Source: Natrinema amylolyticum
GTDB taxonomy: Archaea > Halobacteriota > Halobacteria > Halobacteriales > Natrialbaceae
DNA length: 64,000 nt
Assembly: GCF_020515625.1 (NCBI RefSeq)
Contig: NZ_JAIWPJ010000004.1
Location: forward strand, 1-64,000
Direction: 5' to 3'
The position numbers and the translations under genes were made by a program. This document shows, piece by piece, positions 1 through 64,000 of this stretch. Numbering within the stretch: the stretch's first letter is position 1; every line of letters begins with the position of its first letter. The notes below the pieces were generated by a model. That model was not told where the DNA came from, ran no database searches, and saw only the letters and a list, made by a program, of their open reading frames with translations.

Positions 1-166
1 GTTCGACACCGAACTTCTCTAATTCTCGAACGGTATTCGAAAGCGAGAGACCAGCAAGATGGAGTCGAATACCGAGTTCCATTAGCTGGCGCGGTGTCCG
101 CTCTCGCTCCACAAAACTCAAATCGATCCAGTCGCTACACCCACTGAGGCGGCGGATTTTTGGCAT
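1..166 (-). CDS. IS6-family transposase, N-terminal 55 residues (partial)
   Basis: The frame opens with ATG at 166 and stays open to the window edge. The translation starts MPKIRRLSGCSDWIDL, followed by FVERERTPRQLMELGIRLHL and AGLSLSNTVRELEKFGVE, the standard N-terminus of haloarchaeal IS6-family DDE transposases (short helical DNA-binding part before the catalytic core). The catalytic DDE residues would lie beyond the edge. The gene starts 34 bases inside the apparent terminal repeat, the usual arrangement for the family. Nothing in the visible part is broken, so this could be a functional copy, unlike the relatives near 7.6 and 8 kb. Confidence 0.75.
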   Translation of the reverse strand, partial: MPKIRRLSGCSDWIDLSFVERERTPRQLMELGIRLHLAGLSLSNTVRELEKFGVE

Positions 167-218
167 GGACACCACAAAATCGTGCCGCCTCACTTTTCAC
201 GCTTAACGAAACAGCGCC
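1..218 (-). mobile_element. IS6-family insertion element, 5' part, cut by window edge
   Basis: The element carries the start of an IS6-type transposase gene reading out of the window. Its outer end is marked by GGCGCTGTTTCGTTAAGCG on the minus strand (200-218), which looks like the terminal inverted repeat of haloarchaeal IS6-type elements; the other end lies outside the window. About 120 bases of its transposase gene recur at 7546-7680, so at least two relatives of this element flank the integrase and ABC-transporter segment. The repeat identity is from memory of the family, not from alignment. Confidence 0.7.
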
Positions 219-613
219 GATAGCGTTCGCAGTTATTGGGATTATCTTGGTTACCCGATAGAGTAGCCTACGCGATTATTGGGCATAGGATAGTACTCTT
301 GAAAAAAGCGAGTCAAGGCGCGTCTTCTACTCGAAAAAATAAACGAACAGCCCCAAAACGTTGTTCTTAGTAGGTATTTGAGGAAGCAAAATTCTTCTCG
401 TTGCTGGATTATCTGTATCCACTAGTCCGGGTGGAATCATGGTGAGAACTGATCGATTCAGAATCCAATCCCACTACAAAACGGGCCGGGAACCCAATAT
501 TCTCTCGATTTGCTCTTGAGTGGGGGTATTGGCTAACTCTCACAAAGCGCTAAATTAGTTCGGATCCTACGAAATATATGGCCTAGTTGATGGTCTGTAG
601 AAATCGGCACGGT
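219..613. other. AT-richer intergenic DNA between IS fragments
   Basis: I see no gene here. Base composition is clearly more AT-rich than in the metabolic genes further on. The stretch lies between the end of the IS6-type element and the tail of a second, unrelated transposase remnant, so it is probably old insertion-site debris. Confidence 0.5.
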
Positions 614-706
614 CTAGTTCTGCACCTCCTCGACTGGCACGTTTCCATCGAGAGCTTGATGCGGTCTCTGGTGGTTATAGTACTACACGAACTGTTCAAG
701 GCGGAC
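614..706 (-). pseudogene. C-terminal remnant of an IS481/IS3-like (rve-type) transposase
   Basis: On the minus strand the frame reads VRLEQFV, an in-frame TAG, then YYNHQRPHQALDGNVPVEEV before a final stop at 614-616. The YNHQRPHQAL motif is the characteristic end of the integrase-core (rve) domain in IS3 and IS481 transposases. The upstream frame (to about 795) stays open but is not recognisable, and the internal stop shows that the copy is dead. Only about 30 codons can be assigned; the exact family (IS3 or IS481) cannot be decided from this tail. Confidence 0.6.
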
Positions 707-1103
707 GGCGAACGCCCTGAGGGGCGACGCCGTCCGCTCATTCTCCCACGATTCTTCTAAATCCGTCTCATAGCTCTCGCTGAGCAGGTCTGCGAGCACC
801 AACCAACTCAACAGTACGACCTGCTCACTTCTCAAACTGACTCAATTAGACAGTGCCATCCAGCCAATATCACCTGGGCTCCGACATGATGATCGTCGCG
901 CTGGGTGGAACCTACCTCTAGAAATATGGTGATTTCACTGATGATTCGATTCCACTGATTAGGGGGTTCGTTTTCCGGGGCACTGACGAGCAGCCTTGGC
1001 CTAGGATTGTCGGTCAAGGCACTCACTGAAGCCGCTCACGCCGGGTACCAGATCAGGGGCGTCCGTAATCGTTTGTGAGTCGTCGCCGCCCACTATTGGA
1101 ATC
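707..1103. other. Intergenic stretch downstream of the integrase
   Basis: No supported gene. A 64-codon minus-strand frame at 832-1026 resembles nothing I recognise and has no convincing promoter. No tRNA gene or obvious attachment site is visible next to the integrase 3' end, although an att core could be hidden here. Confidence 0.4.
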
Positions 1104-2243
1104 TCAGGAATCATGTTCCGTAAAGGCAGCACCGGCATCCTTCGCCATCTCTTTGGCTTCAATGTGTGAGTATGACCGTCGGACTACCTCCTCGCTGTTA
1201 TCCAGTAGGCGAGCGGCGGCGGTGAACCCACGCTGGCGGACCATTACCTCACCGGCACCCCGGCGGCCGCCGTGCGGCGCGAGGTAGCCGTGTCTGTCAT
1301 CAAGTTCGATTTCGGCGTCTTCACAGAGTCGTCGCATGATCCGTCGCGCGCCGTCTGTGTTGATCGCCGGCGGTGACAGTTCGTACTCGCGGAGCGCGTC
1401 GAAAACAGCCGGTTGTCCTGTGAGTCCGTCGACGAACTCCTCGATCTCCGACGGTGACCAGCCGTGTTCATCTCGTAATCCCGTTCGGAGCGTCCCGTAA
1501 AGCGTCGGGAGGTGAAACGTCGGGAATACCGGCCAGTCGTCCCTAGCCGGATCGAGAAGGTTTTCGTATCGCGACATGGGATTTATAGCCTGTTTCGTCA
1601 ACGATCGGTCGGACCAGTCCTGCTTTTTCGCGAGGACAGTCATCTTCCGATCCTCGAGCGAGACGTCGCCCCATCTGAGGCCGTTCCGTCGATCGTCCTT
1701 CGGGTCTGCGAAGATTTCGCCGCCACGGACGCCGGAGTAACAGAGAACGTAGACGAGCGCTCGGTCGCGGAACTCCTGAATCGCGTCGAGCCCCTTCTCG
1801 TCGGCGGCGTCGTGCGCGCGTTCGTCGACGTAACGCGTGATCTGCAGTCGATGGTCGTCGGTCCAGGCCTGTTGGTCACCGGATCGTCGCCCGTCGTTTT
1901 CGGGAAGCGGTTCCTTCGCGACGTTTCGCTGTGCGTAGTTCACCTCGAGGAGTCCCTCGCGAACGCACCAGCCGATGTAGGCGCTGACCTGCGCGTAGTA
2001 CGTCTGAACCGTCCCCGGCGCGAGCTCTCGTCCGGTGAGTTCGCGGGCATAGTGTCGGAACGTTCGTTCGTCCAGGTCGTCGAACGTCCCGTTAGAGCCG
2101 GAATCTGCCTCGAGCCACTCGAGGAAGTCCTCGACGCAGCGCTCGAGGTTCCGCCGGTAGTTCCCGCTTCCCTCGCCGCCCTTCGATTTCGATCGGAGGA
2201 ACGCCTCGAGCGGTTCGGCGACCGCTGTCGATCCGGAATTCAC
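1104..2243 (-). CDS. Tyrosine recombinase / phage-type integrase
   Basis: Site-specific DNA recombinase of 379 residues. Residues about 10-115 form the helical core-binding (SAM-like) domain and about 125-375 the catalytic domain. Visible catalytic residues are R173 in CYSGVRGGEIF, a likely beta-hairpin lysine at 206-207 (VLAKKQD), H324 and R327 in APHGGRRGAGE, and nucleophile Y358 in RRSYSHIE. The residue that is normally His or Trp before the tyrosine ('LLGHS' in most relatives) is Asn349 here (LLDNS). Haloarchaeal integrases of this length are common on plasmids and integrated elements. Its neighbours are IS remnants and no phage structural genes, so it is probably a relic of, or cargo on, an integrated element. 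Confidence 0.85.
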   Translation of the reverse strand: MNSGSTAVAEPLEAFLRSKSKGGEGSGNYRRNLERCVEDFLEWLEADSGSNGTFDDLDERTFRHYARELTGRELAPGTVQTYYAQVSAYIGWCVREGLLEVNYAQRNVAKEPLPENDGRRSGDQQAWTDDHRLQITRYVDERAHDAADEKGLDAIQEFRDRALVYVLCYSGVRGGEIFADPKDDRRNGLRWGDVSLEDRKMTVLAKKQDWSDRSLTKQAINPMSRYENLLDPARDDWPVFPTFHLPTLYGTLRTGLRDEHGWSPSEIEEFVDGLTGQPAVFDALREYELSPPAINTDGARRIMRRLCEDAEIELDDRHGYLAPHGGRRGAGEVMVRQRGFTAAARLLDNSEEVVRRSYSHIEAKEMAKDAGAAFTEHDS

Positions 2244-2623
2244 GCTCGATCACCCTCGAGAGCCGGGTTTTCGCTGTATTTCATCGCTCGTGATTCACAG
2301 AGGGCGCGGACTCTCATAAAACCACACTTGATTATTGTGCTAATCAAGTGTATCTCCGTTCGGTTCCGATTCAGCCGATATCGGAGATTTTGGAGCGGTA
2401 TTCGCGGATATCCGACCTCTATAAATTATATATAGCTATACGAAATTCCACAGTAGGAGTTGCACTACTTCGGAAGATGGTACGACTCAGAACTGGCGTG
2501 AATTGAGAGTGTGTCAAGGACAATCGGCGATCTCTGCGTCCACAGATCGATAGCGTTTGGCGGCTCTCCGCGTTTGATGCGTGACAGTACCTGTTGAATC
2601 GGTCTCCGAGACAAAGCTATCGC
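2244..2623. other. Upstream region of the integrase; no clear gene
   Basis: The region contains the integrase promoter area with several AT-rich tracts near 2330-2430 (including a run of TATATATA-like sequence around 2425). Downstream of the small frame at 2624-2797 the same minus-strand reading frame continues after one stop to about 2480, which hints at a decayed longer gene, but I cannot name it. Confidence 0.35.
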
Positions 2624-2797
2624 TCACGACCAGCCAGATCGATCAGGTTCAGTATGTATCTTCAGTCCAGCGAACACGGCAGTCCCGTCACTCTCTTCTG
2701 AGCGAGTCGGTACATTACAGAACCGCATCTCGTGACTTCCGTGCTCGACATCTATCTGGACAGTTTCGACTGCCACGTCCTCGTCGTCTGCGTCCAT
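2624..2797 (-). CDS. Small acidic ORF or decayed gene remnant, unrecognised
   Basis: A 57-codon frame from ATG at 2797. The translation is acidic and haloarchaeal in style (MDADDEDVAVETVQIDVEHG near the start), with codon use like a real gene. The frame is also open upstream of the ATG without another start, and downstream of the stop the same frame runs on for about 45 codons. That pattern fits a truncated and partly decayed gene better than an intact small one. It diverges from the iron-regulated binding-protein gene at 2876 and its 5' side approaches the iron box. No family recognised. Confidence 0.25.
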   Translation of the reverse strand: MDADDEDVAVETVQIDVEHGSHEMRFCNVPTRSEESDGTAVFAGLKIHTEPDRSGWS

Positions 2798-2856
2798 CTG
2801 TTCGAGGACAATCCCCTCACGTTTTGACTTGCCAAATTCGGAACCACTATTAATCT

Positions 2857-2870
2857 TTAGGCTAGCCTAA
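2857..2870. promoter_or_regulatory. Perfect DtxR/Idr-type iron operator
   Basis: TTAGGCTAGCCTAA is a perfect 14-base palindrome and closely matches the operator class bound by DtxR/MntR-family metal-dependent repressors (Idr1/Idr2/SirR in haloarchaea). It ends five bases before the ATG at 2876, so it covers the expected transcription start of a leaderless message; the TATA-like TATTAATC lies just upstream (about 2849-2856). Binding of a metal-loaded repressor here should block initiation directly, giving iron- or manganese-repressed expression. Confidence 0.8.
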
Positions 2871-2875
2871 ATCGT

Positions 2876-4066
2876 ATGGCAGACGATTCCAGCGGCCACG
2901 AGGCACCGACGCGGCGTGACTACATGAAGTACGGCGGCGTAGTCGTCGGCGGGGGACTGCTTGCCGGGTGTGCGGGCCAGTCCGATTCCGGTTCGACGCC
3001 GGAGACCAGTTATTCGGTAACGCTGTCACCCGTGGGCGAGGTGACGTTCGACACGGTCCCGGAGACAGCCTATGCATACAATCCACACTATGCTGATATG
3101 GCGGTCGCGTTCGGTCATGGAGACGCGATCGCTTCACTCGGGGCGCCAGACGCGTACACGACATCGATGAACTACTACTACGACGCCGTCGACGGGGCGT
3201 CCATCGAAAGCGAAGACCTCAGAGCAGTGTGGAACGATGGGGTTGATAAAGAGTTATTCTACGATATTGGTGCGGACGTCCACTTTCAGGACCCGTGCTG
3301 GTTGACGAGTTTCACGGAGAACTGGGACCAAGGAGACATAGAAGAGGTACGAGAGAACCTCGGCCCTTGGTTCGGAAACCGCTACAGCCGCGAGTACACA
3401 CAACCACCCGAGGGATGTCGCGAGGGGTACCGACACTATACTCTGTGGGAACTCTCGGAGCAGGTCGCTGCTGTTTTTCGCGAGGAGGAACGGTTCAAGG
3501 CACTCCAAGCGGAGTCTGAGGAATTGTTCAGCACGATCCGGGCGAACCTCCCTCCCGAACCGGAGCGACCGACAGTTGGACTGGTCGTGTTCAGTGATGA
3601 CTCGTTCCGGCCCTACGAACTGAACAATCCCGGGTTCGCAAAAGCCCACCTCCGACCGTTCGAGGCCCAGGATGCCTTCGCGACGAGCGACCAGACCTAC
3701 GACGAGAACGAAGGCGGTCGCATCGACTACGAAGGGTTGCTGGAGGCCGATCCGGACGTGCTCCTCCACAGTCAGGGGATCAGCGGTTTCTTCGACGTGG
3801 CGGCGATCCGAGAGACGCTGGAGAACCACTCCGTCGGGAGCGAACTCACAGCCGTTAAAAACGACCGGGTGTACAGTTCCGGCACGCCGTTCCAGGGTCC
3901 CCTGATGAATCTGTTCCAACTCGAGATGACGGCGAAACAGTTGTATCCGGACGTCTTCGGGGAGTGGCCCGCCGATGGGAGTGAAGACACCTACCCGGAG
4001 ATCTCGGCCGACGAACAGCTGTTTGACCGCCAACGAGTTGCGGACATCAGTAACGGCGACATCTAA
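2876..4066 (+). CDS. Iron/siderophore/cobalamin-type ABC substrate-binding lipoprotein
   Basis: A 396-residue binding protein of the FepB/BtuF class (Peripla_BP_2-like). The N-terminus has the Tat pair RR at 13-14 and a lipobox ending at Cys32 (LLAGC), so it should be exported folded and anchored to the outer face of the membrane. The body has the two-lobe pattern with a 'YNPHYADMAVAFGHGDAIASLG' type first lobe, a central helix around the LWELSEQVAAVF region, and a second lobe near residues 225-390 (PTVGLVVFSDDSF onward). No permease or ATPase is adjacent, so partners must be elsewhere. The iron box directly upstream supports a role in iron (siderophore) uptake. Start chosen at the ATG immediately after the operator; the message is probably leaderless. 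Confidence 0.8.
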   Translation: MADDSSGHEAPTRRDYMKYGGVVVGGGLLAGCAGQSDSGSTPETSYSVTLSPVGEVTFDTVPETAYAYNPHYADMAVAFGHGDAIASLGAPDAYTTSMNYYYDAVDGASIESEDLRAVWNDGVDKELFYDIGADVHFQDPCWLTSFTENWDQGDIEEVRENLGPWFGNRYSREYTQPPEGCREGYRHYTLWELSEQVAAVFREEERFKALQAESEELFSTIRANLPPEPERPTVGLVVFSDDSFRPYELNNPGFAKAHLRPFEAQDAFATSDQTYDENEGGRIDYEGLLEADPDVLLHSQGISGFFDVAAIRETLENHSVGSELTAVKNDRVYSSGTPFQGPLMNLFQLEMTAKQLYPDVFGEWPADGSEDTYPEISADEQLFDRQRVADISNGDI

Positions 4067-4200
4067 CAAGGAGAGACACCGATACTATTACGAGATCCGT
4101 GGCACCTCCACGTCATAAAATCAGCACGCCTACCTAACGGTCGTCCACCACTGAAGCTGCGAAACAAACAGCGATCACGCACTGGGTACATGCTCGCTAT

Positions 4201-4713
4201 TCAATACGCTGTTTTTGGCAATAATTCGGTAGCTCGATCAGAGTTTGCTGAATTCACGACGCGAATGTAGCACAGTATTGCGTCGACGGCCGTCTCGAAC
4301 ACTGCTTCGCCCTGTTCGGCCGACGCGTCGGTCGCATCGCCAACCGCCGTTCTCGCTGAACTCGTCGGTGAACTGGCGAACGACGCCCCCGTCAACTGTG
4401 TCGTTCCATGCGGAGGCGTCACCGGCAACTGGCTCACCGACATCGTCTGGACAGAGGTGGAGTAGCACGGCTGTCTCGAGTTCGCCTGCGTGACCGGCGT
4501 GTTCGTCGACGGCGCGCATCCACTCCCAGCGGAACGCATCGAGTCCGAAAGCGACTTCACGACATCATGAGCGTAGTGACGGAGCGTCTCCGTCGACACT
4601 GACAGCGTCCCGGGGAACCGACTATGATAGGGCGCGACGCCGACCGGCAGCGCCGGGAGCACGACTGAGTCGCCGTCCCACGCCCGATCGGCCTCGCCGG
4701 CCATCGCTCGCAA
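4201..4713 (-). pseudogene. Creatininase-family amidohydrolase, frameshifted and N-truncated
   Basis: Pieces of the creatininase fold appear in order but in two frames. First comes LPVGVAPYHSRFPGTLSV with TLRHYAHDVVKSLSDS (to about 4545). After a shift comes HAGHAGELETAVLLHLCPDD and QFTDEFSENG (about 4535-4360), and after a shift back VGDATDASAEQGEAVFETAV (to about 4240). SHAGE-like and 'G..T.A..E.GE.IFE' elements are family hallmarks. The normal beginning, with the first metal ligands, is missing. Creatininase-family hydrolases often accompany NitT/TauT-type ABC transporters such as the one immediately upstream, so this was probably the catabolic partner of that transporter before it decayed. 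Confidence 0.75.
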
Positions 4714-4783
4714 CACGGGTCGGCTTCGGTTAGTTCGATCTCGAGTTCGTGACGCGAGAGGATAATCTCTCTGTAAGATAATG

Positions 4784-5572
4784 TCAGAGACTAGTGTAAA
4801 CTGGACTCCCGAGTTCATTCCTAATTCGCGCGACGTAGTCCACGAAATCGTGTGCCGTTCGGTCACGTGGGCGCTCTAGGTCGATAGAGACAGTCGACTG
4901 TACGGTTCCCGGGTTTGCATCCATGACGACCACGCGATCAGCTAGCGTCACCGCTTCGTCGATGTCATGCGTGACGAACACGACGGTCTGTCCGGTCTGT
5001 GTCCAGATGTCGAGCAATTCAGCGTGCAAGCGGTCGCGCGTCCGAGCATCGACACTGCCGAACGGTTCGTCCATCAACAGTATCTCCGGATCGACGGCGA
5101 GGGCACGAGCGATGCCGACGCGCTGCTTCATCCCGCCGGATAGCTCTTTTGGATACGCGTCCTCGAAGCCCTCGAGCCCCACCAGATCGATCAACTCCCG
5201 GACCCGTGCCTCGCAGTCGGGGCAATCACACGCAGGCCGGTCAAGGCCGAACCGGATATTCCCCCGGACAGTTCGCCAGGGGAATAGTGCGTACTCCTGA
5301 AAGACCATCCCCCTGTCCAGCCCAGGACCAGTAACCGGGTCTCCACCGACCAGTATCGACCCACTGTCGGGATCGTCGAGCCCAGCGATTGCCCGCAACA
5401 GCGTCGTCTTCCCACATCCCGACGGACCGACGACACAGCAGAACTCACCTTCGGCTACGGAGAACGAGATGTCTGCGAGCGCTTGCGTCGACTCATACGA
5501 TCTGCTGACGTTCTGTACAGTGATCTTCTCACTTGACTCTCGATTAGTGGACGAGTCCGTACTCAGCGCCAC
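4784..5572 (-). CDS. NitT/TauT-type ABC transporter ATP-binding protein
   Basis: ATPase of 262 residues that powers uptake by the neighbouring permease. Walker [10 protein letters not shown] at 49-57, Q-loop near 92, signature LSGGMKQR at 144-151, Walker B LLMDEP at 165-170 and switch H202. The start is taken as GTG at 5572, because the homologous sequence begins there ([19 protein letters not shown]) and this gives a 10-base overlap with the permease stop; the frame remains open upstream but that part merely shadows the permease. A Cys cluster (C115, C117, C120 in ACDCPDC) sits in the helical subdomain between Q-loop and signature, which is unusual for SsuB/TauB proteins. Third gene of a three-gene operon. 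Confidence 0.88.
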
Positions 5573-6405
5573 GCGAGTACCCTCCGTTCGATGAGTCGGA
5601 ACCCGACATCCATACAGAGGAACGCCAGGCTGATCAGGAACATGTACGCGACGCTGGTCGCCATCGCGAGGTTGTTCGAGGCGTTGATGATCTCGTAGCC
5701 AACGCCGGGCGCGCCGAACAGTTCGGCCCCGACGATGATCATCCAGCAGCGACCGATGCTCGTCCGGAACCCCGTCAACACCTGGGGAGCAGCACTCGGT
5801 AGTGCGACGAGTTTCAGCATCGAGCGGTCGCGCTCCACGCCAAGCGTCGACGCAGCATCGGTCAGTTCGCTCGAGACGCCCTCGACGCCACCGTACGCGC
5901 CGTAGAAGTTGATCCAGAATGCACCGACGAAGACGATGAACGCCGCACCGGTGTGGTGAATGCCGAACCAGACGATCGCGAAGACCACCCACGCCAGCGG
6001 CGGAATTGGCCGCAGCACCCGGACGAGAGGCTGCAACCAGTCGTCAAGCGCACCGTTCCAGCCCATCGCCAGCCCCAGACTGATACCACAGCCGGCACCG
6101 AGGAGGAGGCCAGGGACGTAGTGGAACAACGTCTGTGTAAGGTGCGCGAGCCCGGTCGGCAACACCAGACTCGATCCCAGAACAGGGATCACGATCGCAG
6201 TCGAGGTTGCGAATAGGTCGACAAACGCGCGCACCGAATCGAGGGGGCCCGGCACCAAATACGACGGCTGGGTCGTCATCGAGCCAACCCACCAGACGAG
6301 GAGAAACACGAGGAGCCCACCCAGCCCGCGCAGATACCGCCTCAGGTCCCGCTCGAAGCTGCCGGCGACTACCGTGTTGGAACTGGTGTCGGTATGCGTA
6401 CTCAT
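5563..6405 (-). CDS. NitT/TauT-type ABC transporter permease
   Basis: Membrane component of 280 residues in the SsuC/TauC group (BPD_transp_1 fold). After a short cytoplasmic N-terminus there are about six membrane spans, the first near residues 29-46 ([16 protein letters not shown]). The EAA-type coupling loop is visible as the segment [37 protein letters not shown] (about 181-217), which contacts the ATPase. The gene overlaps the binding-protein stop by four bases (ATGA) and the ATPase start by ten, a tightly coupled operon. Substrate is unknown; the family carries sulfonates, nitrate, cyanate, pyrimidine precursors and similar small molecules. Confidence 0.87.
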
Positions 6406-7430
6406 TCCTGGATGGCGTCGTAGGGGTCGAACGCGAACAGGTTCTCCGTCGCGATCGGTTCCTCGATGTTGCCGACGTTCGCGACGAACTCGCCCATCGT
6501 CGCGGCCTGATCGGTGATCGCGTGTGGGTCCGAGAGGAAATCCGATGCCTGTGAGTCCATAGCCGCCGTAGCGAGGTCCTCGCTCACGCCGGAGCCGATG
6601 ACCGACGCGGCATGGGAAGCAGCCACATCCGATGACTCTGCCGTGAACTCGGTCGCCGCGGTATGCTGTTCGACTAGCGACTGTGAGACTTCGCTGTGAT
6701 CGATCACTTGCTGGTTCGCGAACAACACTGTGACTGGATGATTTTCCAGAAGGTTTCCAGACCAGATGAGTTCATCAAAGCCGTCGTCTTGGCCAATGAT
6801 GGTCGCGAACGGTTCCTGGATGATCGTCGCGTCGATGTCGCCCGATTGGATCATCTGGACCGCCTTCGCCGGCGGGACTTTCGACTTGTTAATTGCGGTC
6901 TCCATCTCACCGACGTTGAGATCCTCCTGGATCCAGTATCGAAGAGCGATGTCGGGGACGCTCCCATCCGGTGGGGCACCGAACCGTATCTTGCGACCAT
7001 GCTCCTGCTTGAAGCGCTCGAATATGGCTGGCCCTTCCTGTTCGTAGAGCTCGGCGAGTTCGGTTGTCCCCATGATCTTGAAACCATTTCTCGAGTTCGC
7101 CGCGAGGATACCGGCGTCGGTGCCTTTGTCGACGAGAACCATCGCAGGGGTGATTCCGAAGAGCGCAGCGTCGACATCCCCACTGGCAAACGCCGTAACG
7201 ACACTGGGACCGGAGCTAAATCGCTCGATAGTGACACCTGCTGGGATGTCGTCGTAGTAGCCCTCTTGTTCCATCACGTAGTGTTGCATGTTCGGATAAA
7301 TCGGGACGTACGCGACCGTGAGGGCGTCGAGTAACCCATCTCCTCGACCGAGACAGCCAGCGATTCCCGTCGCCGCAATCGTGGTTACACCTGCCCTCTG
7401 GAACAGCCTTCGTCGCGAGAATTGAACCAT
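6402..7430 (-). CDS. NitT/TauT-type ABC substrate-binding lipoprotein
   Basis: A 342-residue binding protein of the NMT1/SsuA group. It begins with Tat arginines (RRR at 6-8) and a lipobox ending at Cys26 (IAGC). The mature part starts LTVAYVPIYPNMQHYVMEQEG, the typical first strand and ligand-loop of this class. FASGDVDAALFGITPAMVL and the IDATIIQEPFATIIG region correspond to the usual ligand-contact segments. It is the first gene of the operon with permease and ATPase, and the decayed creatininase-family gene sits at the other end. An AT-rich TATA-like stretch lies just upstream around 7450-7460. The substrate cannot be read from the sequence. Confidence 0.85.
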   Translation of the reverse strand: MVQFSRRRLFQRAGVTTIAATGIAGCLGRGDGLLDALTVAYVPIYPNMQHYVMEQEGYYDDIPAGVTIERFSSGPSVVTAFASGDVDAALFGITPAMVLVDKGTDAGILAANSRNGFKIMGTTELAELYEQEGPAIFERFKQEHGRKIRFGAPPDGSVPDIALRYWIQEDLNVGEMETAINKSKVPPAKAVQMIQSGDIDATIIQEPFATIIGQDDGFDELIWSGNLLENHPVTVLFANQQVIDHSEVSQSLVEQHTAATEFTAESSDVAASHAASVIGSGVSEDLATAAMDSQASDFLSDPHAITDQAATMGEFVANVGNIEEPIATENLFAFDPYDAIQE

Positions 7431-7545
7431 CAGTGTTACTAAAAACGAGATCAGTTATAATGATAGCTATGGTTCAAAAAGAGAGTTTTAATATTATCGA
7501 GGGTTCAAGAACGTAGGTCTTGCTAGAGCCAACTTGGACTCAGCG

Positions 7546-7666
7546 AGAGGCCAGCAAGATGAAGTCGAATACCAAGTTCCATCAGCTGACGTGGTGTCCG
7601 TTCTCGCTCCACAAAACTCAAATCGATCCAGTCGCTACACCCGCTGAAGCGGTCGGTTTTTGGCAT
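7546..7666 (-). pseudogene. IS6-family transposase fragment, N-terminal 40 codons
   Basis: From ATG at 7666 the frame reads MPKTDRFSGCSDWIDLSFVE and continues through the ELGIRLHLAGLSLS segment, then loses similarity. It is nearly identical at the nucleotide level to the copy at 45-166, in the same orientation, but is broken on both sides: upstream similarity stops after the first 14 bases before the ATG, and downstream it ends in unrelated sequence near 7546. No terminal repeat is visible. Confidence 0.75.
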
Positions 7667-7854
7667 GGATACCACAAAATCTCGACCGTCACTGACGTCC
7701 GCGGCTACGAACCCCATCCGACGGAATCGGAGTACGGGCTCGAGTCGATATCCGTGGACGGCGATTGACGACGTCGACGGCACAACTGAGATTCCCCTGG
7801 TCGACGGCCGGCTGCGAGTCAGAGAACGGCCCGCTCGATTCGGACGCAATATGA

Positions 7855-8199
7855 CGGTTTCCTGGTCGGTTTGTGCGTTCTGTGCGACAATCCTTATGTC
7901 AAAGATTCTATAGCAGTGTGCAGCTAGTACCGCTCGTTGAGTCGGATCACGGTTTCGTCGACTGCGACGTGATTCCGGGCTGTGACTATCTCTGGCTGGT
8001 AATCGGATTTCTGGACCGAATAGCCAATTGTTTCCGATTACTACCCGGATTTATCGACGATTCGAACGGTATCCGACGACGGGAATCTCGCAAGAGAACC
8101 GAGTTCTCACCGCCATCAACGGCCACGATATCGCTTCTTTTTCTACAAGACCCGGGTCTAGATGACTGATACTATCACTGAGGCGTATCGTTTCGGTCG
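7855..8199 (-). pseudogene. Heavily decayed IS6-family transposase
   Basis: Reading the minus strand from about 8199 gives TETIRLSDSISHLDPGLVEK, then PLMAVRTRF, then after a shift SDTVRIVDKSG, two stops, SETIGYSVQKSDYQPE and NHVAVDETVIRLNERY followed by a stop. These match, in order, the canonical IS6 path (RLSG.SDW.DL.FVE.EA, LS.TV, VQK.DLQP, HVAVDETVI.LN.ERYWLY). The first catalytic Asp region (AVDETVI) is still visible. Several stops and at least one frameshift show an old dead copy, more divergent than the fragments at 1-166 and 7546-7666. Confidence 0.65.
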
Positions 8200-8941
8200 A
8201 AATCGTCTAAAGCGCGCTATGTTTCGCTGTTCCAGTACTATACGACTCTAATTACGCATCTACATTAGTTACGTACCATATGGGAAGAAGTAGAGGGACG
8301 GAACTAACCGGTAACCGTTCTCACCTCCGTTCTCTATCACTGGTAGTTGGGTTCGCGATGTAGCGTAACGAATATCTCAAATTCCATTCAAAATGGTATC
8401 GATCCGGCTCTAACTCGAGTCGCGACCGCTTCTGTGGAACCCGGGTCGAGAGACCGAATTTAAGAATTACAATCGTATGGGTGTGAAATACGTTGCGTTG
8501 ACCACGCGGTCGGCTTTCCAAAACCCGTCATACACACCGGAACACGACCGTTGTCTGACTCAGGCTTCTGTAATGTATGTAGAATACTGTTCTCTATAAG
8601 TCGGGAGCAGTGTCTTCGTCTTTCACTTCCCCTTTCGCGACTCGTTTCGTCCCGGTATCGAAAAGCGGACGGCTGTGTACCGTTTCGATCGGCTCATCGC
8701 GTTCGGCGGCCTCACCGTCTCCGAGGGAGAGCGCGTAACCGCTCGCGAATGAGAGGAAAAGAGAACAACTGGCGAGCACGCCAGACCGAGCAACGGTCCA
8801 GCGGCTAATCGTCCCCGTCAGAGTCCGCAGGTATCGTCGCGGACCAACACGGCATATCGGATCCGCGAGCAGGTCGACAGCCGATATCGCCCTTCCAGAC
8901 GGGAGAATCGCCGTTCGGTCTCGAGCGCAGCGCGTCCGGCG
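8200..8941. other. Intergenic DNA with possible small minus-strand remnant
   Basis: No supported gene. A minus-strand frame at 8594-8779, open for a further 25 codons upstream, encodes a short hydrophobic segment (LASCSLFLSFASGYALSLGD) followed by an acidic tail. It could be the end of a lost membrane protein, but no start or family is evident. The stretch separates the mobile region from the arabinan genes. Confidence 0.4.
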
Positions 8942-10456
8942 TTACACTAAGTCGAACGTCCACCGCTGGTTCGCGCCGGCGTTCCACGGCCATTGGATGA
9001 CGTCGGCGCCGTCGGCGGTCGATGCTTCGTTGACCTCGGCGACCTTGCCGCTGTTGGCGTTCTCGATTCGGTAGGTGCCGTCGCCGTTGTCGACGATGTG
9101 CCAGTCCTGGGTCGCGTTCCCGGTATCGGCGTACTGCTGGACCGTCGCGCCGTCGCTCGTGTCGGCGCCGGCCACTTCCATGAGCTTCCCACTGTTGACG
9201 TTTCGGAGGTGGAACGTCTCGTGGTCGTCCGTCTCGATCACTTCCCACTGTTGGCAGGCGTGCCCGGTGTCGGCGTACTGGCGGACATTGTCGCCGTCGC
9301 TCGTCCCGGCGTTGGCGACCTCGAGGCGCTTGCCGCTGTTGACGTTCGTGATCGCGTAGGTCCCCTCGCTGATGCCGATACCGCTGGTGACGGCGCCGCA
9401 GTCGTAGCTGCCGGTGTTCGGCATCGGGCTCTGCGTGCTCGGCGTCCCGTCGCAGGCGACGACCGGCCAGCCGTTCTCCCACTGGATTCGATCGATCATC
9501 ATGATGCGGGTCTCCTGGTCCGCCGTGGCTTCGACGTGGTAGAGCATCCACCAGTCGCCGTTTTCGTCCTGAATCGCGGTGTTGTGACCCGGACCGGTGA
9601 ACTCGTCCGTCCCGTTGAGGACCGACACGCCGCTCCGATGCTCGTTCAGGTCGCGCAGGTCGGTCCCGTTCTGGTTGTAGTAGGGACCGAAGAACGACTC
9701 AGAACGGCCGACCTCGAGCTCGTAGGTGCTGTCGTAGCCCTCGCAGCAGTGGCCGGTCGAGTAGAACAGGTAGTAGTAGCCGTTCTCCTCGATGACCATC
9801 GGCCCTTCGCGGTTGTCACCGGCCAGATGGAACGTCGTTCCCGAGACGTAGTCCATCCCGTCGCTCGTGAGTTCGACGCCGTAGAACCCGTAGAAACTCC
9901 CCCAGATCATGTAGGGAGTGCCGTCGACGACGCGGAACTCCGAATCGATGCAGTTGGTCATCCCGAGGTCCTCGGCCCTGAACACCGGTCCCTGATCCTC
10001 GAACGGACCGTCGGGCGTGTCCGAGGTCGCCACGCCGATCCCGGGGTTGTTCTGACTCCCCCACGTCGAGTAGGAGTAGTACAGGTAGTACTGGCCGTTG
10101 TAGTAGTTGATGTCGGGCGCCCAGACCCCTGCGTCCGGATCGTCGCGCCAGTCGGGGTAACTGTCGAACGCCGAATCGATGTACGTCCAGTTCACCAGGT
10201 CGTCCGAGGTCGCGATCGGAACGATGTCCTCCGGCGTCTCGGTCCCGTACGCGTAGTAGGTACCGTCGTCTGCCTGAATAGCGGTCACGTCACCGAATCC
10301 GAGCGGACCGACCGGATTGTGGTAATGGGTCGAACTGTCGTCTGCGGACGCCGAGCCGCTCGTCGCGATCGCACCCGCAGCGCCGAGCGCACCGGCACCG
10401 ATCGTTCGCAGGACGCTTCGCCGCTCAATACTTGTGTGGTCATAACTATCAACCAT
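8942..10456 (-). CDS. Exported GH43 arabinanase-like enzyme with C-terminal ricin-type repeats
   Basis: Predicted endo-acting alpha-1,5-L-arabinanase (or related GH43 enzyme) of 504 residues. Tat signal (ERRSVLRTIGAG, cleavage near SASADD). The five-bladed propeller shows the catalytic pattern of the family: Asp in FGDVTAIQ, Asp in NCIDSEFRV and the general-acid Glu in REGPMVIEENGYYYLFYS; GPGHNT is the conserved blade-closing motif of arabinanases. The last 140 residues hold three ricin-B-like repeats, each with NxNSGK near its start and an Q-x-W near its end (CQQW, TQDW, NQRW), a probable carbohydrate-binding module. The frame extends to 10522, but the TATA-like TTATTATG at about 10483-10490 fits a leaderless start at 10456. 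Divergent from the GH51 gene. Confidence 0.83.
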   Translation of the reverse strand: MVDSYDHTSIERRSVLRTIGAGALGAAGAIATSGSASADDSSTHYHNPVGPLGFGDVTAIQADDGTYYAYGTETPEDIVPIATSDDLVNWTYIDSAFDSYPDWRDDPDAGVWAPDINYYNGQYYLYYSYSTWGSQNNPGIGVATSDTPDGPFEDQGPVFRAEDLGMTNCIDSEFRVVDGTPYMIWGSFYGFYGVELTSDGMDYVSGTTFHLAGDNREGPMVIEENGYYYLFYSTGHCCEGYDSTYELEVGRSESFFGPYYNQNGTDLRDLNEHRSGVSVLNGTDEFTGPGHNTAIQDENGDWWMLYHVEATADQETRIMMIDRIQWENGWPVVACDGTPSTQSPMPNTGSYDCGAVTSGIGISEGTYAITNVNSGKRLEVANAGTSDGDNVRQYADTGHACQQWEVIETDDHETFHLRNVNSGKLMEVAGADTSDGATVQQYADTGNATQDWHIVDNGDGTYRIENANSGKVAEVNEASTADGADVIQWPWNAGANQRWTFDLV

Positions 10457-10743
10457 ACGGCTCTGGATATGGGCGTCCCTACATAATAATTCTTTGTTGG
10501 GAATACGTTCGATAGGAAACAAGATCAGCGCCGAAGTGATAGTCCGTTTTTCCCACTGATCTGTCAGTAGCAGTGTGAGTGCGTCGGTTTCTGTACCGAA
10601 CGACGATACCGCTGTTAATTTGTTAGGGTACCATCAAGATAGTCGCTCGTCGCTCTCGAGTCCTCCTCAATCTTCGAACTGCTCATATATGATTTTACGA
10701 CTATCAAAGAATACTTAATAATCGATAGTGAATAGCAGGTTGC
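10457..10743. promoter_or_regulatory. Divergent promoter region of GH43 and GH51 genes
   Basis: Two promoters point outward. On the minus strand TTATTATG (about 10483-10490) precedes the GH43 start by about 30 bases. On the plus strand CTTAATAATC (about 10711-10720) precedes the GH51 ATG at 10744 by a similar distance. The plus-strand TATA box is bracketed by the inverted pair ACTATC (10702-10707) and GATAGT (10726-10731), a possible regulator site. The arrangement suggests co-regulation of two exported arabinan-degrading enzymes. Confidence 0.5.
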
Positions 10744-13215
10744 ATGAGACGTGGTCACAACCACCGGTCCATCATCAGTAGTACCGACGCCGATCCTGAA
10801 CGCAGTCCCGTCTCCCGACGACGCTTTCTGGCGCTCCAGTCGATGGTCGTGGCCGGAGCCGCGACCGGGACAGTAGCGGGCAGTTCGAATCAGGAATCCG
10901 CTAATAGCGTCCGGAACACCGTTTCGCTGGACCTCTCGAAGCGGACGGACGAGGAAGTCTCCGATCAACTGTTCGGGCGACTTTGCGAGCACTACGAATC
11001 GGGCACGATCTACCCCGGCATCTACTCTGAGCACGTCAAGAACAACTCGTTCTACCCCAGAACGTGGTCGGAAGACGATCACTTCGGCCCGAAGACGCGC
11101 TTCGATCCCGAATCGATAGACCGACACGAGAACGTCCCGTTCCCGTGGGAGCCCGTCGACGGCTCCGGCGTCTCCTTCGAACAGCGCGAGGACGGTGTCG
11201 CCGCCGTCGAGACGACGAATTCCCAGCGGGTCTCCCTCGAGGACGCTCGCGGGGGGATCTCACAGAAAATCGTCCTCCCGGACTTCCGGACGCTGGGGTA
11301 CGACCTCTCGTTCTCGGTGCGCGGCGACGGGCTCGAGACCGTCACCGCCGCGATCACGACGCTGGACGGCGAGACCCTCGCGACCACCGACGTCGACGTC
11401 ACCGACGACTGGACCCGCCACGAGGTCGCACTCGAACTGGCCGAGGCGAGCGGCGATCAGTACGTCGCCGGATCGGTCGCGAACGTCGACACTCCCTATG
11501 GAGAGTACGTCCTCGAGTTCACCGCGGAGGGGAGCGGTCACGTCGACCTCGACTGGATCATGCTCGGGGCCGACGATGCGATCAACGGGAAGTTCAACCC
11601 GTCGACCGTCGAGTTGATGCGAGAGCAGAACGCGACCTGGCTGAAGTGGCCGGGCGGGAACTTCACGAGCCAGTACAACTGGCGCGACGGCATCGGCCCG
11701 CTGGACGAACGGCCGATGCGCTTCAATCACGCGTGGGGCGGCGTCGATCCGAACTACTTCGGCATCGACGAGTACCTCGAGCTGTGCGAGGTCGCCGATC
11801 TCACGCCGCGACTCACCGTCGGCTGGTGGGACAATCCGGGAGAGTGGGCGTCCGAGCGACAGATCCTCCCCGAAGACGCTGCCGACTGGGTCGAGTACTG
11901 TAACGGCTCGGCGGGAACGGAGATGGGCGCACTTCGCGCCGAGAACGGTCACCCGAAGCCGTACGACGTCGAACACTGGGAGGTCGGCAACGAGGTGTGG
12001 GGGCCGTGGCAGCGCGGCCATACGGCCGATCCTTCGGAGTACGCGAGCGGCTCCGCGGAGCGGATCGGGTTCAACGAGTACTACGACGCGATGATGGCGG
12101 TCGACGACTCCATAACGATCCTCGCGGACGGGATGGATCCGGGCTACAACGAGGCGAACACGCCGGATCCGGCCGAGTGGAACAGTACGCTGTTCGAGGA
12201 GTCCGGTGACCGCCTCGACGGGCTGGACCTGCACCGCTACAACTGGGGAATCGAGGACCAGGAGGCACGGGACGCGTGGTTCGACGAGAACGACGCGGAC
12301 CCCATCGACTACAACGAGGTGCTGGTCATGTTCCCGACGCAGTTCGGGGCACTGATGGACGAACTCAGCACCGAGGCCGCCGAGGCGGGTATCGAAGACT
12401 TCCGGATCAACGTCGGCGAGTACGGACTCTTCCCATCGGTCAACGAGGGCGATCCGTACCCCGGCCCGGAGACGATGCCGGGCGGCTCCTACATCGCGGG
12501 CATGCTCAACTCGTTCATCCGGCAGAGCGAGACCGTCGTCGAGGCCTCTCAGACGTGGGTACCCGTACGCATGTTCCCACCGGAGTTCACCGAGGCGCCG
12601 TCGGACCCGAACCCACTGGCACCGGCGGGGTCGGTGTTCGGTCTCTATTCGGCGGTGTTCGAGACCAACGCCGAGTGGCACGCGATCGACCTCGACGTCG
12701 ACGGTGCCAGCCGAACGATACCCGATACCGGTCCGCGCATCGACCGCATGGAGGACGTTCCCTACGTCGATGCCGCCGCCATGCAGAACGAGCGCGGGAA
12801 GGAGCTATGCGTCTTTCTGACGAACCGAAACCTCCGGGGAAGCAGCGAGGTCACCGTCGACCTTCCCGAGAAGTATGCCGGCAAGTCAGTGGCGATCACT
12901 CGTCACCGCGCGACTGCGAGCGAGCGACCGCTTCCCCACCACTTTCAGGACTCGTGGGAGGAACCGGACGTCTACGAAGTCGGTCACACCATCGAGTCCG
13001 TCGATCGTGACGGCTCGCTCACGCTCGAGGTCGGACCCGCATCGGTCGTTCGGTTGCTCGTCGACAACGATCGCGGACGTCCCGATACGGTCGGCGACGA
13101 CGGCGTGTGGTCGGGTCTCAACGGGAGCGAGTGCGACTGCAATCCGGCAAAAGGAGTGGGTCACGGGCTGTCACTGTTCGACTTGTTCGATATAGACGGG
13201 TCTCGAGGCCGATAG
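10744..13215 (+). CDS. Exported GH51 alpha-L-arabinofuranosidase with N-terminal binding domain
   Basis: An 823-residue GH51 enzyme that should remove L-arabinofuranosyl groups from arabinan or arabinoxylan outside the cell. A Tat signal follows an extended N-terminus (SRRRFLALQSMVVAGAATGT). Residues about 60-285 form a beta-rich carbohydrate-binding-like region, then the (beta/alpha)8 barrel. The barrel has the GH51 hallmark WPGGNFTSQYNWRDGIGP, the acid/base E417 in WEVGNEVWG and the probable nucleophile E559 in INVGEYGLF. The C-terminal beta domain ends with a short Cys-containing tail (ECDCNP). Its length is near that of bacterial secreted GH51 proteins with a CBM. It diverges from the GH43 gene, with which it would act on the same polymer. 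Confidence 0.88.
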   Translation: MRRGHNHRSIISSTDADPERSPVSRRRFLALQSMVVAGAATGTVAGSSNQESANSVRNTVSLDLSKRTDEEVSDQLFGRLCEHYESGTIYPGIYSEHVKNNSFYPRTWSEDDHFGPKTRFDPESIDRHENVPFPWEPVDGSGVSFEQREDGVAAVETTNSQRVSLEDARGGISQKIVLPDFRTLGYDLSFSVRGDGLETVTAAITTLDGETLATTDVDVTDDWTRHEVALELAEASGDQYVAGSVANVDTPYGEYVLEFTAEGSGHVDLDWIMLGADDAINGKFNPSTVELMREQNATWLKWPGGNFTSQYNWRDGIGPLDERPMRFNHAWGGVDPNYFGIDEYLELCEVADLTPRLTVGWWDNPGEWASERQILPEDAADWVEYCNGSAGTEMGALRAENGHPKPYDVEHWEVGNEVWGPWQRGHTADPSEYASGSAERIGFNEYYDAMMAVDDSITILADGMDPGYNEANTPDPAEWNSTLFEESGDRLDGLDLHRYNWGIEDQEARDAWFDENDADPIDYNEVLVMFPTQFGALMDELSTEAAEAGIEDFRINVGEYGLFPSVNEGDPYPGPETMPGGSYIAGMLNSFIRQSETVVEASQTWVPVRMFPPEFTEAPSDPNPLAPAGSVFGLYSAVFETNAEWHAIDLDVDGASRTIPDTGPRIDRMEDVPYVDAAAMQNERGKELCVFLTNRNLRGSSEVTVDLPEKYAGKSVAITRHRATASERPLPHHFQDSWEEPDVYEVGHTIESVDRDGSLTLEVGPASVVRLLVDNDRGRPDTVGDDGVWSGLNGSECDCNPAKGVGHGLSLFDLFDIDGSRGR

Positions 13216-13290
13216 TACCACGATCGACGAACGACATCTCGTCCCAGCGAATGACGGCGCTCGGAATCCCGTTCCGTCCCGGAGAACCGA

Positions 13291-14118
13291 TCAGAGGATC
13301 TGGTAGCCGCCGTCGACGTACAGGAGGTGGCCGGTGACGTAGTCGGCCTCGTCGGAGGCGAGGAACAGGTACGATCCCGCGAGTTCGTCGGGCGTCCCCA
13401 TCCGCCCCATCGGGATTTCGGGGTTGATCTCCTGAGCGTTGAGATCGGGGAGCTCCGCATCGGGAAGGATGAACCCATCGTCGATCTCTTGGTCGAAATC
13501 GGGGTTTCCGGCACCGAAGGTGGTCTCGATGATCCCCGGTGCGACGGCGTTGACCCGGATATCGTACCGAGCGAGTTCGAGCGCCGCGACGCGGGTGAGC
13601 ATCATGACCGCTCCCTTCGAGGCGTCGTACATCGAGTGACCGACCTGTGCGTACTCGGAGCTGATCGAGGCCGTGTTCACGATCGAACCCGGCTCCTCCC
13701 TGTCGAGCATGTCTCGAGCCGCCGCGCGACAGCCGGCGAAGACGCCGCGAACGTTGATCGCGAACACCTGATCGAACGCGTCGGCGTCGGTTTCGATGAG
13801 CGACGCCTCGCGGTAGATGCCGGCGTTGTTGACCATCACGTCGACGCCGCCGAACTCCCTGGCGGCCTCGACGACCGCGCCGACGGCCTCGGGATCGGAG
13901 ACGTCCGTTTCGATGAACTCCGCCCGGCCGCCCGCGTCCTCGACGAGTTCGTGCGTCGGCGCCGACGCGTCGTCCTCCTTCGGCTCTTCGCGGATGTCCG
14001 CGACGACCACCGTCGCGCCAGCCTCGCCGAATCGGCGAGCGACTTCGCGGCCGATACCGGACGTTCCGCCGGTCACGATCACGGTCTCGTCGGAGAAGTC
14101 GTACGTAATCTCTCCCAT
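13291..14118 (-). CDS. Classical SDR oxidoreductase (candidate sugar dehydrogenase)
   Basis: NAD(P)-dependent short-chain dehydrogenase of 275 residues. Cofactor motif TGGTSGIG at 16-23, D41 at the end of strand beta-2 (VVVADI) favouring NAD, NNAG at 97-100, and the catalytic set S151, Y164 and K168 (SMYDASKG). A C-terminal DGGYQIL end is typical of glucose-dehydrogenase-like SDRs. It lies between arabinan-degrading genes, so it is a candidate for oxidation of L-arabinose or another released sugar, the otherwise missing first step of the pathway in this window. The characterised Haloferax L-arabinose dehydrogenase is from a different SDR branch as far as I recall, so the substrate is an inference. 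Confidence 0.85.
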   Translation of the reverse strand: MGEITYDFSDETVIVTGGTSGIGREVARRFGEAGATVVVADIREEPKEDDASAPTHELVEDAGGRAEFIETDVSDPEAVGAVVEAAREFGGVDVMVNNAGIYREASLIETDADAFDQVFAINVRGVFAGCRAAARDMLDREEPGSIVNTASISSEYAQVGHSMYDASKGAVMMLTRVAALELARYDIRVNAVAPGIIETTFGAGNPDFDQEIDDGFILPDAELPDLNAQEINPEIPMGRMGTPDELAGSYLFLASDEADYVTGHLLYVDGGYQIL

Positions 14119-14270
14119 ACCCTATCTGTCGCTACCAGTCACTTAATTATTGCTTCGACCGATCGGAGGGGCCCCGGACTCGAGCCCCGATACTCGGTTC
14201 CCGTCGTCTCGATCACTCGAACTTATGTAATCGGAGACGAATGCGAATGTCGTGAGCCAACTGAGTAGAC

Positions 14271-14287
14271 GGATCGGAACCGATCCG
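14271..14287. promoter_or_regulatory. Inverted repeat upstream of the GH93-like gene
   Basis: CGGATCG-GAA-CGATCCG forms a 7-base-pair inverted repeat 36 bases before the ATG at 14323. A TATA-like ACTTATGTAATC lies at about 14222-14233, so the repeat would be in a 5' leader if that box is used. It could act as an RNA hairpin or as a protein site. Confidence 0.35.
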
Positions 14288-14322
14288 GCAGTACCGACTG
14301 CGGAAACGCGGGTGAGAACCAG

Positions 14323-15486
14323 ATGACGACTGACAGGAACCGGAACGGGAACGCCCTCTATACGCCACCGGAGGGCGCGCCCGGTTCCGGCGCGATGTAT
14401 CCCCGCGTCGTTCGCCTCGAGCACGACGACTCCGAGGGTGAGACGCTGCTCGCGACCTTCGAGCGGTACGGGAGCGGCGACGACGAGGCGGAGCAGCCGT
14501 TCTTCCCGCTTTACCGCAGTCTCGACGGAGGTGAAACATGGTCGCGATTCTCCGAAATCCGCGACACGCGGAACGGCTGGGGGCTCCGGTATCAACCGAC
14601 GCTGTTCGAACTATCCGAATCGATCGGCTCCTGGTCGGCCGGGACGATACTGGCCGCGGGGAACTCCATTCCGGACGACCGATCGAGGACGAAAATAGAC
14701 GTCTACGCCAGCGAGGACGGCGGCCGGAACTGGTCGTTCGTCAGCACGGTCGCCACCGGTGGAAAGGCCGTTCCTCAAGTCGGTGCAACGCCGGTCTGGG
14801 AGCCCGAGTTCGCGATCGACGCCGACGGGAACCTCGTCTGTTACTTCGCCGACGAACGCCACCGCGAGGAGGGGTACAACCAGCTCGTCGGCCACCGCGT
14901 CTCCAGCGACGGCGGTCGAACGTGGGACGAGCAGGTCTTCGACGTCGCGATACCCGGCGGCGAAGAGCGACCGGGGATGCCCGTCGTGACGAAACTCCCC
15001 GACGGCAGCTACGCGATGGCCTTCGAAATCGTCGGGCCGACGTACGACGGCGGGATCTTCGTCAAGACCTCGCCGGACGGTCGGTCGTGGGGGGAGCCGG
15101 CGGATATCGGGTCTCCGGTACGGACGGCGGAGGGATACCAGCTCACGAACGGCCCCTACATCACGTGGACGGCAGCCGGCGGCGAGGAGGGAACCGTGCT
15201 CGTCTCGGGAAAGACACTGCGCGATCGAGAGGGCCAACAAGCCCCCGGAAGCGGGCAGACGCTCCTCGCCACGACTGATCTCTCGGGGTTCGACTCGTGG
15301 ACGGCCGTTTCAGCGCCGCTCCAGTTCGACGACGCGATCGACGTCGGTCACCAGGCGGTCGGGTGGACGACACCCTTGCTCCCGTCGCGGGACGGCGAAC
15401 GGCTGCTCGAGCTGACCTCGACGTCCGTCGGCGACGAGGAACGCTGTGCGATCAGCTACGCCACCGAACCGCTCGATCTGTGCTGA
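14323..15486 (+). CDS. GH93-type exo-arabinanase-like six-bladed propeller protein
   Basis: A 387-residue sialidase-fold protein. Four Asp-box-like turns are visible (SLDGGETWS, SEDGGRNWS, SSDGGRTWD, SPDGRSWG). The order YPRVVRL, QPTLFEL, VWEPEFAIDADGNLVCYFAD and RPGMPVVTKLPDGSYAMAFE matches my recollection of fungal GH93 exo-alpha-1,5-L-arabinanases, which release arabinobiose. There is no signal peptide, so it probably works in the cytosol on imported arabino-oligosaccharides, unlike the secreted fungal enzymes. A weak GGTGAG ribosome-binding-like sequence lies 7 bases before the ATG, in keeping with a leadered message. A generic BNR/sialidase-like hydrolase is the alternative. Confidence 0.7.
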   Translation: MTTDRNRNGNALYTPPEGAPGSGAMYPRVVRLEHDDSEGETLLATFERYGSGDDEAEQPFFPLYRSLDGGETWSRFSEIRDTRNGWGLRYQPTLFELSESIGSWSAGTILAAGNSIPDDRSRTKIDVYASEDGGRNWSFVSTVATGGKAVPQVGATPVWEPEFAIDADGNLVCYFADERHREEGYNQLVGHRVSSDGGRTWDEQVFDVAIPGGEERPGMPVVTKLPDGSYAMAFEIVGPTYDGGIFVKTSPDGRSWGEPADIGSPVRTAEGYQLTNGPYITWTAAGGEEGTVLVSGKTLRDREGQQAPGSGQTLLATTDLSGFDSWTAVSAPLQFDDAIDVGHQAVGWTTPLLPSRDGERLLELTSTSVGDEERCAISYATEPLDLC

Positions 15487-15582
15487 GTAAGCGGATGCGG
15501 GATGAACGGGAACGCGATAGCGCAACGATGCGGCGGACATATGGGGGGAACGTTTAATGGTAACCTCTCTGAAGAGCCACTA

Positions 15583-15711
15583 ATGACGACACGAGAGCAT
15601 ACTGTCGAACAGGTGTATCGATGTCCGAACTGTGACGGCGGCCTGAAATTCGTCCAGCGATCGTGGTGCTGCGTAGACTGTGGTTACGTCCCGAACCACG
15701 CCGCCGATTGA
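15583..15711 (+). CDS. 42-residue zinc-ribbon microprotein
   Basis: Small protein with two zinc knuckles, CPNCDGG near residue 17 and CVDCGYVPNHA near residue 32, the pattern of haloarchaeal small CPxCG-related proteins. Function unknown; such proteins have been linked to regulation and protein or nucleic-acid contacts. The start is placed at ATG 15583 because CGTTTAATGG at 15551-15560 is a TATA box at the right distance for a leaderless message. The frame is open further upstream to 15502, but that part has no coding character. It follows the GH93 gene on the same strand but has its own promoter. Confidence 0.7.
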   Translation: MTTREHTVEQVYRCPNCDGGLKFVQRSWCCVDCGYVPNHAAD

Positions 15712-16050
15712 CGCCGGTAGCTCGCTAAAACGAGACGCATCCGCACCGAGTTCGTCCGTCCGCGTACCGAGTTCGCCCGTGCGTGGGCGACCGCGACCGG
15801 ACGAAGAGACGGGTCCGGGACCGACGCTGACTCGAGGTTGACGATCGAGCGTGATGGGGATCGATGTTCGGACTGTTGCGTTCCGTCCGCGTTCGCCTTT
15901 CAGGCGGGGCGGTTCGTCGGAGACCATCATCCGCTTCTGCTCATCGACGGGGCGACTTTCTCCCGTCTGCGTATCGAACGCGTGAACGGCCGACGGATCG
16001 CGCGTTCCGTATCCGCAATAGTTTATTAGACGCCCCTCGTTGCGAGGGAT
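15712..16050. other. Intergenic stretch before the M24-fold gene
   Basis: No gene supported. The last 35 bases contain the TATA-like AGTTTATTAG at about 16019-16028, placed for a leaderless start at 16051, with a small inverted repeat CCTCG...CGAGG at 16034-16047 between box and start codon. Confidence 0.4.
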
Positions 16051-17154
16051 ATGACGGCGGTACGCGACCAGAAACTGACGCGTCTAGACGAGTACATGGC
16101 CGAACGCGAGTTGACCGAACTGTGGTTCCTCAGGCCGGAGAACTTCGCGTGGCTCACCGGCGGTGGCAACTCGACCGTCGACCGTGCGGCGGACGTCGGC
16201 GTCGCGGCGCTGGGCTACGACGGTACCGACGTCCGAGCGCTTACGTCGAACAACGAGGCGGATCGATTCCGCGAGGATGAACTCCCGTCGGGAGTACCCG
16301 TCGAGACGTTCGACTGGCACGAGTCCTCGCTCGGCGAGGCAGTGGCGCGTGCGAGCGTCGACCGAGCCGGCGCGGACGTTCCGACGGTACCGGGCCTCGA
16401 GCCGGTAGACGCCTCCCAACTACGGCTTCCGTTCACCGAGCACGACCGGCAGGTGCTCGAGCGGGCCGGCCGAGCAACCGCCGACGCGGTCGAAACGGTC
16501 GCGCGGGAGGTCTCTCCGGACGACACCGAGCGCGCCGCGGCGGGACGCCTTCGTGATGAACTCTGGCAGCGAGGCCTCGAGTCGCCCGTCGTTCTCGTCG
16601 GCGGCGCCGAACGCTCGCAGCGACATCGACACTTCACGCCGACCGACGAGCCGCTGGGCGACTACGCGCTGCTCACCGTCGTCGCGGTCGAACGCGGCGT
16701 CAACATCGCCGTCACGCGGACCGTCGACTTCGACGCCCCCTCGTGGCTGCGCGAGCGCCACGACGACGCGAGCCGCGTCGCGGCGACGGCGATTGCGGCG
16801 ACACGGGACGCTGCGACGACCGACGGCGGCACCGCCGCCGACGTCTTCGCCGAGATCGAGCGAGCGTACGCGGCCGTCGGCTGGGAGGACGAATGGCGAC
16901 TGCACCATCAGGGCGGGGCTATCGGATTCGAGAGTCGAGAGTGGACCGCGACGCCGTCGGCCGAGTCTCCCATCGAAGTGCCCGCGCCGTACGCCTGGAA
17001 CCCGACGGTTCAGGGGGCGAAGACGGAGGATACCGTCCTGATCTCGCCGACCGACGTCGACGTGGTCACCGATACCGGCTCGTGGCCCACCGCGGAGTAC
17101 GCGGCCGTCGATTCCGAGCTGCGTCTCGAGCTGCCGACGCCGCTCTCGAGATAG
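16051..17154 (+). CDS. M24 (creatinase/aminopeptidase P-fold) protein lacking key metal ligands
   Basis: A 367-residue protein with the two-domain layout of prolidase-like enzymes: N-terminal creatinase-type domain (about 1-125) and pita-bread domain (about 130-355). The segment RHFTPTDEPLGDYALLTV aligns with the 'H..PT...L..GD.V.ID.G' region, but the first metal Asp is Val/Ala (VVAVERG) and the second, normally in SDITRT, is Ala (IAVTRTV). The His in HHQGGAIG and the last Glu in GAKTEDTVLIS remain. Two of five ligands being absent argues against a dinuclear peptidase; a binding protein or altered hydrolase is more likely. It sits amid arabinan genes with its own promoter, and similar genes occur in haloarchaeal sugar clusters as far as I recall. 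Confidence 0.75.
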   Translation: MTAVRDQKLTRLDEYMAERELTELWFLRPENFAWLTGGGNSTVDRAADVGVAALGYDGTDVRALTSNNEADRFREDELPSGVPVETFDWHESSLGEAVARASVDRAGADVPTVPGLEPVDASQLRLPFTEHDRQVLERAGRATADAVETVAREVSPDDTERAAAGRLRDELWQRGLESPVVLVGGAERSQRHRHFTPTDEPLGDYALLTVVAVERGVNIAVTRTVDFDAPSWLRERHDDASRVAATAIAATRDAATTDGGTAADVFAEIERAYAAVGWEDEWRLHHQGGAIGFESREWTATPSAESPIEVPAPYAWNPTVQGAKTEDTVLISPTDVDVVTDTGSWPTAEYAAVDSELRLELPTPLSR

Positions 17155-17315
17155 CCGCGGTGCTGGCTCTGTTGAAGCCCCGGCGGAGGGACACGTTTGC
17201 CGAGGAGTCTGCCTGCGGACTCTTCCCTCGAGCGGAGTTCCCGCCGTCGGATTTCGGACGCCGCATCGGTTGGGAGAACCAATAGCTTATGAGGTGCCCA
17301 GACGGTGATAGCCGT

Positions 17316-19277
17316 ATGGTACGGCAGCAAACGTCACACGCGGAACCGTTGGATCTCAGCGACGTGGCCGTCGATGACGAGTTCTGGAACCACTACGTCG
17401 AGCGGGTCCGTGAACGGATGTTGGAGTACCAGTACGAGCAACTCGAGGACAGCGGGTGTCTCGACAACTTCCGGATCGCCGCCGGCGATGCCGACGGCGA
17501 GTTCGAGGGGTTCTGGTTCGCTGATACCGACGCCTACAAATGGATCGAGGCGGCCAGCTACGTGCTCACGACCGCTGACGAGCCAGATCTCGAGGATCGC
17601 GTCGATGAGGTGATCTCGCTGATCGAGGCCGCCCAGGCCGAGGACGGCTACCTCAATACGTGGATCGCGATCGAGTTCCCGGGAAAGCGGTGGACGAACC
17701 TCTCGATCGGTCACGAACTCTACTGCGCCGGCCACCTCATTGAGGCCGCAGTCGCCCACCACCGCGCGACGGGCGAGGACTCGCTTCTCGACGTCGCTCG
17801 GGCGTTTGCCGACCTGATCGACGAGGTGTTCGGCCCCGATGGGCGTCAGGGCGTCCCCGGCCACGAGGAGATCGAGCTCGCACTCGTGAAACTCTACCGG
17901 GTCACTGACGAGGATCGGTACCTCGATCTCGCGTCGTTCTTCGTGGAGGGACGCGGCGAGGCGCTCGAATACGAATTCGAGGACACCGAGGACCGTGCAG
18001 GGAGCGAGGAGATGTGGAGCGCCATAGAGAGCGCTCTCTTCGACGATGAAGCGTACGACGGGACGTACGCTCAGGACCACGCGCCGATCCGAGAGCAGGA
18101 GACCGTCGAGGGACATTCGGTCCGCGCGATGTATTACTTCGCCGCTGCTGCCGATCTCGTCCTCGAAACCGGAGACGCCGAACTGTACGAAACGCTGACG
18201 GAACTGTGGCGGAACATGACCCAGCGCCGGATGTACGTCACGGGCGGGATCGGGTCTACCCACCACGGCGAGCGATTCACCGAGGACTACGACCTCCCGA
18301 ACAGGACTTCGTACGCCGAGACATGCGCCGCAGTCGGGAGCGTCTTCTGGAATCACCGGATGTTCCAGCTTTCCGGCGATGTGCAGTATCCCGAGCTCGT
18401 GGAGCGCACGCTCTACAACGGATTCCTCGCCGGGCTTTCCCGAGACGCGACCGAGTTCTTCTACGCCAACCCGCTCGAAGTCGGTCCGGACGGTCACGCC
18501 CTCGCGGACGAAAACCCCGACCGGTTCTCGAACCAGCGACAAGGGTGGTTCGACTGCGCGTGTTGTCCGCCGAACGCCGCCCGTCTGATCGCCTCGCTCG
18601 GGCGCTACATCTACGCTCGCGCGACCGATGAACCCGCCGTCTACGTCAATCAGTTCGTCGGGAGTGAGGCCGCTCTCACCGTCGACGACGCGGACGTCCG
18701 GCTGCGACAGGAGTCCGCCCTCCCGTGGTCCGGCGACGTGACGCTGACCGTCGACGCGGCCAAACCGACTGATTTCGCGCTCCGTGTCCGCGTCCCCGAG
18801 TGGTGTACCGACGTGACGGCGACAGTGGCGGGCGAGTCGCGCGCTGTTGATCCCGAGGATGGCTATATCGAGGTCGACCGGGAATGGGACGAGGCGGTGG
18901 AACTCACGGTCACCTTCGGAATGGCCCCTGAACAGCTAGTGGCCCACCCGGCGGTCGACGCTGCCAGCGGGAACGTCGCGCTACGGCGTGGCCCGGTCGT
19001 GTACTGTCTCGAAGGCGTCGACCACGACCGGCCGCTCGCTCAGTACACGGTGCCCGAGGACGCGGCGATCGAGGCCTCGCATCGATCCGACCTCTTGGGC
19101 GGGGTTACGGTCCTAGAGGGCGAGGCTCGAGTGCCCGACCGAGGTGAGTGGTCTGACGTGCTCTACCGTCGGGCAGCGGAGACTGAACGCCTCGATACGT
19201 CGTTCACCGCGGTTCCGTACTACGCGTGGGCGAACCGCGACCCGGGCGAGATGCGGGTCTGGCTCGAAACCGAGTGA
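17316..19277 (+). CDS. GH127 beta-L-arabinofuranosidase-like enzyme (first copy)
   Basis: A 653-residue GH127 (former DUF1680) protein. The (alpha/alpha)6 barrel carries the zinc-thiolate active site known from Bifidobacterium HypBA1: E335 and C337 in SYAETCAA, and C416-C417 in CACCPPNAAR; C416 aligns with the nucleophilic cysteine. The family removes beta-L-arabinofuranose from hydroxyproline-linked or other beta-linked arabinosides. No signal peptide. The frame opens at 17289, but the TATA-like AGCTTATGAG (about 17284-17293) fits ATG 17316, where the second copy's homologous start also falls. Downstream are the GH4 and sugar-acid genes on the opposite strand. Closely similar in organisation to the copy at 25015. 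Confidence 0.88.
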   Translation: MVRQQTSHAEPLDLSDVAVDDEFWNHYVERVRERMLEYQYEQLEDSGCLDNFRIAAGDADGEFEGFWFADTDAYKWIEAASYVLTTADEPDLEDRVDEVISLIEAAQAEDGYLNTWIAIEFPGKRWTNLSIGHELYCAGHLIEAAVAHHRATGEDSLLDVARAFADLIDEVFGPDGRQGVPGHEEIELALVKLYRVTDEDRYLDLASFFVEGRGEALEYEFEDTEDRAGSEEMWSAIESALFDDEAYDGTYAQDHAPIREQETVEGHSVRAMYYFAAAADLVLETGDAELYETLTELWRNMTQRRMYVTGGIGSTHHGERFTEDYDLPNRTSYAETCAAVGSVFWNHRMFQLSGDVQYPELVERTLYNGFLAGLSRDATEFFYANPLEVGPDGHALADENPDRFSNQRQGWFDCACCPPNAARLIASLGRYIYARATDEPAVYVNQFVGSEAALTVDDADVRLRQESALPWSGDVTLTVDAAKPTDFALRVRVPEWCTDVTATVAGESRAVDPEDGYIEVDREWDEAVELTVTFGMAPEQLVAHPAVDAASGNVALRRGPVVYCLEGVDHDRPLAQYTVPEDAAIEASHRSDLLGGVTVLEGEARVPDRGEWSDVLYRRAAETERLDTSFTAVPYYAWANRDPGEMRVWLETE

Positions 19278-19581
19278 GTATCGGTCCTCGATCGCTTCGG
19301 TAGAAGCGGAGGCGGTACCGCTAGTAACCGTGAGCGAACGCAGTGAGCGAGCGGGCCACGGAACCCTCGAGGCCGCGCCAACGGCGCGGCTGAGGTGGTG
19401 ACACGGTTCGAAAGAAGCGAAGCGTCGTCCGAACGACAGCACAAAAGTTCGGTCTACAGGTGTCCCGTCCAGTAGCGTCGCGAGGGAACGTATCTAAAGA
19501 AGACGGTTTCAACAGAGCCCGGTGCTCGCAAAGTGGAGCAGCGACGTTCGTCGTGAAAAGAGCGGGCGACGTTCGAGCGCG
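19278..19581. other. Convergent intergenic region with GC hairpin
   Basis: Lies between convergent GH127 and GH4 genes. It includes a stretch of repeated GAGCGA-type words (19331-19352, GTGAGCGAACGCAGTGAGCG) frequent in haloarchaeal intergenic DNA, then the hairpin at 19372-19390. No gene seen. Confidence 0.5.
19372..19390. terminator. GC-rich hairpin between convergent genes
   Basis: GCCGCGCC-AAC-GGCGCGGC is a perfect 8-base-pair stem with a three-base loop, about 95 bases after the GH127 stop. It has no T-run directly after it, so a bidirectional transcription stop is only a possibility; it may instead be part of a dispersed repeat. Confidence 0.35.
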
Positions 19582-20901
19582 TCAATCTAGATCGGGGAGA
19601 TACTCGGCGTTCGCGGCCAGCAGATCGTCGACCAGCTCGTCGATGGTCTCGAGATCGAGTTCGGCCGCCGTGAGCGGATCGAGTTTCACGGCCTGGCGCA
19701 GCGCGGTCTCGTCTCGCTCGAGTATCGCGGTCACCGCGCGTTCCTGGACGGCGACGTTCGACCGGTTCAACGCCGCGAGCTGCGGCGGTAGCTCGCCGAC
19801 GGAACAGGGGTGAATCCCCCGGCCGTCGACCAGACACGGCACCTCCACGCACGAATCGTCGGGGAGGTTCTCGATCGCATCGGTGTCGTTCCGGAGGTTG
19901 ATGTTCATGCGCCGCTCCTCGTCTGTCTCGATCGAGTGGACGATCCGCGAGCCGTACTCGGGGGAGCGCTCGAGCGCGACGTCGTCCTCGGTGACCTCGA
20001 ACTCGCCCTCGAGATCCGGCTGGTAGGAGCGCCAGTGGTCCAGGTACCGTCCCGTCGGCATCCACTCGATCGTGTAGTGGCCGAACTCCTCCTCGGGGGT
20101 CAGTTCGTCGATGACGTCCTGGTCCGTCCGGAAGTACGGGAGGTACTCGCTCAGGTGGTGACTCGATTCCGTGATGAACGCCCCGAAGTGGTCCATCACG
20201 TCGAACCGGACCGGATCCTGCGCGTAGACGTCGGGATCGTCCGCGGCCTCGCGGAGCGCCGGGTAACAGTCCTCGCCGTCGTGTTCCAGTTCGAGGTACC
20301 ACGCCATGTGGTTGATACCGGCCACCCAGTGCTGGAGTTCCTCGCTCGGGACGTCGAGATACCGACCGATGGCCGCGGTGGTGTGCTGGACGCTGTGACA
20401 GAGGCCTACCACGTCGACGTCGGTCGCTTCGTCGACCGCCCAGCAGAGGATCGCCATCGGGTTCGTGTAGTTCAGCAGGAGCGCGTCGGGGCACAGCTCC
20501 TCCATGTCGCGGGCGATATCGATCACCGTCGGGGCGGTTCGCAGCGCGCGGAAGACGCCCCCGGGACCGAGCGTGTCGCCGACAGCCTGTTTCACGCCGT
20601 ACTCCTCGGGGATCCGGATCTCGTTCTCGAACGGTTCCGCGCCGCCGACGTTGATCATGTTGAAGACGTAGTCGGCGCCCTCGAGGGCCTCGCGCCGATC
20701 GGTCGTGGCGCGGATCTCTCCGGGAAGGTCGTGATAGTCGACGATTGTTTCGCCCACCTCAGCGGCCCGATCCAACCGTTGCGGATCGATATCCATCAAC
20801 GTGATCGTGCTGTCTCGCAGATGCTCGAACGAGAAGAGATCCGTCATCAGGTTCTTCGCGAATACGACACTCCCGGCGCCGACGAATGTTATGTTTGGCA
20901 T
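19582..20901 (-). CDS. GH4 glycosidase, alpha-galactosidase-like (CHS type), first copy
   Basis: A 439-residue NAD- and Mn-dependent family-4 glycosidase. The Rossmann start is ITFVGAGSVVFAKNL (dinucleotide loop GAGS at 8-11), with MDIDPQR after the second strand. Metal and substrate residues include N147-P148 in NYTNPMAI, the diagnostic C168-H169-S170 (GLCHSVQ) and H198 in GINHMAW. Within GH4 the CHS signature is associated with alpha-galactosidases such as MelA, while CHE, CHG and CDMP mark other specificities. No signal peptide, so cytosolic. It would release a hexose or arabinose unit from imported oligosaccharides; specificity within this arabinan locus is uncertain. Closely related to the copy at 31603. 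Confidence 0.83.
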   Translation of the reverse strand: MPNITFVGAGSVVFAKNLMTDLFSFEHLRDSTITLMDIDPQRLDRAAEVGETIVDYHDLPGEIRATTDRREALEGADYVFNMINVGGAEPFENEIRIPEEYGVKQAVGDTLGPGGVFRALRTAPTVIDIARDMEELCPDALLLNYTNPMAILCWAVDEATDVDVVGLCHSVQHTTAAIGRYLDVPSEELQHWVAGINHMAWYLELEHDGEDCYPALREAADDPDVYAQDPVRFDVMDHFGAFITESSHHLSEYLPYFRTDQDVIDELTPEEEFGHYTIEWMPTGRYLDHWRSYQPDLEGEFEVTEDDVALERSPEYGSRIVHSIETDEERRMNINLRNDTDAIENLPDDSCVEVPCLVDGRGIHPCSVGELPPQLAALNRSNVAVQERAVTAILERDETALRQAVKLDPLTAAELDLETIDELVDDLLAANAEYLPDLD

Positions 20902-21006
20902 TATTCGAAATAGCGTTCAATATGTTCGATATCGGCTATACGCGGTGTCCCTCCGGCTTCGTTCGAATTTCGTCGAAGGGTTTTGCGAGCGTCCTCTCGT
21001 CGCGAC

Positions 21007-21873
21007 TCACACTTCGACGACCGTGTTCACGAGTTCGCCGATCTGGTCGATGGCGATACGCACCTCGTCATCCGGGCGGAGCGTGAACCCTTCGTCCGGA
21101 ACGAGCGATGTTCCAGTGAGAAGAACGCCGTTCCCCGGGACTGCATTGTGATCGCGCCAGTACTCGACCAGTTCCTCACATGAGCGGTCCATCTCGCCGG
21201 TCGAGGTTTCGCCCTCGTAGAGTGTCTCCCCATCGCGGCTGATCTCCATCGTCATCGTCAGTTCGTGGGGGTTGCCGACGCTTTCGGCCGACGCGACACA
21301 GGGGCCGATCGAACAACACTTGTCGTATACCTTCGCCTGCGGAAGATAGAGCGGATTCTCGCCCTCAATCGAGCGGCTGCTCATGTCGTTACCGATCGTG
21401 TAGCCGACGATCTCGCCATCGTAGAGGACGATCCCGAGTTCCGGCTCCGGGACGTCCCACGCCGAGTCCGCACGGATCCCGACCGAGTCGTCGGGGCCGA
21501 CGGTCCGATTCGGCGTCGCTTTGAAGAAAATCTCGGGCCGTTCGGCCTCGTAGACGTCCAGATACATTTCCGGCATGCCGCTTTCGGCCTCGCGGGCTTC
21601 CTCACTGATCTCGTAGGTAACGCCGGCCGCCCAGACCTCGTCGGGGATCAGCGGCAGCGCGCTGTCGTCCAGCGCTCCGCGCTCGATGGTCGGCGCGTCG
21701 TCCGCGAGCGACTCGGCTAACTCGTCGACGGTCGCGTCTGCGATGTCCGCCGCCGCGGCGAGATCCGCAAAGGTATCGAGTCGTGGTTTGACTGCCGTGA
21801 GATCGTAGATAGCGTCACCGTCATCGGCGACCAATCTATACCCGTCTCCGCTGTGTAGTCGGTGATACCGCAT
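21007..21873 (-). CDS. FAH-fold 2-keto-3-deoxy-pentonate dehydratase-like enzyme
   Basis: A 288-residue fumarylacetoacetate-hydrolase-fold protein, taken as the second dehydratase of the non-phosphorylative pentose route (2-keto-3-deoxy-L-arabinonate/xylonate to alpha-ketoglutarate semialdehyde; KdxD/XacE-type in Haloferax). Metal ligands are visible as E143 and E145 in VPEPELGIVLYDGE and an Asp near 163 in TIGNDMSSR; FFKATPNRTVGP matches the substrate loop region. The start is ATG 21873, since the frame upstream runs through the promoter. It lies directly between the GH4 gene and the enolase-superfamily dehydratase, which supports the pathway assignment. Related 2-hydroxyhepta-diene hydratases are the alternative. 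Confidence 0.8.
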   Translation of the reverse strand: MRYHRLHSGDGYRLVADDGDAIYDLTAVKPRLDTFADLAAAADIADATVDELAESLADDAPTIERGALDDSALPLIPDEVWAAGVTYEISEEAREAESGMPEMYLDVYEAERPEIFFKATPNRTVGPDDSVGIRADSAWDVPEPELGIVLYDGEIVGYTIGNDMSSRSIEGENPLYLPQAKVYDKCCSIGPCVASAESVGNPHELTMTMEISRDGETLYEGETSTGEMDRSCEELVEYWRDHNAVPGNGVLLTGTSLVPDEGFTLRPDDEVRIAIDQIGELVNTVVEV

Positions 21874-21876
21874 GAC

Positions 21877-21909
21877 GGGACAAAGTAACTTATTGATAAT
21901 AAATGTCCC
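21877..21909 (-). promoter_or_regulatory. TATA box bracketed by inverted repeat, upstream of the FAH-fold gene
   Basis: The inverted arms GGGACA (21877-21882) and TGTCCC (21904-21909) enclose an AT-rich core that contains the minus-strand TATA-like TTATTATC. The inner arm ends three bases before the ATG at 21873, so transcription would start inside or at the edge of the repeat. A bound regulator, plausibly the IclR protein encoded nearby, could cover promoter and start site. Confidence 0.45.
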
Positions 21910-22127
21910 GTCCGCGGCGAACATCAGTTGACCCCCGTGTGGCTTCCCGATTGACTCGAACCTGACGACGGTACGGTCGCTCTCACGTCCGAATTGGCGG
22001 CTCCGAGGGTCGATCAGATGGTGACGAATCGTCCCGCGCTATACAGCGACCCGCGAACGTTCGTGAGCGTGACGTCGGCTCACACCTCGTCGACCAATCC
22101 GACGCTCTGCTCCTGAGTTCGATGACG

Positions 22128-23357
22128 TTACGCTTCGTCGAACATCTCGGCACCGTCGGCCAGGTGCTCCTCGACGGCGTCGAAGTCGAGCGTGAGGCCC
22201 AGCCCCGGTTTTTCCGGCACTTCCGCGTAGCCTTCGTGGATGATGTCCTCTTCGACGAGGTCCGACCACCAGCCCAGTTCGTAGGAGTGGTACTCCACCG
22301 CCAGCGAGTTCGGAATCGCCGCGCCGACGTGGATGCTGGCCATCGTGCCGATCGGCGAGGAGACGTTGTGCATCGCGACCGGCACGTAGTACATGTCCGC
22401 CAGATCCGCGATCTTCCGGGTCTGGCGCATCCCGCCGACGCGGGGGACGTCCGGCGCGACGATGTCGGCGGCCTGGTTCTCGAGGAGGCGACGGTTGCCG
22501 TGGTTGCGGTAGACGTTCTCGCCGACGGTGATCGGCGTCGAGGTCCGCTTGGTGACCTCCTCTTGGACGTCGTGGTTCTCCGGCGGGATCGGGTCCTCGA
22601 GCCACCAGACGTCGTAGTCCTCTAAGCGCTCGGCGAGGCGGTGTGCGCTGCCGGAGCTGAACGACCAGTGGCAGTCGAAGGCGACGTCGGCGCGGTCGCC
22701 GATGCGCTCGGTGACTTTCTCGACGATTTCGGCCTTGTGTTCGATCTCGGGGCCCCGGAGGTGACGGTTCGCGCGGTCTTTCTCGTGTCCCGAGGGGACG
22801 TCGAGGTCGAACTTCAGCGCGTCGTAGCCCAGATCCTCGACGACGCGCTCGGCCTCGTCGGCGCAGGCGTCGGGGTCGGCCTCGTCCTCGGTGTGGCAGT
22901 CGCAGTACATCCGCATCTCGTCGCGGTACTTGCCACCGATGAGCTGGTAGGCCGGCACGTCCAGAATCTTCCCGGCGACGTCGTGAAGCGCGAGTTCGAT
23001 CCCGGAAATCGCCGAAATCGCTTTCCCGGCGATCGACCCCTCGCCGGAGAGCTTCTGGACGAGGTGCTCGTAGAGCCGGTCGATATCGAGCGGGTTCTCT
23101 CCCTCGAGGAAGGGTGCCATGCGCTCGATGATCTCGCGGTCGCCGGCGCCCCAGTAGGACTCACCGTTACCGACGAGACCGGCGTCGGTGTAGACGCGAA
23201 CCAGCGTCCAGGGGTAGTTGCCGTCGACGATCGTGGTCTGAACGTCCGTGATCTCGACGTCGCGCGGTCCTCGGTCGGCAGAAACGCCCATCGTCTCCGC
23301 GGAGAGGTCGCGCATCGTATACTCTGCGTTCGGGTCAGATAACTGTCTGTAATCCAT
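22128..23357 (-). CDS. Enolase-superfamily sugar-acid dehydratase (arabinonate/xylonate type)
   Basis: A 409-residue mandelate-racemase-subgroup protein that should dehydrate L-arabinonate or D-xylonate to the 2-keto-3-deoxy acid, the role of xylonate dehydratase in Haloferax. The N-terminal capping domain (about 32-160) includes the YWGAGDREIIERM segment. The barrel has K182 (LKFDLD), metal ligands D228 (VAFDCHW), E254 (WWLEDPIPPENH) and E280 (TVGENVY), and the catalytic H330 (VAMHNVSSP). The start is ATG 23357, because a TATA-like TTTTAGTAG lies about 30 bases upstream; the frame upstream to 23462 has no coding character. Neighbours are the FAH-fold dehydratase downstream and the IclR regulator upstream, all on the minus strand. 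Confidence 0.87.
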   Translation of the reverse strand: MDYRQLSDPNAEYTMRDLSAETMGVSADRGPRDVEITDVQTTIVDGNYPWTLVRVYTDAGLVGNGESYWGAGDREIIERMAPFLEGENPLDIDRLYEHLVQKLSGEGSIAGKAISAISGIELALHDVAGKILDVPAYQLIGGKYRDEMRMYCDCHTEDEADPDACADEAERVVEDLGYDALKFDLDVPSGHEKDRANRHLRGPEIEHKAEIVEKVTERIGDRADVAFDCHWSFSSGSAHRLAERLEDYDVWWLEDPIPPENHDVQEEVTKRTSTPITVGENVYRNHGNRRLLENQAADIVAPDVPRVGGMRQTRKIADLADMYYVPVAMHNVSSPIGTMASIHVGAAIPNSLAVEYHSYELGWWSDLVEEDIIHEGYAEVPEKPGLGLTLDFDAVEEHLADGAEMFDEA

Positions 23358-23606
23358 CGACAGGTCGTGAATTACGGCAGGTGCTACTAAAACTTCCGTC
23401 TGCGATGGGATCGGCGTTCGACGATAGTCCTCGGAGACGGCGTCGCTCCCGCGGGCCGACACGTCGAGACGGGGTTCAGGGTCGTCCTCGAGAGCGGTGA
23501 CGCGGTCGACACAGTGGAAGCGAACGATCGAGCGACCGTTCGGGACTCGTACGGCGAGGCGTCGGAACGCCGGCTCTCGGTGGTCGAGCGGCCGTTCGGG
23601 AGCCGA

Positions 23607-24368
23607 CTACGAGTAGTTGTGCTCGAGTTCGATGACGTTTGCAGTCCCGAGCACGGCGTCGGGCAGTTCCTCGTAGAACCGCTCCTCGCTGATACGATGG
23701 ACCGGGCAGGCGACGCTGATGGCACCGATACTCCGCTCCTGTCCGTCCGTAATCGGGGCGGCGACACAACACAGGCCGGCGAGGCGCTCCTCGCGGTCGA
23801 TCGAGTACTTTCGCTCCCGAATCTGCTCGAGTTCGTCGAACAGTTGTTCGCGGTCCGTAATCGTCTTGTCCGTCATCTCGGGCATGCCGTGCTTGTCGAG
23901 CATTTCGGAGACCTCCTCTTCGGGGCGAAACGCGAGGATGGATTTGCCGAGCCCCGTACAGTGAAGCCTGACCTGCTTGCCCTCGTGGGTGTCCAACTCG
24001 ACGGCGTTCTGGCCTTGCGCCTGATAGAGGTAGATCCCCATCCCGTTTTTCTCGACGAGGAGGTTCGCCAACTCGCCGGTTTCGGTGGCGAGTTTGTCGA
24101 TTTCGGATCGAGCCGTCTCGTAAATCTCGGTCCGGTCTCGAGCGTACGCGCCGAGTCCGAGGAAGGAGAGGCCGATGTGGTACTCGTCGCCTTCCTTGAC
24201 GAGGTACTCCCTGTTGACGAGCGTGTTCAGATGGTTGTGGACCGCGCTCTTGCCGATATCGACCTGTTCGGCGATCTCGGAGACGCCCGCACCGTCGAGT
24301 TCCTGGATGATCTCGACGATCTCCATCGCTCTGTCGACCGTCCGGACCGGGTGTTTCGGTTCTGCCAT
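23607..24368 (-). CDS. IclR-family transcriptional regulator (XacR-like)
   Basis: A 253-residue regulator. Winged helix-turn-helix at about 8-70 (TVDRAMEIVEIIQ, then VSEIAEQVDIGKSAVHNHLN as the recognition region) and an IclR effector domain at about 80-250 with the family elements GKSILAF and GLCCVAAPI. The start is ATG 24368 (MAEPKHPVRTVDRAM), as in other haloarchaeal IclR proteins; the frame upstream lies in the promoter. In Haloferax volcanii an IclR protein, XacR, controls xylose and arabinose catabolic genes, and this gene adjoins the same two dehydratase types. It is the only evident sugar-pathway regulator in the window, so it likely governs the surrounding arabinan genes; this is inference. 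Confidence 0.85.
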   Translation of the reverse strand: MAEPKHPVRTVDRAMEIVEIIQELDGAGVSEIAEQVDIGKSAVHNHLNTLVNREYLVKEGDEYHIGLSFLGLGAYARDRTEIYETARSEIDKLATETGELANLLVEKNGMGIYLYQAQGQNAVELDTHEGKQVRLHCTGLGKSILAFRPEEEVSEMLDKHGMPEMTDKTITDREQLFDELEQIRERKYSIDREERLAGLCCVAAPITDGQERSIGAISVACPVHRISEERFYEELPDAVLGTANVIELEHNYS

Positions 24369-25014
24369 ACCACTCCTCTCATTCGAGATCATATAATGTT
24401 TGTTCTGTTTGAGTCCCCTCGCGTTCTCTAAGACGTCTCCGCTCTCCCCTATCATTGAACAGTACCGGAGGCGTCGGCCGCGTTGAGAGAGACAACACAT
24501 CGTTCTATAGAAGTGGGACATAGTCCATCTATACTACACCCGATTTTGTCGAAGAGAACGGGAGGGATGGCACATGAATTACTACCATATGCTTGTAAAT
24601 CAATTCGCGGTATTCCGTTCGAATCCGCCCTCGAATCCCATCTGAGAGGATATACGGCGATAGCAGCGGACGGTCGTGAAGCGAGTTCTCGGTACCGAGC
24701 GGTCCTCGTTCTGGAGATGGGCTGTTATAACAAGAATGCTATTCTCTATAATAGAATATTATCGGCACGGGACGAGCGGTGTGGCACCTCGACGTCGGAT
24801 GGAACGATATCGCGCTAGGTCACTGGAGCCGTCGGTTCGGGGACTCCCCCGGTCGATCACGGGACGTGAGGGACCTCTCTACGGGCCGCTCGGCGGCTAA
24901 CGGATACGATTGAGACTCACGACCGCGCCGGTGAGACGCTCCACGACCCCCTGTGACGGGCTTCTCGGTAACCCTTATTACTCGATAGCCGAGATGAGCG
25001 ATCGGAACACACTC
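24369..25014. other. Intergenic regulatory region between iclR-type gene and second GH127
   Basis: Holds divergent promoters of the IclR gene (minus) and the GH127 gene (plus; TATA-like CCTTATTACT at about 24972-24981). No gene is supported. Two adjacent palindromes at 24723-24758 are annotated separately. The AT content around 24720-24765 is much higher than in the flanks. Confidence 0.5.
24723..24758. promoter_or_regulatory. Paired AT-rich palindromes, possible regulator site
   Basis: TGTTATAACA (24723-24732) is a perfect 10-base palindrome. Eight bases later TATTCT-CTATAAT-AGAATA (24740-24758) has 6-base arms around a TATA-like core. Both lie about 260 bases before the GH127 start and 355 before the IclR start. 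They could be an operator array or an unassigned promoter. Confidence 0.35.
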
Positions 25015-26928
25015 ATGAGTTCATACGGAGCGCCGACGAACGCGATCACGCTCTCGGACGTCGAGATCGACGACGGATTTTGGTCGCTCCGACGGGAACG
25101 AAACAGGGACGTAACGATCAAATACCAGTACGAACAACTCGAGGAGTCGGGCACGCTCGAGAACTTTCGGCGCGTCGCCGCCGGGGAGTCCGGCGGCTTT
25201 CAGGGGATGTGGTTTCAGGACTCGGACGCTTACAAGTGGATCGAAGGGGCCTCGTACGTGCTCGCCCAGCGCGACGATCCGGAACTCGAGGCGAACGTCG
25301 ACGAGGTGATTTCGCTGATCGCCGACGCACAGCAGCCCGACGGCTACCTGAACACGTACTTCTCGCTGGTCGAACCCGAGAATCGGTGGACGAACCTTCA
25401 CATGATGCACGAGCTCTACTGTGCCGGCCATCTGATCGAGGCCGCGGTCGCCCACTACCGGGCGACGGAGAAGGAGACGCTGCTCGACGTGGCGATCGAC
25501 TTCGCGGATCTCGTCGACGACGTCTTCGGCGACGAAATCGAGGGCGTTCCGGGCCATGAAGAGATCGAACTGGCGCTCCTGAAGCTCTACCGAGTCACCG
25601 GTACGGATCGGTATCTCGACCTCGCGAAGTACTTCATCGATCTCCGCGGGAAGGACGACCGACTCGCGTGGGAAATCGACAATCCGGAGACGCTCGGCGG
25701 CGCCGAGTATGACGACGGTGGGGTCATTTCTGCCGCACGGGACGTCTTCACCCACGAAGACGGAACGTACGACGGACGGTACGCTCAGGCCCACGAGCCG
25801 CTCCGGGAACAGGAAACCGTCGAGGGCCACTCCGTCAGGGCGATGTACCTGTTCGCGGCAGCGACGGATCTCGCCATCGAGACGGGCGAAGACGAGTTGA
25901 TCGAGGCCCTCGAAGGCCTCTGGACGAACATGACCACCAAGCGGATGTACGTCACCGGCGGCCTCGGCCCCGAGGAGGCCCACGAAGGGTTCACGACGGA
26001 CTACGACCTCAGAAACGATGCCTACGCCGAGACCTGTGCCGCGATCGGGAGCATCTACTGGAACCAGCGGCTGTTCGAACTCACCGGCGAGGCGAAGTAC
26101 GCCGACCTCATCGAGCGGACGCTGTACAACGGCTTCCTCGCTGGCGTCTCGCTCGACGGGACCGAGTTCTTCTACGAGAACCCTCTCGAGAGCGACGGCC
26201 ATCACCACCGCAAGGGATGGTTCACGTGCGCATGCTGTCCGCCGAACGCGGCCCGGCTGCTCGCGTCGCTGGGCAAGTACGTCTACAGCCAGCGGGGACC
26301 AGCGCTGTACGTCAATCAGTACGTCGGCGGTAGCGTCACGACGACGGTCGACGGCGCGACCGTCGAGCTGTCACAGGACAGTTCCCTCCCGTGGTCGAGC
26401 GAGGTTACCATCGACGTCGACGCCGACGGGGCGTCGGTACCGCTTCGCCTTCGAATTCCGAAGTGGGCCGAGTCGTCGACGGTGACGGTAAACGGCGATT
26501 CGGTCGACGTGCCGTCCGAGGGTTACCTCGAGGTCGAACGGGAGTGGGACGACGGCCGGATCGAGCTGACCTTCGAGCAGACGGTCACGCAGCTAGAGGC
26601 CCATCCCGAGGTGGCGGCCGACGCCGGACGCGTTGCACTCAAACGCGGCCCGCTCGTCTACTGCCTCGAGGCAGTCGACAACGACCGGCCGCTCCACCAG
26701 TACGAGGACCCGTCCGCTTCGGTCTCGACGGAGCATCGGTCGGACCTGCTCGAGGGAGTCACGGTCATCGAGGGCGAAGCGAGCGTCCCGGATCGGGAGG
26801 GCTGGGACGGCGAACTGTATCGTCCCGCGAACGAGACGGCTCGAGAACGGACCGAGTTCACCGCGGTGCCGTACTACGCCTGGGACAACCGTGATCCCGG
26901 TGCCATGCAGGTCTGGATCCGGTCGTAG
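25015..26928 (+). CDS. GH127 beta-L-arabinofuranosidase-like enzyme (second copy)
   Basis: A 637-residue GH127 protein, homologous over its whole length to the copy at 17316. Active-site residues E339 and C341 (AYAETCAA) and C407-C408 (CACCPPNAAR) are all present; C407 corresponds to the nucleophile. Compared with the first copy it lacks the ~10-residue insert before CACC (the PDGHALADENPDRF region) and has LGPEEAHEGF where the first has IGSTHHGERF near the acid/base glutamate, so substrate preference may differ. No signal peptide. Of three in-frame ATGs (24910 region, 24994, 25015) the last fits the TATA box and the start of the first copy. It has its own promoter next to the IclR gene. Confidence 0.88.
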   Translation: MSSYGAPTNAITLSDVEIDDGFWSLRRERNRDVTIKYQYEQLEESGTLENFRRVAAGESGGFQGMWFQDSDAYKWIEGASYVLAQRDDPELEANVDEVISLIADAQQPDGYLNTYFSLVEPENRWTNLHMMHELYCAGHLIEAAVAHYRATEKETLLDVAIDFADLVDDVFGDEIEGVPGHEEIELALLKLYRVTGTDRYLDLAKYFIDLRGKDDRLAWEIDNPETLGGAEYDDGGVISAARDVFTHEDGTYDGRYAQAHEPLREQETVEGHSVRAMYLFAAATDLAIETGEDELIEALEGLWTNMTTKRMYVTGGLGPEEAHEGFTTDYDLRNDAYAETCAAIGSIYWNQRLFELTGEAKYADLIERTLYNGFLAGVSLDGTEFFYENPLESDGHHHRKGWFTCACCPPNAARLLASLGKYVYSQRGPALYVNQYVGGSVTTTVDGATVELSQDSSLPWSSEVTIDVDADGASVPLRLRIPKWAESSTVTVNGDSVDVPSEGYLEVEREWDDGRIELTFEQTVTQLEAHPEVAADAGRVALKRGPLVYCLEAVDNDRPLHQYEDPSASVSTEHRSDLLEGVTVIEGEASVPDREGWDGELYRPANETARERTEFTAVPYYAWDNRDPGAMQVWIRS

Positions 26929-27151
26929 CGGCGTTCGATTCTTCCTTCGAACTGCCGAGACCGCTCCGGCGCGGCCCGACGGGGACGAGCAGTATACCGC
27001 GTTCTATGGGAACAGGATGCGTACCACATCGAACGACAGTGATCGGTGCCGGAACTGAGCAGCGGATTCCGGCAGCGACGAACGCTGGCGAGCACGTCGA
27101 GAAACGGTAGTGAAATCGGATCTGAGATCGACCGCAGTCCAGCGGCCCGGC

Positions 27152-29041
27152 TCAGTTGTTCTGTGTAATGCGCTCGACGAACGTCTCCGGGAGATCGTTG
27201 ATCTCGCCGGCCTGTACCTTCCAGAGGTTCGCGTAGAGGCCGTCCGCCTCGAGCAACGCGTCGTGGCTCCCCCGCTCGACGATCTCACCGTCGTCGAGGA
27301 CGAGGATGGTGTCGGCGTCGCGGACGGTCGACAGTCGGTGGGCGATGACGAACGTCGTTCTGTCGGCGGTGATCTCCTCGATCGAGCGCTGGATGAGCAT
27401 CTCCGTCTCGGTGTCGACGTCGCTGGTCGCCTCGTCCAACACGAGGATCTCCGGATCCGAGATGATGATGCGCGCGAGCGCGATGCGCTGGCGTTGCCCG
27501 CCGGAGAGTTTGACCCCCTCCTCGCCGACCTCAGTGTCGTACCCGTCCGGAAGCTCCTCGATGAACGCGTGGGCCTGTGCGGCCTCGGCGGCCGCGACGA
27601 CTTCCTCGTCGGTCGCGTCGAACGTCCCGTAGGCGATGTTCTCCCTGACGGTCCCGCCGAAGAGGTAGTTGTCCTGACTGACGTAGCCGATCGCCTCCCG
27701 AAGACTCGACAGCGTCACGTCGCGGACGTCGTGGCCGTCGATCCGGACCTCCCCCTCGTCGGTCTCGTACATTCGCATGAGGAGTCGGACCACCGTGGAC
27801 TTGCCCGCACCGGTCGGGCCGACGAACGCGACCGTCTCGCCCGGGTCGGCCTCGAACGAGACGTCCTCGAGGACATACTCCTCGTCGGGATCGTAGGCGA
27901 AGCTCACGTCGTCGTACTCGACGCGGCCGTCAACGTCGGTCAGTTCCGTCGCGTCCTCGCGGTCCTCGATGGCGACGGGCATGTCCATGAGGCCGACGAC
28001 GCGCTTGCCGGACGCGCGCGCGTTCTCGTACTGCTCGATGATGACCGCGATCTGTTTGAGCGGACCGGTGAACCGCTGGCTCATGAACAGGAACGTGACG
28101 AGCGAGCCGACGGTGAGCGTCCCGCTGAACAGCGGCGGCGGTCCGACGACGACCCAGTAGCCACCGATGATGAACGTCGCCGCGAACGACGCGTTCGTGA
28201 CGAAGTTACTCCCCGGATGGTACAACGTGTTGAGCTTGATCCGTTCCCAGTTCGTATCGAAGTAGCGGTAGGAGACGTCGGTGACGCGGTCGGACTCGTA
28301 GGACTCCGTCGTCATCGTCTTGATGAGGTGGATTCCGCCGAGGTTGTTCTCGAGGCGGGTGTTCATGCCGCCGACGCTCGATCTGATCCGGTCGTAGACC
28401 GGCTCGACCCGGCGCATGAACCACAGCGTGAACGCGGTGAGCAGGGGGACCGCTCCCAGCGTTACGATCGCGAGCTGCCAGTTCAGATAGACGAGAAGCA
28501 CGGTGATGCCGACGAGCACCGTCCCGATCCGAACTGCTCTGGTGAGCGCGTCGTCGAAGAACTGCTCGAAGTTGGAGATGTCGTTGTTCAGGATGCTCAT
28601 GAGTTCGCCTTTCTCGTGGCCATCGAAGAAGCGAACGTCCAGCTGTTGCATCTTGTCGTACGTCGACGTGCGAACGACGTGCATCAGGTGGTGCGAGAAG
28701 TAGTCGACGGAGAGCATCCGCACCGTCGCCAGCAGCGCCGTGAGCACGTAACACCCGAAGATGATCCCGAACGAGAACCAGAGTTGTCCCTCCGTCGTCG
28801 ACGGGACGATATCTGCAGGAACGAGCGGCAGTTCGTACGCCGTCGTTTGGTTGAACACGGCGTCGATCGCGACGCCGAGGACGAACGGCGGGATCAGCGA
28901 CGCCAGCCGCTCGAACAAGCCGGCGAGGAGTCCGATCGAGAACCAGTGGCGACGCTCCCGACTAAATTGGGCGAAGAGACGGACCAGCGGCCATTCGACT
29001 GCATCACGATACCCCTCTAATCGGTGTTCTCTGTTGGACAC
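27152..29041 (-). CDS. ABC-type exporter, fused membrane and ATPase domains
   Basis: A 629-residue half-size exporter of the MsbA/MDR type. Transmembrane domain with about six spans over residues 33-335 (first span near FSIGLLAGLFERLASLIPPF), then the ATPase domain from about 365. Walker A GPTGAGKST, signature LSGGQRQRIALA, Walker B EILVLDEATSDVD and the switch H in VIAHRLST are all intact. The start codon is GTG at 29041. It probably works as a homodimer, exporting a lipid, glycolipid or drug-like compound; the arabinan genes on both sides do not reveal the substrate. The gene is single and convergent with the second GH127 gene. Confidence 0.87.
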   Translation of the reverse strand: MSNREHRLEGYRDAVEWPLVRLFAQFSRERRHWFSIGLLAGLFERLASLIPPFVLGVAIDAVFNQTTAYELPLVPADIVPSTTEGQLWFSFGIIFGCYVLTALLATVRMLSVDYFSHHLMHVVRTSTYDKMQQLDVRFFDGHEKGELMSILNNDISNFEQFFDDALTRAVRIGTVLVGITVLLVYLNWQLAIVTLGAVPLLTAFTLWFMRRVEPVYDRIRSSVGGMNTRLENNLGGIHLIKTMTTESYESDRVTDVSYRYFDTNWERIKLNTLYHPGSNFVTNASFAATFIIGGYWVVVGPPPLFSGTLTVGSLVTFLFMSQRFTGPLKQIAVIIEQYENARASGKRVVGLMDMPVAIEDREDATELTDVDGRVEYDDVSFAYDPDEEYVLEDVSFEADPGETVAFVGPTGAGKSTVVRLLMRMYETDEGEVRIDGHDVRDVTLSSLREAIGYVSQDNYLFGGTVRENIAYGTFDATDEEVVAAAEAAQAHAFIEELPDGYDTEVGEEGVKLSGGQRQRIALARIIISDPEILVLDEATSDVDTETEMLIQRSIEEITADRTTFVIAHRLSTVRDADTILVLDDGEIVERGSHDALLEADGLYANLWKVQAGEINDLPETFVERITQNN

Positions 29042-29313
29042 TGTCTCGGTGACTGTCGGATCCGGTCGCTCAAATAGGTTGGTACTCCGTGACGACAGCG
29101 GTCGTCCGAAAAAATCGGTTGCCGCTCGCTTCGTCGCGCCGTCTCTGCTCTTTCGACGGAATATCGGACGGGAATAAAGCGACGATCGTTCGAAGTGTCG
29201 TTCATTAACGTTGGTAGAATGAGTGGTCGGCGACCCCGTTCTTTCGGGTTTAACAGGTGCAGAGTGACAGAAACCGAGGAACTTATAACACTTTATCAGA
29301 AAGAGAGGTGTGG

Positions 29314-30822
29314 ATGGCTAACGCACGTATTACGGTTCATACTGCAGCGGATATCGACCGCATCGAACCCGAAGTCCACGGTCACTTCTCCGAACACCTC
29401 GGGCGGTGTGTCTACGAGGGTCTCTGGACCAGCGACAGCACCGATGAAGACGGGTACCGAGAGGAGGTCGTCTCGCTCCTGTCCGACCTTGAGATTCCCG
29501 TTCTCCGCTGGCCCGGCGGCTGTTTCGCCGACGACTACCACTGGGAAGACGGCATCGGTCCACAGGAGGACCGACCGCGACGCCGGAACCTCTTCTGGGC
29601 GCAGGGCCCGGAGGAGCTCCCCGAGGAGTCCAACGCCTTCGGTACCGACGAGTTCCTGGAACTCTGTGAGCGAATCGGTACGGAGCCGTATCTCGCGGCC
29701 AACGTCGGCTCGGGCGACCCACAGGAGGCTACCGACTGGGTCGAGTACTGCAACTACGACGGCGACACCGAACTCGCCGACCGACGACGCGAGAACGGCC
29801 GAGAGGAGCCCTACGGCGTTAAGTACTGGGGACTCGGCAACGAGAACTGGGGCTGTGGCGGCCAGATGACCCCCGAGCAGTACGCCCGCGAGTACCGGCG
29901 GTACGCGACCTACGTCGGGACCATGGACAACCTGATGCTCGATCACGAACTCGAGCTCATCGCCTGTGGCTTCGAGGGCCACGAGTGGAACCGACGATTC
30001 ATGGAGGAGATCGCGAGCGAGGCCTGGGGCGCGGAGTTCCCGCTCGACCACCTCACGCTGCACCACTACTACGGGCGGACGATGAACGTCTCCGAGGCCG
30101 ACGAGGACCAGTACGACCAGCTCCTCGTCGAGGCCCTCGAGATGGAAGACCACATCGAGCGAATCGCCGCGGCGATCAACGCGGTGGCGACGACCCGCGA
30201 CATCGGCGTCATCATCGACGAGTGGGGCACCTGGCATCCCGAAGCGACGGCCGACAACGGGCTCGAACAGCCGGGGACCGTCCTCGACGCGCTCTCGGCA
30301 GCGGCCGTCCTCGACATCTTCAACCACCACAGCGACGTTGTCACGATGTCGAACATCGCACAGACGGTCAACGTCCTGCAGTGTCTCGTCGAGACCGACG
30401 AGGACGACGCCTGGGCGCGTCCGACCTACCGCGTCTTCGACCTGTACGCACCCCACAAGGGTAGCGAGGCCGTGCAGACGTCGGTCGAGGCCCCGTCGCG
30501 CGAACTCGCCGACGACGCCGAGGACCGCGAACTGCCCCTCGTCGGCGCGTCCGCATCGGTCGACGACGACGAGACCTACGTCACCGTTACGAACCTCGAC
30601 TGCCGCGAGACCCAGACGATCGACGTCACCCTCGAGGGAATCGACCTCGAGTCCTCGTCCATCGAGGCCGAGCTGCTGTTCGCGGACCAGGATCCCGACC
30701 TGGAAGTCGACGCCGACAACGCCGACGAGTTCACCGCCGAGGAACTCGACGTGTCGGTCGACAGCGGTTCCCTGATCGCCGAGCTGCCGGCGTCGACGGT
30801 GGCCGGAATCTCGATCGAATAA
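29314..30822 (+). CDS. GH51 alpha-L-arabinofuranosidase, cytosolic
   Basis: A 502-residue GH51 enzyme without signal peptide or extra domains, the size of classical intracellular AbfA proteins. EPEVHGHFSEHLGRCVYEGLW opens the barrel, followed by RWPGGCFADDYHWEDGIGP. The acid/base is E177 in GLGNENWG and the nucleophile E303 in IIDEWGTWHPE. The C-terminal beta-sandwich covers about 385-502. It would cleave terminal alpha-L-arabinofuranose from imported oligosaccharides. The start is ATG 29314: ACTTATAACA at about 29281-29290 is a TATA box at leaderless distance; the frame opens earlier (29257) without support. A T-run at 30843-30847 follows the stop and may end the message. Confidence 0.9.
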   Translation: MANARITVHTAADIDRIEPEVHGHFSEHLGRCVYEGLWTSDSTDEDGYREEVVSLLSDLEIPVLRWPGGCFADDYHWEDGIGPQEDRPRRRNLFWAQGPEELPEESNAFGTDEFLELCERIGTEPYLAANVGSGDPQEATDWVEYCNYDGDTELADRRRENGREEPYGVKYWGLGNENWGCGGQMTPEQYAREYRRYATYVGTMDNLMLDHELELIACGFEGHEWNRRFMEEIASEAWGAEFPLDHLTLHHYYGRTMNVSEADEDQYDQLLVEALEMEDHIERIAAAINAVATTRDIGVIIDEWGTWHPEATADNGLEQPGTVLDALSAAAVLDIFNHHSDVVTMSNIAQTVNVLQCLVETDEDDAWARPTYRVFDLYAPHKGSEAVQTSVEAPSRELADDAEDRELPLVGASASVDDDETYVTVTNLDCRETQTIDVTLEGIDLESSSIEAELLFADQDPDLEVDADNADEFTAEELDVSVDSGSLIAELPASTVAGISIE

Positions 30823-30903
30823 CTCGCCGATCCGCTCTCGAGATTTTTCACCCGTTCCGAACGATACTGCGTGTTTTCGGCGAAAAAGTAGAATTCGCGG
30901 AGA

Positions 30904-31368
30904 TCAGTCCATTTTGAGCGTCACGGTGCCGTCGAAGTTGAGGAGGATGTGCTGGGCGAAGTCACCGAACAGCGCCTTCCCGGTCGGCGAGCGCCGTCGA
31001 CCGACGACGAAGAGATGGTCACAGCCGAGTTCCGCCGCGGTAGCGATGACCGCGTCGGCGCGGTCGCTCTCGTCGACGACGATTCCCTCGGTGGTGAACT
31101 CGATCGACTCATCGAACGAGTCGAACACGTCTTCAGCGAACCGTTGTGCGAACTGCTCCGCAGTGGAGGTCGAATCGGGTTCGCTGTACGATGTCCCCTC
31201 CATCTGCTCGATCACTTCCAAGTTATCGGCCGTCTTGTCGACCTGATCCGGCGTGATCCACGCGAGCACGGTCAGCGTCGCGCCAGTGTCGTGAGCGAGT
31301 CGGCCGGCTTCCGCGAGCAGTTCTCGGTGGGCGTCCGTGTCGTCGATGACGACGAGTGCGTTATCCAT
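30904..31368 (-). CDS. Universal stress protein (UspA family)
   Basis: A 154-residue single-domain Usp protein. It starts with the typical strand MDNALVVIDDTDAHRELL and ends with the nucleotide-binding loop VGRRRSPTGKALFG near residues 124-136 (G-x2-G-x9-G-S/T-like spacing, here slightly altered), which suggests ATP binding, followed by VTLKMD. A TATA-like ACTTATTTGG precedes the ATG by about 30 bases, pointing to a leaderless single-gene transcript. Function in the arabinan locus is not evident; Usp genes are common haloarchaeal hitchhikers next to transport and metabolic genes. Confidence 0.85.
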   Translation of the reverse strand: MDNALVVIDDTDAHRELLAEAGRLAHDTGATLTVLAWITPDQVDKTADNLEVIEQMEGTSYSEPDSTSTAEQFAQRFAEDVFDSFDESIEFTTEGIVVDESDRADAVIATAAELGCDHLFVVGRRRSPTGKALFGDFAQHILLNFDGTVTLKMD

Positions 31369-31602
31369 ATCACCGCTATAATCAGTTACCCAAATAAGTG
31401 TACTGCCCGTGTCAATCTATGACAATGAACTGTCTCCGATAGCGGTATCCGGCCGTCTCTCGAATCGCTTCGGCGGAGTCGGTCGGAATCGTTGACCGAC
31501 GCGAACGGCGTACGCGTCCCACACTCGGCTACGCCGTCGACTCCCGACTGCCGTCTCGGCTGACTGTCGGTTCCGGTTTCGCTGCGAGTTCTCCGTCGTC
31601 GC

Positions 31603-32910
31603 TCACTCGAGGCGAGGGAGGGACGCCTCGTTAGCGTCGATGAGATCCTCGACCATCTCGTGGATCTCGTCCAAACTGAGGGCGGCGCCCGTAAGCGGAT
31701 CCAGTTTCACGGCCTGGTGGACCTTCCGTCGGTCGTTTTCCAGCGCTCCCTCGACCGCGAGTTCGTAGACGGCCGCGTGCCGGCGATCCAGCGCCGCGAG
31801 TTGCGTCGGCAGTTCACCGACCGAACAGGGGTGGAGGCCGGTTCCGTCGACGAGCACCGGCACCTCGACGCACGCGTCGGTCGGGAGGTTCGCGATGGCG
31901 TTCGTCTCGTTGCTCACGTTGAGGTTGAACCGGCGGGGCGTGTCGGTCTCCAGCGAGTGGATGAGTCGAGAGGCGTACTCCTCGGAGCGCTCGGCGCCGA
32001 CCGTCTCGAGGTCGTCCGATAACTCGGCGTCGTTGCGCTCGGCCGATCGTTCTTTCCAGCCCTCGAGATAGGTGGCGGTCTCCATCCGCTCGGCGTAGTC
32101 CGTTCCAGTCATCTCCTCAATGGTCTCCTCGGACGTCCGAACGTAGGGGACGTACTCGCTCATGTGGTGGCTCGACTCGGTCGGAAACGCGCCGAAGTGC
32201 TCCATCATCTCGAAGCGCACGGTGTCGCGCCGGTACGTCTCGGGGTCGTCCATCGCGTCGCGGAGCGCGGGATAGACGGACTCGCCGTCGCGTTCGACCT
32301 CGAGGAACCAGGCCATGTGGTTGATGCCCGCGACCCAGTACTCGAGTTCATCCGCGGGGACGTCGACGTAGTCGGCGATCGCCTCGACGGTGTGGGGAAC
32401 GCTGTGACAGAGCCCGACGGTCTGTACGTCCGTCGCGTCGAACAGCGCCTTACAGAGGATCGCCATCGGGTTCGTGTAGTTCAGCAGGAGCGCGTCGGGG
32501 CACAGCTCCTCCATATCGGCGGCGATATCGAGCAGCGTCGGGATCGTCCGCAGCGCCCGAAAGATCCCGCCGGGCCCGGTCGTGTCGCCGATCGCCTGCT
32601 CGACGCCGTACTCCTCGGGGATCCGGATCTCGTTTTCGAACGGTTCCGTGCCACCGACGTTGATCATGTTGAGGACGTAGTCAGCACCCTCGAGCGCGGC
32701 CCGACGGTCGGTGGTCGCTTCCACCGTCGCCTCGAGGCTGTCGTTGTCCACCATCGCTTGGGCCACCGTTCGGGTCTGCTCGAGCCGGTGCTCGTCGATA
32801 TCCATGAGGACGATTTCGCTGTCGGCGAGCGCGTCGAACGAGAGGACGTCTCCGACGAGATTCTTGGCGAACACCATACTTCCCGCTCCGATGAAGGTAA
32901 TCTGTGTCAT
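31603..32910 (-). CDS. GH4 glycosidase, alpha-galactosidase-like (CHS type), second copy
   Basis: A 435-residue family-4 glycosidase collinear with the copy at 19582. It has ITFIGAGSMVFAKNL at the start, NPMAI near 147-151, C168-H169-S170 in GLCHSVPHT and GINHMAWFLE near 195. The reaction is NAD- and divalent-metal-dependent, through oxidation at C3 and elimination. The two copies share long identical stretches (FENEIRIPEEYGV, DALLLNYTNPMAILC) but differ in the 240-300 region that shapes the pocket, so they may handle different linkages. A TATA-like ACTAATTACT is about 27 bases upstream of the ATG, giving a leaderless transcript. Neighbours are UspA and a MATE exporter. Confidence 0.83.
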   Translation of the reverse strand: MTQITFIGAGSMVFAKNLVGDVLSFDALADSEIVLMDIDEHRLEQTRTVAQAMVDNDSLEATVEATTDRRAALEGADYVLNMINVGGTEPFENEIRIPEEYGVEQAIGDTTGPGGIFRALRTIPTLLDIAADMEELCPDALLLNYTNPMAILCKALFDATDVQTVGLCHSVPHTVEAIADYVDVPADELEYWVAGINHMAWFLEVERDGESVYPALRDAMDDPETYRRDTVRFEMMEHFGAFPTESSHHMSEYVPYVRTSEETIEEMTGTDYAERMETATYLEGWKERSAERNDAELSDDLETVGAERSEEYASRLIHSLETDTPRRFNLNVSNETNAIANLPTDACVEVPVLVDGTGLHPCSVGELPTQLAALDRRHAAVYELAVEGALENDRRKVHQAVKLDPLTGAALSLDEIHEMVEDLIDANEASLPRLE

Positions 32911-33042
32911 ACGACGGGATTCGTTCAGAACGAGTAATTAGTTTCGTATGTCCGTTTGATGACCGCTTTCTCAGAGTCCCGTCCATCAGTACAGTGAGAA
33001 ATGAGGGACAGCGGACACCGACTTCACCGACCGCGCCGAGTC

Positions 33043-34488
33043 TCAGTCGTCACCGACTGCAACGTCGGGACGGTACGCTTCGCTGATGGCCTTCCACTTA
33101 TCGGTTCGAAACCGCCAGTAGTTGATCGCAGCTGGAATCGTCGTCTCCGCTGTGAACGCGAGGTACAGGCCCCAATATCCGAGTCCGGTCGTCGCACCGA
33201 GGTACGCGAGCGGGATCGAGCCGAAGAACATCCCGATGAACTGGCTCACGAACGGAATCCGCGTATCACCGCTCGCGTCGAGCGGCCCGGCAGCGGCGCC
33301 GGAGACCCCTTGGAAGACGACCGCGGCACAGGCGGCGTAGACGAGGTGGATGGCGATCGGGATCTCCGGACTCGTCGGATCGCTCGCGAACAGCACGACG
33401 ATTTGCTCGGCGAACAGGGCGATGAGAACCGCGGAGACGGCGTACGTCGCCACCGCGAACCGGATGATGTCGCGTCCGTACGCTTCGGCCGTCGCTTCGT
33501 CGTTTCGGCCGAGTGCCTGACCCACGAGGCTGGACGAGGCGAGCCCGAACCCCCAGCCGGGCGCGTTCATCACACCCCAGATGCGACGGGCGATGACGAA
33601 CGCGGCGACGGTGTTCTCCCCGAAGATGTCGAGGATGGAGAGCATCGGGAACTCGGCGACGGTCCAGACGAGGTTCCGAGCGCCGATCGGGAGCCCGATC
33701 CTGATCAAATCGCGAATCGTCTCGGGATCGAGATACGTTCCCAGCGGATCCACCTGGACGGGGAACTCGCCGATACCCGGGAAGCGACCGCGGCTGATCC
33801 CGATCGCGAACGTCGCCGTCACGACGACGTTCGAGAGAACTGTCCCGAGTGCCGCTCCAGCGACGCCCCAGCCGAAGCCGAAGATGAACACGGCGTTCAA
33901 GCCGATGTTGGCAAGGGCTCCACCGGCACGGACCTGCATCGCGATGTAGGAGTTGTCGGCACCGACGAGCGTCCGACTTCCGACGAGGTTCAGCCCCGCG
34001 AAGGGGATCCCGAATCCGACGACCTGGAGGTACGTCGCACCGTACTCGATCGCCCGCTCGTTGCTGCTCAACACCGAGATGAGTTCATGTGGAACGAACC
34101 AGAACGCGACCGTGACCGGAACGCTGAGCACGATGATGAGTACCGTACTCGAGCGGACGGCGAGTCCCAGTTCGTCGGTAGCGTCCGCACCGTAGCGCTG
34201 AGAGACCAGTGCGATAGCGCCGCCGGCGACGCCGCCACCGATCGCGAACGCGAGTCCCCAGAACGGTCCCGCGAACCCGACGCCGGCGACGGCCGCAGTG
34301 CCGACCGCGACGCCGACCATCGCGACGTCGACGGCATTTTTCGACATCCGAGCGATCCCGGTAACGATTCGGGGCCATGCGAGGATAGTCGTCTGAACGG
34401 CGCGTTCGCGGTCGATGAGTCCGACGCGAGCGAGCGCGAGACCGATCCACAGAATGAGCAGACGTAGCGGGTTCGGGAACCGGGTCAC
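33043..34488 (-). CDS. MATE-family efflux transporter
   Basis: A 481-residue polytopic membrane protein of the MATE/NorM-DinF type with about 12 hydrophobic spans in two homologous halves (for example VAMVGVAVGTAAVAGVGFAGPFWGLAFAI near 50-85 and the second-half GAALGTVLSNVVVTATFAIGI). It should exchange sodium or protons for organic cations or other small molecules. Start codon is GTG at 34488. Single gene between a GH4 gene and a long non-coding stretch; no local clue to its substrate. A link to sugar export or detoxification is possible but unproven. Confidence 0.85.
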   Translation of the reverse strand: MTRFPNPLRLLILWIGLALARVGLIDRERAVQTTILAWPRIVTGIARMSKNAVDVAMVGVAVGTAAVAGVGFAGPFWGLAFAIGGGVAGGAIALVSQRYGADATDELGLAVRSSTVLIIVLSVPVTVAFWFVPHELISVLSSNERAIEYGATYLQVVGFGIPFAGLNLVGSRTLVGADNSYIAMQVRAGGALANIGLNAVFIFGFGWGVAGAALGTVLSNVVVTATFAIGISRGRFPGIGEFPVQVDPLGTYLDPETIRDLIRIGLPIGARNLVWTVAEFPMLSILDIFGENTVAAFVIARRIWGVMNAPGWGFGLASSSLVGQALGRNDEATAEAYGRDIIRFAVATYAVSAVLIALFAEQIVVLFASDPTSPEIPIAIHLVYAACAAVVFQGVSGAAAGPLDASGDTRIPFVSQFIGMFFGSIPLAYLGATTGLGYWGLYLAFTAETTIPAAINYWRFRTDKWKAISEAYRPDVAVGDD

Positions 34489-35200
34489 GGGTGATATCAG
34501 TCCCTCACGTATTCAATGATATTTAGCGGTACGATGTCCGAGCGAGACGAGACCAGTGGCGACCAGAGCCACTGGCTGAGACGAAAATAGAACGACGAGT
34601 TACTGTTACAGAACAATACTCGCGTTTCCGTACGCTCGGATCCACAATCTCCGCACCCGAGCTGTCGTCCTGCTCGTTAGAATTACAAACATACGGTCGT
34701 TATAATCGCGGAATCGATCAGTGCCCATTACTCGCTCGAGAGTAACCTCGCCGAGAGAGTAGTCCACCCTCGGTAGCATGAACAGTTCATCACTCCCAGA
34801 GGAATCGGCGTCAGACATCGGATCAACGCCGCTCGAGACGGAGTCAACTGAAGCAGTTCGGACCGCCCACCGTATCGATCCGTCTGGAACGAGTGATACG
34901 CTCATCTCTCATTCACTTTTCGACCACTCTCGTATAGCCATACAGAACACTGGTCAGATATGGGTCCCAGTCTGGATCCGATCAGTTGAACCCGGGGTGA
35001 GACTATCCGATCTCGGCTCGCCACGAGACACCGCACAGGAGGAGTCGACAACACTATTCGCAGAAGACGGGCGTTGGAAACCGGTCAAACCAACTATTGG
35101 TACCTCTTGTGGCCTCCGAATAGGCCCGCTCAACGGTCCATCTATTGAGAGCTATTATTCATCCAAAACGTTTTTTACCCCCTATTGATAACAAGAGTCT
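34489..35200. other. 712-base intergenic region before the ABC importer
   Basis: No gene supported; the frames present (for example 34778-35188 plus, 34606-34905 minus) look non-coding and match no family I know. The last 30 bases hold the promoter of the binding-protein gene: CGTTTTTTACC at about 35169-35179 sits 27 bases before ATG 35201, a leaderless arrangement. TTATTCATCC and GCTATTATTC upstream add AT-rich character. Confidence 0.45.
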
Positions 35201-36976
35201 ATGCCATCACCTGGCAAGGGATCCGTGGGTAAGTCGAATCGACAGTCTATCTCGCGCAGACATCTCCTTCGCGGCAGCGCAATGGGGGGTGCAATGGCGC
35301 TGGCCGGTTGTATGGGAGGTAGCTCGGGGAACACGAACGCGTTCATTGAGCCGATAACGGTCGATCCGACGAACTATCAGTTCAACCATCTCAATCTGCA
35401 GAATCCGTTCTCGCACGCGATGCAGAGCGACCAGCTCCAGCGGTACTTCATCGACGATGGGGAGTTCGAGTCGTACGCGATCTCCATCGAAGAGTTTGAG
35501 GGCGAGACCGCTGTTCTGAAGGTTCGAGACGGCCTCACGTGGCACAACGGCGATCCGGGCGATCCGGTCAACGCCGACGACCTTTACACGAAACTCGTCA
35601 CCGACGCGATTATCGGGGACACGATGTCGACCCTCTGGACGGATATCCAGCGGGCCGGCGACAAGTCCGTCGAACTCACCCTCGACGGAACGATCAACAG
35701 GCAGCTGTTCCAAGACGGACTGAACTACTACTGGCTCGAGACGCCACACCGGCTGTACAAGGACTACGTCGAGCGGTGGGAGGACGCGACGACCGACGAC
35801 GAGATCGCCGACATTCGGAGCGACCTCCGTAACGACTCGTTCGACGAGTCGAAGGTGAAAGGGAACGGCCCCTTCCAGTTCGAGGAGCGGGACAACCGTC
35901 ACCTGAAGATGAGCCTGTACGAACACCACCCCGACGCGGAGAACATTAACTGGGAGAGCTGGGAGCTCCACAAGGTTTCGACCGACACCGCGAGTGTGCT
36001 GCTCGGCGGCGAAGTCGACGGGATCCGGAACTACTCCGCACCGGAATCGGTCTTCAACGAAGCTCCCGACGAGCTCCTGCACGCGCAACTCCCCGCGCTG
36101 TGGGGACTCTCGCTTCCCTTCAACCACGAGGACGATGACTTCGGTAACATTCGGGTTCGACAGGCCATCAGCGAGTTCGTCGACAGACAGGCCTGTGCGG
36201 ACAACTACGGTCGACTCGGACAGCCGGTCGAGGCGCCGAGCGGACTCGTCGGAAACATCGACGGCCAGAACGAGCAGACCAGCCGGTGGGAGGACAAGGT
36301 CTCCGACGAGATGGCCGACCAGCTCTACCGCTACGACGATCCGGAGCGCGGTCGAGAACTGCTCCGCAACGAAGGGTACCAGAAGGACGACGGTACGTGG
36401 TACCGTCCCAACGGTGACCCGTTCGAGATGACGATCAAGGTCCCTGCGGGATACAACGACTGGCATCCGGTCTACCAGACGGTCGTCGATAACCTCGAGA
36501 ACGAGGGTATCAGCACCGAAATGCAGCGGATCGAGGAATCGACGTACTGGGCCGACCACTACACCGCGGCGAACTACAAGGTGGCGTCGACGGGATGGAC
36601 GCTCCAGCGATCCAGTCCGTACTACGTCTTCGATATGTACTACAACATCGACACGGAGTTCATGAATCTCGATCCCGAGAACCTCGAAGCTCCGCCGATG
36701 GGCGACCCCGACGGCGACCTCGAGTCGGTCGATCCGCGCGGACTGATGGACGAGTTGCTCGTCGCACAGGACGAGGAGAGAGCGACCGAGCTCACCGACC
36801 AGCTCGCGTGGATTACTAACCAGACGATCCCCATGCTCCAGATCAACGAGATCAACGACCCGGTCTGGTTCTATACGGACGACTGGGAGGTCCCGGAACC
36901 GGACTCCCCGAAGTATCAGTCGAAGTGGCCCCTCTGGTGGTTCCCGCGAAACGGTGACCTGCAGGCGAAGAACTGA
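35201..36976 (+). CDS. Oligosaccharide/oligopeptide ABC substrate-binding lipoprotein
   Basis: A 591-residue SBP of family 5 (DppA/OppA type). Tat arginines at 19-20 (ISRRHLLRG) and lipobox Cys37 (LAGC) indicate export and lipid anchoring. The body follows the three-lobe cluster C pattern: EFEGETAVLKVRDGLTWHNGDPGDPVNADDLYTKL is the typical segment that precedes the hinge, and IRVRQAISEFVDRQACADNYG is typical of the third region. In archaea and thermophiles this class often carries oligosaccharides rather than peptides. Placed first in a Dpp-like operon amid arabinan enzymes, it is the natural candidate to bind arabino-oligosaccharides. A T-run after the stop and a second promoter may raise its level over the membrane parts. 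Confidence 0.88.
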   Translation: MPSPGKGSVGKSNRQSISRRHLLRGSAMGGAMALAGCMGGSSGNTNAFIEPITVDPTNYQFNHLNLQNPFSHAMQSDQLQRYFIDDGEFESYAISIEEFEGETAVLKVRDGLTWHNGDPGDPVNADDLYTKLVTDAIIGDTMSTLWTDIQRAGDKSVELTLDGTINRQLFQDGLNYYWLETPHRLYKDYVERWEDATTDDEIADIRSDLRNDSFDESKVKGNGPFQFEERDNRHLKMSLYEHHPDAENINWESWELHKVSTDTASVLLGGEVDGIRNYSAPESVFNEAPDELLHAQLPALWGLSLPFNHEDDDFGNIRVRQAISEFVDRQACADNYGRLGQPVEAPSGLVGNIDGQNEQTSRWEDKVSDEMADQLYRYDDPERGRELLRNEGYQKDDGTWYRPNGDPFEMTIKVPAGYNDWHPVYQTVVDNLENEGISTEMQRIEESTYWADHYTAANYKVASTGWTLQRSSPYYVFDMYYNIDTEFMNLDPENLEAPPMGDPDGDLESVDPRGLMDELLVAQDEERATELTDQLAWITNQTIPMLQINEINDPVWFYTDDWEVPEPDSPKYQSKWPLWWFPRNGDLQAKN

Positions 36977-36985
36977 TCGGTCTCC

Positions 36986-36990
36986 TTTTT
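36986..36990 (+). terminator. T-run after the binding-protein gene
   Basis: Five Ts ten bases after the stop codon, ahead of a new TATA box for the permease genes. Archaeal termination depends on T-rich stretches, so this may be a partial terminator that lets the binding protein be made in excess. Confidence 0.35.
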
Positions 36991-37013
36991 AACCAGCCAA
37001 TCAGCTAAAGCGG

Positions 37014-37025
37014 AATTATTATAAG
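37014..37025 (+). promoter_or_regulatory. Promoter of the permease-ATPase operon
   Basis: The AT-rich AATTATTATAAG, about 35 bases before ATG 37054, is a clear TATA box and predicts a start near 37045 with a short leader. It gives the four transport genes downstream their own transcript, separate from the binding protein. Confidence 0.5.
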
Positions 37026-37053
37026 GTAACACGAGCCACAGATACACAAATTA

Positions 37054-38067
37054 ATGTACATAATAAAGCGACTGGGACAAGCATTTGTTACGTTCATCGC
37101 GGTAATCACGGTGACGTTTGGACTGATACGGGCGATACCGGGCGGACCGGCGGACCACATCAGAGCACAAGTCATGCGGAACCGCGGGGCGGACGGCGTG
37201 AGCATGGCCGAAATCAACTCGCTGACCGAGGCGTACACGAACTACGATCCCTCGACTCCGGTGTACGTTCAGTACTTCGATTACGTTACGAACATCCTGC
37301 AAGGGGATCTGGGCCAATCGATGTCGTTCGCCGGCAAGAGCGTCAGCGAACTCATCATCAAGGCCGCCCCGTGGACGATCTTCCTGCTCACGATGGCGAT
37401 CCTGCTCACGTTCGCGATCGGTATCGTGCTCGGCGCGGTCATGGCGTACCGAGAAGGGAGCCGATTCGACACCGGGTCGACGGTCTTCGCGATGTTCCTG
37501 AACTCGGTCCCCTACTACGTCGCGGCGATCTTCCTGGTGTACCTCCTCTCTATTCAGTTGAGTATCTTCCCGCAGTCGGGGAACTACGCCATCGGGATAG
37601 AGCCGGGACTGACGCCCATCTTTATCTCCGACGTATTCTACCACGCGACGCTTCCGATCGCGTCCCTCGTTCTCACCGGATTCGGCGGGGTCGCGATTAC
37701 GATGCGAGGGAACTCGATCCAAGAGATCGGGGAGGACTACATCCGGGTAGCACACCTCCGAGGCGTCCCCGGACGCCGGATCGCGGTCCGGTACGTCGGT
37801 CGGAACGCGCTGCTGCCGATGTACACCAACCTGATGATCTCCGTCGGATTCATGTTCGGTGGCTCGGTCATCCTCGAAGAGATCTTCGCCTACCCCGGCC
37901 TGGGAAGCTACCTCCTGCAAGCGATCCACGCCCGCGATTACCCGCTCATGATGGGGATCTTCCTCGTCATCACCGCTGCCGTTCTGCTCTGTATCCTGAT
38001 CGCGGATCTCACCTACGGGATGATCGATCCGCGAGTCAGCGAGGGCGAAGGCAAGGAGGCCTACTGA
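37054..38067 (+). CDS. Dpp/Opp-type ABC transporter permease 1
   Basis: A 337-residue permease of the DppB/OppB type. It begins with the characteristic first span MYIIKRLGQAFVTFIAVITV followed by the FGLIRAIPGGPAD motif and a long extracytoplasmic loop, then five more spans (for example TIFLLTMAILLTFAIGIVLG). The EAA coupling loop is visible as DYIRVAHLRGVPGRRIAVRY near 229-249, preceding RNALLPMYTNL. It pairs with the DppC-like protein encoded 13 bases downstream to form the membrane channel for the substrate delivered by the lipoprotein at 35201. Confidence 0.88.
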   Translation: MYIIKRLGQAFVTFIAVITVTFGLIRAIPGGPADHIRAQVMRNRGADGVSMAEINSLTEAYTNYDPSTPVYVQYFDYVTNILQGDLGQSMSFAGKSVSELIIKAAPWTIFLLTMAILLTFAIGIVLGAVMAYREGSRFDTGSTVFAMFLNSVPYYVAAIFLVYLLSIQLSIFPQSGNYAIGIEPGLTPIFISDVFYHATLPIASLVLTGFGGVAITMRGNSIQEIGEDYIRVAHLRGVPGRRIAVRYVGRNALLPMYTNLMISVGFMFGGSVILEEIFAYPGLGSYLLQAIHARDYPLMMGIFLVITAAVLLCILIADLTYGMIDPRVSEGEGKEAY

Positions 38068-38080
38068 GAGGTGACATTCG

Positions 38081-39073
38081 ATGGCTGAAACCAATTCAAC
38101 GTTCGACGCGACCGACGACCGCGACAGCACGAGTGACGGATCGACGGCCACCCGTTCGGAACTATACAAGGAATGGATCGACGTGGCCGTCCTCGCCCCG
38201 CTACGGATCGCCTGGAACGACTGGCGAACGAAGGCCGGTTCGCTCATCGTCCTGTTCTACGTACTGATGGGAACGGTCGGCCTCTATCTCGTTCCCGCTC
38301 CGTCGCAAGGACAGGGACCGCGACTGGCAGGCCCCTTCGAGAGTATGTCGTATCCGCTTGGAACGACCCAACTCGGGACGAGCCTCCTCTCGGAGCTCGT
38401 CTACTCGACACCGCCAGTGCTGAAGATGATTCTGGCCGGCGCGGTGTTCTCAACGATCATGGCGACGATCGTCGGGACCATCTCGGGATACAAGGGTGGG
38501 GCCGTCGATACTGTCCTCACAACGTTCACGGACATCGCCATGACCATTCCCGGTCTGCCCCTGATCATCCTCCTGATCGCCGTCTTCGAACCGGAGAGTC
38601 CGTATCTGATCGGCATCTTCCTCACGATCAACGCGTGGGCCGGTCTCGCGCGGTCGATCAGGTCACAGGTGCTCTCGATCAGGGACCACTCCTACGTCGA
38701 AGTCTCTCGAATCATGGGTGCATCCACGCCGAAAATCATCGTGGATGACGTCCTGCCGAACATCATGCCCTACGTGCTGATCAACTTCGTCAACTCCGCA
38801 CGTGGGGTCATCTTCGGTGCAGTCGCGCTGTTCTACCTCGGGCTCCTCAGTGGCTTCTCGTCCAACTGGGGGATCACACTCAACGAGGCGTATACCAACG
38901 CAGCGATCTACTCGTTAGACGCCGTTCACTGGCTACTCTTCCCAATGATAGCGATCGTCGGCCTCTCGTTCGGGCTGGTACTGTTCGCACAGGGAACGGA
39001 GAAACTGTTCAATCCGCGTATCCGGGCGCGCCACGCGGACACGGTCGATGACACTGCGCACTACGAGGAATAA
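38081..39073 (+). CDS. Dpp/Opp-type ABC transporter permease 2
   Basis: A 330-residue DppC/OppC-type permease. An acidic, Ser/Thr-rich N-terminal stretch (about 1-30) leads to the first span (AGSLIVLFYVLMGTVGLYLV), then the large external loop and five further spans. The coupling loop is RDHSYVEVSRIMGASTPKIIV near 200-220. It partners the permease encoded just upstream. Only two bases separate its stop from the next ATPase gene, so the four genes are one transcription unit. Confidence 0.87.
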   Translation: MAETNSTFDATDDRDSTSDGSTATRSELYKEWIDVAVLAPLRIAWNDWRTKAGSLIVLFYVLMGTVGLYLVPAPSQGQGPRLAGPFESMSYPLGTTQLGTSLLSELVYSTPPVLKMILAGAVFSTIMATIVGTISGYKGGAVDTVLTTFTDIAMTIPGLPLIILLIAVFEPESPYLIGIFLTINAWAGLARSIRSQVLSIRDHSYVEVSRIMGASTPKIIVDDVLPNIMPYVLINFVNSARGVIFGAVALFYLGLLSGFSSNWGITLNEAYTNAAIYSLDAVHWLLFPMIAIVGLSFGLVLFAQGTEKLFNPRIRARHADTVDDTAHYEE

Positions 39074-39075
39074 CA

Positions 39076-40128
39076 ATGCAGCGAAAACACACGAAAACCG
39101 TCGACGATCCGATCTTCGAGGTACGGGACACGACCGTCTCGTTCGACATGGAACGAGGGGAATCGAAAGTACTGAACGAAGTAGACATCGACGTGGAACG
39201 GGGTGAGGTCCTCGGTGTCGTCGGCGAAAGCGGCAGCGGGAAATCGATGTTCGCTTCCGCGTTGCTCAACGCGGTCGTCGATCCCGGACAGCTCACCGGC
39301 GACATCACCTTCTACCCCGAGTCGGGGGCGGCTATCGATCTTCTCAGTCTCTCCCAAGACGAGATCAAACAGGTTCGCTGGGAGGAGATCTCGATGGTGT
39401 TCCAGGGCGCGATGAGTTCGTTCAACCCGACGATGTCGATCCGGGACCACTTCCGGGAGACGCTGGCCGTCCACGACTACGACGTCGAGGAGGGGATGGA
39501 ACGCGCTGAAGACCTGCTCGCGGATCTCTACCTCGAGTCGGATCAGGTGTTAGACTCCTATCCCCACGAACTCTCGGGCGGGATGAGCCAGCGAGCACTC
39601 ATCGCATTGAGTCTGGTGCTCGAGCCGGAAGTGCTGGTGATGGACGAGCCGACGGCCGCGCTGGACCTGCTCATGCAGCGCAGCATCATCCGATTGATCA
39701 AGGAGATCGCGGAGGAGCGCGATCTGACGATCGTCTTCATTACGCACGATCTACCGCTGGTCGCAAACCTCGCCGACCGGATCGCGGTCCTCTACGCCTT
39801 CGAGTTCGTCGAGGTCGGCCCCGCGTACGAGGTGTTGACGGAAGCGAAACACCCCTATACGCGGGCGCTGCTCAACTCGACGCCGAATCTGGAGACGCCC
39901 CGCGAGCAGATGAAACCGATCGAGGGCGCGGCACCCGATCCGGTGTCGGTGCCAAACGGGTGTTCGTACCACCCGCGCTGTCCATTGTCCGACGCGACCT
40001 GCGAGCGGGACGATCCGCCACTCGAGTCGGAGACGCCGGAGGACGGTCACGTCGCTGCGTGTCACTACGTCGACAAGGTACCAGAGACGGTTCCGCTGAC
40101 CCTTCAGGAGGTGAAGGTCAATGAGTGA
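39076..40128 (+). CDS. Dpp/Opp-type ABC transporter ATPase 1
   Basis: A 350-residue ATP-binding protein of the DppD/OppD type. Walker A GESGSGKSM near 52-60, signature LSGGMSQRALIALS near 171-184, Walker B VLVMDEPTAALDLL and switch His in FITHDLPLVAN. The C-terminal oligo_HPY region includes the Cys motif CSYHPRCPLSDATC (about 296-309), the usual signature of Dpp/Opp ATPases, in which these cysteines may hold an iron-sulfur cluster. It overlaps the next ATPase gene by eight bases. Drives uptake by the two permeases upstream as a heterodimer with the second ATPase. Confidence 0.88.
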   Translation: MQRKHTKTVDDPIFEVRDTTVSFDMERGESKVLNEVDIDVERGEVLGVVGESGSGKSMFASALLNAVVDPGQLTGDITFYPESGAAIDLLSLSQDEIKQVRWEEISMVFQGAMSSFNPTMSIRDHFRETLAVHDYDVEEGMERAEDLLADLYLESDQVLDSYPHELSGGMSQRALIALSLVLEPEVLVMDEPTAALDLLMQRSIIRLIKEIAEERDLTIVFITHDLPLVANLADRIAVLYAFEFVEVGPAYEVLTEAKHPYTRALLNSTPNLETPREQMKPIEGAAPDPVSVPNGCSYHPRCPLSDATCERDDPPLESETPEDGHVAACHYVDKVPETVPLTLQEVKVNE

Positions 40129-41245
40129 AGACCACGTTGTCTCGCTGCGGGATGTGGAAGTGCACTTCGAGTCCGAGCAGTCGCTCCTCTCCAAGCTCAG
40201 GGGGGAGAGCGAGATCGTCAAAGCCGTCGACGGCATCTCACTGGACATTCCCGAGAACGACGTCGTCGCGCTGGTCGGCGAGAGTGGCTGCGGGAAGTCG
40301 ACCCTCGGAAAGACCTCGATCGGCGTCCAGCGTCCGACCAGCGGCACGGTGACGTACAGAGGCCAGGACATCTGGAAGGCCAAGGACAAAGAAGGGACCG
40401 TCGAGATTCCGCACGACGAGATCCGTCAGTCCCTCCAGATCGTTCCCCAGGATCCGGGTGCGTCGCTCAATCCGAACAAGACGGTGCAACACTCGCTCTC
40501 GAAGCCGCTCAAGCTTCGGCATCCGGAGATGGACTCGTTCGAGCGACGGGAGCGGATCCACGAAATGATCTCGCGGGTCGGCATGTCGCCCCCGGAGGAC
40601 TACGCCAAGCGGTACCCCCACCAGCTTTCGGGCGGCGAGAAGCAGCGCGTCGCGCTGATCCGGGCGCTGCTGATGAACCCCGACCTCATCCTCGCCGACG
40701 AGGCGGTGAGCGCACTCGACGTCTCCCTGCGGATCGACATGATGGATCTCATGCTCGAGTTGCAAGAGGAGTTCGACACGTCGTTCCTGTTCATCAGCCA
40801 CAACCTCTCGAACGCCAGCTACGTCGCCGGGAAGTCCGACGGCCGGATCGGTATCATGTATCTCGGCGAGCTCGTCGAGATCGGTCCCATCGACGAAGTC
40901 CTGGCGAACCCGAAACATCCCTACACCAAGGCGCTGGTGTGGGCGACGCCGAACCTGGATCCCGACGCCGACGCGAAGAGCGAATCGCCGCTCCGGAAGA
41001 TCGACGTTCCGGACCCGCGGAACCCGCCGTCGGGCTGTCGGTTCCACACGCGATGTCCCAAGGCGCGCGAGGCCTGTAAGGGGAACACGCCCGAAGCGGT
41101 GTCGGTCGACGGCGACGAGGACCACACGGTGACCTGCTTCCGGGAGCTCGACGATCACGAGTACTGGGACAGCCCGAAACTCGAGGACGGGCCGACTGAA
41201 ACCGAGAGCGAACGGACCGCACTCGAGGACGAACCGGTTCAGTAG
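40121..41245 (+). CDS. Dpp/Opp-type ABC transporter ATPase 2
   Basis: A 374-residue DppF/OppF-type ATPase. Walker A GESGCGKSTLGK near 51-62, signature LSGGEKQRVALIRALL near 168-183, Walker B LILADEAVSALDVS and the switch His in FISHNLSNASYV. The oligo_HPY tail carries CRFHTRCPKAREAC near 306-319, then an acidic tail of about 35 residues rich in Glu and Thr. Final transport gene of the operon; it overlaps the first ATPase by eight bases, so the two are probably translated together. Confidence 0.88.
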   Translation: MSEDHVVSLRDVEVHFESEQSLLSKLRGESEIVKAVDGISLDIPENDVVALVGESGCGKSTLGKTSIGVQRPTSGTVTYRGQDIWKAKDKEGTVEIPHDEIRQSLQIVPQDPGASLNPNKTVQHSLSKPLKLRHPEMDSFERRERIHEMISRVGMSPPEDYAKRYPHQLSGGEKQRVALIRALLMNPDLILADEAVSALDVSLRIDMMDLMLELQEEFDTSFLFISHNLSNASYVAGKSDGRIGIMYLGELVEIGPIDEVLANPKHPYTKALVWATPNLDPDADAKSESPLRKIDVPDPRNPPSGCRFHTRCPKAREACKGNTPEAVSVDGDEDHTVTCFRELDDHEYWDSPKLEDGPTETESERTALEDEPVQ

Positions 41246-41308
41246 CGGTCTCTCCCGTTCTGCCCCGTTCCAGTACTTCTATTACGACGTCGCCGAAACA
41301 GGAGGCCA

Positions 41309-41521
41309 ATGGATACGAGCGAAGCCGTCTTTCGGGCGCTCCTCTCGATTACCCTGACGCTGGCGATCATCCTGCTGGCGTTGTTCCCCTTCCAAGAGCC
41401 CGGATCGGAGGGTCGCGTGATATCGATCATGGCGCTGAGCGTGCAGGGCGTCATGATCGTCATCGCTACGGCGGGACTCTACTTCGGCTGGAAGCCGTTC
41501 ACCTTTCTCGACGAGATCTAG
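41309..41521 (+). CDS. 70-residue two-span membrane protein
   Basis: Small hydrophobic protein with two predicted membrane helices (about residues 7-28, FRALLSITLTLAIILLALF, and 37-60, ISIMALSVQGVMIVIATAGLYFG), separated by a short PGSEGRV turn. It follows the ABC operon by 63 bases and has its own TATA-like CTTCTATTACG at about 41276-41286, which would give a leaderless message. Its function is unknown; proximity suggests an accessory role for the transporter, but it may be independent. Haloarchaeal genomes have many such two-span proteins. Confidence 0.6.
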   Translation: MDTSEAVFRALLSITLTLAIILLALFPFQEPGSEGRVISIMALSVQGVMIVIATAGLYFGWKPFTFLDEI

Positions 41522-41547
41522 TTCGTCGCAGCGCAGTCGGGCGAATC

Positions 41548-43734
41548 TCAGTCCCCGGTCAGTCGGATTACCGAGTACGGCGGGAGCGACACCGTGACGC
41601 TCCCGTCGTCGACCGCCGCACTGTCGGTCGTCGGCGTGATCCGCTGGGGGTCCTCGAGCGTGTTCGTGTCGTACATCGTCTCCGCCGAGAGCCGATCGAC
41701 CGTCACTTCGTCGAGCGATTCCAGCGGCTCGCCCGAGAGCGTGACGTCGATGGCGTCCGCCCCGGCGTCGCGGTGGACCAGCACGACCGCGATATCGTGG
41801 TCGTCGGCGTCGGTCACCGCCATCGCATCGACGGCCGGCTCGTCGGTCACCGGCTCGAGTTCGCCGAACCACTGGCCCGTGTCCGACCCCCACGTCGTCT
41901 CCGTCGAGAAGGTGTGACACGTCACGTCGACGCCGATCGGGGTGCCGCCGATCAGTCCCGTCCCGAGCTGCTGGCCGTAGTAGCAGGGGTCTGCCCACAC
42001 CCGTCCCTGTGACTTCCGGAGTCCGCCGCCGTGGTTCCCGACGCCGGAGTGAGTGACCATGTCAACGGTCCCGCTCCGGATACACTCGTGGATGATCGTG
42101 GCATCGAAGACGGCCTCGGTGATGCTCTTGTTCGTCGGGAGCGTCTCCCGGCTCATCCGGCGCTCCTCTCTCTCCTCGCCCGTCGCCTCACTCTCATCCG
42201 CCTCGTCGTCCTCGTCCCCGTCGAACCGGGTGAACAGCTGCAGTTCCGTGATCGCCTGTCTGACGCCCTCGAGTCCGGCGTCCCGGCAGTCGTCCGCGAC
42301 CGCGTCGTACTCCGCGCGCAACTGGCTCGCGAAGCCCGAGTGCGCGTTGAACAGTTCGACCGGATCGGTCTCCGAATCGGCGTGACACTCGACGAGGACG
42401 TGGTCGGTGAGCCAGTCGGTCGACTCGAGTTCCGCGAGGAGCGGCTCGTTCCAGTCAGTGTGGCGGTTCCCGCAGGCCATCACCTCGATCGAGTCGTCGA
42501 CGGCCTCCATTGCCGTCTTAAACCGCCGGTATCGGTCTGCGTTGCCGGCCGGCGTCGTCCAGCCGATCTGCCACGAGCCGTAGAGCTCGTTGCCGACCTC
42601 CCAGTAGGTGACGTCGTACGGTTCGGGGTGGCCGTGTTCGGCCCGTAAGGCGCCCATTTCGGTGTCGGTCGAACCGTTACAGTACTCTACCCACCGCGCC
42701 GCTTCCTCGGGCGTCCCGCTCCCGGCGTTGAGACAGATCATCGGCTCACAGCCGACCGCCTCGCAGAGCGCGACGAACTCGTCGGTCCCGAAGAGGTTCG
42801 TCTCGAGGGCGTCCCACGCCGGGTTCGGCTTCGTCGGTCGCTCCTCGATCGGGCCGACACCGTCTCGCCAGTGATAGCCCGAGACGAAGTTGCCGCCGGG
42901 CCATCGGAGCACGGAGAGGTTCAGCTCGGAGAGCAGGTCGACGATCTCGGGGTCGGCCGTGGCGACGTGGTCGTCGGGATAACAACACACCCGGTCGACG
43001 ACGACGTTCGCGTCGGGAACTCGCGTGGTCACGCTGAACCCGAACAGCCGCTCGGACTCCTTGAGTTCGTCCGAGGGTAGTTCCAGCGAGAACGAGACGG
43101 TTCGGTTCTCGTCCCGAGCGGTCACACTGGTTTCCGCGAGTACCGATCCGAGGGTTCCGTCGTCGGGATCGACGTCGTGGACTGCGAGCCGAACCGGCGT
43201 CTCCGCGGCGGCGCGCAGCGTTACCTGCCCTTCGAACGCGTTCGTTCGGTGGACCGGCAGGTGACACCACTGCGCGAGGCCAGCGTGGCCGTCCGCCGAC
43301 CCGGTCTCGAACCGCTGTGCACGGTCGTCGGCCGTCCCGGTGTCGGGACTCGTCCGTACCGCGTCCGTGGTTCCATACGGGAACCACCACAGCGCCGTTC
43401 CGTCGCGATAGGCCTCCCGGAGCCGGTCGACGTCCGGCATCCCGTGCGTCTCGGCGTACGTCTCGATCCGGTCGTCCATCTCCTCGGGATCGCTGACGGC
43501 GCTGTTGCCGCCGTCCGGACCGTACTGTTGCTGCCCGAACTTCCAGGAGCCGAACGTGGGGTTGAACAGCGCCTGTGCCTCGAGGACGTTCGTCACGTTC
43601 CGGGGCGTGTAGAGGTGTTCGCCGAATTTCGAGTACAGTTCGGGGCTGACCGTCTCTCCCCGCCTCGAGGGATCGAGACGAACGGTCGCCTGCGATTCGG
43701 AGTCGTCGCTGGTATGCGTATAGAGATCCGCCAT
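41548..43734 (-). CDS. Large GH51 alpha-L-arabinofuranosidase without signal peptide
   Basis: A 728-residue GH51 protein. The N-terminus already reads SPELYSKFGEHLYTPRNVTN (first barrel strand); a carbohydrate-binding-like insert (about 120-255) follows, then the rest of the barrel starting RWPGGNFVSGYHWRDGVGP. Acid/base E383 in WEVGNELYG and probable nucleophile E497 in ITELQLF. Directly after the nucleophile there is a strongly acidic insert (FDGDEDDEADESEATGEE, about 500-520) that would sit by the active-site mouth. No Tat or Sec signal, so it should be cytosolic. It closes the arabinan island, on the opposite strand to the transporter and convergent with the small membrane protein gene. 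Confidence 0.87.
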   Translation of the reverse strand: MADLYTHTSDDSESQATVRLDPSRRGETVSPELYSKFGEHLYTPRNVTNVLEAQALFNPTFGSWKFGQQQYGPDGGNSAVSDPEEMDDRIETYAETHGMPDVDRLREAYRDGTALWWFPYGTTDAVRTSPDTGTADDRAQRFETGSADGHAGLAQWCHLPVHRTNAFEGQVTLRAAAETPVRLAVHDVDPDDGTLGSVLAETSVTARDENRTVSFSLELPSDELKESERLFGFSVTTRVPDANVVVDRVCCYPDDHVATADPEIVDLLSELNLSVLRWPGGNFVSGYHWRDGVGPIEERPTKPNPAWDALETNLFGTDEFVALCEAVGCEPMICLNAGSGTPEEAARWVEYCNGSTDTEMGALRAEHGHPEPYDVTYWEVGNELYGSWQIGWTTPAGNADRYRRFKTAMEAVDDSIEVMACGNRHTDWNEPLLAELESTDWLTDHVLVECHADSETDPVELFNAHSGFASQLRAEYDAVADDCRDAGLEGVRQAITELQLFTRFDGDEDDEADESEATGEEREERRMSRETLPTNKSITEAVFDATIIHECIRSGTVDMVTHSGVGNHGGGLRKSQGRVWADPCYYGQQLGTGLIGGTPIGVDVTCHTFSTETTWGSDTGQWFGELEPVTDEPAVDAMAVTDADDHDIAVVLVHRDAGADAIDVTLSGEPLESLDEVTVDRLSAETMYDTNTLEDPQRITPTTDSAAVDDGSVTVSLPPYSVIRLTGD

Positions 43735-44792
43735 GCTCGTACGTGTGTTGTTCTTCCGTGCGTCTCATAAACGTGAGGATTGCTCCCAGAGGACATTCAG
43801 GTTCGAGAAACGGTATCTTGCCCACGGGTGTCCACTGCCCGAACGAAGCAGCAATATACTTTGATGGATTAGTAGGGGAAGTGTGCCGAGTAGAGGATTT
43901 CAGAGATCGATAAACTCAGTCGAGGATCGATATTTGCCAGGCTAATCACTGTCACATACTATCCAGTTTCCGAACAGGATGGGTTTGCCGAACTCGAGGA
44001 GACGGACAGTCGATCGACAGTCGACGGATAGAAGCGACACGGACACGTTGTAGTCGACGAGACGGCAATTCAGTTCGACGGTCGGCGCTATCGGCCGGCC
44101 GTAGCCGTCGATCCGAATCGATCGAATCTCCCGTATAGGGGTAGAGAGCGAACGTTCGACGCAGTGTCTCTTAACGGATACCACGGAAAAATTCGATACC
44201 GGAGCCGTCGCTTTCTCCGCCGAGCCGACGCCGTGGCCTGAAGCGACGCGCCGTCCACACCGACTCCGATTTCGAGACGGAACTCGCGGAAACCGCCACG
44301 CTATCGAACCTCTCTTTCGGGATACATAATCGTAGACGTCCCGGTTCGGAAACCAGTCCGAATCCACCGATCCAGCGACTGCGGAAATGCGATCCCGGAG
44401 CGATGGTGATGACGACGGACAGTTTATGAGGGCGGCTCAAGCACCGAATCGATACGTCGCCGCTCGAGGGGATCCGCGGAACACGCTGTGTCGCCAACTC
44501 GATTACGGAGCGGTACCACTTTATACCAATAATGATGTTATAACCGATTGGCCTATTTAATTAGCCTAAGTGGTTATGCCGACGCAGCTGTCGGGATATC
44601 GATGAATCGAGGCTCGGTTTCCGATCTTTTCCTCCCGTCTGTTTTATGATAGAAAGGTCGGACGAACGTATTCGTCGGATCCGTCAACGCACCGTCGGAC
44701 GAACTACAGAAGATCCAGAGATGAGTTCCGGTTCACTGCCGATATCGCTGGAGACCGGACGTTTTTCTCTATCGGCGTAGAGAACGTATCCG
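43735..44792. other. One-kilobase non-coding region with orphan promoter-like element
   Basis: No gene supported on either strand. The left end holds the GH51 promoter (minus-strand CGTTTATGAG about 30 bases upstream of the start). At 44515-44577 there is an AT-rich block with nested inverted repeats (ACCACTT/AAGTGGT at 44515-44521 and 44568-44574; ATAACC/GGTTAT at 44540-44545 and 44572-44577) around CTATTTAATTAG, which looks like a promoter but has no gene after it. The right end has GTTTTTCTC as the likely box for the thioesterase gene. Confidence 0.45.
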
Positions 44793-45239
44793 ATGGATCC
44801 GTTCACGATTACGGACTCGAACCCGTTCGCACAGCTCCTTGGGATCGAACTAGTCGAAGCGGCGGACGGGCATGCCGAAGCTCGGCTCCCGTTTCGCCGC
44901 GAACTCTCGTCGAACGCCCACACCGAAATCGCACACGGCGGTGTGACCTACGCGCTGGCGGACCACGTCGGCGGGATGGCGATCATCTCCGCCGCCGAAG
45001 AGATCTGCCCGACGATCGATATGCGCATCGACTACCTCGCACCGGCCCGCAGCGATCTCCGGGCGACTGCGACCGTCGTTCGAAACGGAGGGCAGGTCGC
45101 ACCGGTCGATATCGACGTCTACGATGCGGACGATACTCACGTTGCGACGGCCCGCGGCGTTTACAAGGTCGGCCGGTCGTCGGCGGGTTCGACCGACGAG
45201 AATCCCTGGGTACGCGACCAGAGCGACGATAGCGAATGA
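44793..45239 (+). CDS. Hotdog-fold thioesterase (PaaI type)
   Basis: A 148-residue single hotdog-domain protein. The pattern DPFTITDSNPFAQLLGIEL, NAHTEIAHGGVTYALADHVGG and TIDMRIDYLAPARS matches the PaaI/YdiI group of acyl-CoA thioesterases; the Asn and the HGG turn contribute to the CoA and catalytic site, and the Asp in LADHVGG is the usual acidic residue on the central helix. It would hydrolyse phenylacetyl-CoA-type or short acyl-CoA thioesters and relieve CoA sequestration. It opens the acyl-CoA part of the window, ahead of the RdfA pair. The message is probably leaderless (T-rich box near 44760). Confidence 0.85.
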   Translation: MDPFTITDSNPFAQLLGIELVEAADGHAEARLPFRRELSSNAHTEIAHGGVTYALADHVGGMAIISAAEEICPTIDMRIDYLAPARSDLRATATVVRNGGQVAPVDIDVYDADDTHVATARGVYKVGRSSAGSTDENPWVRDQSDDSE

Positions 45240-45556
45240 CGAGCCCGGGGTCGGAGCCGTACCCATGGACAGCGGGGGCCCCGATCATGATACGGCGATT
45301 TCGCTCGGCAACGGCGGTCCGAGTCGTATCGGTCCGCGGATTAGCTGAAGTAGAGGGTGCTAATCCCCGTCTTCAAGGAGTGAACGGAGAATATCAGAGT
45401 GAGCGAGTAGAGCGGGGATACAGCACCCGCACGACCCTCAACCAACTCCACATCGATCAGTATCGCGTGAGGAACCGATACCACAATCAGAGTACCAGTC
45501 GACGGGCGGGTCATCGATCTTTATTCACGGCACATGAACCAACGTTCTTATCTACA
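45240..45556. other. Intergenic DNA with IS200/IS605-end debris
   Basis: No gene. It holds the hairpin-bearing fragment described at 45361-45420 and, near its right end, the TATA-like CTTTATTCAC (about 45521-45530) for the RdfA-type gene. The reading frame of that gene is open through this stretch, but the sequence here has no coding character. Confidence 0.45.
45361..45420 (+). mobile_element. Probable 3'-end remnant of an IS200/IS605 (TnpB-type) element
   Basis: The block contains the stem arms ATCCCCG (45363-45369) and CGGGGAT (45413-45419). The words CGTCTTCAAGGAGTGAACGG and GTGAGCGAGTAGAG between them resemble the conserved 3' end of haloarchaeal tnpB elements, which includes the guide-RNA (omega-RNA) scaffold. 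No tnpB frame remains upstream; the thioesterase gene ends 120 bases before. Assignment rests on memory of these ends. Confidence 0.45.
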
Positions 45557-46162
45557 ATGGGTGAAAAGAGAACGCCGATGAGCGAGTACGGCTGTAAAGT
45601 CTGCCGAGTATTAGACGAGTACGGTATGGAGCGATACGAGGAGCGGCTACTCGAGCAGTGGCAGGCAGACCCCTCTCAGCGGAAGGGGTATCGGCAACTC
45701 GCTGAGTGGTTCAATACGCTCATGCTACGTCGCGAAATGGACCGCGCGGGACTGTCGACCCTCGGCGACGAAGCCGAATCCAAGTACGAGCGGCTACAGT
45801 CGGACGAAGCGGTCGCGGCGGAGGTCGCGACGGAGTTAGAAAATGCAGGGATTCCGATCAATACGTTACGGGACGATTTCGTCTCGTACGGCGTGATTCG
45901 AACCCATCTGAAGGAGTGTCTCGAATCCGATGTCGACCTCTCGAGCGGGGACTGGGAGCGAAACGCGATCGAGATCTCACGGGACCACGCGTCCACGAAA
46001 ATCGAAGAGGCGGTCCGATCGCTCCGGAACAAGGGACGACTCACCGCCGGCGGTGACGTGAGCGTCTCCGTCACCGTCGAACTCGAGTGTGAGAACTGTC
46101 ACGCTCGCGTCCCGAGCGATCGAGCGATCCGTCGCGAATACGTTTGTCGGTGTGATAACTGA
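45557..46162 (+). CDS. rdfA: RdfA family protein (rod-determining factor type)
   Basis: A 201-residue haloarchaeal protein. The N-terminus (CKVCRVLDEYGMERYEERLL), the middle (GYRQLAEWFNTLMLRREMDR, then LRDDFVSYGVIRTHLKECL) and a C-terminal zinc-binding end (CENCHARVPSDRAI ... CRC) match the RdfA family as I know it; the founding member in Haloferax volcanii is needed for rod shape. It is followed after two bases by an SMC-related gene, the usual partner. The start is uncertain between ATG 45557 (short leader after CTTTATTCAC) and ATG 45578 (leaderless after TTCTTATCT). It is likely one of several paralogues in the genome, so a role in cell shape is inference. Confidence 0.72.
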   Translation: MGEKRTPMSEYGCKVCRVLDEYGMERYEERLLEQWQADPSQRKGYRQLAEWFNTLMLRREMDRAGLSTLGDEAESKYERLQSDEAVAAEVATELENAGIPINTLRDDFVSYGVIRTHLKECLESDVDLSSGDWERNAIEISRDHASTKIEEAVRSLRNKGRLTAGGDVSVSVTVELECENCHARVPSDRAIRREYVCRCDN

Positions 46163-46164
46163 TT

Positions 46165-48018
46165 ATGGTTGACCGAACACTGCATCTCGAACTCGAGAAT
46201 ATCGGTGGTATCGAACGCGAAGAACTGTCGATCACCCCGGGACCGACGTTCATTCAGGGCCCGAACGCTGCGAATAAGAGCTCGTTCCTTAAGGGACTGC
46301 TCTTCGCGCTCGGGAGCACGACGGTTCCGATCCGAAGCGGGGCCGACGAGGCTCGCGCAGTGCTCTCGTCCGGCGAGAAGCGCGTCGAGCGGATCGCTCG
46401 ACGGACCGACGCCGGTATCGAGACGACCGGCGAGGCGTGGATCACGGACCCCGACGACGTCACGCTTCTCGAGCGGTTCGCGGGACTACTGGAGACGAAT
46501 TCGCTCAGAAGCGCCGTAGCTCGAAACGAGGACGTCGAGTCGCTCCTGAAAGAGCCGATGGACATCGAGGCGCTCGAGGCGGAGCGATCGACGAAGATGG
46601 CGCGAAAGCGGGAGCTAACAACGGAGATCGAGTCGGCCGGTGACGTCGACGATCGGCTCGAGGACCGAAAACGCGAACTCGCGACGAAACGCGACCGACT
46701 CGACGAACTCGAGTCGACCCTCGAGGAGCTGTACGACGAGCAGGACGACGCCGATACCGACACCGACGGTGTCCTACAGGAGCTGCGCGACGAACGTGCC
46801 GATCTGCGGTCGGACGAGACCGAGTGTGAGACTCAGATCGAACAGCTCGAAGCCGCTATCGACCGTCTCGAGGAGCGGAGGGACGAAATCGAAGCCGACC
46901 TCGAGGACGCGCGAGACGCCGTTGAAGAGACCGATATCGAGGCCCTCGAACGGAAACGCGAGTCCGCGCGGGCCGAACTCGACGACGTAACGGAGCGGCT
47001 CGACGTGTTGCAGTCGGTCCTGACTGCGAATCGCGAGATGGTCGATTCCGAGTTCACGGGCGTACTCGGCAGCGAGACGGGACTGATGGGCGACGAAGTG
47101 ACCTGCTGGACCTGTGGCCGATCGGCGCCGGTCGAGGAGCTTGAAGGGACGATCGAGGAACTGACGGAACTCGTCAAAGCGGACAAACGCCGAAAGCGCG
47201 AACGCGAGCCGGAGATCGAGGAGCTCACCGAGCAGATCGAGCGGGTTCGGCGGTCGGAAACGGAGATCCAGCAGCTCGAGGCGGAGAAAGGGGACGTCGA
47301 GCAGACCCTGGCGAGCCGCCGCGACTCCCTCGAGGAACGACGCGACCAGCGAGAGACGATTCGCGATCGGCTCTCCGAACTCGACGACGAAATCGCCGAT
47401 CGGGCGGCCGATCAGCGCTCCGAACAGTCGGAGCTCACAGACGAGATCGAAGAGACGCGAGTCGAGAAAGAGACGCTTCGACGGGAGATCGAGCGACTCG
47501 AGGAGACCTGTGAGTCCCTCCGCGAAACGCGGGCGGAGCTGGAACGCAAACGCGAGGAAGTCGATCGGCTCTCCGACGAGATCACGGCGTTGACGGATCG
47601 AATCGAGAACCTCGAGAGCGAGCTCCGAGCGGTGTTCAACGAGACGATGGACGAACTGTTGGACGTCCTCGAGTTCGAGCGGATCGAGCGTGTCTGGCTC
47701 GACGGCGAGTTCGAACTCGTGATCGCCCGCGAGATCGACGGCCGGACGCAATCGGACTCCATCGAACACCTCGCCGAGAGCGAACGGGAGATGATCGGGC
47801 TCGTCCTCGCACTTGCCGGGTTCGTCACGTACGACGTCGACGACGTGACACCGGTACTCGTTCTCGACTCGCTGGGTGCGTTCGACGCGGAACGGACCCG
47901 CCGATTGGTCGATTACTTCGCCGACGAAACCGACTATCTGGTCGCGACGGTCCACCCGGAATCCACCGTCGATACCGCGTTCGATACCGTGACGTTCGAG
48001 CCGCCGGTACGGAACTGA
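46165..48018 (+). CDS. Archaea-specific SMC-related coiled-coil ATPase (Sph-like)
   Basis: A 617-residue two-headed rod protein. The N-terminal head has an atypical P-loop, GPNAANKSS at 32-40, in which the usual GxGK glycines are Ala and Asn; such loops are, to my knowledge, a feature of the haloarchaeal Sph-like family. Long acidic coiled coils (about 130-300 and 325-515) flank a zinc-hook-like CWTC at 314-317. The C-terminal head has a signature-like LAESEREMIGL, Walker B VLVLDSLGAF (D568, with Ser569 where SMC proteins have Glu), and ATVHPE as switch region. It is co-transcribed with the RdfA-type gene two bases upstream. Possible roles are DNA or cytoskeleton organisation connected with cell shape. 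Confidence 0.83.
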   Translation: MVDRTLHLELENIGGIEREELSITPGPTFIQGPNAANKSSFLKGLLFALGSTTVPIRSGADEARAVLSSGEKRVERIARRTDAGIETTGEAWITDPDDVTLLERFAGLLETNSLRSAVARNEDVESLLKEPMDIEALEAERSTKMARKRELTTEIESAGDVDDRLEDRKRELATKRDRLDELESTLEELYDEQDDADTDTDGVLQELRDERADLRSDETECETQIEQLEAAIDRLEERRDEIEADLEDARDAVEETDIEALERKRESARAELDDVTERLDVLQSVLTANREMVDSEFTGVLGSETGLMGDEVTCWTCGRSAPVEELEGTIEELTELVKADKRRKREREPEIEELTEQIERVRRSETEIQQLEAEKGDVEQTLASRRDSLEERRDQRETIRDRLSELDDEIADRAADQRSEQSELTDEIEETRVEKETLRREIERLEETCESLRETRAELERKREEVDRLSDEITALTDRIENLESELRAVFNETMDELLDVLEFERIERVWLDGEFELVIAREIDGRTQSDSIEHLAESEREMIGLVLALAGFVTYDVDDVTPVLVLDSLGAFDAERTRRLVDYFADETDYLVATVHPESTVDTAFDTVTFEPPVRN

Positions 48019-48111
48019 CGCGCCCTCGGAACTCTCGTAGCGTTTTGATGGTGAAAACCAAAACAGACAGTGTGGTCTCTTTCAGGATAAATTGCGGTGT
48101 TCTGGAACCGA

Positions 48112-48597
48112 TCAGTAAACGGGAAGGTAGTTCCCGATATCCACGGCACGGTCAGTTTCGATGAAGTAATCGATGTCAGTCACCGAGTCGAGCGCCCGCA
48201 TCTGGACGAGGAGGTCGTCGATCTCGGCGTTCGATTTCGCGGTGGCGATGCCGTACAGGTCGACGGTCCCGAACCCTTCGGCGACGAACCAGAAGTCCAT
48301 ATTCGACATCGCCTCGAAGACGTCCTGTTTCGCGTTCGCTTCGTCGGCGGTTCTGGCCGTGATGAGGACGATTTCCCAGCTATTGCGTTTCGGGCGCGGT
48401 AAGAAGAAACTCGTCATGTTCTCGAGCAGCGACGTGACGCGGCGGCGGACGCCTTCGCTGCTCAGGTCGATATCGTACTCGGCTAGCTCGGCGGCGATAT
48501 CCGCGTACGGACTCCGCGGATCGTTCGCGAGTATCTCGAGGATCCGTCGATCGATCTCGTCTATTTCGAGGACATCGTCGTCGGAATGGTCCGCCAT
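48112..48597 (-). CDS. Lrp/AsnC-family transcriptional regulator
   Basis: A 161-residue regulator with an N-terminal winged helix (IDEIDRRILEILANDPRSPY, then SSEGVRRRVTSLLE as recognition part) and a C-terminal RAM-like alpha/beta domain (WEIVLITARTADEANAKQDV, then VDLYGIATAKSNAEIDDLL). The TxRTA-like strand and the final VTDIDYFIETD segment are typical of archaeal Lrp proteins that sense small molecules. It lies between the SMC-related gene and the F420-type oxidoreductase, and may regulate the acyl-CoA genes that follow; no operator sequence could be identified. Confidence 0.85.
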   Translation of the reverse strand: MADHSDDDVLEIDEIDRRILEILANDPRSPYADIAAELAEYDIDLSSEGVRRRVTSLLENMTSFFLPRPKRNSWEIVLITARTADEANAKQDVFEAMSNMDFWFVAEGFGTVDLYGIATAKSNAEIDDLLVQMRALDSVTDIDYFIETDRAVDIGNYLPVY

Positions 48598-48689
48598 ATC
48601 CGGGTACTATGTCTACCACCTATTAAAATCTCTAGATGGTCGTGGAGCGTATCGGCTACAGGGCCGTTATCGGTCGATATCTCGACCGA

Positions 48690-49688
48690 TCACGGCGCTA
48701 GCGCGGTCATCGTCTCGTGTATCTCGTCGGGTTCGGCTCCCCGCGGGAAGGAGACGTTGACGGCGTCCAGTCCGTCGATATCGAGGAACTGCTGCAGTTG
48801 TTCGCGCGCCTCTGCCGGCGTCCCCGCGGCCCCCATCTGGTCGCGCAACTCCTCCCGAACGATCGTCGTGGCGCGGTCCTTGTCGCCCTCCTGCCACAGA
48901 TCGTGAATCTCGTGGGCGACCTCCTCGTACCCCTGACGGGCGAGGTTATCGCGGTAAAACGTTCCCATCCCGCCGATGTAGAATGCGGTGTGTTGGGCGA
49001 CGAGTTCGCGGGCGCGCTCGCCGTCCGCGAGGGCACAGCAGCCCACGGCGAGCGTCACACGGAGGTCGTTGGGATCCCTGTCACCTAACTCGGCGCCGCG
49101 CCGGAGGTCCTCGAGTCGTTCCCTGAGGCCGTCTCTGGTGTAGTTGACGGCGTGCCAGCCGTCGGCGAAGCGACCGGCGAGTTCGACGGCCTTCGGACCG
49201 AGTCCCGCAGCGTCGACCGGTGGTGCCGGCTCCGGCGGGTCACAGCGCAGCCGAAACCCGTCCAGCGAGAAGTACTCGCCGTCGTAGGAGACCGTCTGGC
49301 CGGAGAGGACCTGCTGGACGATCTCGACCGTCTCTCGCGTTCGACGCAACGGGTTGCCGAAGTCCATCCCGTGCCAGTTCTCGATGACGATGGGGCCACT
49401 AGGGCCGACGCCGAGTCGGAAGCGGCCGTCGCTGGCCTCCTGCAGCGTGGCGGCTGTCTGCCCGAGCAGCGCCGGTGATCTGGAGTAGATGTTGGCGATG
49501 CTCGTTCCGATCCCGATCTCGTCGGTCCGTTCGGCGGTGGTCGCCATCGCGGTGACGGCGTCCCGTCCCCAGGTCTCCGGAAACCAGACGCGGTCGTAAC
49601 CCAACTCCTCGGCGGTGACCGCTTGATCCACGAGATCCTCGAGCGTGGGCTGTGCACCGACCGGCAGAAAGACGTCCCTATCGGTCAT
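48690..49688 (-). CDS. LLM-class flavin or F420-dependent oxidoreductase
   Basis: A 332-residue luciferase-like barrel protein of the bacterial luciferase/F420-reductase family. FLPVGAQPTLEDLVDQAVTA opens the barrel, WFPETWGRDAVTAMATTAERT and IGIGTSIANIYSRSP form strands two and three, and GRFRLGVGPSGPIVIENWHG is the family's central cofactor segment. In haloarchaea most such proteins use coenzyme F420. The substrate is unknown. The start is ATG 49688, since the minus-strand TATA-like TTTTATTATG lies about 30 bases upstream and overlaps an earlier in-frame ATG at 49712. It is divergent from the thiolase gene. Confidence 0.85.
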   Translation of the reverse strand: MTDRDVFLPVGAQPTLEDLVDQAVTAEELGYDRVWFPETWGRDAVTAMATTAERTDEIGIGTSIANIYSRSPALLGQTAATLQEASDGRFRLGVGPSGPIVIENWHGMDFGNPLRRTRETVEIVQQVLSGQTVSYDGEYFSLDGFRLRCDPPEPAPPVDAAGLGPKAVELAGRFADGWHAVNYTRDGLRERLEDLRRGAELGDRDPNDLRVTLAVGCCALADGERARELVAQHTAFYIGGMGTFYRDNLARQGYEEVAHEIHDLWQEGDKDRATTIVREELRDQMGAAGTPAEAREQLQQFLDIDGLDAVNVSFPRGAEPDEIHETMTALAP

Positions 49689-49859
49689 GTCCGTCTCGTA
49701 TTTCGCATTCATAATAAAAGTATACGACGGACTCGAGAATCGATCGCGACTCGGATCCGAACGGGTTCGACCGAACACGCTCGCCCCGTGTCGATCACGG
49801 CCCGCGTAGCGGAGGGTCAGCGATGGGATTTATACGCATACGCTACGCAGTGGGAGTCG

Positions 49860-51026
49860 ATGGCACGAGCGAGTGTCGTGGGTGCCGGCATGACGACGTT
49901 CGGCCCCCACGAACGGACGCTTGCGGAACTGTTCGCCGACGCCGCACTCGAGGCGCTAGACGATGCGGGGACGACGAACGATAGCATCGACGCGTTCTAT
50001 CTCGGGAACACGCTCGGCGGAATGACCGAAAACGAAACCCACCTCGCGCCGAAACTGGCGACGCACGTGGGGATCAACGGCGTGCCCGCACAGCGCTTCG
50101 AAGACGCCTGCGCGACGTCCTCGAACGCGTTCAAGCACGCGGTTCAGGCGGTCGAGAACGGCGTCCACGACGTCGTCCTCGTCGGCGGGGTGGAGCGATG
50201 TACGCCGGAGACGGGACTCGATACGCCGCGAATGACCGAGATATTCGCCAGCGCGTCGGACAGACAGTACGAGCAGCCGGCGGGGATCACCTTCCCCGGC
50301 GTGTTCGCGTTGCTGACCAAACGGCACATGCACGAGTACGGAACGACCGAGGAGCAACTCGCCAGCGTCGCCGTGAAGAACCACGCCAACGGCCAGCACA
50401 ATCCCCACGCCCACTTCGGGAAGGAGGCGACCGTCGAGGAGGTGTTAGAGTCGCCGCTGATCGCGGATCCGTTCCGCCTGATGGACTGCTGTCCCTTCTC
50501 GGACGGAGCGAGCGCGGTCGTCGTCGTCGGCCCTGACGCGGCCGATTCGTTCGACTCGCCGGTCGACGTGAACGGAGTCGGCCACGCAACGGGAACCGTT
50601 CCGGCCGCGGACAAGGAGTCACTGACAGCGACCCAGCCGGCCCGCGACGCGGCGGCATCGGCGTACGAGCAGGCCGGTCGCAGTGCCGCCGACGTCGACT
50701 TCGCCGAAGTCCACGACTGTTTCACCGGTGCCGAGATACTCGCGACGGAAGCGCTCGGATTCTTCGACGACGGCGAGGGCGGTCCCGCCGCCGAAGCGGG
50801 GCGAACCGCTCTCGACGGTGAGATACCGATCAACCCCAGCGGCGGGTTGAAAGCGAAAGGCCACCCGATCGGGGCGACCGGAACCGCACAGATCGTCGAA
50901 CTGACGACGCAGCTCCGCGGCGAGGCCGGCGATCGGCAGATCGCCGACGCGGAAACGGGGCTCGCGCACAATCTCGGCGGCGACGCCGGAACGACCCTCG
51001 TAACGCTCATGGAGGCGCGAGCATGA
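49860..51026 (+). CDS. SCP-x-type thiolase (acetyl-CoA acyltransferase-like)
   Basis: A 388-residue thiolase-fold enzyme. It has the nucleophile C84 in EDACATSSNAF, H285 in VHDCFTGAE and H335 in GGLKAKGHPIGATG, the triad layout of sterol-carrier-protein-x-type thiolases that lack the second Cys of classical thiolases. GDxGTTL near the end is typical. It probably cleaves branched or bulky 3-ketoacyl-CoA, or condenses acyl-CoA, together with the DUF35 protein whose gene overlaps by four bases. TTTATACGC at about 49829-49837 fits a leaderless start at 49860, and the open frame upstream has no coding character. Confidence 0.86.
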   Translation: MARASVVGAGMTTFGPHERTLAELFADAALEALDDAGTTNDSIDAFYLGNTLGGMTENETHLAPKLATHVGINGVPAQRFEDACATSSNAFKHAVQAVENGVHDVVLVGGVERCTPETGLDTPRMTEIFASASDRQYEQPAGITFPGVFALLTKRHMHEYGTTEEQLASVAVKNHANGQHNPHAHFGKEATVEEVLESPLIADPFRLMDCCPFSDGASAVVVVGPDAADSFDSPVDVNGVGHATGTVPAADKESLTATQPARDAAASAYEQAGRSAADVDFAEVHDCFTGAEILATEALGFFDDGEGGPAAEAGRTALDGEIPINPSGGLKAKGHPIGATGTAQIVELTTQLRGEAGDRQIADAETGLAHNLGGDAGTTLVTLMEARA

Positions 51027-51400
51027 GCGCCGACGAACTGATCGACGGCGATCTGACGTACGCGTCCTGGAAACGAGCGCTCCGGGACGGCGTCCTCCTC
51101 GGACAGGAGTGTCGCGATTGCGGTCACGCCACCGCGGCACCGAAGGCGGCGTGTGCACGCTGTGGCTCCCGCGAACTCGAGACGGTCGAACTACCGGCGA
51201 CGGGGACCGTCTATTCTGAGACCACGATCACCGTCCCGCCGCGACGGTTCAGTGACGAGGATCCCTATCAGGTGGCGATCGTCGAACTGGACGAGGCGCG
51301 CGTGATGGCACATATCGACGGTTCGGCCGAGATCGGCGACGAGGTCCGCCTCCGGGGAACGATCGAAGCGGACGACGCGCCGGCACCGCTTTTCGGATAG
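51023..51400 (+). CDS. Zn-ribbon / OB-fold protein (DUF35 family)
   Basis: A 125-residue acyl-CoA-associated protein. The rubredoxin-like zinc ribbon is CRDCGHATAAPKAACARCGS (about 32-51) and an OB-fold follows (GTVYSETTITVPPRRF ... VMAHIDGSAEIGDEVRLRG). DUF35 proteins form complexes with SCP-x-type thiolases and are required for their activity or stability. The four-base ATGA overlap with the thiolase gene supports such a stable complex. Confidence 0.88.
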   Translation: MSADELIDGDLTYASWKRALRDGVLLGQECRDCGHATAAPKAACARCGSRELETVELPATGTVYSETTITVPPRRFSDEDPYQVAIVELDEARVMAHIDGSAEIGDEVRLRGTIEADDAPAPLFG

Positions 51401-51505
51401 CGTATACGACGGTCGCGATACCCGTATCGCGATCCCCGGAGTCCGTCCGGCGACAGTAATTATATTACCGAGGGGCCGGATGGTAGTGGTGAGGTTTGAC
51501 CTAGC

Positions 51506-52384
51506 ATGAATGTTGCAGTCCTAGGAGCTGGCTCCATGGGTCACGGTATCGCCCACGTCAGCGCTCTCGGTGGACACTCGGTTATCGTTCGCGATGTCGA
51601 ACAGGAACTCGTCGAAGACGGTCTCGGACAGATCGAGGCGAATCTCGAGGAAGGGATCGAACGCGAGAAGATTACCCCGGCAGAGAAAGAGGACGCGATT
51701 GAGCGGGTCACGGGAACGGTCTCGCTCGAGGCGGCCGTCGAGGACGCCGATCTCGTCATCGAAGCGGTTCCGGAACAACTCGAGATCAAGCAGGACGTCT
51801 TCTCGGAGGCCGAGGAGTTCGCGCCCGACGACGCGATCATGGCCACGAACACCTCGTCGCTGTCGGTCACGGAAATCGCCAGCGTGTTCGAGGAGCCGTC
51901 CCGCTGTATCGGCCTTCACTTCTTCAACCCCGCTCACATCATGCCGCTCGTGGAGATCGTCGTCGCGGAGCAGACGAGCGAGGAGACGAAGGAGTTCGCC
52001 GACCACTACGTCGAGAGCATCCAGAAAACGCCGACGACGGTCACCGACGTTCCCGGCTTCGCTTCGTCCCGACTCGGCGCGATGTTCAGTCTCGAGGCGA
52101 TCCGAATGGCACAGGAGGGTGTCGCCAGCATCGAGGATATCGACGAGACGATGCGACTGGGGTACAATCTCCCGATGGGACCGATCGAGCTCGTCGACCA
52201 CACTGGGGTCGACGTCAACGTCGAAGTGATGGAGTACCTCCGGGAAGAACTGGGCGAACGGTTCAAGCCGCCGCAGTTGCTGAAACGGAAGCTCCGTGCT
52301 GGAAAGCTGGGACGAAAGACCGGTGAAGGATTCTACGTTTGGGAAGACGGAGAGATCGTCGGCGTCAGCGGTGGCGAGGAGTAA
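51506..52384 (+). CDS. 3-hydroxyacyl-CoA dehydrogenase
   Basis: A 292-residue NAD-dependent beta-oxidation enzyme. The Rossmann loop is VLGAGSMGHGIAHVSALGGH (GxGxxG near 6-11) with the acidic Asp after strand two (VIVRDVEQ). It has the conserved NTSSLSVTEIA segment, and the catalytic His in GLHFFNPAHIMPLVEIV, paired with the Glu in the same segment. The C-terminal domain has the YNLPMGPIELVDHTGVD substrate region, and the end GRKTGEGFYVWEDGE is typical. A TATA-like TAATTATATTAC near 51457-51468 and a GGTGAGG ribosome-binding-like sequence suggest a short leader. Works with the thiolases and acyl-CoA ligases around it. Confidence 0.9.
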   Translation: MNVAVLGAGSMGHGIAHVSALGGHSVIVRDVEQELVEDGLGQIEANLEEGIEREKITPAEKEDAIERVTGTVSLEAAVEDADLVIEAVPEQLEIKQDVFSEAEEFAPDDAIMATNTSSLSVTEIASVFEEPSRCIGLHFFNPAHIMPLVEIVVAEQTSEETKEFADHYVESIQKTPTTVTDVPGFASSRLGAMFSLEAIRMAQEGVASIEDIDETMRLGYNLPMGPIELVDHTGVDVNVEVMEYLREELGERFKPPQLLKRKLRAGKLGRKTGEGFYVWEDGEIVGVSGGEE

Positions 52385-52508
52385 CCGAGTCGACTTCGGT
52401 CGCCGTCCTCTTCTTACAACGACGATTTCGTATTTTCGAGCCCGTAGCTGTCCCCGACAATTCATAATCTTTATTCACATACCCTGGAAATGGATGGGTG
52501 GATTCAAT

Positions 52509-52679
52509 ATGGTAGCACTTGACGTAATGATAGCACTCCTGCATCCGTTAGCCGCGATCGCCCTCTCAACGCTCTGGACGCTCAAGATACTACGGACGGA
52601 GTACCGCGAACACCTCTTGGAAGCGAACGTCGCATCGGAGGACGAACCGCGGACCGCAGAGCCGTCCACGGAGGTGTGA
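52509..52679 (+). CDS. 56-residue membrane protein paired with the symporter
   Basis: A small protein with one or two hydrophobic helices (MVALDVMIALLHPLAAIAL, then STLWTLKIL) and a charged, acidic tail. It ends four bases before the sodium:solute symporter gene and shares its promoter (CTTTATTCAC near 52468-52477). Several bacterial SSS transporters have a small membrane partner encoded just upstream, so this looks like the haloarchaeal counterpart. The start is ATG 52509; an in-frame ATG at 52494 is possible. Confidence 0.6.
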   Translation: MVALDVMIALLHPLAAIALSTLWTLKILRTEYREHLLEANVASEDEPRTAEPSTEV

Positions 52680-52683
52680 GTAC

Positions 52684-54297
52684 ATGGTCTTTGGTCTCGG
52701 GATGGTCGAAGTCGTGTTCTTCGCGGTACTGGCACTGTACGTCCTCGTCGGATTCATCCTCTTTCAGGTGATCGATATTCCGGAGGACTTCTACGTGATG
52801 GACAGGCAAGCTGGTGGCATCCTCATCGCCGGGACGCTGTTCGCATCCTTCATGAGCGCAAGTACGATGATGGGAATCGCCGGCATCGTGTACACGGAGG
52901 GCGCGGTGATGTGGCTGGCCATCTACGGCAGCTGGCCCGGACTAGTCGTCGGCATGTTGTACGTCGGCCGCCGGCTCCGCATGTTAGAAGACGTGACCGT
53001 ACCGGATTTCATCGGCGATCGCTATCAGAGCGAATCTGTTCGCGTCACGGCGACGCTGATCATGATGGTCGGGCTCGTCGGCTACGGCGTGATCCAGCTG
53101 ATCGGGGCCGGCTATCTTCTCTCGGGCGTCCTCAACGTCGTCGGATATCAGCAGATCGTACTCCTGTTCGGTGCGGCACTGCTCGTGTTCACCGTCGCCG
53201 GCGGGATGTACAGTGTCGTCGTGACGGACACACTCATGGCGGTGGCGATGGTCATTACCGGTCTCGTCCTCGCACCCATCGCTATCGGGCAAGCCGGCGG
53301 ACTGGAGGCGTTGACGACGACACTTCCGGCCGAGAATCCAGGCGTTCTGACCGTCGGTGGTGCGAACATGGACATGCCGCTGGGATGGCTCGTCGGACAA
53401 TGGATGCTGTGGTTCGCGTTCTTCATGGTCGCACCGTGGATCATCTCGCGAGCATTCCCTGCGAACAACGACTTCGATCTCATGACGGGGACGAACATCG
53501 CTACGCTCCTGTCGACCGTCGTCGTCACCGTGTTGTTCCTCGGCGTCTCCGCGACGTATCTGCTGAACTCGAGCATCGAGCCCGTCGACCTCGTCGTGAT
53601 CTGGATGTCTCGAGAGCTGGTTGGCCCGATCACCGGCGGGCTGGCCATCGCCGGTATCATGGCGGGAATCCTGTCGACGACGTCGACGATCTTCATCTAC
53701 GCCGGCTTCGGACTCTCGCGCGACCTCTTCGAACGGGCCGGCGGACGCGTCCTCTCCGAATCGCAGCGGCTCCTCGCCGCTCGCATCGCACAGATCGCTG
53801 TCGTCGCCGTCGTCACCCTCATCGCGCTGTTCGAGCCGCTCGGAATCTACTGGCTCGGCGCGTGGGCGGGCGCCCTGTTCGCCGTCGCGTGGGCCCCGAT
53901 GATCATCGCCGGACTCGAGTGGGAAGGTGCGAACAAGTACGGTGCGCTCGCGTCGATGATCGGCGGCTTCGGATCGTACGTTCTCCTCTACCAGCTTTCC
54001 CAAGTCTGGGGGACGATTACGATCCCGTTCATGCTCGATCCCGTCATTCCGGCACTGGCTATCTCGAGCGCGCTGATGATCGGCGTCTCGTTGGTGACTG
54101 AGACCACCAGCGAGGAGGTCGAATTCTTCCGCGATGTGAGCGATCGGGCCGTGAGCGAAGCGACCGTCGAACAGCTCTCTCAGTCGGAACTTCGCAAGAA
54201 GTACAACCGGGCGAAGTACTTCGCGATCGGCATCCTCGTCGTCGGCGTCGTGATCTACGCCTATCTCTTCCTAACCGTCTTCCTCCCGCTTCTCTGA
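52684..54297 (+). CDS. Sodium:solute symporter (SSS family)
   Basis: A 537-residue membrane transporter with about 13 predicted spans. The early VMDRQAGGILIAGTLFASFMSASTMMGIAG segment contains the sodium-site Ser/Thr residues of SSS proteins, and the later GIMAGILSTTSTIFIYAGFGLSRD (S-T-x-S-T type) matches helix 8 of the LeuT fold that completes the Na+ site. The C-terminus is a soluble helix of about 40 residues before a last span. Likely substrates in this context are organic acids (acetate, short- or branched-chain fatty acids or aromatic acids) that the adjacent CoA ligases activate. Confidence 0.85.
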   Translation: MVFGLGMVEVVFFAVLALYVLVGFILFQVIDIPEDFYVMDRQAGGILIAGTLFASFMSASTMMGIAGIVYTEGAVMWLAIYGSWPGLVVGMLYVGRRLRMLEDVTVPDFIGDRYQSESVRVTATLIMMVGLVGYGVIQLIGAGYLLSGVLNVVGYQQIVLLFGAALLVFTVAGGMYSVVVTDTLMAVAMVITGLVLAPIAIGQAGGLEALTTTLPAENPGVLTVGGANMDMPLGWLVGQWMLWFAFFMVAPWIISRAFPANNDFDLMTGTNIATLLSTVVVTVLFLGVSATYLLNSSIEPVDLVVIWMSRELVGPITGGLAIAGIMAGILSTTSTIFIYAGFGLSRDLFERAGGRVLSESQRLLAARIAQIAVVAVVTLIALFEPLGIYWLGAWAGALFAVAWAPMIIAGLEWEGANKYGALASMIGGFGSYVLLYQLSQVWGTITIPFMLDPVIPALAISSALMIGVSLVTETTSEEVEFFRDVSDRAVSEATVEQLSQSELRKKYNRAKYFAIGILVVGVVIYAYLFLTVFLPLL

Positions 54298-54436
54298 GGG
54301 GTGGTCCGTTTTTCCATCATTCGCCCTGTTGCTGGTCGAACGGACGCGGCCACCGCTCGAGTCAAAGCAGGGAAAATGATGATCGCGGAACGCACCTAGA
54401 AGTGCTTATCTGCCAGATAGTGCAGTTGTGAGTCGG

Positions 54437-56062
54437 TCAGTCGCCGCTCAGCGCGCCGCGCATCTCGGTGAACCGTTCCCGAAGCGTCTTCTTATCGAAT
54501 TTCCCGGTGCTTGTGCGAGGGATTTCGGAGACGATCTCGACCTCATCCGGGAGCCACCAACTGGGAAATCGGTCGTCGAGGTGGTCGCGCAACGCCTCCG
54601 AGGAGACGTCCGCGTCGTCGTGTAGGACGACGTAGCTCAACGGCCGTTCCTGCCAGCGCTCGTGCGGAACACCGACGACCGCCGCTTCCTTGACCGCATC
54701 GTGGGCCATCAGTTCGTTCTCGAGTTCGACCGACGAAATCCATTCGCCGCCGCTTTTGATGATGTCGCTCGTCCGATCGACGATGTCGATGTAGCCGTGT
54801 TCGTCCCAGGTCGCCACGTCGCCAGTCTTGAGCCAGCCGTCGTCGGTGAACGACTCCTCGTTGGCTTCCGGCCGATCGTGGTAGCGGTCGGCGACCCACG
54901 GGCCGCGTACCTGCACCTCGCCGAACGCTTCGCCGTCGCGAGCCACGTCCTCACCGTCCTCGTTCCGAACACGCATCTCGATACCGGGAACCGGAATCCC
55001 GGCCTTGGCCCGATACTCGTATCGCTCTTCGGAGGGGAGCGCCGCCGTCTCCGAGGTCAGCGTACTGATCGTCTGCAGCGGCGATGTCTCGGTCATACCA
55101 TACCCCTGCAACAGCGGCGCGTCGTACTCCTCGTCGTACGTCCGAATGAGCGATTCCGGCGGCGCACTCCCCCCGACGGTAATTCGATCGATGCTCGAGA
55201 TGTCCGCCTCGGGATGATCGTCTAAGTACTCCGCGAGGTCGATCCAGATCGTCGGGACGCCGGCGGACGCCGTCACTCCTTCCGACTCGATGAGCGTTGC
55301 GACGTTTTCCGGTGAGAGGTCGCCGCCGGGGAAGACGAGCTTGCTCCCGCTGAATGCGGCTGCGTACGGGAACCCCCACGCGTTCGCGTGGAACATCGGC
55401 ACCGCGACGAGGATCGTATCCCGTTGGCTGACGCGGTTCGTGTCGACGTGGCTGCACATCATACTGTGAAGATAGACCGCCCGGTGGGTGTACTGCACGC
55501 CCTTCGGTTTTCCCGTCGTCCCCGACGTGTAACAGATTCCGCACTCGGTCTCCTCGTCGATCTCCGGCCAGTCGTAGTCGGTCGGATGGCCCTCGAGGAG
55601 GTCCTCGTACGTGCAGATGGGATCGAGCGACGTCTCCGGGAGTTCGTCGTCGAGTACTACGTACTGCTCGACCGAATCTAGGTCATCGGCCAGGGGTTCG
55701 ACGATCTGGACGAAATCCGGATCGAGGAAGACGACGCGATCCTTGGCGTCGGTGAAGAGATACTCGAGGTGTTCCTCCGGCAGGCGGTGATTGACCATGT
55801 GCATACTTCGGCCGCTGCACGCCGGTCCGTAGTAGAGCTCGAAGTGGCGGTAGTGGTTCGCCGCCATCGTCGCTACGCGGTCTCCCTGTTCAACGCCGAG
55901 TTCGTCGAGGGCGTGTGCGAGCTGACAGATCCGCTCGTACGCATCCCGATACGTGTAGCGATGAGAGGATCCGTCTGCTCTGCTCGTCACGAGATCTCTG
56001 TCCGGAAAGAGCGTGACAGCGCGCTCGAGCAACTGTTGCACCGTCAGTTCAGTGTCCATCAT
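54437..56062 (-). CDS. Acyl-CoA ligase (long-chain-type AMP-forming), first copy
   Basis: A 541-residue AMP-forming acyl-CoA synthetase of the FadD-like haloarchaeal type. It has the P-loop-like YTSGTTGKPKGVQYTHRAV near 190, the A5 region (LLQGYGMTETSPLQ), the A7/A8 hinge (WLKTGDVATWDEHGYIDIVDR) and A10 with the catalytic Lys in GKFDKKTLRE near the end. It forms acyl-adenylate then the CoA ester. Two consecutive ATGs (56062, 56059) follow a T-rich box GGTTTTTTAG at leaderless distance. Convergent with the symporter gene. Chain-length preference cannot be judged. Confidence 0.87.
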   Translation of the reverse strand: MMDTELTVQQLLERAVTLFPDRDLVTSRADGSSHRYTYRDAYERICQLAHALDELGVEQGDRVATMAANHYRHFELYYGPACSGRSMHMVNHRLPEEHLEYLFTDAKDRVVFLDPDFVQIVEPLADDLDSVEQYVVLDDELPETSLDPICTYEDLLEGHPTDYDWPEIDEETECGICYTSGTTGKPKGVQYTHRAVYLHSMMCSHVDTNRVSQRDTILVAVPMFHANAWGFPYAAAFSGSKLVFPGGDLSPENVATLIESEGVTASAGVPTIWIDLAEYLDDHPEADISSIDRITVGGSAPPESLIRTYDEEYDAPLLQGYGMTETSPLQTISTLTSETAALPSEERYEYRAKAGIPVPGIEMRVRNEDGEDVARDGEAFGEVQVRGPWVADRYHDRPEANEESFTDDGWLKTGDVATWDEHGYIDIVDRTSDIIKSGGEWISSVELENELMAHDAVKEAAVVGVPHERWQERPLSYVVLHDDADVSSEALRDHLDDRFPSWWLPDEVEIVSEIPRTSTGKFDKKTLRERFTEMRGALSGD

Positions 56063-56487
56063 AGGCGTGCTATCGATTGTCTATACCACACTAAAAAACC
56101 CTATCACTTCTGATCTCTGTGAGAGCGAGTGGGGAATCGTCTCGAGAGCAACTGTATCGATCGTTGCTAGGTACGAAAACAGAGTCGGAAAAGGCAGGCG
56201 GGAAGTACGGTAGTAATGGGCTATGTTCGTTATTATTTCGGACGATAGCGAGTGACGATCTGAACTTGCAAATAGTATGCGTGGGTCAGTCAGCAACGAT
56301 GGGAGTGGTGAGTGAGACGGTACGCCGCCCGCACTGTCGAGAGCATTTGCTCTTCTGACGCAGAAATCGAGATTCGGATCGGTATACGAACTGGCGATCC
56401 AACGAACGTTCCTTCAACCGAGAACGACCGTGAGGGAGTACTGAAACGAACGAATTCCGTGCTGGCAATACGACGCGTCGAGACGGA
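56063..56487. other. Intergenic region between two acyl-CoA ligase genes
   Basis: No gene seen. It contains the promoter of the ligase gene at 54437-56062 (T-run on the minus strand near 56087-56096), with TTATTATTTC around 56231 as another AT-rich patch. Confidence 0.5.
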
Positions 56488-58017
56488 CTACTTCAGGTCT
56501 TCTTTGACGATCTTTCCGGTCGGATTGCGCGGCAGTTCGTCGTGGAATTCGACCTCGCGGGGTTTCTTGAAGTCGGCGATACGGTTTCCGACGTACTCCG
56601 TGACCTCCTCGGCGGTCATCGTCTCTCCATCGTGGAGGACCACGGCCGCTTTCACCCGTTCGGTCCACTCTTCGTCCGGAACGCCGACGACGGCTGCCTC
56701 GGAAATGCTCGCGTGTTCGTGAAGCACTTCTTCGATTTCCGCGGGGTGGATGTTCTCTCCACCGGAAATAATCATATCATCGTGTCGTCCAACGAAATAC
56801 AGGAACCCGTCCTCGTCCCGGCGTACGAGATCTGACGAGACGAAATACCCCTCATCGTCGAACACCTCCTCGGTCTTTTCGGGCATTCCGAGGTACTTTT
56901 TGAACGTTGTCGGTCCGCGGTACGCGATCCGCCCGATTTCACCGGGTTCGACCTCCTCGCCCGCATCGTCGACGACTTTGACCGCGACGTTGACGATCGG
57001 CTTTCCGATGCTCTCGGGCTTTTCGAGCGCGTTCTGTGGATCGAGGAGACAGGTGACCGGGGACATCTCGGTCTGACCGAACACCTCGTAGAGGTTCGCG
57101 TCGAACGAATCGATAATTTCCTCCTTGAGTTCCTCTCCGGACGGTGCCGCACCGGTCATGTAATGGTCGAACGAACTGAGATCGTAGTCGTCGAACCCGT
57201 CGACGTTCAGCAGTGCGCGGCTCATCATCGGAACGAAGAACGAGCCGGTGATGTCCTCGGCGTCGATAACGTCCATCACCCGAACCGGATCGAAATCGTT
57301 CATCAGATACGTCGTCGACCCACAGTAGAAGGTGTTGTTGAACAGTGCGAACGCCGCGATATGGAAGAGCGGTGTGACGACGAGGAACCTGTCCTCGTTC
57401 TCACCGAAGTTACAGCTGTACACCGTGTTCACCGAGTTCTGAATGACGTTATCGTGCGTGAGAACGCAGCCCTTCGGCTTTCCCGTCGTTCCACTGGTGT
57501 ACATGAGTGCAGCGTCGTCGAGACGGTTCGGAACGACTTCGACCCGGTCGTCGGAGACGCCTTCACAGGCGGCGCGGAACCCGTCAGCGAAGTCGGGCAC
57601 GTCCGCACCGAGGTACAGGTACTCCTCGATTCGCGTCTCTGACTGCGACGCGACCGCCGAGATCGTCCCTTTCGCGTCGCTATCGAAGACACAGAACTCC
57701 GCATCGCTGTCTCTGAGGACGTAACTGACTTCGTCGTCTTTGAACCGATGGTTGATCGGAACCGGGAGTGCACCGAGTTTCATCGCGGCGTAGTACGTCT
57801 GTATGGTCTCCGGATGGTTCTGCATGTAGACCGCGACCCGGTCTCCGTCCGAGACGCCGCGACTCGAGAGCATCCGCGCGATTCGGTTCACTCGGTCGTC
57901 GAACTCGCGGAACGTGATCACGTCTCGGTCGCCGCCGGTGAGGGTCACGAGGCAATCGTCGTCCGGATATTTTCGCGCATTCGTCACAGCGATGTCTCCG
58001 AGGGTCAAGCCGTCCAT
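56488..58017 (-). CDS. Acyl-CoA ligase (AMP-forming), second copy
   Basis: A 509-residue adenylate-forming ligase. It has LMYTSGTTGKPKGCVLTHDN near 170, the A5 motif VFGQTEMSPVTC, the hinge YFVSSDLVRRDEDGFLYFVGR and the A10 lysine in NPTGKIVKEDLK at the very end, which is short and ends just after the catalytic Lys. The GGENIHPAEIEEVL segment and the MYTSGTTG motif resemble short/medium-chain and aromatic acyl-CoA synthetases. ATG 58017 is preceded by AAATATTATAG about 28 bases upstream, a leaderless pattern. It has its own promoter and is not closely related to the other two ligases, so it probably activates a different acid. Confidence 0.87.
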   Translation of the reverse strand: MDGLTLGDIAVTNARKYPDDDCLVTLTGGDRDVITFREFDDRVNRIARMLSSRGVSDGDRVAVYMQNHPETIQTYYAAMKLGALPVPINHRFKDDEVSYVLRDSDAEFCVFDSDAKGTISAVASQSETRIEEYLYLGADVPDFADGFRAACEGVSDDRVEVVPNRLDDAALMYTSGTTGKPKGCVLTHDNVIQNSVNTVYSCNFGENEDRFLVVTPLFHIAAFALFNNTFYCGSTTYLMNDFDPVRVMDVIDAEDITGSFFVPMMSRALLNVDGFDDYDLSSFDHYMTGAAPSGEELKEEIIDSFDANLYEVFGQTEMSPVTCLLDPQNALEKPESIGKPIVNVAVKVVDDAGEEVEPGEIGRIAYRGPTTFKKYLGMPEKTEEVFDDEGYFVSSDLVRRDEDGFLYFVGRHDDMIISGGENIHPAEIEEVLHEHASISEAAVVGVPDEEWTERVKAAVVLHDGETMTAEEVTEYVGNRIADFKKPREVEFHDELPRNPTGKIVKEDLK

Positions 58018-58460
58018 AGTCGCAATCTATCCGGTGCCACTATAATATTTTTCACGGGCTACTTCGACTGCCCCGGTCGCGACGCTCACCGCGTCCCGAT
58101 CGCTCGATCGCTCGAGCAGTTCCTCTCGAATCAGTCGATTATTGGCCTCAGCGAACCGATTCATAACCCTGAGTGAAGCCGTTTGAGATCTGCTATCCGG
58201 AGGAGTAAATAACGTCCTGAGAGTGTTATTACCCGACCGTCCCGAAGGCCGAGATATGTCCAGCCAAACCACGGGCTTGTTTGTTACACGATAGCACAGT
58301 AGTGAACAGCCTCGGGGTCAAGCCCCGAGGCACTCGACCTGTTCCGCCTGTAGACACGATTCGAACGCGCTGGGAAACGGCGAAAACGGCGTTCGGACGA
58401 ACTATCGATCGTTCGATCCGCAGACGCAGGGATTCGTCACTGAACCGGTCAGTGACGTCC
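58018..58460. other. Intergenic DNA with IS-end hairpin
   Basis: No gene. It holds a strong hairpin at 58310-58330 and the junction at which the acyl-CoA dehydrogenase fragment begins, so it looks like the scar of an insertion or deletion that removed the first two thirds of that gene. Confidence 0.45.
58310..58330. repeat. Perfect GC-rich hairpin, probable IS200/IS605 end
   Basis: Arms CCTCGGGG (58310-58317) and CCCCGAGG (58323-58330) pair over 8 bases around TCAAG. Such hairpins occur at the ends of haloarchaeal IS200/IS605 elements. The TnpB remnant at 60180-60420 lies 2 kb downstream, separated by other genes. Confidence 0.4.
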
Positions 58461-58877
58461 CTCGGACGCGGTCGCGTCGAGATCGGCTGCGCGGAGTGGC
58501 TGCTCGACGAGGCCACGACCTACGCGAACGAGCGCGAAGCGTTCGACGAGCGGATCGGCCAATATCAGGCGATATCGCACAAGATCGCTCGCGGACAAGC
58601 GAACGCGCTGGCGGCCGACGCCGTCGGACTCAAATGCGCCTGGCTGCTCGATCAGGGCGAGCCGGCAATCGCCGAGTCGTCGATCCTCAAGTGGTTCGCC
58701 AGCAACGCCTTCTGGGAGACCGCCGACGACGTCGTCCAGATTCACGGTGCCAACGGCCTCGCCGAGGAGAACCCGTTCATGGACCGCCTCCACCGCGTCC
58801 GGATCCAACGAGTCGTCGAGGGGACCGACGAAATTCAGCTCGACACGATCGCCAAACAGTACGGCGTGGAGACGTAG
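58461..58877 (+). pseudogene. Acyl-CoA dehydrogenase, C-terminal fragment
   Basis: About 138 codons encode the C-terminal helical domain of an acyl-CoA dehydrogenase: LGRGRVEIG, YANEREAFDERIGQYQAISH, the SSILKWFASNAFWETADDVV segment and HGANGLAEENPFMDRLHRVR with the final VEGTDEIQLDTIAKQYG. The FAD- and substrate-binding N-terminal and middle domains are missing; upstream sequence is non-coding and contains a hairpin. The domain cannot work alone, so this is a truncated gene. The catalytic Glu of this subgroup would be in the VEGTDEIQ segment, which is intact. Confidence 0.8.
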
Positions 58878-59168
58878 GCCGGGAGACGGAGCGAGGAACT
58901 CGAGCGCACTGACCGGGGCGCGGCCCCGCCGATACGTATCGGCTTCGATCAGACCGTCCCACGATTATCGAACGCCGTCGGCCACCGGTTCGATCGGCGA
59001 GCGGTATCCCGTTCCGTTCCGAATTTCGGGACCCGGCATCGGAACGCGTCGAGGCACGACCGACCCGCCGGCGGGCGAAGGAGCCCTCTCGCTACACAGC
59101 GGCGCATCTATAGGATTGCTTTGCCGCTAATCGAAACTTATCCATCGTGGATCACCGTATCTAGCGGC

Positions 59169-60158
59169 ATGAGTGAACCGAATCGGACCGCTAGGAACGA
59201 TCTCAACGCGACGGTCCACCGGCTGGAATTCTCCGTCGATTGGGCGCCGGGTCACGCGGCGGCGTACGTGATTTCGGGTAACGAGCCGATCCTCATCGAC
59301 GCGGGTACGCCCGGTGAGCGCGGCTCCGAGGAACTACGCGCTGAACTCGGCGACCACGGATACGATCCATCGGACATCGAACACGTGGTGCTTACGCACG
59401 GGCACACGGATCACGTCGGCCAGACGCCGACGCTGCTCGAGGCCGGGTCGCCGACCGTTTACGCGCCGAGACAACTCCGAGATCGATACGAGCGAGAGAT
59501 GGAGACGGTCGCCGAGAGGACGCGAGCGAATCTACTCGAGGCCGGACTCGAACCCGAATATCTCGAGTCCGCAAGCGAACGCTTGCTTTCCGCTCACCGC
59601 ACGGTGCGCGAATCGCTTCCCGAAGACGCGGTCGACGTCTGGATCGATGACGACCCGTTCACCGTCGGGACGCACGAAATGGAACCGATATATTCACCGG
59701 GACACCACATCAGTCACGTCTGCTTCGGAACGACGCTCGACGGTGACCGAGTCGTTTTCTCCGGCGACATGGCGATGGAACCGTTCCGCGCGCCGTCGCT
59801 ACTCGTCAACTTCGACGACGGTGTCGAGGACAGCATCCGACTGTTTCGCGCGACGTTAGAGCGCCTCAAGACGTATCGGTTCGAACGGGTGTTCCCGGGT
59901 CATGGTCCGGTACACGACCGATACGATGAGTGTCTCGACCGATCAATCGCCGATCTGGAGTCCAAACTCGAGCGGTGCCTCGAGCGGCTCGAATCGGACC
60001 GAGCGACGGCCTTTCAGATCGCGACGGACAGAGCGGGCACGGAGCGTGGGATCAGTCGAATCTTCGCAGAGACCGTCGGACTCGTCGAATATCTCGAGGA
60101 TCGAGGGGACGTCCGGAGCGTTCTCGAGGATGGCGTTCGATTCTACGAGAGTACGTGA
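59169..60158 (+). CDS. Metallo-beta-lactamase-fold hydrolase
   Basis: A 329-residue MBL-fold protein. The metal motif is THGHTDHVG (H77, H79, D81, H82), with a further His in YSPGHHISH and the bridging Asp in FSGDMAME, then His in FPGHGPVHD, a complete glyoxalase-II-like ligand set. The C-terminal 80 residues form an all-helical domain typical of MBL hydrolases acting on CoA thioesters or lactones. Located among acyl-CoA genes, it may be an acyl-CoA thioesterase, but this is inference. The start is ATG 59169, with AACTTATCC near 59134-59142 as TATA box; the open frame upstream is not supported. Confidence 0.83.
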   Translation: MSEPNRTARNDLNATVHRLEFSVDWAPGHAAAYVISGNEPILIDAGTPGERGSEELRAELGDHGYDPSDIEHVVLTHGHTDHVGQTPTLLEAGSPTVYAPRQLRDRYEREMETVAERTRANLLEAGLEPEYLESASERLLSAHRTVRESLPEDAVDVWIDDDPFTVGTHEMEPIYSPGHHISHVCFGTTLDGDRVVFSGDMAMEPFRAPSLLVNFDDGVEDSIRLFRATLERLKTYRFERVFPGHGPVHDRYDECLDRSIADLESKLERCLERLESDRATAFQIATDRAGTERGISRIFAETVGLVEYLEDRGDVRSVLEDGVRFYEST

Positions 60159-60179
60159 ACTACCCCACGTTTGTGTTGT

Positions 60180-60420
60180 CGATTCCGATCGTACCGCGTC
60201 CCGATATTCTTCGCGGCGTTGTAGTCCGTGTTGACCTCGTAGTCAGACTTCTGGCAAAGAACTGCTCGCCGGAGCGGGCTATCCCGTGCGTGAACCCACA
60301 GACAGTCCGAAAACAGCGTTGTGACGTGTGGTTCGGCTCGACTTGTTCCACGGAGACACCGCGTTTCAGGACTTTGTACTCGACATACTCAGACAGGCGT
60401 CGAAACGCCATGGTCTCCTC
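60180..60420 (-). pseudogene. TnpB (IS200/IS605 OrfB) C-terminal remnant
   Basis: On the minus strand from about 60420: [35 protein letters not shown], then a zinc-knuckle-like [14 protein letters not shown] and, after a frameshift, a piece reading [20 protein letters not shown]. These are the closing blocks of TnpB proteins (YVEYKA..RGV.V..V.P.HTSQ.CS.CG, zinc finger, [11 protein letters not shown]). The second zinc-finger half is lost at the frameshift. The remnant lies between the MBL and ligase genes, whose promoters flank it. Confidence 0.7.
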
Positions 60421-60535
60421 GGTATCGATAGTGTCGCGTACCGAATCGGTCACATCCTCATCGGGATCTGTCCTATCCCGATCCGTTCTTTCGGGAAACA
60501 TATATCACGTTGCGTGTTGTCATTCCACAGCACAT

Positions 60536-62194
60536 ATGGAACTGCACGACCCGGATCTGATCGCCGAATACGAGGAGGCAGGCGCTTGGGGCGATGAGAC
60601 GCTACTCGATCAATTCGCGGAGACTGTCGCACGCCACCCTGATCGGACGGCCGTCGTAGATCCACCGAACGCACACGAACTGGTCGACCGAGAGCCCGAG
60701 CGACTGACGTATGCGGAACTATCCGACGCCGTTGACGCCGTCGCAGTATCGCTGCGCGACCAAGGTATCGGGAAGAACGATTTCGTCGTCATGCAGTTAC
60801 CAAACACGTGGGAATCGGCTATGCTGTACCTGGCGGTCGCTAGGGCGGGAGCGATCACGTCGCCGATGCCGATTCAATGGCGCCGACACGAACTCGAGCA
60901 CGTAGTCGGCGTAACGGACGCCGTCGCCTACGTGGGTCCGCAGGAATTCAACGGGTTCGATCACGTCGAGATGGCGACGGCGTTCGCAGAGGATTCCGAA
61001 ACGCTCGAGCGGATCCTCTCGCTTTCGGATATTCAGGAGTTTGCGACCGCCGATCCGGATACATCGGCATTAGAAGATATCGAGATCGGTGCCAACGAGG
61101 TGTTCAATCTTCAGTGGACGTCCGGGACGACTGCGGATCCGAAGGCGTGTCCGATGACGCACAACAATTGGCAGTCGAATCCGACACCACCGCTTTGCGA
61201 TATGAACGAGGGTGATGTCGTTCTCTGTGCGGCGCCGTTAGTCAACATGACAGCGCTCGGTGTGAACTATGTCCCGTGGCTGCTCACGAGCGGTACGCTC
61301 GTACTCCACCACCCGATCGATCTGGGGCTCATGGTAGAGCAGATGCAAGACGAGGGCGTCACGTTTACTATTCTAGTACCGACGATGCTGAACCAATTGC
61401 TCAAACACCCTGATGTCGACGAGTTCGATCTGAGCAGCGTCGAAACGATCACAACCGGATCAGCTGCGCCGTCGGAATGGGCGATGCAGGAGTTCGACGA
61501 GCGATGGGGGATCGAAATTATCAATATCTGGGGTCAAAATGAGGGTACCTCCGCCATCAGCGGCCCGAAGACGACACCGTTGGAGCGGCGTGCGACGGAT
61601 TTCCCGCGATTCGCAGCGGATGTCGACTGGGGAATCGACGACCCGCGGATCGATACCGTCGACATACGAATCGTCGATCCGGAAAGCGGCGACGAGTTGA
61701 CGGAACCCGGCGAGGTTGGTGAGGTCGCGTTTCAGGGGCCGGGGCTCATGGCGGGCTATTACAACCAACCCGAACTCACCGAAAACGCGTTTGACGAAGA
61801 CGGGTACTTCCACACCGGTGACCTGTTCCGGGTCGAAGAAGACGACTACATGAGTTTCTTCGACCGAAAAAAAGACGTCATCATCCGGGGTGGGTTCACG
61901 ATCAGCGCGAAAGAAGTGGAGAACATCGTCATCGAACACCCGAAAGTGGCGGACGCGGCCGTTGTCGGCGAACCCCACGACGACCTCGGAGAGCGCGTCG
62001 CGGTCTTCGCCGTACCGCAACCCGACACGGAACTCGAACTTGAAGACATCACGGAGTACATGGGTGACGATGTCGCCGTTTATAAGCGACCGGAGCGACT
62101 GGAAGTCGTCGACGAAATCCCGAGGAACCCGGTCGGGAAGATCGTCAAAACTGCCCTCCGAGACCGACTGGAGGCAGCCGAACCCGCTAACTGA
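60536..62194 (+). CDS. Acyl-CoA ligase (AMP-forming), third copy
   Basis: A 552-residue adenylate-forming ligase. The core motif is LQWTSGTTADPKACPMTHNN, slightly altered from the usual TSGTTGxPKG (Ala-Asp replace Gly at the tip). The A5 segment is NIWGQNEGTSAIS, the hinge GYFHTGDLFRVEEDDYMSFFDR, and the A10 lysine is in NPVGKIVKTALRDR. It resembles the haloarchaeal cyclohexanecarboxylate/long-chain ligase group more than the other two. The start is ATG 60536 with TATA-like ACATATATC at about 60499-60507 and a 4-base leader; the frame is open upstream through the TnpB remnant but without coding signs. Followed by an rdfA remnant. Confidence 0.85.
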   Translation: MELHDPDLIAEYEEAGAWGDETLLDQFAETVARHPDRTAVVDPPNAHELVDREPERLTYAELSDAVDAVAVSLRDQGIGKNDFVVMQLPNTWESAMLYLAVARAGAITSPMPIQWRRHELEHVVGVTDAVAYVGPQEFNGFDHVEMATAFAEDSETLERILSLSDIQEFATADPDTSALEDIEIGANEVFNLQWTSGTTADPKACPMTHNNWQSNPTPPLCDMNEGDVVLCAAPLVNMTALGVNYVPWLLTSGTLVLHHPIDLGLMVEQMQDEGVTFTILVPTMLNQLLKHPDVDEFDLSSVETITTGSAAPSEWAMQEFDERWGIEIINIWGQNEGTSAISGPKTTPLERRATDFPRFAADVDWGIDDPRIDTVDIRIVDPESGDELTEPGEVGEVAFQGPGLMAGYYNQPELTENAFDEDGYFHTGDLFRVEEDDYMSFFDRKKDVIIRGGFTISAKEVENIVIEHPKVADAAVVGEPHDDLGERVAVFAVPQPDTELELEDITEYMGDDVAVYKRPERLEVVDEIPRNPVGKIVKTALRDRLEAAEPAN

Positions 62195-62197
62195 GGG

Positions 62198-62245
62198 TTC
62201 CGAATACTGGATGAATACGGGGTGAAGCGATACGAGGAGAGGTGA
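62198..62245 (+). pseudogene. Tiny remnant of a second rdfA-type gene
   Basis: Directly after the ligase stop, codons FRILDEYGVKRYEER followed by TGA match residues VCRVLDEYGMERYEER of the RdfA-type protein encoded at 45557 (11 of the last 14 positions identical). The rest of the gene is absent, so this is a fragment left by recombination or deletion. Confidence 0.55.
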
Positions 62246-62426
62246 TTGATTTCTTCACAGCGTCGGAAACTGCTGGGTGGAGCGAATGGGGACCGTTGAA
62301 TATCGGATTGTACGGCCTTGTATATACCACAGGAGATCGCACGATGCGAGATACCGAACCGACTACTAGGTGCGACGATGAGGTGCGTATCGGGATGCGA
62401 CCCTCTCGAGATTCCGATCGGAGTAG

Positions 62427-62672
62427 TTAGCGAACATTCGGAGTCGACGCCGGTTCTTCGCGGACCGTGATTCGATAGTAGTCAGTGAACTTGACGATAT
62501 CGTACGATTCGAACGCGGCGCAGATTCGTTCAGGAACCGCCACATCACCCTCGTCGACTTCAACCAAACAGGGCAAACACTCTTTTGCGCGTTCTGGAAG
62601 TTCGTCGTAGTGGTACACCCTCGAGTCTGACGGTACCTGCTCTACAGGAGAGAGTGTGATCATCTCTGGCAT
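62427..62672 (-). CDS. 81-residue haloarchaeal protein of unknown function
   Basis: Small acidic protein with the pattern VYHYDELPERAKECLPCLVE ... YDIVKFTDYYRITVRE. I recall similar short haloarchaeal proteins with a conserved 'YHYDELPE' start and 'YDVVKFTDYYR' end, usually of unassigned DUF type. The single CLPC pair is the only candidate metal or disulfide site. There is no signal peptide or membrane span. A TATA-like TTTGTAATGC lies just upstream of the ATG. No neighbouring gene suggests a role. Confidence 0.6.
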   Translation of the reverse strand: MPEMITLSPVEQVPSDSRVYHYDELPERAKECLPCLVEVDEGDVAVPERICAAFESYDIVKFTDYYRITVREEPASTPNVR

Positions 62673-63163
62673 GCGTATGCATTACAAAGTGTGGGCTCCG
62701 TCCGTTTGTATGTTTTCTCAGCAGTATAACACGTTCGCGGCTTTGTACTACTTACGGCACCGTCGCTCCTGTTGGACGGTCGGAAGTTCGCTCGTGTTGT
62801 ACACTCAAAATGAATCTTTTGAGACCGGGTATCTCGACGAGCGTTCGAAACTGTCCGCCGGAACAATCCAGCGACAATCGAGCGTGAAAGGGTTGCAAAC
62901 TCGTGATACGGCGTCGGTACCTGTACCTGGATGCTGTCGATCGATTCCTATTCGGTCCCGGATATTTTCTTACGTGTTCACGTAGACGAACCAGCGCGAC
63001 GAAGTCGCTGTCTCCTACGTCGTCACAGGGATGATCGAACGACGAAATCGAGATGACCGACATCCGTACACGGTTACAACCGTGTGCCTCCCCTACTGGG
63101 AAATGAGCAACGAGGTACAGGCAAAGCCTCTTATCGCCGCGAATGATAGCAGTACCCGTGTCA
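62673..63163. other. Intergenic region before the terminal thiolase gene
   Basis: No gene supported on either strand. It ends with the thiolase promoter: CTCTTATCGC at about 63128-63137, about 30 bases before the ATG. Confidence 0.5.
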
Positions 63164-64000
63164 ATGAAAGACGCAGTTATCGTCGACGCAGTACGGACAC
63201 CGTTTGGCAAACGTGACGGATCGTTCCGCGACACGCATCCCCAGGATCTCGCTGCAGAACCCCTAACGGCACTCCGCGAGCGCAACGGGTTCGAGCCGGA
63301 AACGATCGAAGACGTCATCTACGGCTGCGTGACGCCGATGGACGAACAGGGACTCAACATCGCCCGGCTCGCGCCGATGGTCGCCGGCTGGGGCGATATC
63401 GTCCCGGGGGTTCAACTCAACCGGATGTGCGGGTCGGGCCAGCAGGCGGCTAACTTCGCCGCGTCGAACGTCATGGCCGGCCAGCACGACGTCCTCATCG
63501 CCGGCGGCGTCGAACACATGACCCGCGTCCCGATGGGCTCCGACGACGGCGGGCTAACGGACACGTATTTCGAGCACTTCGACGAGCGGACCCACCAGGG
63601 TGAGGGGGCCGAGCGCATCGCCGAGGAGTACGGCTTCACGCGCGAGGAACTCGACGAAATCGCCGTCGACTCCCAGCAGCGCTGGAAGGAAGCCTGGGAC
63701 GAGGGTCGCTACGACGACCAGATCACGCCGGTCGAGACCGAACTCGACGGGGAGGAGGTCGTCGTCGAGCAGGACGAACATCCCCGTCCCGGCACCGACA
63801 TGGATACGCTCTCCGATCTTCCCCTCTCCTTCCGCGAGGAGGGCGAGGGCTTCCACCATCCTGGCAACGCCTCGGGGATCGTCGACGGCTCGGCCGCGCT
63901 GTTGATCGCAAGCGAGGAAGCCGCCGAGAGACACGGTTGGGAACCGATGGCCCGCATTCGTCAGACCGAGGTCGTCGGCGTCGACCCCATCACGATGTTG
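63164..64000 (+). CDS. Acetyl-CoA acyltransferase (thiolase, FadA type), 5' part
   Basis: The first 279 codons of a classical thiolase run to the window edge. MKDAVIVDAVRTPFGKRDGS opens the fold, and the nucleophile is C89 in NRMCGSGQQAANFA. GGVEHMTRVPMG and the FHHPGNASGIVDGSAALLIAS segment match 3-ketoacyl-CoA thiolases; the HPxGxTG and CxGxG parts with the other catalytic residues lie beyond the edge. It would perform the final, thiolytic step of beta-oxidation. A different type from the SCP-x thiolase at 49860, so two ketoacyl-CoA cleavage systems are present. Confidence 0.9.
   Translation, partial: MKDAVIVDAVRTPFGKRDGSFRDTHPQDLAAEPLTALRERNGFEPETIEDVIYGCVTPMDEQGLNIARLAPMVAGWGDIVPGVQLNRMCGSGQQAANFAASNVMAGQHDVLIAGGVEHMTRVPMGSDDGGLTDTYFEHFDERTHQGEGAERIAEEYGFTREELDEIAVDSQQRWKEAWDEGRYDDQITPVETELDGEEVVVEQDEHPRPGTDMDTLSDLPLSFREEGEGFHHPGNASGIVDGSAALLIASEEAAERHGWEPMARIRQTEVVGVDPITML

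Follow-up and report, generated by a model that had tools for sequence, protein, structure and literature searches.

Predicted cytoplasmic GH93 exo-arabinanase in Natrinema amylolyticum and apparently inactive, IclR-fused relatives in other haloarchaea

The window of Natrinema amylolyticum DNA analysed here (the whole stretch of 64,000 nucleotides, contig NZ_JAIWPJ010000004.1) encodes a protein without export signal that is firmly placed in glycoside hydrolase family GH93 by sequence and predicted fold, and that with a probability of about three in four is a catalytically competent cytoplasmic exo-alpha-1,5-L-arabinanase, its activity and product being predicted from sequence. The occurrence of GH93 in an archaeon is already known. 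GH93 genes of H. turkmenica, H. utahensis and H. volcanii are named together in a passage of one paper (PMC3102087), and haloarchaeal GH93 genes also appear in part of another (PMC9726719), where isolates grown on arabinan are described as 99% similar to Halobacterium hubeiense. A GH93 gene is present in the record of that species, NZ_LN831303.1, and is of the Tat type by its match to the locus in G108. What seems to be new is the signal-less type of GH93 and, above all, catalytically dead GH93 domains fused to an IclR regulator. An earlier note on this DNA had regarded both the archaeal host and the missing signal as unusual; since haloarchaeal GH93 was reported in 2011 and 2022 and many copies are Tat-tagged, only the signal-less type stands as the unusual feature. 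A cytoplasmic location, which is most likely, would set the site of arabinobiose formation, and arabinobiose could act as an internal signal. The active enzyme and the dead, sensor-like form can moreover be compared residue by residue, as a case of a transcription factor apparently built from a carbohydrate enzyme.

According to the ORF list and the translation of the window, the 387-aa ORF opens with an ATG (Table 1). An in-frame TAG lies at 14266 and the next ATG, GTG or TTG is the ATG at 14323, which is thus the earliest usual start, so that a longer, signal-bearing ORF is impossible from a usual start. The ordered conserved blocks and four Asp-box turns described in the earlier note are all present in the translation: MYPR (residues 25-28), QP (91-92), WEP (159-161), CYFADER (173-179), RPGM (216-219) and KLPDGSYAMAFE (224-235), with Asp-box-like turns SLDGGETW, SEDGGRNW, SSDGGRTW and SPDGRSW. 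Orthologues in other haloarchaeal species are 83-85% identical and dN/dS of the gene against four orthologues is 0.20-0.24; by these values and the phmmer E-value given below, the ORF is far beyond chance.

In a phmmer search of PDB sequences the strong matches were GH93 entries only, led by the exo-arabinanase Abnx of Penicillium chrysogenum (3a71, E 4.5e-64) and followed by the Arb93A entries of Fusarium graminearum (E 1.3e-54 for 2ydt to 6.3e-54), with the top sialidase-like entry at E 5.8e-4. An AlphaFold2 model built from 8 sequences (pLDDT 78.3, pTM 0.84; weak at residues 1-25, 336-347 and 367-373) retrieved GH93 structures first in Foldseek (E 7.9e-27 to 4.6e-25; sialidases from 1.8e-8), and VIA-align 2 aligned it to GH93 structures with Z 42.7-43.0 and rmsd 2.2-3.2 A over 341-347 residues, compared with Z 26.9 for the best sialidase. 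Both comparisons bear out the GH93 call of the earlier note, which had set this family against GH33/BNR and had named Arb93A as the structural reference. The window protein appears to share its fold, block order and both catalytic glutamates with Abnx (3a71) and Arb93A (2w5n, 2ydt, 2ydp). Abnx and Arb93A are secreted fungal enzymes, whereas the window protein is signal-less and has insertions near the C-terminus that are also seen in other haloarchaeal GH93 copies. Identity to the characterised GH93 enzymes is 33-39% over the fold, which means that linkage or chain-length preference could differ.

Neither the Pfam nor the NCBIfam results for the window protein contained a GH93 model. The top Pfam domain was BNR_2, at 28.1 bits below the cut-off of 31.4, with others weaker; NCBIfam matches were weak and a PHROGs scan gave no family. 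The BNR_2 match, the RefSeq labels of the orthologues ('sialidase family protein', 'exo-alpha-sialidase') and the propeller fold common to sialidases (Z 25-27) would all suit a sialidase or an unclassified BNR-repeat protein, yet such an identity is extremely improbable because GH93 structures all rank first, by a wide margin, in sequence as well as fold, both GH93 catalytic glutamates are kept and the locus contains arabinose-related enzymes. It was rejected, as the sequence search, Foldseek and VIA-align 2 all favour GH93, and the RefSeq label, which is misleading for haloarchaeal GH93, is corrected here.

The two GH93 glutamates, which presumably serve as acid/base and nucleophile, are both found in the window protein by alignment, the opposite of the absence that the earlier note had named as refuting its reading. 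E160 is the counterpart of Arb93A E170, which we take to be the general acid/base, and E235 faces, in the phmmer alignment, a residue that is Ala in PDB entry 2ydp, titled E242A mutant. Both residues are kept in 31 of 31 aligned non-fused sequences, among which L007 and L030 represent the same gene. Together with the sequence and fold matches, this alignment points to a GH93 protein with both catalytic glutamates.

Export signals were judged by motif, hydropathy or eye. By motif and hydropathy reading, the window protein lacks a Tat motif as well as a hydrophobic stretch at the N-terminus, its best 15-residue hydropathy within the first 75 residues being 0.15, as against 1.37 and 1.47 in two Tat-tagged neighbours. 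The lack of a signal peptide, claimed from the window alone, is thus upheld, also by the missing upstream start, and is conserved in the orthologues. Across the class, GH93 was found at E 1e-10 or better in 23 of 391 genomes. Reading of the N-termini showed that eight of these, the window genome included, have a stand-alone signal-less copy and that four have a signal-less copy joined to a further domain; in the remaining 11 every copy has an N-terminus of the twin-arginine type. In three of the eight (G209, G220 and G375) a Tat copy lies some 10 kb from the signal-less one. G015 and Halosimplex aquaticum (L031) bring to 10 the genomes in which a stand-alone GH93 without signal was read; haloarchaeal GH93 with an RR-type N-terminus was read at 15 loci. 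In G015 (the Natrinema sp. SYSU A 869 replicon; L002/L004), the signal-less GH93 gene is frame-shifted near codon 270 and the Tat paralogue is intact. Plasmid pHTUR02 of Haloterrigena turkmenica encodes a signal-less protein 85% identical to the window protein (HTUR_RS21985) as well as a Tat paralogue (HTUR_RS21950), whereas the 4.7-Mb N. amylolyticum genome has a single GH93 copy and no Tat paralogue.

GH93 enzymes known so far in fungi are mostly secreted. An N-terminal export signal (hydrophobic stretch, lipobox or RR motif, by eye) was likewise seen in 10 of 10 bacterial homologues, five of them from genome contigs (L032-L036) and five from plasmid records (L085-L089, taken from 12 bacterial plasmid records listed); the sample is a small one, and some bacteria may have GH93 proteins without signal. 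Such a pattern could suggest that the window protein also works outside the cell, leaving it by some signal-free route. This is very unlikely, since exported haloarchaeal paralogues use an evident Tat signal, both types lie about 10 kb apart in the same genomes (G209, G220, G375 and, with the signal-less copy frame-shifted, G015), and the fused relatives described below bear a DNA-binding domain. The window GH93 is likely cytoplasmic, and the existence of a related signal-less clade joined to a DNA-binding domain lends independent support to this location.

The gene sits in an arabinan/L-arabinose locus (Table 1), which also contains two GH4 genes. Its pairing with the SDR gene recurs in five of the other genomes read, namely Haloterrigena salina (L030), H. 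turkmenica (L041), G363 (L042), G190 (L045) and Natrinema 869 (L046). The window and H. turkmenica pHTUR02 have the gene order GH43-ricin / GH51-like / SDR / GH93 in common, and differ in that the window is without a GH2 gene between the GH93 and the M24-like gene. The FAA-hydrolase and dehydratase genes likely provide steps in the oxidative breakdown of a presumed pentose substrate. The M24-like protein (window 16051-17154), found beside arabinan genes in several genomes, has a weak Pfam match (35.5 bits) and seems by eye to be missing the usual M24 Asp metal ligands.

In the pathway that we propose, arabinan would be cut outside the cell by the Tat-exported GH43 and GH51-like enzymes, as their signals and families suggest, and the arabino-oligosaccharides would be imported via the ABC importer. 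The GH93 enzyme would then take arabinobiose off the non-reducing end; by alignment with Arb93A and Abnx, E160 would act as acid/base in this step and E235 would be the nucleophile. Signal-less GH51 enzymes would next cleave arabinobiose to L-arabinose, to be oxidised via a dehydrogenase/dehydratase route. The same role is proposed as that of AbnB of Geobacillus stearothermophilus, described in a passage of PMC4194401 as an intracellular GH43 arabinanase cutting imported arabino-oligosaccharides, although family and mechanism differ (GH43, inverting). Counting against the proposed role, mannan-using isolates with GH43, GH51 and GH93 genes failed to grow on arabinan, according to part of PMC9726719.

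The presence of two GH127 enzymes (beta-L-arabinofuranosidase type) and the M24-like protein indicates that the locus is not purely a linear-arabinan kit, and would fit a GH93 enzyme acting mainly on other alpha-L-arabinofuranosyl oligosaccharides, such as arabinoxylan or glycoprotein side-chain fragments, instead of linear 1,5-arabinan. The best NCBIfam match of the GH127 enzyme closer to GH93 is aceric acid hydrolase, below the cut-off. We nevertheless consider a different main substrate rather unlikely, given that GH93 exo-arabinanases release arabinobiose from linear arabinan, as stated in part of PMC11813348, and that the best NCBIfam match of the GH43 neighbour is the endo-arabinanase AbnA (E 3.1e-42, below cut-off).

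Table 1. Features of the window around the signal-less GH93 gene, and GH93-IclR fusion loci in other genomes
Feature	Position	Strand	Basis or remark
GH43 arabinanase-like protein with ricin-type lectin, Tat signal (RRSVLR)	8942..10522	-	profile search, motif
GH51-like alpha-L-arabinofuranosidase, Tat signal (RRRFLA)	10744..13215	+	profile search, motif
Classical SDR dehydrogenase, divergent neighbour of GH93	13291..14118	-	profile search, comparison
18-bp palindrome CGGATCGGAACCGATCCG	14270..14287	.	sits between TATA-like TTATGTAA and the GH93 start codon
Predicted signal-less GH93-type exo-alpha-1,5-L-arabinanase, 387 aa	14323..15486	+	ORF, sequence search, fold comparison
Codon of E160 (WEP), equivalent of the GH93 general acid/base Glu	14800..14802	+	alignment
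Codon of E235, aligned with Arb93A E242	15025..15027	+	alignment
GH127 family enzyme, no signal	17289..19277	+	profile search
FAA-hydrolase family and mandelate-racemase family dehydratase	21007..23462	-	
IclR-type regulator	23607..24521	-	
Second GH127 family enzyme, no signal	24910..26928	+	profile search
GH51 alpha-L-arabinofuranosidase, no signal; candidate arabinobiose splitter in the cytoplasm	29257..30822	+	
ABC importer, oligopeptide/oligosaccharide type	35201..41245	+	Tat lipoprotein binding protein, two permeases, two ATPases
GH51-like enzyme, no signal	41548..43734	-	
GH93-IclR fusions	L037:9076-11163, L038:9721-11826, L039:9968-12082, L040:8832-10946, L050, L054		

At four loci (L012-L015) a single ORF was found to encode GH93, then a variable linker and then an IclR regulator. 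A Pfam scan detected HTH_IclR (2.1e-13 to 3.7e-14) and IclR_C (6.9e-16 to 1.3e-19) in all four of the fusions scanned. With a fused protein as query, six full-length fusions from four genera (in G396, G409, G265, G142, G103 and G420) were obtained from 125 genomes of the window's family, the IclR domains of the two fusions not among the four scanned being assigned by full-length match; no fusion was among the matches listed for 146 genomes of another family. Examples are HALXA_RS21210 (WP_013875845.1) on pHALXA01 of Halopiger xanaduensis and MUH00_RS19495 (WP_247004427.1) of Halosolutus gelatinilyticus, both annotated as 'helix-turn-helix domain-containing protein'. The neighbourhoods of the fusions contain arabinofuranosidases, GH127, GH2 and a further IclR, together with the kind of ABC importer found in the window locus, with the binding-protein gene of the importer directly after the fusion in G142 and G103. 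No second GH93 appeared in the fused genomes among the best few candidates scored.

In the fusions of G396, G409, G265, G142, G103 and G420, the E160 position is occupied by A, A, A, V, V and D and the E235 position by F, F, F, Y, Y and H, respectively. Among 55 columns invariant across 32 non-fused GH93 sequences (the initiator Met being one of the columns, and the cut L002 and two segments from fungi being among the sequences), nine are altered in at least one fusion, and E160 and E235 are the only ones altered in six of six. Restricting the comparison to non-fused haloarchaeal GH93 gives 119 invariant columns, five of which are altered in all fusions (E160, E235, N276, T283 and S295). Q187 is replaced by Arg in five of the six and R216 by Thr in three, which argues against a fully kept pocket, and the ligand may differ. 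Between five fusions, dN/dS is 0.11-0.18 for the GH93 domain, 0.07-0.19 for the IclR part and 0.07-0.75 for the linker; the value for the dead GH93 domain is similar to that for the IclR part and mostly below that for the linker, and the domain is maintained by purifying selection.

In a tree of GH93, the haloarchaeal proteins form one clade (support 100) apart from bacteria and fungi, and within it the fusions form one clade (100), as do 14 of the 15 Tat copies (100). Deeper joints are weak (26-64), with the stand-alone signal-less proteins as one clade at 47 and the attachment of the fusions at 26 and 64. In view of these supports, a direction from enzyme to sensor is argued from the outgroups with intact glutamates and not from the branching.

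As would be expected of a pseudoenzyme transcription factor, each fusion has a DNA-binding domain in the same ORF and has lost the catalytic residues from a domain otherwise kept, and on these two points the fusions look like candidate sugar-sensing transcription factors derived from a glycoside hydrolase. We lean towards the reading that in one haloarchaeal branch the catalytically dead GH93-IclR protein is a one-component receptor, through which cytoplasmic arabinobiose or longer arabino-oligosaccharides would control the genes for arabinan uptake and breakdown; to about the same degree, we favour the window protein as its live stand-alone cousin, in the enzyme state. A sugar-responsive regulator would suit the known haloarchaeal IclR regulators of sugar catabolism, of which XacR, GacR, RhcR and MscR are named in part of PMC11519228. 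The sensor-like appearance of the fused relatives and the IclR gene in the same locus could also be taken to mean that the window protein itself is mainly a sugar sensor or co-regulator acting with the nearby IclR protein, with catalysis secondary, a role that is hardly probable given that every aligned stand-alone copy has both catalytic glutamates and that the window protein has no DNA-binding part by Pfam.

A receptor of the GH93-IclR kind would, if true, be a prokaryotic counterpart of the plant BZR1-BAM proteins (BAM7 and BAM8), in which a beta-amylase-like domain is joined to a DNA-binding domain and which are proposed as metabolite sensors in the relevant passage of PMC6394054. Both appear to combine a transcription factor with a glycoside hydrolase that is inactive. 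However, the families are unrelated, and BZR1-BAM proteins belong to plants whereas the fusions are archaeal and occur at loci for the corresponding sugar. No description of GH-IclR or GH-regulator fusions was found in the accessible portions of the open-licence PMC literature; a 2018 study of composite haloarchaeal genes names extracellular GH fusions in a passage (PMC5992828), and IclR has zero occurrences in its main text.

The palindrome upstream of the GH93 gene, a possible operator, recurs unchanged in L030 and almost unchanged in Natrinema sp. SYSU A 869 and H. turkmenica. Its whole 18-bp sequence occurs at one site within the 64-kb window. Of 14 stretches scanned, two have a similar 12-bp core, at one site each: L037, where it lies about 200 bp upstream of the fusion, and L030. 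The remaining 12 have none; with a single site in the window and the core in two of 14 stretches, no regulon is claimed. In Halosolutus gelatinilyticus (L037:1591-3756), two importer ABC ATPase genes are fused into an ORF of 721 aa. Just 3' of the GH93 gene of N. amylolyticum, at window 15583-15711, lies a 42-codon ORF with CxxC pairs that resembles a zinc ribbon.

Follow-up and report, generated by a model that had tools for sequence, protein, structure and literature searches.

A third haloarchaeal lineage of predicted RdfA-ASRP operons with a linked AsnC-type gene, represented in Natrinema amylolyticum

We characterized a two-gene locus in a 64,000-nucleotide stretch of a Natrinema amylolyticum contig, hereafter the window. 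The two genes encode a rod-determining factor A (RdfA) protein and an archaea-specific SMC-related protein (ASRP, or Sph); as a sequence-only reading of this DNA had described, they lie on the plus strand with two bases between them, the rdfA stop codon falling at 46160-46162 and the ASRP ATG at 46165, and they form a predicted operon pair (Table 1). The genes beyond the convergent AsnC-type gene constitute, by their annotation, a putative acyl-CoA catabolic context for the pair. This downstream gene set recurs in N. salinisoli and H. alkaliphila, and the upstream PaaI-like thioesterase gene has an equivalent position in N. salinisoli.

Table 1. Features of the RdfA-ASRP locus, in window coordinates
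Feature	Position	Strand	Basis
PaaI-like hotdog thioesterase, upstream; catabolic context, outside the cassette	44793..45239	+	PF03061, TIGR00369
TATA-like box CTTATCTA of the rdfA-ASRP operon	45547..45554	+	Upstream alignment, 11 clade C loci
rdfA, clade C rod-determining factor A, 194 aa	45578..46162	+	PF21811; start by alignment
ASRP/Sph gene, clade C, 617 aa	46165..48018	+	NF045487; trees
Walker A variant GPNAANKSS (residues 32-40); Lys retained, preceding Gly replaced by Asn	46258..46284	+	
CWTC zinc hook at the coiled-coil turn (residues 314-317)	47104..47115	+	
Signature motif LAESERE, in place of LSGGE	47770..47790	+	
Walker B VLVLDSLGAFD (residues 564-574), Ser at the expected catalytic Glu	47854..47886	+	
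AsnC-type regulator, convergent with rdfA-ASRP; partner of clade C RdfA	48115..48597	-	PF13404 HTH_AsnC-type
F420 luciferase-like oxidoreductase, thiolase, OB-fold protein, 3-hydroxyacyl-CoA dehydrogenase	48690..52381		Pfam, NCBIfam

Profile searches bore out the family assignments that had been made from the letters alone. RdfA matched PF21811 over its full length (positions 1-195 of 195, E value 1.1e-52, 179 bits against a gathering cut-off of 27), and the ASRP matched the equivalog profile NF045487 at 492 bits (cut-off 300) over positions 1-593 of 593. In addition, the window ASRP falls in the Sph clade of Halobacteria, in which 85 haloarchaeal rows group with 98% SH-aLRT support against a long-branched outgroup. 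The start of rdfA had been placed at 45557, where an ATG stands immediately behind the TATA-like box. In an upstream alignment of 11 close relatives, the TATA-like box is conserved and the start codon common to them falls at 45578, where the window reads ATGAGCGAGTA and the eleven relatives ATGAG[CT]G; annotated relatives begin at the codon matching 45578. Together with the position of the TATA box, these starts make 45578-46162 the most likely extent of the gene. Since the box lies about 24 bases ahead of the ATG, the mRNA of the pair is probably leaderless.

Trees of RdfA (97 rows) and ASRP (88 rows) both resolved the same three clades, A, B and C, with the window pair in clade C of each. 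The clades differ in Walker A of the ASRP, which reads GRNATNRTS in clade A, xxNWQGKSS in clade B and GPNAxNK[ST]S in clade C. Partners of a pair fall in matching clades, the exception being Halolamina-type loci (L055, L103 and L104), where a clade A RdfA-ASRP pair is followed by the AsnC gene and a further clade C RdfA that has no ASRP of its own. In three further loci (L093, L095 and L054), a clade C RdfA was found with no ASRP nearby; in L093 and L095, the AsnC gene lies about 41 kb off on the same contig. Where both are present, the clade C ASRP gene is directly downstream of rdfA on the same strand (22/22), while order and strand vary in clade A. At one locus of Natrinema sp. SYSU A 869 (L048 9606-11458; NZ_CP082247.1 755606-757458), annotation splits the clade C ASRP into two overlapping coding sequences in different frames, and the gene looks frame-shifted or mis-sequenced; RdfA and AsnC are intact there. 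The matching trees make clade C a third RdfA-ASRP lineage, which is new, as is its AsnC linkage described below.

The conserved cysteines of RdfA, counted over 97 sequences, comprise an N-terminal CKVC and a zinc-ribbon-like CxxC...CxC arrangement at the C terminus. The C-terminal cysteines are mostly common to clades A, B and C; CKVC occurs in 28 of 28 clade C proteins and is not the usual set of residues in clades A and B. A search of solved structures with RdfA gave no significant match, and we set aside a poor AlphaFold model computed from five sequences (mean pLDDT 48), so that any adaptor role for RdfA would rest on these motifs. For the ASRP, the predicted model had a good coiled coil, low-confidence head parts and a pTM of 0.35, and the solved-structure search returned only weak matches to Rad50 P-loops.

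The ASRP has the expected architecture of Walker A and Walker B motifs flanking a coiled coil with a zinc hook, and both of its ATP motifs are degenerate. GPNAANKSS, DS in place of DE and the CWTC hook, all noted in the sequence-only reading, are present; compared with an active SMC or Rad50 ATPase (GxxxxGK[ST], LSGG, DE), the protein has GPNAANKSS, LAES and DS. Rad50 (GVNGSGKSS, LSGGE) and SMC (GPNGSGKSN) of the same genome have normal P-loops. That reading took the ATP site to be unusual; this is real but is not specific to the window pair, as every haloarchaeal ASRP with a readable C-terminal motif is missing the Walker B Glu, with S, T, A, G, R or Q in its place. Three ASRP relatives from other archaea keep DE, and a fourth (L178) has DN. 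The odd ATP site therefore appears, from these alignments, to be a family-wide trait; we found no published statement of the Glu loss in the literature that we searched, of which coverage was incomplete. In Walker A, nearly all rows of clade A, the main clade, have Arg for Lys (the exception is L167), as in GRNATNRTS, and thus the window ASRP departs less from a normal P-loop than the chromosomal copy does. One RdfA-paired ASRP of a Haloferax-like genome (L187; G278, C8) has the P-loop AGDAADRTS, suggesting that this protein may be without normal ATP binding.

RdfA genes and full ASRP genes each number exactly two in this genome, and all are paired. As had been supposed, the window pair is an accessory second copy in a catabolic region: the 2.05 Mb contig C1 has the other pair, and the window pair is on C4, a 313 kb contig that is probably its own replicon, given its two Orc1/Cdc6 genes. 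The window also holds genes for a GH127 beta-arabinofuranosidase, an alpha-L-arabinofuranosidase and a GH4 glycosidase (24994-26925, 29314-30819 and 31606-32910) with an oligopeptide-type ABC transporter (35201-41242), which suggest that the replicon also bears an island for the use of plant polysaccharides. Compared with two relatives, dN/dS was 0.03-0.18 for rdfA, the ASRP gene and the neighbouring asnC, which points to purifying selection and hence to all three being maintained.

Clade C was found in 21 of 392 genomes of the order (hits at 45% identity or more) and in 4 of 20 genomes of the window's own genus, and its tree intermixes families; given this patchy spread and family mixing, horizontal transfer is likely. 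In two genomes (G059 and G102), the clade C RdfA is the sole RdfA. Clade C was not found in two genomes assigned to Haloferax from 92% nucleotide identity to H. alexandrinus, both of which carry clades A and B only; our Sph1-4 labels are inferred from this assignment. The sequence-only reading had raised movement with plasmids. Close relatives were found on plasmids annotated as such in Natrinema, Haloterrigena, Halorussus, Haladaptatus and Halomarina, but at least seven clade C loci are on multi-megabase contigs. Across plasmid records, RdfA was matched in 113 and ASRP in 130; a 1.6 Mb plasmid of Natrinema gelatinilyticum (NZ_CP100757.1) has ten RdfA and ten ASRP matching places, unusually many for one replicon. 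A scan of genome contigs yielded only four close relatives. Neither RdfA nor AsnC had relatives in viral contigs, and RdfA had none in phages, so viral carriage is not supported.

A gene consistently associated with clade C encodes the AsnC-type regulator, whose match to the LysM-like profile NF040947 was below cut-off. All 21 clade C genomes have its subfamily (adjacent in 16; 16-42 kb away on the same contig in 5), as do 10 of 371 others, a co-occurrence with a Fisher p value of 1e-27 that ignores shared ancestry and overstates the linkage, since the genomes are not independent. In one of these ten (G297), the AsnC gene lies 74 bases from a more distant RdfA. Among 72,556 plasmid records, 13 carry the subfamily, which in 11 of these adjoins a clade C RdfA, and it was found in none of the 40 loci representing other clades (L106-L145). 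Two arrangements occur: convergent and downstream in the Natrinema group, and elsewhere directly upstream on the same strand, with gaps of mostly 26-111 bases. We compared the rdfA and asnC promoters for a common palindrome, and the candidate was not convincing.

Clade C sits in acyl-CoA or peptide catabolic islands, on megaplasmids as well as chromosomes. CoA ligase, acyl-CoA dehydrogenase and F420 oxidoreductase genes were found at 15, 10 and 10 of 27 clade C loci compared with 1, 2 and 0 of 40 comparison loci. These counts are indicative only, since the search at the window locus covered a longer stretch and the Natrinema loci do not count as independent. Other clade C loci have peptidase and peptide-transport genes. 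Part of the AsnC linkage could stem from the regulator and the pair both residing in such islands.

In Haloferax volcanii, RdfA and Sph3 are both required for rods and motility, the deletion strains forming disks only and being non-motile (PMC10869688). The link between RdfA and rod shape that the sequence-only reading mentioned is published, within the family for HVO_2174 only. In the same study, an SMC-like gene adjoined 42 of 54 RdfA proteins in 24 genomes, and co-occurrence of the two genes in other genomes was found here too. As the pairing and the rod-shape role are already published for Haloferax, an RdfA-ASRP pair is not new as a kind. Sph proteins are members of the ASRP family, as is Sulfolobus coalescin, and have a zinc hook (PMC9389158). 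Each of the four sph deletions impairs gene conversion in Haloferax, and deletion of sph2 leads to rods (PMC11276520). CsmR, an Lrp/AsnC-type regulator of the archaellum and shape, controls rdfA and sph3 (PMC13286277).

We tentatively propose, at a little under even chances for the explanation as a whole, that clade C is an accessory module. It would spread horizontally between catabolic islands of megaplasmids and chromosomes, with the AsnC-type regulator travelling along, sensing a catabolite and switching the rdfA-ASRP operon. The ASRP may bind ATP through its retained Lys and hydrolyse it slowly or not at all, such that dimers engaged at the heads and linked at the hooks would persist on the nucleoid or cell body as a clamp or scaffold. 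RdfA, with its zinc ribbon, may be an adaptor for the ASRP or a DNA- or protein-binding partner. The outcome might be a substrate-dependent shift in cell shape, motility or chromosome copy handling, comparable to the roles of RdfA-Sph3 and Sph2/4 in Haloferax. A mobile or condition-specific system had been suggested from the window alone, and that suggestion gains support from the patchy spread and the linked AsnC gene, neither of which it had drawn on.

It is also conceivable, though unlikely, that the window pair is a hitch-hiking paralogue whose generic function is no different from that of the chromosomal pair, with the AsnC gene and catabolic neighbours as incidental island cargo. The ten genomes with this AsnC type and no clade C, its presence in the catabolic or transporter clusters of two plasmids and its distance from the pair in five clade C genomes would all fit such an account. 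Against these stand its presence in every clade C genome and the conservation of each of its two arrangements over several families; moreover, the AsnC gene and the pair are the sole common content of otherwise unrelated acyl-CoA and peptide contexts.

A module for plasmid or replicon maintenance, in which RdfA and the SMC-like protein organise or segregate the host megaplasmid, seems improbable to us. Matches are plentiful on plasmids, the window contig has two Orc1/Cdc6 genes, and a plasmid ParA lies within about 5 kb of the pair in H. alkaliphila and Halolamina. However, the Orc genes are about 220 kb from the window pair (about 90 kb the other way if the contig is circular), only 2 of 27 clade C loci have ParA nearby, the loci on multi-megabase contigs do not fit, and a regulator in a catabolic setting is untypical of partition loci. 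A relative of the Wadjet or Lamassu SMC systems, defending against plasmids or phages, is in our view very improbable: the weak matches of the ASRP to LmuB and JetC profiles lie mostly over the coiled coil, the RdfA-JetA match is non-significant (E value 0.067), and PADLOC gave no match for RdfA or AsnC. Furthermore, JetA/B/D or LmuA partner genes are absent, the neighbours are catabolic, and the Haloferax homologues act on shape and gene conversion.

The accessory-module explanation can be carried further. The lack of Glu across the sampled haloarchaeal Sph clade speaks for a static scaffold and against a motor that extrudes loops. It is worth stating, though we think it somewhat doubtful, that all haloarchaeal Sph/ASRP proteins might be Glu-less, ATP-holding structural clamps and not motors, with clade C a mobile, AsnC-run version through which nutrients reset shape or chromosome organisation. 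Few genetic handles exist on how archaea control their shape, and the SMC-like partner of RdfA is among them; the tie of clade C to its own AsnC-type gene offers a candidate input signal in a compact three-gene system.

The closest known system is RdfA-Sph3 of Haloferax volcanii (HVO_2174/HVO_2175), in which the same two families are adjacent and RdfA has an SMC-like partner. Clade C differs from it in the Walker A Lys, the extra N-terminal CKVC of RdfA and the linked AsnC gene, and the Haloferax experiments concern clades A and B (by our inferred paralogue assignment), which are about 30-40% identical to clade C. CsmR, which controls rdfA and sph3 in Haloferax, is of the Lrp/AsnC type, and the window regulator is AsnC-type. 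Clade B, which includes a Haloferax paralogue that is probably Sph1, is the sister of clade C in both trees and likewise has a tandem operon and keeps the Lys; unlike clade C, it has a normal P-loop G-K, an LSEG signature and D[G/R/S/Q] in Walker B, and no linked AsnC in the loci examined. The window ASRP belongs to one family with Halobacterium Sph1 and Sph2 and Sulfolobus coalescin (ClsN) through its NF045487 match over cut-off, its coiled coil and its zinc hook. Within this wider family, haloarchaeal members are set apart by the missing Walker B Glu that the three relatives from other archaea, ClsN not among them, have kept.
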